Below are positions 1 through 32,051 of a stretch of DNA of 32,051 nucleotides, in pieces. The stretch spans positions 1-32,051 of IMG/VR virus record IMGVR_UViG_3300046535_000238; one strand, 5' to 3'. The DNA comes from a virus. The first letter of the stretch is position 1; every line of letters begins with the position of its first letter. The translations under genes and the position numbers were made by a program. The notes beneath the pieces were generated by a model. The model saw only the letters and a program-made list of their open reading frames with translations, ran no database searches and was not told where the DNA came from.

Positions 1-2084
1 CACCGCTCTCGACCGATCAGGGCCAGATCTCCTTCGCAGCTGGGACGTACTCCAGATACACCGTGTCCGGCGGTCACGCGAGCAGCCCGATCTCCTTCAC
101 CACCGGGGGCTTCACGGCCTTCTACGACAAGCGGATGCTCTACACCCGGACCGGTCTAGGGCCGATCACCCTCGTCCACATCCGCAGCGGCAGTCACGCC
201 GGATGGTACGTCCACCCCTACGGGCCGGGCGTGACCGACCGCAAGAAGGTGGCGCACTACACCTTCGGGCCGAGCGTCCTGATGTCCAGTCTGTCGGCGA
301 ACAAGCGGCCCGGCGAAGTGCTCCACCAGATGTACCTCGAAGGGACAGCTGTCGATCGCCCGGCGCAGCCGATCAGCGAGATGACGGTGGACTTCGACGA
401 CACCGTCGACAGCGACGGCAACGCATGGACCACGACGGATGCCATGAACGCCGTCAGCGCGGCGCTGGGAGACGACTACCTGAGCACGATCGGGCAGCTG
501 CTCCAGACCGGCGCGATCGACGTGGACATGGATCCCGATCTGGGGATGCACGCCTACAATCACTATGGCCGCGACAAGCACGCGACGTCGTTCGCCTCGA
601 ACAAGGTCATCTTCAGGCGGGCGGTCAACGTGGCCGACCAGCTGCGCAGGGTGTTCGACGATCCGCCCGTAGGGACGTTCGCAGAGGTCCTCGGGAACGA
701 GGACACGAGCGTCGCCCGCGTCACCCTTCTGGTCGATCGCCCGAGTCGCGAGATCAGCGTCCACGGCGACAGCGACAACATCGAGGAACTGGAGGCGCTC
801 GGGTCGGCGCAGCTGGAGCAGCGACTCCTCCACTCCGACACCATCGCGTTCCGGGTGGACACTCCGATCATCGGCGCTGAGGACCAGCTGGCCGGACTGT
901 ATCTGCCGGGCAGGCCGGGTTCGGCACGGGGGAACTACTGGCTCGGCGACATCGTCACCCTCGACACCGGCACGGGCGTCCACGACTTCGACAACGAGCA
1001 GGTCCGCATCTGGGCCATCACCTTCGAGTGGGACGCCGGGAACAATCTGAAGATCACCGTCGAGGTCGGCAGCGGATTCGGCGGGCTGCCCGCGATGGGC
1101 AGCGGCACGCACGACACGACCAGCGGGTTCGGGGGCTTCAACTCCGGCACGCTGCAAGGCACCTTCCAGGAGCTGTCGGAGAAGGACGAGGCCAGCGGCT
1201 ACGCCGGGCTGGATGAGAACGGCCACCTGTACCCGACGGAGATGTCCAGCCTGAACTGGAAGAACAGCGTCCGGGTGATCGACACCGCTGGCGGAACGCT
1301 GGCGTCTGACTTCGCAGCCGGGTCGGTCGTCGATGGCGTCACGCTGGCGGAGGGCGACGAGATCGCGCTGGCCGGGCAGACGTCGGCGCTGGAGAACGGC
1401 ATCCGCATCGTTCAGGCCACGGGCGCGCCGACGAGACGGCCGGACCTCGACTCGACGGAGGAGTTCGTCGGCACCGCGTTCATGGTCCGGGAGGGCGCAG
1501 CCTACTCGGCCACGATCTGGCGGGTCGAGAACTCGACGCCTCCCGTCGTTGACACCGACGCCATCGTGCTGTCGAACATCTTCAGCGTGTCGGGGCTGAT
1601 CGACCTGAACAACGCGGTGTTCGGCTTCCTCGATCACGGCAACCTCGGGGCGACCGAGACGTTCGACGTGAGCGCGGCGGGCTGGCACAAGGGAACGCTG
1701 AACGCGAACTGCGCGGCCACGTTCATCGGAGCGACGGTGGACCGCGTCGCCTCGATGGTCCTCGAACTCGTGCAGGAGTTCCCGGGCGGGCACAGCATCG
1801 ACTTCCCGAGCAGCCTGACGAACGAACTGTCGCTGGAGTCCTCGCTGGACACCGACTCCGGCTCCACGACGTACTACGTGTTCTTCAGTCACGACGGCGG
1901 GACGAACTGGATCGGCTTCATCATGGGCGGCGGCGCAGCTTCCGGCACGGCGGAGGGCGTTCCGCTGTTCATCGCCTCCGGAGAAGTGTTCACGATCCCG
2001 GCCAATCGGCAGGTGATGTACGCCATGACCATCGACAACGAGGGTACGCTAGTCGTAGACGGCTATCTGGTGCTGGTGGACTGA
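1..2084 (+). CDS. Minor tail protein, ReqiPepy6 Gp37-like (5' partial)
   Basis: The open frame runs back to the first bases of the window, so the GTG at 63 is probably internal and the gene starts upstream. The N-terminal half resembles the ReqiPepy6 Gp37-like siphoviral tail proteins, with a conserved VDFDDTVDS region, a helical stretch and a beta-rich domain ending near nucleotide 1075. The C-terminal half is modular: a linker with GYAGLDENGHLYP, then a tail-fibre module of the type VRVIDTAGGTL...DGVTLAEGD...LENGIRIV...GAPTRRPD seen in many phage adsorption proteins, and a terminal beta-rich region that begins WHKGTLNA. It probably sits at the distal tail and contacts the host surface. It overlaps the next start as TGATG. 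The tail role is well supported; the exact position in the tail is inferred. Confidence 0.85.
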   Translation, partial: PLSTDQGQISFAAGTYSRYTVSGGHASSPISFTTGGFTAFYDKRMLYTRTGLGPITLVHIRSGSHAGWYVHPYGPGVTDRKKVAHYTFGPSVLMSSLSANKRPGEVLHQMYLEGTAVDRPAQPISEMTVDFDDTVDSDGNAWTTTDAMNAVSAALGDDYLSTIGQLLQTGAIDVDMDPDLGMHAYNHYGRDKHATSFASNKVIFRRAVNVADQLRRVFDDPPVGTFAEVLGNEDTSVARVTLLVDRPSREISVHGDSDNIEELEALGSAQLEQRLLHSDTIAFRVDTPIIGAEDQLAGLYLPGRPGSARGNYWLGDIVTLDTGTGVHDFDNEQVRIWAITFEWDAGNNLKITVEVGSGFGGLPAMGSGTHDTTSGFGGFNSGTLQGTFQELSEKDEASGYAGLDENGHLYPTEMSSLNWKNSVRVIDTAGGTLASDFAAGSVVDGVTLAEGDEIALAGQTSALENGIRIVQATGAPTRRPDLDSTEEFVGTAFMVREGAAYSATIWRVENSTPPVVDTDAIVLSNIFSVSGLIDLNNAVFGFLDHGNLGATETFDVSAAGWHKGTLNANCAATFIGATVDRVASMVLELVQEFPGGHSIDFPSSLTNELSLESSLDTDSGSTTYYVFFSHDGGTNWIGFIMGGGAASGTAEGVPLFIASGEVFTIPANRQVMYAMTIDNEGTLVVDGYLVLVD

Positions 2085-3028
2085 TGTTCGGACTCGTGAT
2101 GATCGTCAAGGATGAGGCAGAGCGGATCGGGCCGTGCCTTGCATCGCTCCGCCCGGTGCTGCGGAACTGGACCGTCCTCGACACCGGCTCCACGGACGGC
2201 ACGCAGGACATCGTCCGGGCTGCGCTCGAAGGCATCCCCGGGAAGCTCTACGAGGATGAGTTCGTCAACTTCGGGTCGGCCCGGTCGCGCGCCTTCGCGC
2301 TCGCGCGCGGGACGGCGGACTGGCTGCTCGCCTCGGACGCGGACATGTTCTGGGAGATCGACGCCGACTGGAAGCCCGACATGTCGATGGACAGCTACAT
2401 GGTCGAGATGGGCAGCCCGCAGTTCAGTCATCGGCTGCCGCTCGTGCTGCGCGGCGACAGGCCGTGGAAGTCGGTCGGGGCCGTCCACGAATACACCTGT
2501 CTGGTGAACGGGCTGCTCGGCAAGCGGGAGTTCACCGACGCCGTCCGCGTGACGCATCCGGGCGCGAAGTGGTCCGAGGAGCGGGGCCGCTGGTATCTGG
2601 AGTTGCTCGCGCCGGGCGTCGCAGCTGGCGATCCGCGGGCCATCTTCTACGCGGCGCAGACGCACAAGGACCTCGGCGAACTGCCCGAGGCGATGGCGCT
2701 CTACGAACGCCGGGCGATGATGGGCGGCTGGGCCGAGGAAGCGGCTGTCGCAGCGTACCGGGCAGCCTCGCTGGAGCCGGACTGGCGGGTCCGCATCCTG
2801 CGTCTGCTGGGCGCATGGGAGATGCGGCCGACGCGACTGGAGCCGCTCTACGACGCAGTCGCGGCGCTGAACGATCACGAGGCGTTCCAGACGGCGCACC
2901 GGCTGGCGTCCATCAAGATCGAGCCGTGCACCGACGTCCTCTTCGTCCACGGCGACGTCTGGAAGTGGGGCCTCCGGGCCGAACGTGATCGTGCCGCAGC
3001 TGGCATCGCAATGGAGGAGGCTGCCTGA
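2084..3028 (+). CDS. Family 2-like glycosyltransferase with TPR-like C-terminus
   Basis: A 314-residue protein with a GT-A nucleotide-sugar-binding start ([10 protein letters not shown], then [10 protein letters not shown] at residues 31-40) and a DAD metal-binding motif at 85-87 in [10 protein letters not shown], as in GT2 enzymes. After about residue 210 there are helical repeats resembling TPRs ([21 protein letters not shown]). It should transfer a sugar from an activated donor in the host cytoplasm. Its place between a tail protein and a collagen-like fibre, overlapping both by TGATG, suggests that it glycosylates virion tail proteins, as reported for glycosyltransferases in several actinophages. 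The acceptor is inferred; a role in DNA modification is less likely from position. Confidence 0.85.
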
Positions 3029-3957
3029 TGGCAACCGGTTCGGGCATCACGCTGAAGGAATCGGCTGCCAGCGACATCGCGACCCCTGCTTCCGGGAAGG
3101 GCACGCTGTTCATCGACTCGTCGGGGCACGTCCCGTCCTATAAGGACGACGGCGGCACGGCGCACTCCCTCGTCGGGGCGACGGGCGCGACCGGGGCGAC
3201 AGGCTCTGCGGGGTCCGCTGGCGCAACCGGCGCGACCGGTGCCACCGGGGCCACGGGCGCGGGGACGACGGGCGCAGCGGGCGCGACAGGGGCAACAGGG
3301 GCCACGGGCGCAACGGGCAGCGGCGGCAGCGGCGTCACGGTTCAGTTCCCGGCGCTGAAGCCGGGCACGCCGACCTACGATCACGCCGGGGCGTCCATCC
3401 ACACCGACTTCGCCGCGTACTCGACGCAGGGATCGTTCGCTCTTGCGAACTGCATGACGCAGGGCGATCACTGGAACGGGTCGTCGCTGGAGATGCAGTT
3501 CAGCGCGCAGATGGGCGGCATCTACGTCCCTCACTCGAACACCGACTTCGACTTCACGGTCGGCGGCATCGGGACGGAGATGCCACCGGGCCAGTCGTAC
3601 ATGGTCGGCATCGGCGGCCTGAACTCCAGCGGGACCGGCGTCATCGTCGTCGCGTACACCGACAATAACGTCTACATCGCCAGCTGCACCGCGTACGTCT
3701 ACGGCGCGCAGAGCGACAGCTGGTCAGGCTTCGGCAACATCGGCGGATCGCAGGGCGGACATCACTGGCTTCGCCTGAAGCGGGTCGGCTCGACATGGAC
3801 CGGCTACGCCAGCCGCAGCGGGCGCGTCTGGGACAAGACGTTCAGCACCCGGTCGGACTCCATCACGGTGGACCGGCTCGCGGTCGGCATCCTGTTCCTC
3901 GGGGCAACGTCCTACATGGGCCGCATCTGGCACGACTACTTCCAAGTCGACGTCTAG
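3028..3957 (+). CDS. Collagen-like tail fibre protein
   Basis: A 309-residue protein. Residues 1-49 form a short N-terminal module ([20 protein letters not shown]) common at the start of phage fibres. Residues 50-100 are Gly-X-Thr/Ala triplets, predicted to form a trimeric collagen-like rod. The remainder is a beta-rich globular domain resembling concanavalin-like receptor-binding heads ([32 protein letters not shown]). It probably trimerises and contacts the host. The abundant Thr residues in the triplets are plausible O-glycosylation sites for the adjacent glycosyltransferase. Fibre identity is strong; the receptor is unknown. Confidence 0.87.
3175..3330 (+). repeat. Collagen-triplet coding repeat
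   Basis: Degenerate 9-base direct repeats (variants of GGCGCGACC, GGGGCCACG and GGGGCGACA) encode the Gly-X-Thr/Ala rod of the fibre gene. Such tracts change length by slippage or recombination. The synonymous variation between units suggests that the tract is old or selected against perfect repetition. Confidence 0.85.
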
Positions 3958-3966
3958 GAGGAGAAC

Positions 3967-4170
3967 ATGCCGTTCCCGAAGAAGAAGGAACCCGACATGA
4001 CGCCCGATCGCGAGGTGATCGGCGAGGTCACGCTGAAGGTGCGGTTCGAGACGCAGACCGGCCACGAGGACGCGGGCAACGTGCCCGACGAGGCGACCTT
4101 CGCCGACGCCATCCAGAAGGCCACTCTGGAGATCTGGCCGCACGTCGTTACGGTCGTCGAGTCGGTGTAG
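3967..4170 (+). CDS. Small hypothetical protein after tail fibre
   Basis: A 67-residue acidic, beta-leaning protein (MPFPKKKEPDMTP... ending HVVTVVESV). A strong ribosome site, AGGAGG, lies 5 bases upstream of the ATG. No family is recognised. It lies between the fibre gene and the membrane-protein/lysis cluster, so it may be a fibre accessory or a tail-end protein, but nothing in the sequence fixes this. Confidence 0.72.
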   Translation: MPFPKKKEPDMTPDREVIGEVTLKVRFETQTGHEDAGNVPDEATFADAIQKATLEIWPHVVTVVESV

Positions 4171-4197
4171 CATGACCTCCCAGCGCGCGAGGAAGGC

Positions 4198-4311
4198 ATG
4201 AACGTGGCCGAACTCCTAGCTGGAGTCTTCATCGGGTTGCCGCTGGGCTGGTACCTCAACGAATTCTTCCGATCCGTGGTGCCAGTCTTGATCCGGCATG
4301 GCCGGAGATGA
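4198..4311 (+). CDS. 37-residue single-pass membrane microprotein
   Basis: The short frame encodes MNVAELLAGVFIGLPLGWYL followed by a short polar tail ending RHGRR. A GAGG ribosome site sits 5 bases before the ATG. One predicted membrane helix spans residues 4-20, followed by a basic end. It overlaps the next gene by 14 bases. Its position in the lysis region makes a holin-accessory or membrane role possible, but this is inference and the frame is short. Confidence 0.5.
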   Translation: MNVAELLAGVFIGLPLGWYLNEFFRSVVPVLIRHGRR

Positions 4312-4549
4312 TCGAGACGGCGCAAGGCCGGACGCAGCGGAGGAACGGCTCCTTCGCCGACTCCGGTTGATCGCTGGAGTAGTGATCCTGCTGATGATCG
4401 TTCTGCTGGTCACGGCGGACACGCTGGGCAGGCTTCTGGTCAGCCCCGACTTCCATGCCAGCGAACTGATCCTCGGAACGCTGATCGGCGCGCTGCTCCT
4501 CCTGCTCGGGATCGAGACCGTGAACCGGCTGCCGGGCGTGAAGAAGTGA
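4298..4549 (+). CDS. Two-helix membrane protein, possible holin-type
   Basis: An 83-residue protein with a charged N-terminus (AGDDRDGARPDAAEERLLRR), then two hydrophobic helices at about residues 24-42 and 55-74 and a short basic end. The two-helix, small, basic-tailed layout fits class II holins, and the gene is in the cluster that leads to the endolysin candidate. It overlaps its neighbours on both sides. A general membrane function cannot be excluded. Confidence 0.7.
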   Translation: MAGDDRDGARPDAAEERLLRRLRLIAGVVILLMIVLLVTADTLGRLLVSPDFHASELILGTLIGALLLLLGIETVNRLPGVKK

Positions 4550-4860
4550 TCGCTCCGCAGATCCTCATCCTCGTCTCGTTCCTGTCTCTGACGTGGGGTC
4601 TGTACCTCGCGGCAGCTGTGGCCGACTACGTCAGGCTCCGACGCGGCAAGGACCGTCGTAGAGGCGAGGGCGTCCGGGCGCTGCGCCGGGTGATCGTCGC
4701 GTTCTGCCTGTTCATGCTCCCGTTCAGCTTCTTCCTCCGAACGGGCGTGGTGCTGGCCGGGTTCGGAGACGCGGTCGGAGGCCAGATCGTGTTCTTCAGC
4801 TTCGCCGGGACCAACGTCCTCGGATCCATCCTCTGCCTCGCCTCGCTGCGGTACGACTGA
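4546..4860 (+). CDS. Three-helix membrane protein
   Basis: A 104-residue protein that starts at a GTG overlapping the previous stop. Hydrophobic segments fall at about residues 5-25, 48-68 and 80-98, with a basic cytoplasmic loop RLRRGKDRRRGEG between the first two. No family is recognised. It is translationally coupled to its neighbours in a run of four membrane proteins before the endolysin candidate. Roles could include lysis timing, a holin/antiholin pair or superinfection exclusion; none is shown directly. Confidence 0.7.
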   Translation: MIAPQILILVSFLSLTWGLYLAAAVADYVRLRRGKDRRRGEGVRALRRVIVAFCLFMLPFSFFLRTGVVLAGFGDAVGGQIVFFSFAGTNVLGSILCLASLRYD

Positions 4861-5147
4861 TGGAATGGTACGACGTCGCCAGCTTCTTGATCCGGGCATC
4901 CAACGCGGCGCTCTGGCTGGTCATCGGCATCCACGCCTTCCGCTGGAACAAGCCGTTGTCGCGGTTCGGCCGCAGGATCGTCTGGACGGTCATCGCGATC
5001 GGCATGATCGTGCTGGCCGTGGGCGGTCTGGTCCCGATGGGAATCATCAGCGGGCAGTTCGCTCGGGTGATGTATACGGCCTTCACCGCCTACGCGGCCA
5101 TCGTCGCGCTGGCGCTGCTCTCGACGGAGACGAGGGACCTCATATGA
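4860..5147 (+). CDS. Three-helix membrane protein
   Basis: A 95-residue protein whose ATG overlaps the preceding stop as TGATG. Hydrophobic segments are at about residues 8-24, 41-60 and 70-88, with the basic loop RWNKPLSRFGRR. It resembles the preceding protein in length and topology, so the two may be distant paralogues or partners. Function unknown; a lysis-module membrane role is inferred from location. Confidence 0.68.
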   Translation: MEWYDVASFLIRASNAALWLVIGIHAFRWNKPLSRFGRRIVWTVIAIGMIVLAVGGLVPMGIISGQFARVMYTAFTAYAAIVALALLSTETRDLI

Positions 5148-5178
5148 TCGCTTGCCCGAATGAGGTACGCTGACGGCG

Positions 5179-6009
5179 ATGCCATTCCATCGTCCGGCAC
5201 CGATCAATCAGTTCTACCGGCTCGACTACGACGAGGTCCACGACCGCTACGTCAAGACGACGCCGTGGAACAACGTCGTCAACGGCCACGACTTCGACGG
5301 TGAGAACTGCATGGCGGCGGAGGGCGCGGTCGCGCTCGACGCTCATACCAGCGGGCGGATCACCACGTCACCAGCTGGGATCAGGAACTGGCAGTCGGAC
5401 TTCAGCGGCGGCATCGGCGTCGATGACGTGCAGGACGCGTGGAACCGTCACTTCGGTCAGGTGCTCTGGACTCCCCGAGGGTTCAGCTGGGCCGACACCC
5501 TCTACGCCGTCCGCCAGCGGCGGCACGTCGCCATCGCGGTGGACTATCGCAACTATGACTTCCCGCTCCAGACACCGCACGCCTTCGATCACGCGCTGGG
5601 GATCGACGCCTACCGAAGCAGCGACGGCGAGATCCTCGTCTTCGACTCGCTCGGATCCAACCCGCGCTGGCTGCCGCAGTCAACCGTCCGCAAGGCGGCG
5701 GAGGCGCTGGCGATCAAGCAGGGCGTCGGCACCGGCAACCTGTTCGTCGGCATCACCGCCATCCGGCCGCTGATCGGCATCAGTCGCTACCGGGTGACGA
5801 TCACCGGGCGCATCACGCTGCACACGAAGCCGGGCGTTCCGCTGGCACCGGCAGCTGGGACCGTCTCTCTGGCGACGTACATCTGCGATCGCTCGAAGAT
5901 CGACGGGTGGTGGTGGTACCAGATCATCAGCAAGGCCGACGGGAGCAAGACGGCGAACGCTGGCAAGTGGCTCACGCCGAACCGATACGTGAAGGCGACG
6001 CCGGTATGA
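5179..6009 (+). CDS. Putative endolysin: cysteine peptidase plus SH3-like domain
   Basis: A 276-residue protein. The N-terminal domain has the order of a C39/NlpC-like cysteine peptidase: Cys44 in GENCMAAEGA at the start of a helix, His138 in HAFDHALGID, and Asp156 in LVFDSLG. Residues 201-276 form a beta-rich C-terminal domain (ITGRITLHTKPGV...DGWWWYQI...GKWLTPNRYV) that resembles an SH3-like wall-binding domain. The combination, beside a holin candidate and membrane proteins, indicates a peptidoglycan-cleaving endolysin. No signal peptide is visible, so export would need the holin. The bond cleaved is not known. The ribosome site is weak; the ATG was chosen as the first in frame. Confidence 0.72.
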   Translation: MPFHRPAPINQFYRLDYDEVHDRYVKTTPWNNVVNGHDFDGENCMAAEGAVALDAHTSGRITTSPAGIRNWQSDFSGGIGVDDVQDAWNRHFGQVLWTPRGFSWADTLYAVRQRRHVAIAVDYRNYDFPLQTPHAFDHALGIDAYRSSDGEILVFDSLGSNPRWLPQSTVRKAAEALAIKQGVGTGNLFVGITAIRPLIGISRYRVTITGRITLHTKPGVPLAPAAGTVSLATYICDRSKIDGWWWYQIISKADGSKTANAGKWLTPNRYVKATPV

Positions 6010-6167
6010 CGATCGACGACTACTTCGACGACCAGCCCGACGACGGGCCGGGCGGCGATCTGGGCAAGGACCCGGAGACCGCCCCGAAAGCGGATCCGGG
6101 CGGCAAGGTGCCCGCGCCGGGCGAAGGACCCTCACGGGACGCCACAGAAGCGGAGGAGAACACCTAG
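6006..6167 (+). CDS. 53-residue acidic hypothetical protein
   Basis: The ATG overlaps the endolysin stop as ATGA. The protein is very acidic at the start (MTIDDYFDDQPDDGPGGDLGKD) and then Pro/Gly/Lys-rich, and is probably disordered. A longer reading of the same frame exists upstream, but it would lie inside the endolysin gene, so the overlapping ATG is preferred. No function is recognised; translational coupling with the endolysin and holin is the only clue. Confidence 0.6.
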   Translation: MTIDDYFDDQPDDGPGGDLGKDPETAPKADPGGKVPAPGEGPSRDATEAEENT

Positions 6168-6416
6168 ATGCAGCAGAACAGCGGCGGTGTCGGCGCGGCG
6201 CTGACCGACGGCACCGGAGTCAGCAGGTTCACCGGGTCGAAGGTCATCAAGGACTTCGTCGCCGACTTCCTCATCAGCGCAGCTGCCGCTCTGGCGACAG
6301 TCAACATCACCGGCCTCCAGACGGTCGTGGACACCCCGCAGATCGCGGCCTTCGCGGTCGCGGGCGCGGCCATCCACGCGGGCTACCGCGCAGTCCTGAA
6401 GTGGGCGACGTCCTGA
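6168..6416 (+). CDS. Putative holin
   Basis: An 82-residue protein starting immediately after the preceding stop; GGAGG lies 9 bases upstream. A polar N-terminus leads to a helix KVIKDFVADFLISAAAALATV and a second hydrophobic stretch near residues 61-73 (AAFAVAGAAIHAG), ending in a short basic tail. The FVADFLISAAAALATVNITG...AVAGAA pattern resembles the small holins that follow endolysins in actinophages. It would form pores that release the endolysin. Probably the last gene of the late operon, since hairpins follow. Confidence 0.68.
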   Translation: MQQNSGGVGAALTDGTGVSRFTGSKVIKDFVADFLISAAAALATVNITGLQTVVDTPQIAAFAVAGAAIHAGYRAVLKWATS

Positions 6417-6422
6417 ACGTCT

Positions 6423-6485
6423 GACGCCTCGGGCGTCGTCCCCTCCCGGCCCGCCCCTCCGTTGACTTGTCCGGTCGGGCGGGCC
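6423..6485 (+). terminator. Tandem hairpins ending the lysis/late operon
   Basis: Just after the holin stop there is a perfect 6-bp stem, GACGCC/GGCGTC (6423-6437), and then a perfect 9-bp stem, GGCCCGCCC (6448-6456) with GGGCGGGCC (6477-6485), followed by a weakly T-rich ATTCCTT. A new promoter begins about 15 bases later, which fits a transcription boundary. Confidence 0.7.
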
Positions 6486-6500
6486 ATTCCTTCGCCCGTT

Positions 6501-6541
6501 CAAACTAGGGGCTTTACAACCTAGACGCCGACTGCTAGGAT
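6501..6541 (+). promoter_or_regulatory. Early promoter copy 1
   Basis: Contains AACTAGGGGC directly upstream of a -35-like TTTACA (6513-6518), a 17-base spacer and TAGGAT (6536-6541) preceded by TGC (extended -10). Four related copies occur in the window at equal or near-equal spacing. A GGTAC-GCC-GGTAC direct repeat follows at 6545-6557. Confidence 0.75.
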
Positions 6542-6582
6542 TGCGGTACGCCGGTACTCCGGCAGCAGGAACAGGAGGCATC

Positions 6583-6657
6583 GTGAAGGATCACCAGCAT
6601 CGTCCCAGCCGGTTCCACCCGGCGCGCTGCGCAACGTGCGCGGCGAGGATCAAGTAG
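6583..6657 (+). CDS. 24-residue CxxC peptide
   Basis: A GTG start 2 bases after ACAGGAGGCA (6571-6580) opens a frame encoding MKDHQHRPSRFHPARCATCA and a short basic end. It carries one CxxC pair and several His, so it is half of a zinc-binding site. It ends immediately before the ATG of the next gene. It is either a true microprotein or a leader peptide coupling translation to the next gene. Confidence 0.5.
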   Translation: MKDHQHRPSRFHPARCATCAARIK

Positions 6658-7182
6658 ATGGCCGTCGCCATCGACCCGAAGGCCGGTGCCAAAGCGGCCC
6701 GCGCCATCATCGCCGCTCACGAAGCGGGGATGCACGATCGCAAGGCATCCGACGCCTGTCGGCTCTGCAAGAAGGAACAGGAGGCATCCATCATGGCGAA
6801 GTCACCGACAACGTGTGCCGCGTGCGGCGGCACCTACGACGGCACCCCGTCCGGCATGGTCAAGCACGACAAGACGGCGAAGCATCTCGCCGGGCTGGCG
6901 ACTCTGGAGGCCGACGCCACGGTCGCGCAGGCCACGATCGCCGAAGTGGCAGCTGCCACGAAGGACGAGATCAACGCCGACCTCGTCGCGGCCGACACGT
7001 CGCTCGCCGGGGCGCTGTCCCAGCTGATCGACTCGAAGGAGCAGGATCTGGCCCGGCGTCAGGTCGATCACAAGTGGCGGGTCGCCAATCGGCCCGATCA
7101 GGCCGACGCCTACGAGGCCGACAAGGTCACGCCGCTGAAGGTCGAGATCCAGCTGCTCCGGGACGTGCGCAAGGCGCTCTAA
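6658..7182 (+). CDS. Two-CxxC zinc-ribbon-like protein with possible nested start
   Basis: A 174-residue protein with CRLC at residues 34-37 and CAAC at 52-55, then HDKTAKHLAGL and a long, mostly helical, acidic C-terminal part, probably coiled coil. The copy of ACAGGAGGCA at 6777-6786 lies inside the frame, 6 bases before an in-frame ATG at 6793, so a 129-residue form beginning MAKSPTTCAACGG is likely also, or instead, made. The region from CAACGG to the His residues resembles a C2H2-type finger. Function unknown; probably an early nucleic-acid-binding protein. Confidence 0.72.
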   Translation: MAVAIDPKAGAKAARAIIAAHEAGMHDRKASDACRLCKKEQEASIMAKSPTTCAACGGTYDGTPSGMVKHDKTAKHLAGLATLEADATVAQATIAEVAAATKDEINADLVAADTSLAGALSQLIDSKEQDLARRQVDHKWRVANRPDQADAYEADKVTPLKVEIQLLRDVRKAL

Positions 7183-7188
7183 CCGGAG

Positions 7189-7239
7189 GCGCGCCCTACC
7201 GGCGCGCGGTGCCCATCCCATTCCGAGCGGCTGGGCACC
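7189..7239 (+). terminator. Two consecutive perfect inverted repeats
   Basis: GCGCGCC (7189-7195) pairs with GGCGCGC (7201-7207) across 5 bases. Then GGTGCCCA (7208-7215) pairs with TGGGCACC (7232-7239) across 16 bases. They fill most of the gap between two genes and have no T tract, so they may be a terminator or attenuator, or an mRNA processing or stability structure. Confidence 0.5.
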
Positions 7240-7276
7240 GCAGGCCGGTTGGCCGATCAGAGACAGGAGGCACATC

Positions 7277-7894
7277 GTGTCACAGGCAAGGGTCTATCAG
7301 CAGCGGTTCGCGGCCCGTCAGGGCGCGACGCTCAGCTGCGAGAAGTGCGGTCGGGACATCCCGAAGGGTCAGACCTACCGCTCCTTCAAGGTCGGGTTCC
7401 GCAGTCGCTACGATCACAAGCGATGCCTCCGGGCGGAGTGCGCTCCGCGGATGTCGGAGCTGGAGTCCTCGAAGCTGTCCGGGGTCTACTCGGCGATCGA
7501 GGGAGCGGAGGACGATCTTCACGCGCTGGCTCCCGGGGACAACGCCGACGACATCAACTCCGCGGTGCAGGGCGCGGCGGACGGCATCCGAGAGGTCGCG
7601 TCGGAGTACGACGAGGCCGCGGACGCGATGGGCGATGCCGGGGAGGAGAACCGGGAGCGATCCAGCACGCTGGAGTCGGCTGCCGACGAACTGGAGGGCT
7701 TCGAAGCCAGCGAGAACGAGCCGGACTTCGACGGCTGCGACAACCCGGCGCACGACGATGAGCCGCCGGAGGGCACCGACGCCATCGAGCGCGGGTCCGA
7801 CGACTGCGAGGACTGCCGCCAGATCAAGGAGTCGTGGTGGGACGAGATGATCGGCGAGGCCGAAGCGGCGCTGGCCGACGTGGAGCTGCCGTGA
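7277..7894 (+). CDS. Zinc-ribbon protein with long helical acidic tail
   Basis: A 205-residue protein with a GTG start 4 bases after ACAGGAGGCA (7263-7272). Residues 20-60 hold CEKCGRDIPKG and, further on, DHKRCLRAEC, a four-cysteine ribbon similar to those in actinophage hypothetical proteins. The remainder is acidic and helical, with a second cysteine set near the end (CDNPAHDD, CEDCRQIKESWWDEM). It probably binds nucleic acid or a host protein; the target is unknown. It overlaps the next gene as GTGA. Confidence 0.75.
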   Translation: MSQARVYQQRFAARQGATLSCEKCGRDIPKGQTYRSFKVGFRSRYDHKRCLRAECAPRMSELESSKLSGVYSAIEGAEDDLHALAPGDNADDINSAVQGAADGIREVASEYDEAADAMGDAGEENRERSSTLESAADELEGFEASENEPDFDGCDNPAHDDEPPEGTDAIERGSDDCEDCRQIKESWWDEMIGEAEAALADVELP

Positions 7895-8133
7895 GCAAGA
7901 TGGACACGCACGCCACGTCTCCCCGGTACGCCGAACGGCGGCGCAACCGGCAGGCGATGCTCCGTCGGGCGGAGAAGGATCCCCGGCGCTCTAGAACGTC
8001 CCGTGGCGCTGACTCGCAGCTGCGATCGTGCCCGTGGTGCGGACACGGGCTGTCGGCTCGCTACCGGACGCCCGGCGCAGTCCACCTTCGGCGCAACCGT
8101 CGTCCGCCGGAAGTCTGCGGGTGGACGCCGTGA
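7891..8133 (+). CDS. Basic zinc-ribbon-like protein
   Basis: An 80-residue protein starting at the GTG that overlaps the previous stop. It has a very basic N-terminal half (RYAERRRNRQAMLRRAEKDPRRS) and then CPWCGHGL and a late Cys in EVCGW. The charge and CPWC motif suggest DNA or RNA contact. A longer upstream extension of the frame lies inside the preceding gene and is disfavoured. Function not recognised. Confidence 0.65.
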   Translation: MSKMDTHATSPRYAERRRNRQAMLRRAEKDPRRSRTSRGADSQLRSCPWCGHGLSARYRTPGAVHLRRNRRPPEVCGWTP

Positions 8134-8315
8134 CGGTCATCGAAGCTGCGCGGCTGTCGGCCGCATGGGATCTGGTCGAGACCATCACGCTGGTGATCCT
8201 CGACCAGCCGTCCCCGCCGTACTCCTACGTGGAGGCGCGGGCGCTGGCGAAGCGCATCGTTCGCAGGATCTTCATGTCGGACTTGCCCGAGGAGGACCCC
8301 GGTGTGGATCAATAA
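8130..8315 (+). CDS. 61-residue helical hypothetical protein
   Basis: The GTG at 8130 overlaps the preceding stop as GTGA. The protein is helical (MTVIEAARLSAAWDLVETIT, then ARALAKRIVRRIFMSDLPEE) without cysteines, unlike its neighbours. A longer reading of the frame begins inside the previous gene. It overlaps the next gene by 14 bases. No family recognised. Confidence 0.6.
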   Translation: MTVIEAARLSAAWDLVETITLVILDQPSPPYSYVEARALAKRIVRRIFMSDLPEEDPGVDQ

Positions 8316-8556
8316 GACCTGCCGCAACGCGGGACATCGGTGGGGAGTGCCGACGCCCATCCCGTATCAGAGCGACCACGACGACTTCGGCAGCGTCGGC
8401 TGGATGGAGGTCCGGTCGTGCCAGCGGCGCAGCTGCGACCGCATCCGGGTGGACTACGCCGACATGTCGGCCGTGACGTACTACCGGGGCGGGTCGATGC
8501 AAGAGGGCATGGACGAGGATCCAATCTACGATCTGATCGTCGTACGCTCAAACTAG
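8302..8556 (+). CDS. 84-residue Cys/His hypothetical protein
   Basis: A GTG start preceded by GAGGA. The protein has CRNAGHRWG near the start and CQRRSCDR in the middle, which could form a small metal site, then an acidic end. It is the last gene before promoter copy 2. Function unknown. Confidence 0.65.
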   Translation: MWINKTCRNAGHRWGVPTPIPYQSDHDDFGSVGWMEVRSCQRRSCDRIRVDYADMSAVTYYRGGSMQEGMDEDPIYDLIVVRSN

Positions 8557-8589
8557 GGGCTTTACAGCCGCGACCTCAGGGTGTAGGGT
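8550..8589 (+). promoter_or_regulatory. Early promoter copy 2
   Basis: AAACTAGGGGC followed by TTTACA (8561-8566), a 17-base spacer and TAGGGT (8584-8589). A GGTAC-GCA-GGTAC direct repeat (8587-8599) overlaps the -10 and start region. Same family as the copies at 6501, 10787, 11820 and 19465. Confidence 0.72.
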
Positions 8590-8637
8590 ACGCAGGTACC
8601 GCACCACTCAGGGGCGGCAGGGAACAGGAGGCATCAA

Positions 8638-8814
8638 GTGAGCCGGTTCTGTCGTCACTGTGGCAACACTAAATCCGACCACGGCAAGTCGTGGAGCCGC
8701 TGCTACGGCTTCGAGGCCACGCCTCGCCCGTCGTGCCGCGTCTGCGGCCAGTCGTTCAACCCGGCGAACAGCGGTCGCGAGGACTGCTGCTACCGGCACC
8801 GCCTCGACTCCTAG
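8638..8814 (+). CDS. 58-residue double zinc-ribbon-like protein
   Basis: The GTG start lies 4 bases after ACAGGAGGCA (8624-8633). The frame reads MSRFCRHCGNTKSDHGKSWS and continues with CRVCGQSF and CCYRH. Two CxxC pairs plus additional Cys/His predict one or two zinc sites. It is the first gene of the operon started by promoter copy 2. Its role is unknown; early expression and the ribbon fold suggest a regulator or host-takeover protein. Confidence 0.68.
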   Translation: MSRFCRHCGNTKSDHGKSWSRCYGFEATPRPSCRVCGQSFNPANSGREDCCYRHRLDS

Positions 8815-8891
8815 CTCCCACAGCTGGCCTTCACGGAGGTCAGCGGCGGGTGCCAGATCGGCAACCGGCAGCAGAACAGGAGGCACCATTC

Positions 8892-9854
8892 ATGGTCGCA
8901 GCAGTCGAGACTCTGGCCTACGTCGCAGACCGCGGAACGCCGTGGCACGGGCTGGGCACCCCGGTCGAAGGTCTCATGACCGCCAGCGAGGCGCTCGTCG
9001 CCAGCGGGCTGGACTGGGACGTCGAGAAGCAGGAAGTCTTCGTGGCCGGTGGCCGCAACATCGAGGGTCGGTACGCAACCGTCCGCTCCTCGGATGGCGC
9101 GCCGCTGGGCATCGTCGGCAACCGCTACCAGATCATCCAGAACAAGGACGCGTTCGCGTTCGCCGACAACCTCGTCGACTCCGGCGAGGCGAAGTACGAA
9201 ACCGCTGGCGCGCTCTGGGGCGGCAAGCGGGTCTTCCTGTCGATGGAACTCAATCACCTCGACATCGTGGTCCCCGGTGACGACTCCGAGACCAAGATGT
9301 ACCTCCTCATCGCCAACTCCCACGACGGCAGCGGTGCCGCCGACGCCGCCATCACGGCGGTCCGGTCGGTCTGCCACAACACCGTCACGGCGGCGATCGC
9401 CTCCGCGAAGTCGCGGTTCCGCATCCGGCACACCGGCAGCATCGACGCGAAGCTGCTCGCGGCGCGCGACACCCTCGGCATCTCCTTCAAGTACGCCGAG
9501 GACTTCAAGAAGCTGGCCGAGCGCATGGCTCTCAAGACCATCACCGATCAGCAGGTCCTCGACATCCTCCGGACGGCGGTCTTCCCGATCGACGACGAGG
9601 CGGTGTCCGAGGAAGTGCTCGCCGACCACGCTTCCACGCTGGCCTACGAGAACTATCTCACGTCCGACACGATGACCGCCATCCGCGGAACGGTGTGGGG
9701 CGCGTACAACGGCATCGCCGAGTTCATCGACTACGGTGCCACCTATCGGGGCGGGAAGTCCAACCCGGTCGAGCAGGTCCGCGCCAACTCCCTGCTCTGG
9801 GGAGTCGGGGCAGCCCGCAAGGCAGCTGCGCAGAAGGCTCTGCTCAAGGTCTAG
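8892..9854 (+). CDS. DUF932 / TIGR03299 phage-plasmid-like protein
   Basis: A 320-residue protein. The ATG at 8892 follows ACAGGAGGCA (8876-8885); the frame remains open further upstream but without support. The start (VADRGTPWHGLGTPVEG LMTASEAL) and the body (GIVGNRYQIIQN, VCHNTVTAA, NYLTSDTMTAIRGTVWGAYN) match the DUF932 family found in phages and plasmids. The family's biochemical role is not established; copies usually lie among early or recombination genes, as here. Usual family length is about 300-350 residues, so it looks complete. Confidence 0.85.
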   Translation: MVAAVETLAYVADRGTPWHGLGTPVEGLMTASEALVASGLDWDVEKQEVFVAGGRNIEGRYATVRSSDGAPLGIVGNRYQIIQNKDAFAFADNLVDSGEAKYETAGALWGGKRVFLSMELNHLDIVVPGDDSETKMYLLIANSHDGSGAADAAITAVRSVCHNTVTAAIASAKSRFRIRHTGSIDAKLLAARDTLGISFKYAEDFKKLAERMALKTITDQQVLDILRTAVFPIDDEAVSEEVLADHASTLAYENYLTSDTMTAIRGTVWGAYNGIAEFIDYGATYRGGKSNPVEQVRANSLLWGVGAARKAAAQKALLKV

Positions 9855-9864
9855 AACGTCCTCA

Positions 9865-9891
9865 GGGCCGGGCGGCTGCACCGCCCGGCCC
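9865..9891 (+). terminator. 11-bp perfect hairpin after DUF932 gene
   Basis: GGGCCGGGCGG (9865-9875), a 5-base loop, then CCGCCCGGCCC (9881-9891). It lies directly after the stop of the DUF932 gene and ahead of the ribosome site of the next gene. No T tract follows, so it may attenuate rather than end transcription. Confidence 0.65.
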
Positions 9892-9919
9892 GCCACACCA
9901 GAACAGGAGGCAAGGCACG

Positions 9920-10783
9920 ATGGAGACATTCGACCTAGACACCCCGATCGACGTCCACGGCACGGCCCGCGAACGGTTCGACATTCACCGCCGTCGGGTC
10001 TGGGCCATCGCTCAGGTCCTGACGGTCGGGCGACAGGTGCTCGCCACGGACGGCGAGATGGGCCAGCTGGTCGGCATGAAGAATCACAACGTCGCGCTCA
10101 CCCGGCGACTCATGCTCGCGATGGGCGTTCTGGAGTACCGGCCCGGTGGCGGTCACAATCCCGGGGCGTGGAAGCTTCTCGTCGCGGACGCGGAGCTCCT
10201 GAATGCTATCGAGATGGAGCAGGAGCGCCAGATGCGCGGCGGGCTGGCGCCGGAAGGCGTCCGCACGAAGGCTTCGGGGCTGAAGCGCACCCGCAAGGTG
10301 ACGCGCCAATCCCAGGAGCAGGTCGCGGTCCACGAGGACCGGCTGGGTCTGCCCGTGGGCGCAGTAGTCGGACCGGAGCCGATCAACCCGCTGCGGACGT
10401 CTCTGAAGGGCGAGGGTCCTGATGCGGCGGGCGCGCTGGTACTGGCCGCGAAGCAGTACGCCCGGAAGGACGGCAGCGCGGAGCAGCGCAAGGCCGCGCA
10501 GCTGGTCAAGGAGCTGAACGAGATCGGGGTCAGCGTCCCGCCGGACCTCGCAGCGAAGGCCGTCATCCGGAAGGACGACCGGCTGGAGGCCATCGGCCTC
10601 GTGCTGCCGTACATCGAGGCGCTCGAGAAGAAGGTGTACGCTCAGGAGGCGCAGCTGCGCGAGCAGGCCGACTACGGGTCGCTCCGTCAGAAGGTCGAGA
10701 AGCAGCATCAGCAGATCGAGCGGCTGGTCGCCGGGCGCACGGCGGAGGCCATGCGATCCGACCCGAACGGGCCGCGCTCCTAG
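9920..10783 (+). CDS. HTH-like protein with C-terminal coiled coil
   Basis: A 287-residue protein. The ATG follows ACAGGAGGCA (9903-9912) by 7 bases; longer readings start inside the DUF932 gene. Residues 25-75 (VWAIAQVLTVGRQ...MGQLVGMKNHNVALTRRL) resemble a winged-helix DNA-binding segment. The middle is basic (KASGLKRTRKVTRQ) and the end from about residue 235 is heptad-like (IEALEKKVYAQEAQLREQ). It is probably a dimeric DNA-binding protein; a regulator or replication accessory are both possible. The HTH is judged by eye. Confidence 0.68.
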   Translation: METFDLDTPIDVHGTARERFDIHRRRVWAIAQVLTVGRQVLATDGEMGQLVGMKNHNVALTRRLMLAMGVLEYRPGGGHNPGAWKLLVADAELLNAIEMEQERQMRGGLAPEGVRTKASGLKRTRKVTRQSQEQVAVHEDRLGLPVGAVVGPEPINPLRTSLKGEGPDAAGALVLAAKQYARKDGSAEQRKAAQLVKELNEIGVSVPPDLAAKAVIRKDDRLEAIGLVLPYIEALEKKVYAQEAQLREQADYGSLRQKVEKQHQQIERLVAGRTAEAMRSDPNGPRS

Positions 10784-10786
10784 GAC

Positions 10787-10827
10787 TAAACTAGGGGCTT
10801 TACAGCCGGGGAACTAGGCGCTAGTGT
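10787..10827 (+). promoter_or_regulatory. Early promoter copy 3
   Basis: AAACTAGGGGC, then TTTACA (10799-10804), a 17-base spacer and TAGTGT (10822-10827). A degenerate GGCAC-GCC-GGTTC repeat follows at 10831-10843, and GCCGG-TTCC-CCGGC could form a small hairpin at the 5' end of the transcript. Confidence 0.72.
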
Positions 10828-10871
10828 GAGGGCACGCCGGTTCCCCGGCAACGTCACAGGAGGCATCCATC

Positions 10872-11291
10872 ATGGCTCAGCACACTCACAATCCCGGCCA
10901 TCATCAGCCCGGCTGCGACGCCTGCGAGCAGCGGCTCCAGCGCATCGAGCGCCGGTCGATGCATCAGCCGGGCTGCCCGGCCCGGAACCCGGAGCTGGAC
11001 GACGCGGACTGCGACGCCGAGTGCGGGCTGGTCGCCAACGAGGCGATCGACGCGGTGGTCCGGTGCGACGATCCCTTCCACAGTCACGCCAGTCTCGAGG
11101 AAGCGCGGGCGTGCGTTCGCCCGCAGCTGGTCCGCACGGACCCCGAGTTCGCTCAGGTCTGGTGCGACAAGTGCGACCAGCCCGCCACGAACGACATCCT
11201 GCTCACCAGCGGCGACCGGGCGTTCCGGTGCAGCACGCACGCATGGCTCATTCTCGCCCCCCGTGGGCAGAAGGTTCCGGTGCAGGCATGA
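10872..11291 (+). CDS. Cys/His-rich putative zinc protein
   Basis: A 139-residue protein, ATG 6 bases after ACAGGAGGCA (10856-10865). It starts with a His-rich segment (HTHNPGHHQPG), then CDACEQR and several single Cys, and has a late site formed by CDKCDQPA with FRCSTH. The C-terminal ribbon (CDKC...CSTHAW) resembles small actinophage zinc-ribbon proteins. First gene of the promoter-3 operon. Function unknown. Confidence 0.72.
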   Translation: MAQHTHNPGHHQPGCDACEQRLQRIERRSMHQPGCPARNPELDDADCDAECGLVANEAIDAVVRCDDPFHSHASLEEARACVRPQLVRTDPEFAQVWCDKCDQPATNDILLTSGDRAFRCSTHAWLILAPRGQKVPVQA

Positions 11292-11572
11292 GGGGCGACG
11301 GGCTGGCCGCGAAGGCGGCAGCTGTCATCCGGACGTGGGATAGCGAGCCGGGCGACTTGTCGGCAGCGATGGATCAGGCGCTCTACGAACTCTCATACGC
11401 GCTGTCAGCGCATCGCGGGGCCGGGCTTGACCGGATCAATCGGCACCGTCGCCTCCAGCGCGAGCGCATCGCCACCTGCGATCAATGCGGGCGCAGCGAC
11501 GATCATCACCACCCGATCGAGATCGCACCGCCGCTCGACGGCATCGAGCAGTATCAAGCGGAGGACCGTTGA
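11288..11572 (+). CDS. 94-residue hypothetical protein with CxxC
   Basis: The ATG overlaps the preceding stop as ATGA; an open extension upstream is not credible because it overlaps the previous gene fully. Helical N-terminal part (AAKAAAVIRTWDSEPGDLS) and a C-terminal CDQCGRSDDHHH, which gives a compact Cys2/His metal site. Coupled by TGATG to the next gene. Not recognised. Confidence 0.65.
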   Translation: MRGDGLAAKAAAVIRTWDSEPGDLSAAMDQALYELSYALSAHRGAGLDRINRHRRLQRERIATCDQCGRSDDHHHPIEIAPPLDGIEQYQAEDR

Positions 11573-11796
11573 TGGATCGAAGGCAGAACGCGCTGGCTCA
11601 TGCGCAGGCGCAACGGGAGCGATGGGCGCTGGCGCTGAAGGACACCGACGCGGAGCTGCTGAAGCTTCGAGACGAGGGCCTCACGCTGGAACGGCTGGCC
11701 GTCCGGTACGGGACGTCTGCGACGGCGATGGGGCTGCGGGTGCACCGGGCGCGGGCGCGGCAGGCGACGCTCGCCGCGATGGCCGCGAAGGTCTAG
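11572..11796 (+). CDS. Small HTH protein, sigma-region-4-like
   Basis: A 74-residue protein whose ATG overlaps the previous stop. Residues 31-64 (LRDEGLTLERLAVRYGTSAT, then VHRARARQ) give a clear helix-turn-helix of the sigma-70 region 4 / MerR-tail type, in a protein too small to be a sigma factor. It may bind DNA near the promoter that follows, or act on host RNA polymerase. Last gene of the promoter-3 operon. Confidence 0.65.
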   Translation: MDRRQNALAHAQAQRERWALALKDTDAELLKLRDEGLTLERLAVRYGTSATAMGLRVHRARARQATLAAMAAKV

Positions 11797-11819
11797 CCGG
11801 GAGGTCCAGCCGGGAGCTC

Positions 11820-11858
11820 CACTAGGGGCTTGCAAACATTCCCCGGCAGGCGCAAGAT
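11820..11858 (+). promoter_or_regulatory. Early promoter copy 4 (variant)
   Basis: CACTAGGGGC is kept, but the -35 is TTGCAA (11830-11835), with a 17-base spacer to CAAGAT (11853-11858). The transcript would begin at or near the long hairpin at 11866. This is the most divergent copy and drives the recombination genes. Confidence 0.58.
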
Positions 11859-11865
11859 ACGTTCA

Positions 11866-11941
11866 GGCACCGGCCTCTCCGAACCCCATCGGGGAACGTG
11901 ATCCAAGCGGGACTATGGGCGGTCGCCGCGAGGCCGGTGCC
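11866..11941 (+). promoter_or_regulatory. Large 5' leader hairpin before recombination operon
   Basis: GGCACCGGCCTC (11866-11877) is perfectly complementary to GAGGCCGGTGCC (11930-11941). The 52 enclosed bases include CCCC-ATC-GGGG (11884-11894). The structure begins where promoter copy 4 predicts the transcript start and ends 10 bases before ACAGGAGGCA (11952-11961). It may stabilise the mRNA end or act as a riboregulator. Confidence 0.6.
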
Positions 11942-11964
11942 GCTCACCCGCACAGGAGGCAATC

Positions 11965-12060
11965 GTGGAGACACCGTTCTGGCAGCGCGACGACGTCAAC
12001 GCCGTGCTGTTCCTCATCTTCGGAGGGCTGTTCCTCCTCGCCGTGGCGATCTGGGGATGA
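11965..12060 (+). CDS. 31-residue single-pass membrane microprotein
   Basis: A GTG start 3 bases after ACAGGAGGCA. The product METPFWQRDDVNAVLFLIFG continues with a hydrophobic run (GLFLLAVAIWG), so it is almost entirely one membrane helix. It overlaps the exonuclease gene as ATGA. It may have a membrane role, or its translation may simply carry ribosomes to the next start. Reasonably supported by the strong ribosome site. Confidence 0.58.
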   Translation: METPFWQRDDVNAVLFLIFGGLFLLAVAIWG

Positions 12061-13100
12061 CGGAGCAGCCCGCCGACCTCGACGAACGCCGGGCATTCCT
12101 GGAGCGACGGCAGCACGGCATCGGCGCAAGCGATGCAGCTGCCGTCCTGGGACTCAGCCCGTGGGGCACGCCGCTCTCGGTCTATCACTCGAAGGTCGAT
12201 CCCATCCCCGACGACGTGTCGCCGGGGAGTCTGCCGATGTGGCTCGGGCTGCGGCTGGAGGACATCGTCGCAGAGTTGTTCACGGCCCGTACCGGACTGG
12301 CAACGCGCGGCGACAACCGTCATCACACGCACCCTGAGGATCCGTGGCTGGTCGCGCATCTGGACTTCCGGGTGCTGGGCCAGCCGGATCAACTCGTGGA
12401 GTGCAAGACGCAGAGCAGCCGGACCGGATGGGGCGACGACGGTACCGACGACATCCCCGTCTACTACTGGATCCAGTGCCAGCACGAGATGCTCGTCACC
12501 GGGGCGAAGCTGACGCACGTCCCGGTCCTGTTCGGCCTCTACGACTTCAAGGTCTACGTGGTCCAGCGCGACGAGGCGTTCCTCGAGACGTGGCGGGTCG
12601 CAGCTGCGGAGTTCTGGCACGAGCACGTCGAGGCGCGGGTGCCACCGCCGCTCGGTGGTGACGACTTCTCGAAGAAGGTCGTGCGGGCGCGCTGGCCGGA
12701 GTACGACGAGGCGCTGAAGGTGCTGCCGCCAGAGCGGGAGCTGCTCATCCTCCGGCTGCGCGAGGAGAAGGAGAAGCTGAAGGAGCAGGCCACGGCGGTC
12801 GCCGCTCTGGAGCACCGCGTCGAGGACCTCATCGGCGACAGCGCGGGCGTCGAAGGGTCGTGGGGCAAGATCACGTGGAAGCGCATCAAGGACCGCGTCG
12901 TCACTGAGTGGCAGCTGGTCGCTGAGATGTACGAAGCGGCCATGCAGGACGCTCTCGACTACGTCAGCCCCGACGACGACATCGGCACGAAGGCGATGGC
13001 CTCGCTGCAAGCCGCGAAGGAGACCGCCCGGTCGCTCTACACCCGCATCGAGCCGGGCTACCGTCGCATTGACATCAGGTTCAAGAAGGAGGACAAGTGA
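12057..13100 (+). CDS. YqaJ-type viral recombinase exonuclease
   Basis: A 347-residue protein beginning at the ATG that overlaps the previous stop. It contains RRQHGIGASDAAAVLG (residues 17-32), GLRLEDIVAELF (64-75), HLDF with Asp103, ECK with Glu115 and Lys117, and a QHEMLVTG segment, the order of the YqaJ / lambda-exonuclease PD-(D/E)XK nuclease. It should resect double-stranded DNA ends 5'-3' to yield single strands for the RecT annealase encoded next. The C-terminal third (REEKEKLKEQATAVAALEHR) is coiled coil, common in this family. Length is normal. Confidence 0.9.
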   Translation: MTEQPADLDERRAFLERRQHGIGASDAAAVLGLSPWGTPLSVYHSKVDPIPDDVSPGSLPMWLGLRLEDIVAELFTARTGLATRGDNRHHTHPEDPWLVAHLDFRVLGQPDQLVECKTQSSRTGWGDDGTDDIPVYYWIQCQHEMLVTGAKLTHVPVLFGLYDFKVYVVQRDEAFLETWRVAAAEFWHEHVEARVPPPLGGDDFSKKVVRARWPEYDEALKVLPPERELLILRLREEKEKLKEQATAVAALEHRVEDLIGDSAGVEGSWGKITWKRIKDRVVTEWQLVAEMYEAAMQDALDYVSPDDDIGTKAMASLQAAKETARSLYTRIEPGYRRIDIRFKKEDK

Positions 13101-14107
13101 TGCCGAACCGTGCCGGGCCTCCGCCCGTCCAGAACGCCGCACCGCAGGGGCAGAAGGATCGCCTCGCCCTTGTCGTGTCGGAGCTGGGCAACCGGGAGGC
13201 TCAGTTCAACGATCTGCTGGGGAAGGAGCACCGGGCGCGCTGGATCACGGTGGCTCTGCACGCTCTGGCGCAGAACGACTACGTCCTCCGCAGCTGCACG
13301 CCGATGTCGATCGTGGAGGCCATCCGCGAGTCGGCTGCGCTGAACCTCCAGCCGACCGGTCTGCTGGGCGAGGGCTGGATCATCCCGTACGGCGACAAGG
13401 CCACGTTCCAGCCCGGATATCGCGGCTACCTGAAGCTCCTGCGGAACAGCGGGCAGATCAAGACGGTTGACTCCCAGCTGGTCTACATGAACGACGACTT
13501 CGCGCTGTCGCTGGGCACCGATCCGAGCATCCATCACGTCCCCGTCCTCTACGGAGAGAAGGGCGACGACGGCACCTACCTCAGCGACCGGGGCGAGTAC
13601 CGGGGCGTCTACGCCTACGTCCGCATGAACAGCGGCGAGACGGTGATCGAGTGGATGTCGTGGGACGACGTCATGGTCGTGCGGAGCAAGTCGCCATCGG
13701 TGCAGCGGGGCAAGCAATCCCCGTGGGACGACTTCGCCGGGGAGATGGCGCGCAAGACGGTCCTCCGACGGTTGATGAAGCGTCTGCCGCTGGACTCGAT
13801 GCCGCAGGTCGCGCACGCCGCGACACTCGACGAAGAGGCCGACGTCATCGAGGGTCAGGCCACCGAAGTGACGGCTGCCGCACCGGGCCGCGCTACCGCT
13901 GCCGCATACGCTCTGGCACGCGGGCAGGCGGACGAGGAGAGCGACCAACAGAGGACGCCAGAGAAGCCCACAGAGGCCATCGTGACCACTGCAGAGCTGC
14001 CTTCCCAGATGTGTGCCGCGCCTAGCCCGTACGGTGACGGCGATGTGTGCGTGCTGGCGCATGGTCACCCGAACAATCACCGCTCCGACGGCGGATCGTG
14101 GAGCTAG
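13100..14107 (+). CDS. recT: RecT-type single-strand annealing protein
   Basis: A 335-residue protein. The ATG at 13100 is 7 bases from AAGGAGG; a GTG 3 bases earlier is possible. The RecT core spans about residues 15-245 and has the family features SIVEAIRESAALNLQPTG, PGYRGYLKLLRNSGQI, EWMSWDDVM and a late ARKTVLRRLMKRLP helix. It pairs complementary single strands made by the adjacent YqaJ exonuclease. Residues 303-335 are an unusual tail (MCAAPSPYGDGDVCVLAHGH, PNNHRSDGG) with a Cys/His motif that recurs in two other proteins of this window. Confidence 0.9.
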   Translation: MPNRAGPPPVQNAAPQGQKDRLALVVSELGNREAQFNDLLGKEHRARWITVALHALAQNDYVLRSCTPMSIVEAIRESAALNLQPTGLLGEGWIIPYGDKATFQPGYRGYLKLLRNSGQIKTVDSQLVYMNDDFALSLGTDPSIHHVPVLYGEKGDDGTYLSDRGEYRGVYAYVRMNSGETVIEWMSWDDVMVVRSKSPSVQRGKQSPWDDFAGEMARKTVLRRLMKRLPLDSMPQVAHAATLDEEADVIEGQATEVTAAAPGRATAAAYALARGQADEESDQQRTPEKPTEAIVTTAELPSQMCAAPSPYGDGDVCVLAHGHPNNHRSDGGSWS

Positions 14108-14445
14108 TCTCCGCAGCGCGTGACGGCTGGACGAAACTCCGGTGGACCGTCTTCCGCAGGGACGGCGGCTGCGCAGCTGTTCAGCCGCGCTACTTCCGGG
14201 ACGACGTCGCCACCGATCAGTGCCGGGGGAAGCACGGCTGGCTCATCCGCTGGGACGACGTGTTCCAGATGGAGTGGGACCACGTCAGAGACGATCGGGG
14301 CCGTCGTGTCGATGACGAGGCGCACGGCATCACCGTCTGCCCGTGGCACCATCGCGGGTCCAGCTGGCGCATCGACACGAAGGAGCGCCGGGCGCGCATC
14401 CGGGACGTCTTGCGGGCGCTGTACCCGGACGCGTGGGCGCAGTAG
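14098..14445 (+). CDS. HNH-type endonuclease
   Basis: A 115-residue protein starting at GTG 14098, overlapping the recT end by 10 bases; longer readings lie inside recT. FRRDGGC (Cys25), Cys42, WDHVRDD with Asp61-His62, and CPWHH (Cys81, His84, His85) follow the order of the HNH/zinc-stabilised beta-beta-alpha nuclease. It could be a recombination or packaging nuclease, or a homing-type nuclease; with recT beside it, the first is favoured. There is no clear ribosome site, so translation is probably coupled. Confidence 0.75.
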   Translation: MELVSAARDGWTKLRWTVFRRDGGCAAVQPRYFRDDVATDQCRGKHGWLIRWDDVFQMEWDHVRDDRGRRVDDEAHGITVCPWHHRGSSWRIDTKERRARIRDVLRALYPDAWAQ

Positions 14446-14517
14446 AGTGGTCGTGCCGGTGTGACAGTCGGCGCGTCAGCGGGTGCGGAGCCGGGGTGCT
14501 ACGACCACTCCGGCTCC
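14445..14517 (+). promoter_or_regulatory. Interlocking inverted repeats in leader of replication gene
   Basis: GAGTGGTCGT (14445-14454) is perfectly complementary to ACGACCACTC (14501-14510), and GGAGCCGG (14487-14494) to CCGGCTCC (14510-14517). The two pairings interlock, so they can form either alternative hairpins or a pseudoknot. TAGAGT at 14443-14448 might be a -10 box. The gene starts at 14551 after GAAGGGGAA. Confidence 0.5.
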
Positions 14518-14550
14518 CCCGCAACCTTGTCGTAGAAGGGGAACCGTTTC

Positions 14551-15501
14551 ATGGCGTGGGTCAAGATTGATGACCACTTCAACGAGCACCCTAAGCTGTC
14601 GAAGGTCGGACCGGTCGGGGTCGCTTTCTGGGCCGCTGGGCTGGCCTACTGCAACCGCAACCTGACGGACGGCTTCATCCCGTGGGGCGTCGCTCCGTCG
14701 TTGTATCACATGGAGTTCCAGGACGAGAGCGGGACGGCGTGGCAGATCTGCATCGCGCCGGTCGACGCCGATCGAGGTTCTGACGGCGAAGTGGATGCGT
14801 GGGCGCTGGGGTCCCTAAAGGTCATCGGGATGCTGGTCGCGGCAGGCATCTTCGAACAGGTTCCGGGCGGCTACCAGATCCATGATTACGCCGACTATCA
14901 GCCCACGAAGGCGCAGGTCCTCGAGGAACGAGCACAGAAGGCGGCAGCTGGTAGAGCGGGTGGTAGAGCAACCGCCAGAGCACGCGCCGGAGCACCCGCT
15001 ACAGCAGATCAGGTAGCAGAACGACAGCCCGTACCCGTACCCCTCTCTACCAACAGTGAGGACTCAACTTCTCCTACCGTAGAAGACTCTTCGTCACACG
15101 AAGGTAGAGTGCGCGATGACTGGATCGATCTGTCGAACCTGATGAACGATCTCACCGGCAAGCTCTACGCCATCCCGAACCCGTGGTCGAAGATGGCGGA
15201 GAAGGCATTCGACCTCATCGACCGGCACGGCTGGCAGGCGTTCGAGGAACGCGCCCGGCTGGTCGCTGGCCGCGTCGGTAAGAACCCCGGCGTGGATGAG
15301 ATCATCTTCGGGGTCGGGAACTCGATGCGGCGCGGTGTGGACACCGCCGACGTGGCGAAGCAGGAGCGTGCCGCTGAAGCCGCAAGCGTCACGAGGAGCC
15401 GGGTCGAGAAGACTCAGCTCCAGCTGCACGGCTACGGTCAGCACGGCGACGGTCCGGAGAATCACCCGGCGTGTCCCAGCTGCGCTGAAGTCCCGGTCTA
15501 G
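14551..15501 (+). CDS. Replication initiator / replisome organiser-like protein
   Basis: A 316-residue protein. The start (MAWVKIDDHFNEHPKL...AAGLAYCNRNLTDGFIP) is typical of a phage replication-protein family whose N-terminus is winged-helix-like, with a typical VIGMLVAAGIF...GYQIHDYADYQPTK segment. Residues 133-187 are a low-complexity Ala/Arg/Ser/Pro linker. The C-terminal domain (WIDLSNLMNDLTGKLY, WQAFEERARLVAG) is helical and could load a helicase; the last part has CPSC. The layout matches lambda O-like initiators, with an origin-like repeat cluster in the linker DNA. The exact family could not be confirmed. Confidence 0.7.
   Translation: MAWVKIDDHFNEHPKLSKVGPVGVAFWAAGLAYCNRNLTDGFIPWGVAPSLYHMEFQDESGTAWQICIAPVDADRGSDGEVDAWALGSLKVIGMLVAAGIFEQVPGGYQIHDYADYQPTKAQVLEERAQKAAAGRAGGRATARARAGAPATADQVAERQPVPVPLSTNSEDSTSPTVEDSSSHEGRVRDDWIDLSNLMNDLTGKLYAIPNPWSKMAEKAFDLIDRHGWQAFEERARLVAGRVGKNPGVDEIIFGVGNSMRRGVDTADVAKQERAAEAASVTRSRVEKTQLQLHGYGQHGDGPENHPACPSCAEVPV
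14950..15109 (+). repeat. GGTAGAG iteron-like cluster (candidate replication origin)
   Basis: GGTAGAG occurs at 14950-14956, 14962-14968 and 15103-15109, and inverted as CTCTACC at 15045-15051. Near-copies are at 15012-15018 (GGTAGCA) and 15073-15078 (CCTACC). The segment is richer in A/T and uses codons such as AGA, GTA, ACA and TCT that are rare elsewhere in the window. The placement inside the linker of an initiator-like gene recalls the lambda O/ori arrangement. Confidence 0.5.
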
Positions 15502-15513
15502 GTTGCACCGGGC

Positions 15514-15680
15514 TGCTATGTTGATGGTCGGCTATTCAACGCTCGTGCCGCAGCTACGCCGAAGTGGGACCGGATACCGGACAGGCGCTGCGGGTTTGGG
15601 ATGCCTCCTGTACCCCGAGCACGACGGAACCCCGCAAGGGGTCGCCCGGTCCCAGCCTACTCACTCGGATAGGAGGCAGA
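15514..15680 (+). promoter_or_regulatory. Structured leader with ribosome-site-sequestering pairing, before modification cassette
   Basis: An extended -10-like TGCTATGTT lies at 15514-15522 without a good -35. Downstream, TGCCTCCT (15602-15609) is exactly complementary to the ribosome site AGGAGGCA (15671-15678). GGGACCGG (15566-15573) pairs with CCGGTCCC (15646-15653); ACCCC-GCAA-GGGGT (15629-15642) is a hairpin with a GNRA tetraloop. CCTGT (15607-15611) could instead pair with ACAGG (15581-15585), freeing the ribosome site. This looks like a cis-acting RNA switch or attenuator. Confidence 0.5.
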
Positions 15681-15684
15681 ACCC

Positions 15685-16419
15685 GTGACTCTTGAACAGA
15701 TGCCGCTGCTCCCCGAGGACGAGATCATCGTCCGGCCGCAGGGCAAGCCGCCGATCGCGGCTCCCGACATCCAGAAGCTCCCGCTCCTCGATGTCTACGA
15801 GATCAGGCATCACCCCCGGAACGTCCGGCGGCACAACCTCCCCGCCATCGTCGAGTCGCTGCGGAAGTACGGTCAGCAGTCGCCCATCGTCGTGCAGAAG
15901 TCGACGGGCTTCATCTGCAAGGGCAACGGAACCGTGAAGGCCGCACGGGACATCCTCGGATGGACCCACATCTACGGCAGCGTCGAGGACTTCGACGACG
16001 ACACGGCGCTCCGGTATCTGCTCGCCGACAATCGCTCGTCCGACACGTCCGAGAACGACAAGGCCGCTCTGGGCGCGCTCCTGAAGGAACTGGACGCCGG
16101 GGCCGGTGGGCTGCAAGGCACGCTCTTCGATCTCGACGCCGCTGAGGACGTCTGGGCCGAGATGGGGCAGATCACGACGGTGGTCGCACAGACGGATGCC
16201 GCGTACGCCGAGACGGAGGAGCAGCTGGCCGCTCGCATCGAGGCGAAGCACAGCGACACGGCGGGCACGCTGAAGGAAGTCGTGCTGGTCCTGAACGCCG
16301 CCGACTACGAGCAGTTCGCCCTCACCGTCTCGAAGCTGGCCCGAGCCTACGGGACTCAGGGCGTTCGGGCCACCGTGATGGAGGCCATCCGCCGGGCTGG
16401 CGAGCAGGTCGTGGCGTGA
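15685..16419 (+). CDS. ParB-like N-terminal-domain protein
   Basis: A 244-residue protein with a GTG start 6 bases after AGGAGGCA. Residues 34-120 form a ParB/Srx-type domain: LDVYEIRHHPRNVRRHN, ESLRKYGQQSPIVVQ, CKGNGTVKAARDILG and ALRYLLADNRSSD. The usual GHxR motif is replaced by KGNGTVKA. The rest is helical, without the ParB HTH, so chromosome-type partition is unlikely. In phages such stand-alone ParB domains often accompany DNA methyltransferases and base-modification genes and may bind nucleotides or DNA. Here it heads the TET/JBP cassette and overlaps the next gene. Confidence 0.82.
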   Translation: MTLEQMPLLPEDEIIVRPQGKPPIAAPDIQKLPLLDVYEIRHHPRNVRRHNLPAIVESLRKYGQQSPIVVQKSTGFICKGNGTVKAARDILGWTHIYGSVEDFDDDTALRYLLADNRSSDTSENDKAALGALLKELDAGAGGLQGTLFDLDAAEDVWAEMGQITTVVAQTDAAYAETEEQLAARIEAKHSDTAGTLKEVVLVLNAADYEQFALTVSKLARAYGTQGVRATVMEAIRRAGEQVVA

Positions 16420-17168
16420 GCGGCGCGATGATCCAGCCGTTCATCTCCATCATCAGCGCGGGCAGGCCGCAGAACGTTCCCGCGATGGACGCGCTGGTGG
16501 ATCTACCGCACGTCTGGATCGTCCCTCAGGGGCAGGCGGAGGACTATCGGTACGCAGGTGCCGACAAGGTGATGGAGACGCCCTCTACGCAGGACACGCA
16601 TCAGCGGAACTTCGCGCTGGACGTGGCCGGAAGCCGGTGGTGCGTCCAACTGGACGACGACCTCCAGAAGCTCCGGTACTGCGTCCCCGGCGAGAAGGGC
16701 CAGCCGATCACCGTCAGCCTCGCCATCGGCATGATGGTGGCGGCTGCCGAAGACCTCGGGGCGTTCTACGCGGGCATCGCCCCGACGGACAACGCCTACT
16801 TCACCCGGACCGCGTTCAACACGACGGGCTTCATCCGGTCGGCGTTCACGGTCTACCGGCCCGGCTCCCAGCTGCGCTACGACCATCAGTTCCCGCTGAA
16901 GGGCGACTACGATCTGACGTGCCAGCATCTCGCGAAGTACGGTCGGGTCGCTCGGGTCGATGGTCTGCTCGGCTCCTTCAAGTTCGGGCAGGGTTCCGGC
17001 GGGTGCGTGGCCTACCGGACGCCCGTCCTCGAAGAGATGGTCATCGGTAAGCTGATGGCGAAGTGGCCGGGCATCATCACGCCGAACACGAAGCGGCCCG
17101 GCGAGGTTCTGCTCCGCTGGAAGGTGCCCGACGAGGTCGCGGTCGCGCAGATGGGCTTCGACGCATGA
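16416..17168 (+). CDS. TET-associated glycosyltransferase-like protein 1
   Basis: A 250-residue protein; GTG overlapping the previous stop (an ATG 12 bases on is an alternative). It has a GT-A-like start (FISIISAGRPQNVPAM), VWIVPQGQAEDY, QRNFALD and a metal-binding DDD at residues 80-82 in WCVQLDDDLQKL. The middle part has ADNAYFTR-like and LRYDHQFPLKGDYDLT segments consistent with the TAGT family. These enzymes are known or predicted to attach sugars to hydroxymethylated bases made by TET/JBP dioxygenases, which fits the dioxygenase gene two genes downstream. The donor sugar and acceptor base are not shown. Confidence 0.72.
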   Translation: MSGAMIQPFISIISAGRPQNVPAMDALVDLPHVWIVPQGQAEDYRYAGADKVMETPSTQDTHQRNFALDVAGSRWCVQLDDDLQKLRYCVPGEKGQPITVSLAIGMMVAAAEDLGAFYAGIAPTDNAYFTRTAFNTTGFIRSAFTVYRPGSQLRYDHQFPLKGDYDLTCQHLAKYGRVARVDGLLGSFKFGQGSGGCVAYRTPVLEEMVIGKLMAKWPGIITPNTKRPGEVLLRWKVPDEVAVAQMGFDA

Positions 17169-17926
17169 TCGGCGTGCCGAGCAAGGGCCGCGCAGGCAGA
17201 TCCCAGACTCTGGCAGCTGTTCTCGGGCAGGGCATCGACGTGCCCGGCCACGAGGTCTGGATCGTCTGCCCGGCGATCGAGATCAACGCCTACCGCGACG
17301 CCTACCCGTGGGTCACGTACATCTGGCCTCAGGACGGACCCGGCATCGGTTCTGCTCGGCAGACATTGCTCCGTCACGCTCGCGAGATCGGCACCGGCCC
17401 GTTCTGGATGCTCGACGACGACATCACCAGCACGTCGGTGAAGCTGGTCGGCGGGCCGATGGGCAAGGTGGCTCTCCCTCACTTCCTTTCGATGCTCGAC
17501 TCCGTTCTGGTGCCGTACCTGAACGAGAAGATCGCGCTGGCCGGGCCGAACTTCCGGCACCGGGCGTGGACCGATCCGTACGGCGTCCACATGGACGTTC
17601 ATCTGCGGAACTTCATCCGCGTCAACCCGGCTGCGCCGATCGACTACTGGCCGCACCTGAAAGAGGATCTCGACGTCGTCTTGCAGGCGCTGATGGCGGG
17701 CTGGCACACCGTCCTGTTCAATCAGTTCGTCTTCGACTCGCCGCAGATGGGGACCAGCGCGGGCGGTTGCCGCGACGACTACGACGCCGGTCTGCTCGAT
17801 GAGGCGTGCCGGGCGCTGGTCGAGAAGTGGCCGGGTGTCGTATCCTTGCGCATCACCGAAGAGGCGCAGCTGACCAATCGCGTCGACTGGCGCGAGGTCA
17901 GGCGGCGACAGGAGGCAATCGCATGA
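17165..17926 (+). CDS. TET-associated glycosyltransferase-like protein 2
   Basis: A 253-residue protein with ATG overlapping the previous stop. IGVPSKGRAGRSQTL starts the GT-A fold, followed by VWIVCPAIE and a DDD metal-binding motif at residues 84-86 in FWMLDDDI; later LKEDLDVVLQALMAGW is typical of the acceptor half. It is homologous in layout to the preceding protein but diverged, so the two may add successive sugars or act on different acceptors. It overlaps the dioxygenase gene as ATGA and holds that gene's ribosome site, ACAGGAGGCA (17908-17917). Assignment rests on fold motifs and context. Confidence 0.74.
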   Translation: MIGVPSKGRAGRSQTLAAVLGQGIDVPGHEVWIVCPAIEINAYRDAYPWVTYIWPQDGPGIGSARQTLLRHAREIGTGPFWMLDDDITSTSVKLVGGPMGKVALPHFLSMLDSVLVPYLNEKIALAGPNFRHRAWTDPYGVHMDVHLRNFIRVNPAAPIDYWPHLKEDLDVVLQALMAGWHTVLFNQFVFDSPQMGTSAGGCRDDYDAGLLDEACRALVEKWPGVVSLRITEEAQLTNRVDWREVRRRQEAIA

Positions 17927-18975
17927 CGATGACGGAGATCCGGCTCCGCAGTCGCACCGATCCGGCGGTGCTGGAGTCGCAGAAGGGCAAGATCCTCACC
18001 GACAACGACTTCGACCTCCTCGTCAAGGGACCGACTCGGGTGCTGAAGCCCGACGGCAAGCCGCTCGCGATCTACCTCCCCGGCGCGCTGGACGACGCTC
18101 TGCTCGACGCCAGCTACGGCACGCTCCACTCGCTGAAGGCGATGGAGACGGACAATCGCGGGCTGGCCTCCGGCACGAAGCGGGTGAAGTACTCGGAAAC
18201 GACAACCCGCAGCCGGTCGAAGAACGTCCCATCGACCATCATCGGCGCGTTCGACGCCAATCCCCGGTTCCAATACTGCCGCCTGACGGCATGGTCCGGG
18301 AAGGAGTGGGACAAGTGGTCGGCGCTGTTCCCGCTCTTCGAACGGATCGGGGAGCGCTTCGCCGAAGAGGTCCCAGACAGGTACGCGGTTCAGCAGCGCA
18401 TGGTCGAGCAGACGCATGAGGACTGGCGCATCGGCAAGACGCCGTTCACAACGATCACGGTGAACAACACCTACCCGACCGGCGTCCACACCGACGCGGG
18501 CGACCTCCAGGAAGGGTTCAGCACGCTGGCCGTCCTGCGCCGGGGGAACTACCGGGGCGGCAACCTCGTGTTCCCGGAGTTCCGGGTCGCGGTGGACATG
18601 CAGCACGGCGACCTTCTGCTGATGGACGCTCACGAGTGGCACGGCAACGTCGCGCTCACCGACCTGACGCCGGAATGCGAGTGGTGCCGTCTACGGGCCA
18701 CGCAGACGATCTCAGCGACCCGGCCTGACACGGGCAAGGTGGTCAGCCGGGCCATCTGCGCCGATCACCTCAAGACGCTCAAGGAACAGGGCAACGTCTC
18801 CTTCGAGAAGGTCGAGCCGATCATCCCGATGGAGCGGATCAGCGTCGTCAGTTACTATCGGACGAACATGAAGGAGTGCGGCAGCGCGGAGGAGGAGGCC
18901 GCGCGCGCCGCCATCAACGCGGCGAACCGCACCGGCATCGTGGATGAGATGGCACAGGAGGCAACCGGAGCATGA
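17923..18975 (+). CDS. TET/JBP-type 2-oxoglutarate/Fe(II) dioxygenase with zinc-ribbon-like insertion
   Basis: A 350-residue protein (ATG 17923; a second ATG two codons later). The catalytic set is present: HTD with His189 and Asp191 in PTGVHTDAGD, a distal His (probably His240) in MDAHEWHGN, and Arg313 in ISVVSYYRTNM to bind 2-oxoglutarate. GNYRGGNLVFPEF between them is typical of phage TET/JBP proteins. It should hydroxylate the methyl group of thymine or 5-methylcytosine in DNA, preparing it for the two upstream glycosyltransferases. Residues 252-282 carry Cys252, Cys255, Cys279 and His282, a CxxC...CxxH ribbon inserted between the distal His and the Arg. No base methyltransferase is in the window, so the substrate base is open. 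Confidence 0.85.
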   Translation: MTMTEIRLRSRTDPAVLESQKGKILTDNDFDLLVKGPTRVLKPDGKPLAIYLPGALDDALLDASYGTLHSLKAMETDNRGLASGTKRVKYSETTTRSRSKNVPSTIIGAFDANPRFQYCRLTAWSGKEWDKWSALFPLFERIGERFAEEVPDRYAVQQRMVEQTHEDWRIGKTPFTTITVNNTYPTGVHTDAGDLQEGFSTLAVLRRGNYRGGNLVFPEFRVAVDMQHGDLLLMDAHEWHGNVALTDLTPECEWCRLRATQTISATRPDTGKVVSRAICADHLKTLKEQGNVSFEKVEPIIPMERISVVSYYRTNMKECGSAEEEAARAAINAANRTGIVDEMAQEATGA

Positions 18976-19460
18976 GCGCAGCTGCGACAGTTCCCGACCC
19001 GACCGACGTCTGCGCGTACGGTCACCAGCTGGCACCGGGCAGCGAGGAGATGGTCCTCAAGGAGTACGACGCCGAAGGTCGCAAGATCGGGGAGAAGGTC
19101 GTCCTTCTTCGCAATCACGCCTGCATCGGGCCGAAGGGCATCTACGCCGGGACGCCCGTCCCGGTCCTCGATGACTCGGGCAAGACGGTGCGCGTCCAGA
19201 TCGACGGCTACGACCCTCAGGACCACGGACTGTCTCCAACGGTCGTCACCCGGCTAGTGCCGTACCCGTGCGGACACGCGCTTCCCGAGGCAGAGGTGGA
19301 CCCCACAGAGCTTCCTCCGGTCCCTCTGCGTGGCAAGAGCTATGGCCGGGCGCACTGGCTCGCCGACGGCGGCTGGCAGCGCATCAACGAGAAGATCCAG
19401 ATCGCCATCGTCCAGTGCCCGGTGTGCCGGGGCGAACCGGCTCCCGACTGGCGTTCCTGA
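18972..19460 (+). CDS. Hypothetical Cys-rich protein at end of modification cassette
   Basis: A 162-residue protein; ATG overlapping the dioxygenase stop, with ACAGGAGGCA (18954-18963) 8 bases upstream. It is beta-rich (MVLKEYDAEGRKIGEKVVLL, VRVQIDGYDP) with scattered Cys near the start, YPCGHALP, and a late CPVCRG pair, compatible with a metal site. No family was recognised. As the last gene coupled to the TET/JBP cassette it may take part in base modification or be an unrelated passenger. Confidence 0.68.
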   Translation: MSAAATVPDPTDVCAYGHQLAPGSEEMVLKEYDAEGRKIGEKVVLLRNHACIGPKGIYAGTPVPVLDDSGKTVRVQIDGYDPQDHGLSPTVVTRLVPYPCGHALPEAEVDPTELPPVPLRGKSYGRAHWLADGGWQRINEKIQIAIVQCPVCRGEPAPDWRS

Positions 19461-19464
19461 ACGG

Positions 19465-19505
19465 TAACTAGGGGCTTTACAAACCCCGTGAACTCCTGCT
19501 ACGGT
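19465..19505 (+). promoter_or_regulatory. Early promoter copy 5
   Basis: TAACTAGGGGC, then TTTACA (19476-19481), an 18-base spacer and TACGGT (19500-19505), preceded by TGC (extended -10). GGTAC-TCC-CGTAC (19503-19515) overlaps the -10 end. It ends the modification operon region and starts the next small-gene run. Confidence 0.72.
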
Positions 19506-19548
19506 ACTCCCGTACCCCGCTGGGGGTCAGGGAACAGGAGGCATCAAG

Positions 19549-19824
19549 ATGGCTGCAACGGGAACCGATCGGCGCAACGCCGCACGCAAGGCGACTGGCT
19601 CAGTCTTCGGGGTCACCACCGCGAAGGCACACCGCACGATCAAGGTCGCGGTCTACGTTCAGGTCGAGATCGACGTCACCGAACTCGAGAACGAGTACGG
19701 TCGCAGCTTCACCGCCACCGAAGCCCGGCAGGACGTGAAGGACAGCATCTTCGGGGCCGTCGCCACGGCCATGTACCCGTCCCACTCGATCGACAAGATC
19801 GTCAAGTCGGCGAAGGCCAGCTGA
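19549..19824 (+). CDS. 91-residue hypothetical protein
   Basis: The ATG is 5 bases after ACAGGAGGCA (19534-19543). A basic, Ala-rich start (TDRRNAARKATG) is followed by a beta strand pair (KVAVYVQVEIDV) and a helical part (ATEARQDVKDSIFGAVATA). It contains no cysteine. First gene of the promoter-5 operon. No function recognised. Confidence 0.7.
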   Translation: MAATGTDRRNAARKATGSVFGVTTAKAHRTIKVAVYVQVEIDVTELENEYGRSFTATEARQDVKDSIFGAVATAMYPSHSIDKIVKSAKAS

Positions 19825-20021
19825 TGGAGACGAAGGTCGTCTATCGCCAGCATTCGCACAGCCGGGTCCAGAAGGTCACACCGATGATCACGTGCCCGAC
19901 GGACCGCTGGCCGAACATCTACGGCAGCGTCGTGCCTGTCATTCTGGAATGCGGCTATGTCGTCGCGGGCAACCCGGCCACGTCGTGGAAGGTGGGCGAG
20001 CTGGTCAGGTGCGGTCACTGA
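19824..20021 (+). CDS. 65-residue hypothetical protein with Cys
   Basis: The ATG overlaps the previous stop as TGATG. The product METKVVYRQHSHSRVQKVTP continues with MITCPTDRWPNIYGSVVP, LECGYVV and a final VRCGH. Three Cys and several His may bind a metal. The longer frame upstream is a shadow of the previous gene and promoter. Not recognised. Confidence 0.62.
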   Translation: METKVVYRQHSHSRVQKVTPMITCPTDRWPNIYGSVVPVILECGYVVAGNPATSWKVGELVRCGH

Positions 20022-20242
20022 TGGAGAGGGCAGGCGACATTCTGAAGCGGGTCTGCCCCTGCGGGGGCGACCCGTCCGGGCCGATGCACGAGGAGTCGCT
20101 GCTCCACCGCAGCTGGCTCCTCGGCGAAGGCCTCAGGAATCACGATCCGCTGGAGCAGCCCGATCGCCGCCATCTCCGCGAGCGCATCGGCCCGGTCGAT
20201 GACACGCACCATCTTCGGCGGACCGGCAATGAGCTCCGGTAG
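20021..20242 (+). CDS. 73-residue Cys/His hypothetical protein
   Basis: The ATG overlaps the previous stop as TGATG. It starts MERAGDILKRVCPCGGDPSG and then has MHEESLLHRSWLLG and an Arg/His/Asp-rich end. The opposite strand is also open here with a plausible-looking protein, so the call relies on overlap coupling and direction of the neighbours. Function unknown. Confidence 0.5.
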   Translation: MERAGDILKRVCPCGGDPSGPMHEESLLHRSWLLGEGLRNHDPLEQPDRRHLRERIGPVDDTHHLRRTGNELR

Positions 20243-20245
20243 CCG

Positions 20246-20272
20246 GTTGCCGGGCGACAGGTACGCTGGTAC
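20246..20272 (+). promoter_or_regulatory. Possible promoter/operator with GGTAC repeat
   Basis: GGTACGCTGGTAC (20260-20272) is the same 8-base-period direct repeat found at promoter copies 1 and 2. TACGCT (20261-20266) could be a -10 box, with TTGCCG (20247-20252) upstream, but the spacing of 8 bases is too short for a normal -35, so only the repeat is convincing. Confidence 0.4.
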
Positions 20273-20282
20273 TGTGCCCGGC

Positions 20283-20432
20283 ATGGACAGGAGGCAGCCG
20301 TGCTACGGCACGGGGACCAGTCAGCGCATCGACTCCCGCCGACCCGGGGAACCGATCAGGACGTGCGGCATCATGACCGACAATCCGACCGGCCTCTGCA
20401 ACTTCTGTCGCAAGACGGAGGGCAAGCGGTGA
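20283..20432 (+). CDS. 49-residue four-Cys protein, start uncertain
   Basis: In this frame the G/C third-position pattern is strong and the product ends PTGLCNFCRKTEGKR with earlier CYGTG and RTCGIM, giving a Cys4 site. The only in-frame upstream start is ATG 20283, which lies before the ribosome-site motif ACAGGAGGCA (20287-20296); the GTG that the motif serves best (20300) is in a different frame. ATG 20373 would give only 19 residues. The gene may use an almost leaderless ATG, or a base may have been lost or gained. It overlaps the next gene as GTGA. Confidence 0.45.
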   Translation: MDRRQPCYGTGTSQRIDSRRPGEPIRTCGIMTDNPTGLCNFCRKTEGKR

Positions 20433-20752
20433 CACAGAAGGCGACGGTGCTGCGGCTCCTCGAAGCACGGGGCTTCAAGGGCGTCTCGGCTCACGAACTC
20501 ATCTACCAGCACGGCATCACCCGTGGCGCAGCTGTAATCCACAATCTGCGCGAGGAAGGCTTCGATATCGAGACGTCGGGCGGCGAAGGGGAGCTGGCGA
20601 CGTACACCCTCACGAGGGCGATCAAGCCGCCGCCTCCGCCGTGCTCCTGCGGTCATCGCAAGTCCGGGCACGCCTCCGGCTACCGTTGCATGGCTGAGGC
20701 CGAGTCGGACACCGGCAACGGCTACTGTCAGTGTGAGCGCTATGCCGTCTAG
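20429..20752 (+). CDS. Winged-helix protein with C-terminal zinc motif
   Basis: A 107-residue protein starting at GTG 20429, overlapping the previous stop. Residues 1-62 (KATVLRLLEARGFKGVSAHE, HGITRGAAVIHNLREEGFDI) form a clear winged helix-turn-helix as in many phage regulators. After a PPPPP hinge comes a metal-binding tail, CSCGHRKSGH...RCM...CQCERY. It probably binds DNA and regulates transcription. A longer reading of the frame from 20300 exists, but its codon use there is poor. Confidence 0.75.
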   Translation: MTQKATVLRLLEARGFKGVSAHELIYQHGITRGAAVIHNLREEGFDIETSGGEGELATYTLTRAIKPPPPPCSCGHRKSGHASGYRCMAEAESDTGNGYCQCERYAV

Positions 20753-21044
20753 CGTCGAGACGATCGAGTTCTACGCCGTCATGGGCAGCGAGCCTGATCA
20801 GCCGCAGAAGTGCCACGAGATCTTCCTCCAGCGCGACCGCGCAGACTCGTTCATCTTCAACGGTCTGTTGCAGGCCGTCGCCATGCACCGCGACGTCGCT
20901 CTGGAAGAGGGTGACGTGCTGTCGATGATCATGCAGCGCGGCAGCGAGGACGTCATGACCACCGGCAGTCTGGTCGTCAACAGCGCCAGCGATCGCCACG
21001 TCTGGGACTTCAGGGTCGAGAAGCGATGGGCACCGAAGCCGTGA
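20733..21044 (+). CDS. 103-residue hypothetical protein
   Basis: Starts at GTG 20733 or ATG 20742, overlapping the winged-helix gene by 11-20 bases. The product is a mixed alpha/beta protein (VETIEFYAVMGSEP, DRADSFIFNGLLQAVAMHRD, MTTGSLVVNSASDRHVWDF). No motif recognised. Overlaps the nuclease gene that follows, suggesting co-expression. Confidence 0.65.
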   Translation: MSAMPSSVETIEFYAVMGSEPDQPQKCHEIFLQRDRADSFIFNGLLQAVAMHRDVALEEGDVLSMIMQRGSEDVMTTGSLVVNSASDRHVWDFRVEKRWAPKP

Positions 21045-21376
21045 TCGGCAAGGTGTCGATGGGTCCGACACCTGAGCCGGACTGGGACGAGCCTCACTTC
21101 CAGCGATGGCTGGTCGCGACGGCCCGGGCGAACGGTTGGCGAGTGCGCATCATGGATCAGCGCGGTCGGCCCGGCTGGCGCGGCCAGTCCACCGACAAGG
21201 GACTGCCGGACCTCCTGCTCGTCAAGGATCGGGTGGTCTGGCTGGAGCTGAAGGCGAAGGGCGGGAAGCTGCGGCCCGATCAGGTCGAATGGCTCGCGGC
21301 ACTGAAGGCGGCTGGCGCAGAGGTCCATGTCGTCGATCCGAGCGAATGGGAGTACATCATGAGCGCAATCCTGTGA
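21026..21376 (+). CDS. VRR-NUC-type endonuclease
   Basis: A 116-residue protein with the VRR-NUC pattern: PHFQRWLVATARANGW, GLPDLLLV with Asp62, WLELKAKGG with Glu74 and Lys76, LRPDQVEWL with Gln86, and AGAEVHVV. This small PD-(D/E)XK fold is widespread in phages and cuts structured DNA, possibly in replication or Holliday-junction processing. It overlaps both neighbours. Length is normal for the stand-alone form. Confidence 0.87.
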   Translation: MGTEAVIGKVSMGPTPEPDWDEPHFQRWLVATARANGWRVRIMDQRGRPGWRGQSTDKGLPDLLLVKDRVVWLELKAKGGKLRPDQVEWLAALKAAGAEVHVVDPSEWEYIMSAIL

Positions 21377-21951
21377 CGCAGCTGCACCGGGTCGATGGCA
21401 AGACCGTCTCCTTCTGGGACAAGGAGCCGCCGCAACCCGACTGGCGCAGCGGCCTCGGCCTTCTCGTCGCGGCGTTCATCGCCGGACTGGTCTTCGGCTT
21501 CATCTTCGGCGCGGGCCAACCTTCCCGGCAGGCTCCGGCCACGACCCCTCAGCCGTCCTCGGCTGGAGCACAGCGATCCTCGGTGCCTGCACCGTCGCCC
21601 ACCGCTGCCGGTCAGGTCGGCGTGACGGATACGTCCCCGGAGCCTACCGGGGCGGTTGGCTCGGTCGCCGAAGGACGTCACGGCATCATTGCCTACGCAA
21701 CGATCGGCGGGCCGGGCTACCTCGCCATCCCGATCGGGCCGGGCCATCTGGTCAAGATCTGCGGCCCGGCAGCGTGCTGGACCACCGTCAGCACCGACGC
21801 CGGTCCCAATCACGAGCGTCTGCTGGCAGGCCGCATCGCAGACGTGGCCGTGGGGCAATGGGAGCGCATCTGCGGGCGCTCACGGACGCGTGGGACGTGC
21901 GTGGGGACATGGCAGACGGTGGACGTGCCGCTACCGGCGACCGACCGATGA
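21373..21951 (+). CDS. Membrane-anchored protein with extracellular, double-psi-barrel-like domain
   Basis: A 192-residue protein from GTG 21373, overlapping the nuclease stop. A cytoplasmic start is followed by one membrane helix (residues 27-48, GLGLLVAAFIAGLVFGFIFG), a Pro/Ser/Thr-rich stalk (50-98) and a folded outer domain with Cys130, Cys135, Cys167 and Cys176 as likely disulfides. TVSTDAGPNHERLLAGRIAD followed by VAVGQWERIC resembles the last part of RlpA-like double-psi beta-barrels. It would sit outside the membrane of the infected cell. Wall remodelling or superinfection exclusion are possible roles; neither is shown. Confidence 0.65.
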   Translation: MTQLHRVDGKTVSFWDKEPPQPDWRSGLGLLVAAFIAGLVFGFIFGAGQPSRQAPATTPQPSSAGAQRSSVPAPSPTAAGQVGVTDTSPEPTGAVGSVAEGRHGIIAYATIGGPGYLAIPIGPGHLVKICGPAACWTTVSTDAGPNHERLLAGRIADVAVGQWERICGRSRTRGTCVGTWQTVDVPLPATDR

Positions 21952-21990
21952 CCCGGCCGTCCACCCCGGACGCCAGCGAAGGAGAGCCGA

Positions 21991-22086
21991 ATGCGTGACG
22001 AGATCATCTGGGGGCTGACGGTCGGCATCTACATCGGCCTGATCGCGGCCCTCCTGCTCCTGAGCAGCGGACGAGTGATCCGATGA
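21991..22086 (+). CDS. 31-residue single-pass membrane microprotein
   Basis: GAAGGAGAG lies 4 bases before the ATG. The product MRDEIIWGLTVGIYIGLIAA continues with LLLLSSGRVIR: one membrane helix with an acidic N-terminus and basic C-terminus. It overlaps the next gene as ATGA. Similar in size to the one at 11965. Function unknown. Confidence 0.58.
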   Translation: MRDEIIWGLTVGIYIGLIAALLLLSSGRVIR

Positions 22087-22502
22087 CCCACCCCGAGCCG
22101 ACCCCCGAGAGCGTGGAGCGGCGCCAGTTCACCGAGTACGAGTTGTCCGCCCTCCTCAACGAAGCGTGGACGCCTGACGACGTGTTCGTGGACGACGGCG
22201 AGGTGTGGGACATGCTCGCCGCCCGAGTATTCGCGGCGTCGCCTCTCGCCGCCACCCCGCAGACCGACCGAGGGGACGGAGTCACGACACAATGCCCGCA
22301 GATCGGCGTCCACGATCACCCGTTCCGTGGGCCGCACACGTTCACCGAGTCGTATGCCGACGCCATCGCGAGCCCTTCCGAGGAGCCGGGGCGACCGCCA
22401 CTCGATCCCGTCGTGAAGGCTCACGACGACGCCTACATGGCGGGCCTGATCCGTGGCCGCGAGGTCGAACGTGAAGCCGTTCGTCACGGAGATCGATCGT
22501 GA
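22083..22502 (+). CDS. 139-residue hypothetical protein
   Basis: The ATG overlaps the microprotein stop. The first half is acidic and helical (YELSALLNEAWTPDDVFVDD); a central TQCPQIGVHDHPFRGPH could hold a metal; the end is a helix with AYMAGLIRGREVEREAVRHG. The last bases carry one copy of a 24-base repeat shared with the next gene. Not recognised. Confidence 0.65.
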   Translation: MTHPEPTPESVERRQFTEYELSALLNEAWTPDDVFVDDGEVWDMLAARVFAASPLAATPQTDRGDGVTTQCPQIGVHDHPFRGPHTFTESYADAIASPSEEPGRPPLDPVVKAHDDAYMAGLIRGREVEREAVRHGDRS

Positions 22503-22557
22503 CCACTCGCAAGCAGGCGAAGGAGTTCGTCGAGAAGGCGTTCGTCACGGAGATCGA
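22473..22557 (+). repeat. 24-base direct repeat spanning a gene junction
   Basis: GAAGCCGTTCGTCACGGAG plus ATCGA (22473-22496) recurs with a single mismatch at 22534-22557, 61 bases downstream. The two copies are read in different frames by the two adjacent genes, so the identity is at the DNA level. Confidence 0.75.
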
Positions 22558-22702
22558 GGCGAAGTCCGCGCTCATCGTCATCCACCGGGTCGTGCGCAGC
22601 ATGGACGACCCGAACCCCGTCACGCAAAGGAAGGCGATGGACCAGCTGTTGAAGTTCGCCGAAGGTCATCCACTCCCGGCTGGGCTGGAGCGGCTCCTGT
22701 GA
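22499..22702 (+). CDS. 67-residue helical hypothetical protein
   Basis: A GTG start overlapping the previous stop. It is helical throughout (RKQAKEFVEKAFVTEIEAKS, VTQRKAMDQLLKFAEG). It contains the second copy of the 24-base repeat as EKAFVTEIE. No family recognised; a small DNA-packaging or regulatory helper is possible, but unsupported. Confidence 0.62.
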   Translation: MTTRKQAKEFVEKAFVTEIEAKSALIVIHRVVRSMDDPNPVTQRKAMDQLLKFAEGHPLPAGLERLL

Positions 22703-22980
22703 AGCAGCATCAGTTCACGCCCGGCGTCGTTCAGGTCCGAGGCGACAGTCGCTTCAGCCGATGCACCGTCTGCAAGCGTCCGGGGAAGGAGATGACTCGC
22801 GTCCACAGCGGTCACACAACGCGCTTCTGGCAGCACCGCACCCGACCAGCTGTCGAACCCGGCACAGCGGACGTCTGCGACTGGCAGGGAACGGGAAGGC
22901 TCTGGTGCTGCAAGACAGCCGGGCACGACGCCGGGCATCATGCCCATCGCGGACCGCGCAGGGTCGTCCATGCCGGGTGA
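22699..22980 (+). CDS. 93-residue zinc-binding-type protein with GHxxxHH tail
   Basis: A GTG start overlapping the previous stop. It contains CTVCKRPGKEM, HSGHTTRFWQH and DVCDW, and ends with CCKTAGHDAGHHAHRG, a Cys/His motif also present in the recT tail and at the start of the LuxR-type protein at 25990. Two metal sites are likely. It overlaps the first LuxR-type HTH gene, so the two may work together. Confidence 0.66.
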   Translation: MKQHQFTPGVVQVRGDSRFSRCTVCKRPGKEMTRVHSGHTTRFWQHRTRPAVEPGTADVCDWQGTGRLWCCKTAGHDAGHHAHRGPRRVVHAG

Positions 22981-23170
22981 GCTGACACCCCACGAGCGGC
23001 GCGTCCTCGAAGCCTCGCTGACCGGCGAGAACGACGTAGCGATCGCGGCGCAGCTGGGCATGGCCGTCCAGACCGTCAAGAACGCCCGCTGGCGAGCCTA
23101 CTGGAAGCTCGGCGTTCACGGTCGTCAGGCCCGCTGGCACGCGGCCCGCATTCTGGGGATCCGCTCATGA
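22970..23170 (+). CDS. LuxR/GerE-type HTH protein 1
   Basis: A 66-residue protein that is almost only a GerE helix-turn-helix: LTPHERRVLEASLTGENDVA, IAAQLGMAVQTVKNARWRAY, KLGVHGRQ. It lacks any sensor domain. It probably binds DNA as a dimer and regulates phage or host genes. The ATG lies inside the end of the preceding gene (11-base overlap). A second protein of the same type occurs at 25990. Confidence 0.78.
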   Translation: MPGELTPHERRVLEASLTGENDVAIAAQLGMAVQTVKNARWRAYWKLGVHGRQARWHAARILGIRS

Positions 23171-23316
23171 TCTGCTTCGGCACTCGGGGCGCACGGCGCA
23201 TCGGCCTCCATCACTTCCAGCGCATCGGTCGCGCCACCGTCTACGGTCGCGACCTCCTTCACATCGCGGTCTGCGCCTACTGCGACGGGGCGCGCATCGA
23301 CAAGGGACGGGCATGA
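23167..23316 (+). CDS. 49-residue hypothetical protein with CxxC
   Basis: The ATG overlaps the previous stop as ATGA. The product MICFGTRGARRIGLHHFQRI continues with GRDLLHIAVCAYCDGARIDK; the CAYC pair with Cys3 and nearby His may bind zinc. The overlap with the small terminase gene as ATGA supports a real gene. Function unknown. Confidence 0.6.
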   Translation: MICFGTRGARRIGLHHFQRIGRATVYGRDLLHIAVCAYCDGARIDKGRA

Positions 23317-23993
23317 CCCTCGTTCGTCCCACCGGGCAGAAGTGCGGGGTCGTCTACAAGGGACGTCCTCCGTGCAGGCAGTACGCCGGGTGGGGCACCG
23401 AACACCCCGGCTTCGGGCCGTGCAAGAATCACGGCGGCAGCACTCCCAGCGTCAGCCCGAAGTACGAATCCGCCATGATGGTCGCGATCGCCATGAAGGA
23501 TGTGGCTCGTCTCGGCGGCGCACCGAACGCTGACCCCGAGCAGGCGCTTCTCGACCTCGTCAGTCAGGCGGCAGGGCTGGTCAGCTGGTACGGAACGGAA
23601 GTAGAACGGCTGGCCGAACTCGAAGGCGTGGCCCTCTGGCGCAGCCCGAACGACATCGGCTACGAGCACGGCGACTCGCTGTTCGGGCCGGAGATCGACG
23701 TTGACAAGGACGGAACCGAGCACGTCGTCGGGGAGAAGCTTCGGGGCATGGTCGTGCTCTGGAACGAGGAACGCGACCGGCTGGCGAAGTACGCGAAGCT
23801 GGCGCTCGCCGCTGGCATCGAGAAGCGACGGGTCGAGATGGCCGAGCAACAGGGTGAGCAGATGGTGATCGTGATCCAGAACGTGCTGGTCCAGCTGGGG
23901 ATGTCGCCAGAGGACTTGTCGAAGGCGCGTACGCTGGCCGCATCCGAGCTACGAAGGCTCGGTTCTGGAACGGACAAGGGAACGGACAAGTGA
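23313..23993 (+). CDS. Small terminase subunit (actinophage type)
   Basis: A 226-residue protein. The N-terminus has the Cys/His pattern of actinophage small terminases: Cys11, Cys21, Cys37 and His40 in CGVVYKGRPPCRQYAGWG, HPGFGPCKNHGG. The rest is helical (DLVSQAAGLVSWYGTEVERL, RDRLAKYAKLALAAGIEKRR), consistent with oligomerisation, ending with SELRRLGSG. It would recognise the packaging site and recruit the large subunit encoded 2.3 kb downstream. The separation from TerL by seven genes is unusual. Assignment by pattern; fairly sure. Confidence 0.78.
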   Translation: MTLVRPTGQKCGVVYKGRPPCRQYAGWGTEHPGFGPCKNHGGSTPSVSPKYESAMMVAIAMKDVARLGGAPNADPEQALLDLVSQAAGLVSWYGTEVERLAELEGVALWRSPNDIGYEHGDSLFGPEIDVDKDGTEHVVGEKLRGMVVLWNEERDRLAKYAKLALAAGIEKRRVEMAEQQGEQMVIVIQNVLVQLGMSPEDLSKARTLAASELRRLGSGTDKGTDK

Positions 23994-24118
23994 TGGACCT
24001 CGAAACCTTCCGCGCCGTCATCGGCGCAGGCATCGGCGTGGCGACGATCATCGCCATCATCGCGACGCTGGTATTCGCCTTCTGCGTCTGGACCGACGTC
24101 AACTCGACGCTTCGGTGA
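23993..24118 (+). CDS. 41-residue single-pass membrane microprotein
   Basis: The ATG overlaps the small terminase stop as TGATG. The product MDLETFRAVIGAGIGVATII continues with AIIATLVFAFCVWTD: one membrane helix. It is the last of five similar microproteins in the window. Function unknown. Confidence 0.58.
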   Translation: MDLETFRAVIGAGIGVATIIAIIATLVFAFCVWTDVNSTLR

Positions 24119-24285
24119 GCAAACGGGGCCGGGGCCGCGAACGACCACCGGACATCTTCGCTCAGGCGATGGCGTCGCTGACCTCGCCGTTCCAGATGTG
24201 CCCGACGTGCATGGGCCGGGGATGGATACTCGCGCAGCTGGGACGGTTCGGATGCTGGGTCTGCCGAGGCCGTGGTGTTCGGTGA
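24115..24285 (+). CDS. 56-residue DnaJ-like zinc-finger protein
   Basis: A GTG start overlapping the previous stop. The basic N-terminus (SKRGRGRERPP) is followed by CPTCMGRGW and CWVCRGRGV, two CxxCxGxG units as in the DnaJ central zinc domain, here alone. The two units would bind one zinc ion. It might bind unfolded protein or nucleic acid; no J domain is present. Too short for most gene finders, but the motif pair is convincing. Confidence 0.65.
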   Translation: MSKRGRGRERPPDIFAQAMASLTSPFQMCPTCMGRGWILAQLGRFGCWVCRGRGVR

Positions 24286-24493
24286 GGCGAAGCCGAAGGA
24301 CAAGCCGCACGTCCCTCTCGAGTCGAAGGACCTCTGGCCCGGACGAGTCGTCCTCTACATGGGCAAGCCGGTGAAGGTGGTAGCAGTCAGCATGTCAGTC
24401 GCCCCATCAGGCGCACAGATCGTTCTAGCCGTCGTGAGGCGTCCGCAGGGCGACGAGCAGACGGTGTTCGCCGGGCAGCTGGCAGAACAGTGA
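24272..24493 (+). CDS. 73-residue beta-rich hypothetical protein
   Basis: Starts at GTG 24272 or the GTG directly after it, within the end of the zinc-finger gene. After a Lys/Pro start it contains a small barrel-like pattern (WPGRVVLYMGKPVKVVAVSM, QIVLAVVRRPQGDEQTVFAG), similar to SH3-like or KOW-like folds. Function unknown. Confidence 0.62.
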   Translation: MVFGEAKPKDKPHVPLESKDLWPGRVVLYMGKPVKVVAVSMSVAPSGAQIVLAVVRRPQGDEQTVFAGQLAEQ

Positions 24494-24777
24494 TCTGCTC
24501 GTGCGGCAAGGACGTCCGAGTTCTACATCCCGCGTGCGAGCGAGCGCAGGGCCGCGAGCGCAGGGCCGCGCAGGGCCGCGCGCGTGAGGAGAACGGGCCA
24601 GAGAAGCTCTGCGTCGTCTGCCAGAAGAAGGTCGGCGCGTGGCACGCCAACGGCGTCCATCCCAGCTGCGAGCCGAAGATGAAAGAACTCTGGAAGGAAC
24701 GCGGCATCGGCGCATCGCTCACGCAGGCGCAGCGGGATGCCATACTGCGCGGCATCAACGTCGGGAGGCGCTCATGA
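24490..24777 (+). CDS. 95-residue zinc-ribbon-like protein with internal tandem repeat
   Basis: A GTG start overlapping the previous stop. It contains CSCGKD, CERAQG, CVVCQKKVGAWHANGVHPSC and then a helix (LTQAQRDAILRGINVGRRS). Three copies of the 10-base unit CAGGGCCGCG at 24547-24580 encode its Arg/Ala/Gln/Gly linker. Two metal sites are likely. Function unknown. Confidence 0.66.
   Translation: MICSCGKDVRVLHPACERAQGRERRAAQGRAREENGPEKLCVVCQKKVGAWHANGVHPSCEPKMKELWKERGIGASLTQAQRDAILRGINVGRRS
24547..24580 (+). repeat. Three-copy CAGGGCCGCG tandem repeat
   Basis: Perfect copies at 24547-24556, 24561-24570 and 24571-24580. The last two are directly adjacent; the first is separated by 4 bases (14-base period). 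It lies in a linker, where length changes would be tolerated only in multiples of three. Confidence 0.8.
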
Positions 24778-24950
24778 TCTGGATCAAGATCCGCAGCTGG
24801 CACCGTCAGGACGGCGACGTCGATGCGAACGGTCGGGTCAAGACGGTGTGCGGTCGATGGGTCGCACCGGGCGCGCCGGTCGCAGCTGACATCCCTCATG
24901 CCGAGAAGTCCTGCGAGTCCTGCCTCCGCCTCATCGTCAATGGCGACTGA
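24774..24950 (+). CDS. 58-residue three-Cys hypothetical protein
   Basis: The ATG overlaps the previous stop as ATGA. The product MIWIKIRSWHRQDGDVDANG continues with VKTVCGRWV and HAEKSCESCLRLI, a pattern common in small actinophage proteins (C...CxxC) that probably binds zinc with the His. It overlaps the next gene as TGATG. Function unknown. Confidence 0.68.
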   Translation: MIWIKIRSWHRQDGDVDANGRVKTVCGRWVAPGAPVAADIPHAEKSCESCLRLIVNGD

Positions 24951-25987
24951 TGGCCGACCCGACGCTGCATCGCCACAAGAACCTGAAGGGCGCATGGGTC
25001 ACCGGCATCCCAGACGGGCCGCACACTCATCCTCCGCAGCTGACGGACGCTGAAGTCATGTGGGTCAGGGCTGCCGCAGCCGCGCAGGGGACAGCCGGTG
25101 GTGGGACCGGGCCGAATCCTCCGCCGCCTCCTCCGCCTCCGCCTCCGCCCGTTCCCCCGGTCAACCCGAACGTCACGACGGTCAGCAGCATCCTCGCGTT
25201 GAAGCAGGCCATCGCCAACGACGCATGGGACAAGGTCATCCTCGCGCCGGGGACCTACACCGTGGTCGAGCCGTCGTCGCTCCAGCCGAACGGTCTGTGG
25301 ATCGGGACGGCGCGCGGCTCCAACGGCGCGGACATGACGCATCGCACTCACACGATCGAGGTCGACACGTCCGCCTGTCAGTTCAACGGAGCGGGCATCA
25401 AGTTCATGGAGGGCGCTCGCTTCATCGACTGGAAGGGACTGAAGTTCCGGTCGAACAGCACCGGGGCCGACGGGCTGGTCAAGATCGGCGGCGATCCCGG
25501 CTACGTCCCGGCTCACGACATCGTCCTTCGCGACATCGACATTGACGCCAGCTGCACCGGGGTCAGCTCCACGTCGCAGGCGATCTACCTCGCTCATGCT
25601 CTGGGACGCGGCCCGTACAACATTCAGATCATCAACCCGCTGATCGACTGCGCTGGCGGTCTGTACGCGGCGCTGCAAGGCTATCACTCGACGAACGCTG
25701 CGCCGATGGCCGATCACGTCACCGTTCTCGGGGCGGTCGTCCACAACGCGCAGATCGGCGTCCTCATCTGGGACCCGACGGTCCACGACTGGTACGTCGA
25801 GATGGCGATGACCGGCACGAAGAAGAACCGGCTGTCGTACTACCCGGACCTCTACACCGGGGAGCAGGCTTCGCCCGGCGCGTGGCCGGTGCCAGCGAAC
25901 ATGAACGTCAACACGCACGTGACGCAGACGGCACCGGCTGGCAGCTACGAAGGCGACTTCATTCACAGCAGCCTCGGTCTGGTCTAG
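24950..25987 (+). CDS. Beta-helix (pectate-lyase-like) protein with polyproline hinge
   Basis: A 345-residue protein. Residues 1-45 form a small N-terminal module; residues 57-70 are a run of prolines; then ILALKQAIANDAWDKVILAP followed by GTY opens a right-handed parallel beta-helix with turns such as FMEGARFIDWKGLKFRSNS and DIVLRDIDIDASC. Such folds make phage tailspikes and carbohydrate-binding or -cutting proteins. No catalytic residues can be named. Its site between the small and large terminase genes, far from the tail module, is unusual. A virion decoration or adsorption protein is the best guess. Confidence 0.75.
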   Translation: MADPTLHRHKNLKGAWVTGIPDGPHTHPPQLTDAEVMWVRAAAAAQGTAGGGTGPNPPPPPPPPPPPVPPVNPNVTTVSSILALKQAIANDAWDKVILAPGTYTVVEPSSLQPNGLWIGTARGSNGADMTHRTHTIEVDTSACQFNGAGIKFMEGARFIDWKGLKFRSNSTGADGLVKIGGDPGYVPAHDIVLRDIDIDASCTGVSSTSQAIYLAHALGRGPYNIQIINPLIDCAGGLYAALQGYHSTNAAPMADHVTVLGAVVHNAQIGVLIWDPTVHDWYVEMAMTGTKKNRLSYYPDLYTGEQASPGAWPVPANMNVNTHVTQTAPAGSYEGDFIHSSLGLV

Positions 25988-25989
25988 TC

Positions 25990-26304
25990 GTGGCGGCGTG
26001 CGGCATCGTCGCCAGCTGCGGTCGGAACGCCGGACATCGTGGTCATCACGGCGGGTTCGTGCCGATGGTCGGCAAGGCCGAGTCCCGGCTGCCGACAGAG
26101 CGTGAAGCGTTCTACACTCCGACCGAACGTGAGGTCCTCAGGCTGTACGCGCTCGGGCTGACGCGCGCAGCATCGGCGCAGCGCATGGATATCGCGCAGC
26201 ACACCGTGACCAATCATCGGTCCAACATCGTCAGCAAGACACCGGGAGCCGCCTGCATGGTCGACGCGCTCCGGTTCATCGGCTGGCTTCAGCCTCCCGC
26301 ATGA
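25990..26304 (+). CDS. LuxR/GerE-type HTH protein 2 with N-terminal Cys/His motif
   Basis: A 104-residue protein from GTG 25990, 2 bases after the previous stop; later starts are possible. The N-terminus CGIVASCGRNAGHRGHHGGF is a compact Cys/His motif, and residues 42-85 are a GerE HTH (YTPTEREVLRLYALGLTRAA, AQHTVTNHRSNIVSK). It resembles the pair of genes at 22699 and 22970 joined into one. It overlaps the large terminase start as ATGA and may regulate late transcription. Confidence 0.7.
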   Translation: MAACGIVASCGRNAGHRGHHGGFVPMVGKAESRLPTEREAFYTPTEREVLRLYALGLTRAASAQRMDIAQHTVTNHRSNIVSKTPGAACMVDALRFIGWLQPPA

Positions 26305-27716
26305 CGCTCCTGAGCGTCCGCAGGCGAACCGCGTACGACGTAGCGGCCGACCGCCTAGACCCGCCGATCAATTGGCAGCTGGATCCCGCAGGCTGGGTCA
26401 GGGAACGCCTCGGGGAACACCCGTGGTCGAAACAGGTGCAGATCATGGAGTCGGTGCGCGACAACCGACACACCGCCGTCAAGTCGTGCCACGACACCGG
26501 GAAGTCGTACACCGCTGCCCGGCTCGCCAGCTGGTGGATCGACTCGCACGCTCCGGGCGAGGCGTTCGTGGTCACGACCGCGCCGACGGGCGCTCAGGTG
26601 AAGGCCATCCTCTGGCGCGAGATCAACCGGGCGCATCGCAAGGGCGGACTGATCGGTCGCTGCAATCAGGTGGAGTGGTGGATCGGCAACGAGATGGTCG
26701 CCTTCGGCCGCAAGCCTGCCGACTACTCGCCGCAGGCGTTCCAAGGGATCCATCAGCGGTACATCCTCATCATCATCGACGAGGCGTGCGGCGTCACGAA
26801 GAACATCTGGGACGCGGTCGAGACGCTGGCGACGAACGAGCATGCTCGGGTGCTCGCCATCGGGAACCCTGACGATCCGGCGACTCAGTTCTTCAACATC
26901 TGCCAGCCCGGCACCGGCTGGGCCATCCACCAGATCAGCTACCTCGACACACCGGCCTTCAGTCACGAGGCCGTCCCGCCCGACCTCCTTCAGGACCTGA
27001 TCAGTCCGCTGTGGGTCGAGGAGCGGCGGCAGATGTGGGGCGAGGACAGCCCGCTCTGGACCTCGAAGGTGATGGGCGAGTTCCCGGAGTACGCTCAGGA
27101 CACGGTCGTCCCGCTGCCGATGGTCCGCCGGTTGCAGGCGTGGGAGACGTGGCCGGAGGAGATCGACCCGGTATCCGAGCTGGGAATCGACGTCGGCGCA
27201 GGCGGCGACAAGACCGTCATCCGCCATCGCTTCGGGCGCAAGCCGGGGAAGCAATGGACCGATCACACCGCCGACCCGTCGAACGTCGTGGCGAAGGCGA
27301 TGGCTGCCATCCGCGAGACGGGCGCGACACGGGCGAAGATCGACAGCATCGGCATCGGGTGGGGCGTGGCCGGTTGGCTAGAGGAGAAGCTGGCCGAGCA
27401 GAACATCAACTGCGAGGTCATCAGGGTCAACGTCGGCGAGGGGAGCAGCGATCCGTGGCGCTTCCCGAAGCTGCGCGACGAGATCTGGTGGATGGCCCGC
27501 GAACTCACGCAGGACAAGGCGTGGGATCTGCGCGACATCGACGACGAGACGCTCGGTCAGCTGATCGCCCCGAAATACAAGCCCGACACGGCTGGCCGCA
27601 CGAAGGTCGAGAAGAAGGAGGACACTCGAGAGCGCATCGGTCGCTCACCGGACAACGCCGACGCGCTGAACCTCGCCTTCTACGAGCCGCCGCGCGTGGT
27701 GTGGTCAGCGGCATGA
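26301..27716 (+). CDS. Large terminase subunit
   Basis: A 471-residue protein. The ATPase half has a Walker A-like SCHDTGKS (residues 62-69), TTAPTGAQV, and a Walker B ILIIIDEA with Asp160-Glu161. The nuclease half has Asp297 in LGIDVGAGGDKT, Asp348 in AKIDSIG, and Asp451/Asp454 in SPDNADALNLAF, the expected RNase H-like acidic set. It pumps DNA into the prohead and cuts the concatemer. The length is normal for this type. It overlaps the LuxR-type gene upstream. Confidence 0.94.
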   Translation: MTLLSVRRRTAYDVAADRLDPPINWQLDPAGWVRERLGEHPWSKQVQIMESVRDNRHTAVKSCHDTGKSYTAARLASWWIDSHAPGEAFVVTTAPTGAQVKAILWREINRAHRKGGLIGRCNQVEWWIGNEMVAFGRKPADYSPQAFQGIHQRYILIIIDEACGVTKNIWDAVETLATNEHARVLAIGNPDDPATQFFNICQPGTGWAIHQISYLDTPAFSHEAVPPDLLQDLISPLWVEERRQMWGEDSPLWTSKVMGEFPEYAQDTVVPLPMVRRLQAWETWPEEIDPVSELGIDVGAGGDKTVIRHRFGRKPGKQWTDHTADPSNVVAKAMAAIRETGATRAKIDSIGIGWGVAGWLEEKLAEQNINCEVIRVNVGEGSSDPWRFPKLRDEIWWMARELTQDKAWDLRDIDDETLGQLIAPKYKPDTAGRTKVEKKEDTRERIGRSPDNADALNLAFYEPPRVVWSAA

Positions 27717-27768
27717 CGCGGATGCTACGCTGGACCGCGATCACTCCAACCGTCGCGAGGTCATCCGA
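27717..27768 (+). promoter_or_regulatory. Short gap before portal gene with extended -10-like box
   Basis: One of the few gaps in the packaging region. TGCTACGCT (27723-27731) is an extended -10-like box similar to those of the early promoters, but no -35 is visible. The ribosome site of the portal gene is GCGAGG upstream of GTG 27769. It could be a weak head-operon promoter. Confidence 0.3.
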
Positions 27769-29208
27769 GTGAACGTACTCCAGCGAGCGGGCGCGTCGGT
27801 GAAGGCGTTCCAGATGCGCTTCGGGCGCAGCACCTATCAGGGCTGGCAATGGGGCCGCAGCTACGCGCAGCGAACGCGAGAGATGCGGGTCGGGCAGGGA
27901 CTCGAGAGCAGCGTCGTCGTCGCTCCGCTCCAGTGGATGACGAGGAACTTCCCCGACGCTCCGCTGCGCATCCGGATCAAGAAGGGCAAGGACTACACCG
28001 AAGTCGAGCCGGGCGACTCGGGGCCGGGCGCGCTGCTGACGCTCTGGTCGAACCCGAACGAATACTACGACGGCCGGACGTTGATGAAGGCGCTGCTCGC
28101 CGACTACAAGACCACCGGCGAAGCGTTCGTGCTGAAGATCAGGAACGGCTCAGGCCGATGGGTGACGTCGTGGTGGGCACCGTCGTGGAGCATGACGGCG
28201 CGCTGGCCCGAGGACGGCACGGAGTACATCAGTCACTGGCTCTACAACATCGACGGCGTGCCGCAGCGTGTCGATGTCGAGGACGTCATCCACTTCCGCG
28301 ACGGCATCGACCCGATCAACTCGCGGCGCGGGTTCTGCGCCTTCAAGTCGCTGGTCCGTGAGGTCTTCACAGACGAGGAAGCGTCCAGCTTCACCGCCGC
28401 GCTTCTGTCGAACCTCGGAGTGCCGGGCGTGGTCATCTCACCGGCAGCTGCGACGATGGGGCAAGGCGGCAGGGGCGTCATCCTCGACGGCGACGCGGTG
28501 AAGCAGGCGTACCGGCAGAGCTTCGGCGGCGAGAACCGGGGCGAGGCGATGGTGCTGACCGCTCCGACCGACGTCCACGTCATGTCGTTCAACCCGCAGC
28601 AGATGACGCTCCGGGACCTCCGGAAGCTGCCGGAGGAGCGGGTGTCGGGCGTGTTCGGCATCGCCGCCATCGTGAGTTCCTTCGGCGCGGGTCTCGACCG
28701 CAGCACCTTCGCCAACTTCGGGGAGGCGCGGGAGGCCAGCTACGAGGAAGGCCTCATCCCCGTCCAGAACGACTTCGCCAGCGTGCTGAAGATGGTGGCG
28801 CTCACGGAGTTCGTCAGCGACACGAAGCAGTACGTCGTAGACTTCGACCTCAGCGAAGTGCGGGTGCTGCAAGAGGATCAGGCAAAGCTCTGGGAGCGCA
28901 GCCTGAACGCGCTGGATCACGGCGGCATCACCCGCAGGCGGTTCAAGGAGATCATCGGCGAGGAGCCGGACGAGAAGCTGGACGCCGTCTACTACATCCC
29001 CGTCTCGCTGGTTGTCACTCCTGAGGAGGAGGACCAGACGGTGGTGGACGTCCAGAGCAGCCGGACCTCCGACCTCAACGCGCCGGGCACCGTTCCGGGC
29101 GAGGTGACGCCTCCGGTGAATCCGCTCACGCTGCCGAAGGTGCCGAAGCCGCCGAACGCGCCACCGGCCACGAACGGCAAGGGAGTTCCCGTCGCAGCTG
29201 GTCGCTGA
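27769..29208 (+). CDS. Portal protein (HK97 type)
   Basis: A 479-residue protein. Typical portal segments are VVVAPLQWMTRNFPDAPLRI, LWSNPNEYYDGRTLMKALLA, DVEDVIHFRDGIDP, LSNLGVPGVVIS, VSGVFGIAAIVSSFGAGL and the helical stem after about residue 330. The last 60 residues are Pro-rich and probably disordered. It forms the dodecameric ring at one vertex, binding the terminase and later the tail. It ends as TGATG with the next gene. Length is normal. Confidence 0.92.
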   Translation: MNVLQRAGASVKAFQMRFGRSTYQGWQWGRSYAQRTREMRVGQGLESSVVVAPLQWMTRNFPDAPLRIRIKKGKDYTEVEPGDSGPGALLTLWSNPNEYYDGRTLMKALLADYKTTGEAFVLKIRNGSGRWVTSWWAPSWSMTARWPEDGTEYISHWLYNIDGVPQRVDVEDVIHFRDGIDPINSRRGFCAFKSLVREVFTDEEASSFTAALLSNLGVPGVVISPAAATMGQGGRGVILDGDAVKQAYRQSFGGENRGEAMVLTAPTDVHVMSFNPQQMTLRDLRKLPEERVSGVFGIAAIVSSFGAGLDRSTFANFGEAREASYEEGLIPVQNDFASVLKMVALTEFVSDTKQYVVDFDLSEVRVLQEDQAKLWERSLNALDHGGITRRRFKEIIGEEPDEKLDAVYYIPVSLVVTPEEEDQTVVDVQSSRTSDLNAPGTVPGEVTPPVNPLTLPKVPKPPNAPPATNGKGVPVAAGR

Positions 29209-29885
29209 TGGAGATCGTCGCCTGCTACGTCGTCGCGAACGAGGCTGACCACATCGCCGAGAGCCTTCGCAGCGTGAAGGCGTACGTCGATCGGTACGTG
29301 ATCGTAGACAGCCTGTTCGTGGACAATCCGCAACAGGGCACGCATTCTAGCGATGCGACGCGCAGCGTGGCTCTGGCAGCGTGTGAGGGACGCCCGGTGC
29401 AATACATCGAGAGCACCGAACGGCTGCACGAGCCGGAGGCCCGGAATCGGTATCTCGAGCAGACCGTCGACGACTGGGTCTTGCAGATGGATGGCGACGA
29501 GCAGCTGTACGGCGATCACGCTGGCATCCTCGATCTCCTCGCGCGCGTGCGCCTCGGGCGCGTGGTGCGCGGGGTAGACATCCCGGTCTACACAGTCGCC
29601 GTCAACTTCAACGGGCAGGCCGACGAGATGGACGCCGAGTCGTACGCGACCAATCCGCTGATCAGCACCCGAGGATATCAGCCGCGCCTGTTCGAGAACC
29701 GGGGCGTGCACTACGCCTACGACGGCGGGACGCACGGCTTCGGCGCGGCGCTGTACCGGGACAAGCGATATCTGGAGGGGAGCGTCAAGACGGCTGACGC
29801 CCTCATCATCAATCATCACACCCGGCAGTCGTTCGAGTCGTACCAGAACGACTACCTCTGGGAGACGGCAGCGAGTCGGCCGTGA
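29208..29885 (+). CDS. Family 2-like glycosyltransferase
   Basis: A 225-residue protein overlapping the portal stop. VACYVVANEADHIAESLRSV opens the GT-A fold, with VIVDSLFVD, PEARNRYLEQ and a DGD metal-binding motif at residues 95-97 in LQMDGDEQLY. It lacks the TPR-like part of the protein at 2084. It is coupled to the portal and to a second glycosyltransferase, so capsid or portal-region glycosylation is plausible. The acceptor is not shown. Confidence 0.82.
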   Translation: MEIVACYVVANEADHIAESLRSVKAYVDRYVIVDSLFVDNPQQGTHSSDATRSVALAACEGRPVQYIESTERLHEPEARNRYLEQTVDDWVLQMDGDEQLYGDHAGILDLLARVRLGRVVRGVDIPVYTVAVNFNGQADEMDAESYATNPLISTRGYQPRLFENRGVHYAYDGGTHGFGAALYRDKRYLEGSVKTADALIINHHTRQSFESYQNDYLWETAASRP

Positions 29886-30820
29886 AGAAGCTGTTCATGA
29901 TCGCCACCGGGCAGGACATGGCCGGGTGGAACATGCGCATCCACGAAGCGTTCGAGCGACTCAGCACGACGTGGCACACCGACGCGATGGCGGCGACGCG
30001 GACGTACCTGCGATATCCGGAGCATCTGCGATACAACGCCGTGGTCAGGGATCGGCTCTACCGGCAGGCTGACGCCATCCATCTGCAGAATCAGCTGGCC
30101 GGTTGGCAGCTGTACGATCGGGGTCAGGGCAAGCCGACGCTCGTGCAGCATCACGGGACGATCTACCGCGAGCATCACGAGGCCATCAGCCGGTCGGCGC
30201 GGAAGCTGCGCATCCGGGAGATCGCATCGACCATCGACCTGACTCTGCTGGAGCCGGGCGTGGAGTGGGTCCCGGTCCCGTACAACCTCGAAGAACTCCG
30301 GCATCGCCGTCAGCTCTACTACGAGCCGTCGGACGTGATCCGCATCGCCCATGCGCCGACGAACCGGGAGGTCAAGGGAACCGATCACTTCCTCGCCATC
30401 TGCGAGAAGCTGTCGGAGCGGTACCCGATCGAGGTCGTCCTCATCGAGCACGTCCAGTGGCGGAAGTGCCTCCGGCTGAAGGCGGGCGCGGACATCTACT
30501 ACGATCAGCTGGAACTCGGCTATGGCTCGAACGCGGTGGAGGCGTGGGGCATGGGCATCCCCGTCATCGCCGGGGTCGCCGACCCGAACGTCAAGAAGGC
30601 GATGCTGAACCGCTGGGGCCAGCTGCCGTTCGCGGAGGCGACGACGCAGAGTCTGGAGAAGGTCCTGACGGCGCTGGTGTCCAGCCGGGGAGCACGCGAT
30701 CAGTTCGGCGACATCGGGCGCGAACACTTCTCGACGTGGCACGACGAGCGGGTCGTGCAGCCGTGGCTCGAAGGCATCTACGACAGCCTCGTTCCCTCCG
30801 TGCCGGGACCGCGGAAGTGA
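29882..30820 (+). CDS. Family 4-like (GT-B) glycosyltransferase
   Basis: A 312-residue protein; GTG overlapping the previous stop. The N-terminal half has IATGQDMAGWNMRIHEAFER and a HHGTIYREHHEA segment; the C-terminal half has IRIAHAPTNREVKGTDHFL and QLELGYGSNAVEAWGMGIPV, the donor-binding pattern of GT4 enzymes (Glu of the G-x-x-x-E-A type). It is smaller than most GT4 proteins. With its GT2-like neighbour it may build a short glycan on a head protein. Its end overlaps the MuF gene. Confidence 0.82.
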   Translation: MKKLFMIATGQDMAGWNMRIHEAFERLSTTWHTDAMAATRTYLRYPEHLRYNAVVRDRLYRQADAIHLQNQLAGWQLYDRGQGKPTLVQHHGTIYREHHEAISRSARKLRIREIASTIDLTLLEPGVEWVPVPYNLEELRHRRQLYYEPSDVIRIAHAPTNREVKGTDHFLAICEKLSERYPIEVVLIEHVQWRKCLRLKAGADIYYDQLELGYGSNAVEAWGMGIPVIAGVADPNVKKAMLNRWGQLPFAEATTQSLEKVLTALVSSRGARDQFGDIGREHFSTWHDERVVQPWLEGIYDSLVPSVPGPRK

Positions 30821-32051
30821 CGCTGGCGACGCCGTCGCGGCAGCGCGCAGAGGACAACATCGCGCAGGCCGTCAAGCGGCTCCAGACGCAGGTCCTAGCC
30901 GCACGCACCGAACCGCTCGCCCGCGAGGTTTCACGGACGTTCCAGACGCTGCTAGAGTCCTGTGTGCATGACCCTCAGGGAAGCCTGCCGCCGCTGAAGG
31001 CGTTCGACCCTGACGACGTGGAGTGGAAGGCCGGTCAGGCGGCGTGGCCGGGCGTGACGTACAGCATCCCAGAGTACGACGCCTTCGAGAAGAAGCTGGA
31101 GCAGGTCCTGACGAAGGAGTGGATCAAGGTCGGCGGCATCTCGCTGAAGGGAGTGCAGGCCAACCTCGGCATCACGATCGCCTTCGACCTGAACGAGCGC
31201 CTCTTGCCGAAGGGCATCATCGCCCGGCAGGTGACGAAGGTCTCGCAGACGACGCAGGTCGCCATCGGGAACACGATCAAGCAGGGCATCGCCGACGGCG
31301 TCCACCCGAGCGTCATCGCGAAGCGGATGCGCGACCAGCTGGGCGGATACGCCGGGCTGGAGAACCTGAGCAAGTCGCGCAGCTACACCATCGCCCGGAC
31401 CGAGACGGCGAACGCCTACAACGTCGGGGCCATCCTCGGCTACCAGAAGTCGGGGCTGATCAACCTCGCCCGGTGCATCGACTCACCGTCGTGCGGCTAC
31501 GTCGGCCACAACAGTCCGGACCTCGCGAACGGCAAGGTCGTTCCGCTCGACGAGGCGATGGTCCACCCGATCAGTCACCCGAACTGCGTCCGGGCATGGG
31601 CACCGGTCGTCGCCAGTCAGCAGGCCGACATCCAGGGAGCGCCGCAGCCGAAGCCGGTCGGTTCGCAGCTGGGCGACTACGCCAACCCGAAGGACTGGTC
31701 GCGCATCCACGTCTACGGTGCCGGGACGACCGTGTTCGAGAACTACTTCGGAGATCTGCTGGATAGCCTGAACGGTGTCACGGACAAGATGAGGTTCGCG
31801 CTCAATCGCTATCAGGGCGCGGGCTATCGCTACATGAACTCCCTCCTGCGCGGGGATGGGAAGTATCCGGGCGGACCGGATATCGCAGGTTACGCGAAGC
31901 TCCTACAAGACTACATCGCGAAGTTCGAGCTGCCCGATGCGGTCGTCACACATCGTGGCGTGGGCAGGGGCAGCGCGTTCGCTGAAGTGCTCGGGGAGGA
32001 GGTCAGGACGCTGACGGAGGCGCAGGCGAAGCGGCTCATCGGTAAGGTGAT
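30817..32051 (+). CDS. MuF-like head morphogenesis protein fused to ADP-ribosyltransferase-like domain (3' partial)
   Basis: At least 411 residues, running off the window. The GTG overlaps the previous stop. Residues 1-185 are helical. Residues 188-262 have MuF features: YTIARTETANAYNVGAILGY, Cys220 and Cys226, and the HPNCVRAW motif at 254-261. After a Pro-rich hinge (about 270-290) a second domain starts: ALNRYQGAGYRYMNSLLRG at 328-346 and THRGVG with Arg380 resemble the start of ADP-ribosyltransferase exoenzymes, where this Arg is the first of the R-S-E set. Codon use in the second domain is looser (GAT, TAT, GGT, CTA, CAA). The Ser and Glu motifs would lie downstream. MuF proteins act in the prohead and can carry toxins into the next host. 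Confidence 0.78.
   Translation, partial: MTLATPSRQRAEDNIAQAVKRLQTQVLAARTEPLAREVSRTFQTLLESCVHDPQGSLPPLKAFDPDDVEWKAGQAAWPGVTYSIPEYDAFEKKLEQVLTKEWIKVGGISLKGVQANLGITIAFDLNERLLPKGIIARQVTKVSQTTQVAIGNTIKQGIADGVHPSVIAKRMRDQLGGYAGLENLSKSRSYTIARTETANAYNVGAILGYQKSGLINLARCIDSPSCGYVGHNSPDLANGKVVPLDEAMVHPISHPNCVRAWAPVVASQQADIQGAPQPKPVGSQLGDYANPKDWSRIHVYGAGTTVFENYFGDLLDSLNGVTDKMRFALNRYQGAGYRYMNSLLRGDGKYPGGPDIAGYAKLLQDYIAKFELPDAVVTHRGVGRGSAFAEVLGEEVRTLTEAQAKRLIGKV

What the first reader, a model, noticed from the sequence alone, without database searches (positions are those of the whole stretch)
15685..18975. Compact DNA hypermodification cassette: ParB-like, two TAGT-like glycosyltransferases, TET/JBP dioxygenase
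Four genes overlap tightly in one operon. The dioxygenase has the full HxD...H...R set, and both sugar enzymes show a DDD metal site. TET/JBP enzymes oxidise thymine or 5-methylcytosine methyl groups, and TAGT proteins are their known sugar-adding partners in phages. Two different TAGTs suggest a disaccharide or two products. No methyltransferase or hydroxymethylase is in the window, so the base is undecided.
Basis: partly seen in the sequence, partly recalled or inferred. Interest (0 to 1): 0.82.

Follow-up and report, generated by a model that had tools for sequence, protein, structure and literature searches.

The report
Phage TET–glycosyltransferase DNA-modification cassette
A phage, probably of actinobacteria, carries a four-gene block that most likely oxidises the methyl group of a pyrimidine in its own DNA, probably thymine, and then hangs one or two sugars on it as armour against bacterial defences; the kind of system is known, but the pairing of two different sugar enzymes and the likely thymine target are of real interest.

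Summary
At 15685-18975 (+) four genes overlap by 4 bp each: ParB-like, TAGT, a second TAGT, and a TET/JBP dioxygenase. A fifth unknown gene (18972-19460) is coupled downstream. The dioxygenase has H189/D191/H240/R305; its model matches human TET2 at Z 20.9, against about 14 for AlkB-type folds. The TAGTs have a GT-A fold and DDD, and belong to two separate subfamilies.

In 87 TETs of this clade, ParB and TET form the core, and the block beside them swaps between TAGT and an amine module (P-loop kinase, amino acid:DNA transferase); 80 loci have one of these, only one has both. The transferase family also occurs in phages M6, ViI and phiW-14, which carry 5hmdU-derived thymidines; all three encode a thymidylate-synthase-type hydroxymethylase, but 0 of 50 TET-clade records do. 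C5-methyltransferases occur in 4 of 50, at least 9.7 kb away. One cultured host with a ParB-TAGT-TET prophage has none in its draft genome. Thymine, giving a base-J-like sugar-5hmU, is the better guess (about 65%); one relative with a C5-methyltransferase nearby keeps cytosine open. The kind is known; the tandem TAGT pair is a variant.

The parts
15685..16419 (+). ParB-like (ParB/Srx-fold N-terminal domain) protein, first gene of the cassette
   Evidence: PHROG ParB-like 1.3e-27; Pfam ParB_N 0.005, below cut-off; same gene near the TET in 62 of 87 clade loci
16416..17168 (+). TAGT1, GT-A glycosyltransferase of the subfamily found in the Haloechinothrix alba prophage (L101)
   Evidence: Pfam TAGT 3.4e-5, just below cut-off; invariant DD and D164; model pLDDT 86 matches GT-A enzymes such as TarP and GnT-I; clade support 98
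17165..17926 (+). TAGT2, second glycosyltransferase, of the subfamily found in Nonlabens phage P12024L
   Evidence: Pfam TAGT 1.5e-18; 22% identical to TAGT1; clade with P12024L-type and L027 TAGTs, support 96
17923..18975 (+). TET/JBP-family Fe(II)/2-oxoglutarate dioxygenase, 350 aa
   Evidence: Pfam Tet_JBP 9.6e-19; H189/D191/H240/R305 invariant; model pLDDT 88; Z 20.9 to TET2, 17.7 to NgTET1, about 14 to AlkB-type folds
18972..19460 (+). unknown 162-aa Cys-rich protein, translationally coupled to the TET; membership uncertain
   Evidence: ATGA overlap and ribosome-binding site; no Pfam or PHROG match; no homologue in the first 26 relatives

Best explanation
A post-replicative DNA hypermodification operon of a phage. 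The TET/JBP dioxygenase oxidises the 5-methyl group of a pyrimidine in phage DNA to hydroxymethyl, and one or both TAGTs transfer sugar to that hydroxyl. The base is most likely thymine, so that the product is a glycosylated 5-hydroxymethyluracil, chemically like kinetoplastid base J, possibly carrying a disaccharide because there are two TAGTs. The ParB-like protein probably binds or guides the enzymes on DNA. The purpose is presumably protection from host nucleases. Shown here: gene identities, motifs, folds, conserved gene order, module swapping and the co-occurrence pattern. Inferred: the base, the sugar(s), the order of the two TAGTs, the role of ParB and the purpose.
For: Family, motif and fold evidence for TET and TAGT. 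ParB-TAGT-TET or ParB-amine module-TET order recurs in divergent phages. TAGT and kinase/ADDT alternate beside the TET: 26 sugar, 53 amine, 1 both, 7 neither; 15-17 label changes on the TET tree, at least 9-11 forced by well-supported branches. So one hydroxymethyl base appears to serve both modules. ADDT (PF18724) is found in M6, ViI and phiW-14, whose modified thymidines derive from 5hmdU (PMC6449724). Those three all have a PF00303 enzyme, but 0 of 50 TET-clade records do. PF00145 C5-methyltransferase: 4 of 50, each at least 9.7 kb from the TET. The Haloechinothrix alba draft genome with a ParB-TAGT-TET prophage has no C5-methyltransferase by profile or by search with a relative's enzyme. 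Rhodococcus phage Tonitrus, with ParB, TET-like, aGPT-Pplase2 and kinase, was annotated as thymidine hypermodification (PMC11955845).
Against: Characterised phage TETs act on 5mC made by a phage C5-methyltransferase (Burke et al. 2021, own knowledge; the paper is not held, but is summarised in PMC12730594). Actinomadura locus L102, in the same TET clade, has a C5-methyltransferase about 3 kb upstream of the TET, and its TET has the same motif residues as the others. The window record is a fragment, so a methyltransferase could lie in the missing part, or host 5mC could be used. The clade's kinase family (PF18751) is not found in M6, ViI or phiW-14, so that link rests on ADDT alone.
Confidence: 0.62

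Rival explanations
1. The same cassette acts on 5-methylcytosine: a phage methyltransferase outside the sequenced fragment, or a host one, makes 5mC, the TET oxidises it to 5hmC, and the TAGTs glycosylate it, as in the cytosine systems known from viral metagenomes and in T-even phages.
For: Tested phage TETs use 5mC (Burke et al. 2021, own knowledge; summary in PMC12730594). T6-type TAGT adds a second glucose to glucosyl-hmC (PMC13216743; PMC13390438). L102 carries a C5-methyltransferase near its TET. The record is a fragment.
Against: 46 of 50 clade records, many of 40-109 kb, lack PF00145, and the four hits are 9.7-52 kb from the TET. The H. alba draft genome with ParB-TAGT-TET has none. The Inhavirus TET group and Cr30, DLP_6 and HTVC112P also lack it.
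Confidence: 0.27
2. Only one TAGT works on the hydroxymethyl base; the other acts on a different target, such as a protein or a host molecule, or is a decaying duplicate.
For: In the 137 other TET loci compared, no cassette has two TAGTs. TAGT2's nearest relative, L027, sits beside a kinase/ADDT module. TAGT1 scores below the Pfam cut-off.
Against: Both keep the DDD and the later aspartate, both lie in the operon with 4-bp overlaps, and each subfamily is the only TAGT beside a TET elsewhere. Microbacterium phage Zayuliv also has two adjacent TAGTs, with a thymidylate-synthase-family enzyme.
Confidence: 0.2
3. The TET removes or edits host 5mC marks (demethylation or counter-restriction), and the TAGTs are unrelated neighbours.
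For: TET enzymes in animals serve demethylation (general knowledge); the Actinomadura genome has a C5-methyltransferase.
Against: TAGT or kinase/ADDT adjoins the TET in 80 of 87 clade loci, which points to tailoring of the product.
Confidence: 0.05

Closest known systems
Phage C5-methyltransferase-TET-glycosyltransferase cytosine hypermodification clusters (Burke et al. 2021; cited in PMC12730594)
   Same: Phage TET with glycosyltransferases in one gene cluster; post-replicative oxidation then glycosylation
   Different: No C5-methyltransferase in this record and hardly any in its clade; target more likely thymine
Predicted TET/JBP-TAGT systems of Iyer et al. 2013 (own knowledge; PF20691 'TET-Associated Glycosyltransferase')
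   Same: Same enzyme families and the same general prediction
   Different: Here two TAGTs of distinct subfamilies in tandem; substrate argued from clade-wide co-occurrence
Rhodococcus phage Tonitrus thymidine-hypermodification cluster (PMC11955845)
   Same: ParB-like plus TET-like J-binding protein at the core
   Different: Tonitrus has aGPT-Pplase2 and a kinase (amine route); the window has the sugar route
M6, ViI and phiW-14 thymidine hypermodification (PMC6449724)
   Same: 5hmU-in-DNA as presumed intermediate; ADDT family shared with relatives of the window cassette
   Different: They make 5hmdU with a thymidylate-synthase-family enzyme; the window would make it from T in DNA with a TET, and glycosylates it
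Base J synthesis in kinetoplastids (JBP1/2 plus JGT)
   Same: Dioxygenase of the same family oxidising T in DNA, then a sugar on 5hmU (if the target here is T)
   Different: No J-binding domain found; JGT is not a TAGT (own knowledge); eukaryotic epigenetic mark, not phage armour
T2/T6 beta-glucosyl-HMC-alpha-glucosyltransferase (TAGT)
   Same: Same glycosyltransferase family, GT-A fold
   Different: Acts on glucosyl-hmC after a GT-B enzyme; no TET involved there (own knowledge)

Membership tests
TET/JBP dioxygenase (PF12851) | Profile match above the curated cut-off | tested here: met
   67.6 bits against 34.9
TET/JBP dioxygenase (PF12851) | HxD...H iron triad and 2-oxoglutarate-binding Arg | tested here: met
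   H189, D191, H240, R305 invariant in 23 sequences
TET/JBP dioxygenase (PF12851) | TET fold rather than AlkB or another dioxygenase | tested here: met
   Z 20.9 TET2, 18.5 CMD1, 17.7 NgTET1, about 14 or less for ALKBH3/AlkB/FTO
TET/JBP dioxygenase (PF12851) | Oxidises a 5-methylpyrimidine in DNA | not testable with these tools
   needs an enzyme assay
TAGT glycosyltransferase (PF20691) | Profile match above cut-off, TAGT2 | tested here: met
   67.9 bits against 27.5
TAGT glycosyltransferase (PF20691) | Profile match above cut-off, TAGT1 | tested here: inconclusive
   24.3 bits against 27.5, E 3.4e-5; the H. alba relative also falls below, so this divergent subfamily may be under-represented in the model
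TAGT glycosyltransferase (PF20691) | GT-A fold with DDD and downstream Asp | tested here: met
   TAGT1 model matches TarP, GnT-I, RmlT, K4CP; invariant D81, D82, D164 in 13 sequences including TAGT2
C5-MTase-TET-GT cytosine hypermodification | C5-cytosine methyltransferase in the cluster | tested here: not met
   None in the record; 4 of 50 clade records, all at least 9.7 kb from the TET; exception L102. The record is a fragment, so the whole phage is not excluded
M6/ViI-type thymidine hypermodification | Thymidylate-synthase-type dUMP hydroxymethylase | tested here: not met
   Absent from the record and 0 of 50 clade records; control phages positive
M6/ViI-type thymidine hypermodification | 5hmU kinase and amino acid:DNA transferase | tested here: not met
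   Neither PF18751 nor PF18724 in the window record, though common in relatives
Base J pathway | J-binding domain on the dioxygenase | tested here: not met
   Only the Tet_JBP domain matched above cut-off
Base J pathway | Sugar on 5-hydroxymethyluracil in DNA | not testable with these tools
   needs nucleoside mass spectrometry

The most novel reading that the evidence does not exclude
The TET oxidises thymine in duplex phage DNA directly (a bacterial-virus counterpart of JBP), and two TAGTs of separate subfamilies build a disaccharide on 5-hydroxymethyluracil: a phage 'base J' carrying two sugars, in a plug-in system where the same ParB-TET core accepts either a sugar module or an amine module.
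Probability: 0.35. Interest if true: 0.8.

Novelty: new variant of a known kind. Interest (0 to 1): 0.55.

Why it matters
If the target is thymine, phages have an alternative to dUMP hydroxymethylase for making 5hmU, and a prokaryotic counterpart to base J synthesis; this would support the idea that JBP-type chemistry came from phages. The clear swap between sugar and amine modules around a constant ParB-TET core makes the base question testable in cultured material, such as the Haloechinothrix alba prophage or Nonlabens phage P12024L. Such enzymes are also candidate tools for writing 5hmU or sugar-5hmU into DNA.

Tried and rejected
Nucleotide search of 14000-26000 against GenBank phages: no match. 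Sequence-profile search of the PDB with the TET alignment: no hit; the TAGT alignment gave only irrelevant hits, so fold comparison was used. I tried to use base-contact positions to tell T from C. The clade has D at HxD+3 and R at the 2OG-Arg+8 position, where TET2 has H (TET2 sequence confirmed), but L102 with a nearby C5-methyltransferase has the same residues, so this does not discriminate. I hoped the clade's kinase would be the family of the characterised 5hmdU kinases; it is not found in M6, ViI or phiW-14. A JBP sequence for direct comparison was not available. The key papers (Iyer 2013, Burke 2021, Lee 2022) are not held. In one search the motif search hit the wrong stretch in a few long open frames (for example L015, L047, L094), so the A1 alignment was used for conservation.

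Full report
What is there. The window is a complete 32,051-base IMG/VR virus record classed as linear, so probably a fragment of a phage genome. It has about 66% G+C, a tail-fibre region at the left, RecE/RecT recombination genes, a replication initiator, the cassette in question, then terminase, portal and a Mu-F-like protein at the right. The cassette is ParB-like (15685-16419), TAGT1 (16416-17168), TAGT2 (17165-17926) and TET (17923-18975), each overlapping the next by 4 bp. A further unknown gene at 18972-19460 overlaps the TET stop in the same way.

Identity of the enzymes. Pfam gives Tet_JBP at 9.6e-19, TAGT at 1.5e-18 for the second and 3.4e-5 for the first glycosyltransferase; PHROGs give ParB-like at 1.3e-27. 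The iron ligands H189, D191, H240 and the 2-oxoglutarate Arg R305 are invariant in 23 aligned sequences. An AlphaFold model (pLDDT 88) aligns with human TET2 at Z 20.9, CMD1 at 18.5 and NgTET1 at 17.7, well above ALKBH3, AlkB and FTO at about 14 and below. The TAGT1 model (pLDDT 86) matches GT-A enzymes such as TarP, GnT-I and RmlT, and two of the DDD aspartates and a later aspartate are invariant among 13 sequences including TAGT2.

Relatives. Two scans of viral contigs and one of bacterial genomes gave, with the window, 87 non-redundant members of the same TET clade. The two bacterial loci, in Haloechinothrix alba and Actinomadura rayongensis, lie beside phage genes. ParB lies near the TET in 62 of the 87 loci. 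Beside the TET lies either TAGT or a module of P-loop kinase (PF18751) with amino acid:DNA transferase (PF18724) and often a PLP enzyme or a weakly matched FAD-type oxidoreductase. These two are almost mutually exclusive: 26 sugar, 53 amine, 1 both, 7 neither (Fisher p about 1e-14; the loci are not independent). On the TET tree the labels need 15 to 17 changes, of which 9 to 11 are forced by well-supported branches. So the core stays while the tailoring module is exchanged.

Which base. The amino acid:DNA transferase family is also present in phages M6, ViI and phiW-14, whose modified thymidines derive from 5hmdU (PMC6449724). Those phages all carry a thymidylate-synthase-family enzyme, taken here as the hydroxymethylase; none of 50 TET-clade records does. 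C5-cytosine methyltransferase was found in 4 of 50, at distances that I computed from the reported coordinates as about 9.7, 41, 52 and 52 kb from the TET. H. alba, whose prophage has ParB-TAGT-TET, terminase and portal, has no C5-methyltransferase in its 4.7-Mb draft genome by profile or by search with the Actinomadura enzyme. The simplest reading is that the TET makes 5hmU from thymine in DNA, in place of the nucleotide-level hydroxymethylase. Against this, Actinomadura locus L102 has a C5-methyltransferase about 3 kb upstream of its TET, and the biochemically tested phage TETs use 5mC (own knowledge of Burke et al. 2021; summary in PMC12730594). I put thymine at about 65%.

Two sugars. TAGT1 and TAGT2 are 22% identical and fall in different supported clades: TAGT1 with the H. 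alba enzyme and its kin (98), TAGT2 with the P12024L type and L027 (96). Each subfamily is elsewhere the only TAGT beside a TET, so either could act on the hydroxymethyl base alone. In T6 a TAGT adds a second glucose (PMC13216743). No other TET locus among those collected has two TAGTs, while Microbacterium phage Zayuliv has two TAGTs beside a thymidylate-synthase-family gene. A disaccharide is plausible but not shown. PIG-L-type deacetylases near TAGT in L016 and L017 hint that some members of the clade transfer N-acetylated sugars.

Prior knowledge. TET-TAGT systems were predicted in 2013 (Iyer et al., own knowledge) and the TAGT family is named for them. Rhodococcus phage Tonitrus was described in 2025 as having a five-gene thymidine hypermodification system with ParB-like and TET-like J-binding proteins (PMC11955845). 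The present cassette is therefore a variant of a known kind. What is added is the tandem of two TAGT subfamilies, the exchange of sugar and amine modules around one core, and the co-occurrence argument for thymine.

Noticed in passing
window 2084-3028, 29208-29885, 29882-30820: Two further GT2-type glycosyltransferases and a possible third (very weak match), next to the tail-fibre genes and between portal and Mu-F-like gene; probably virion glycosylation, but not excluded as part of DNA modification.
   Followed up: no
window 18972-19460: Unknown Cys-rich 162-aa protein coupled to the TET by an ATGA overlap; no family match.
   Followed up: partly
window 18643-18838 (TET residues about 241-305): A 61-residue insert with CxxC...CxxH between the last iron ligand and the 2OG arginine; in 43 of 74 scored clade members (the window included) the insert has 3-5 cysteines, suggesting a small zinc-binding knuckle; 30 have none.
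   Followed up: partly
L127 (Mycobacterium phage Nigel) 776-1744 and 1786-2382: gp2, annotated 'queuine tRNA-ribosyltransferase', matches Tet_JBP (4.3e-6, below cut-off); gp3, annotated 'terminase small subunit', matches the PF18751 kinase at 2.9e-72; gp1 is ParB-like. A ParB-TET-kinase block in a phage of laboratory M. smegmatis. Cooper gp2 is already listed as TET/JBP in PMC12730594.
   Followed up: partly
L126 (Microbacterium phage Zayuliv) 4694-7841: Thymidylate-synthase-family gene followed by two adjacent TAGTs: a cultured phage likely to carry sugar-modified pyrimidines without a TET.
   Followed up: partly
L102 5069-10945: Actinomadura prophage block: radical SAM/SPASM protein, C5-methyltransferase, ParB, a possible GT-B glycosyltransferase (weak match), TET; the cytosine-type counter-example within the clade.
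   Followed up: partly
L016 11397-12200, L017 8233-8997: PIG-L-type deacetylases near the TAGT-TET pair (the L017 match is below cut-off), suggesting transfer and deacetylation of an N-acetyl sugar.
   Followed up: no
L103, L105, L106: TET proteins of HTVC112P, DLP_6 and Cr30 are annotated as 'SNF2 DNA repair protein' in GenBank.
   Followed up: no
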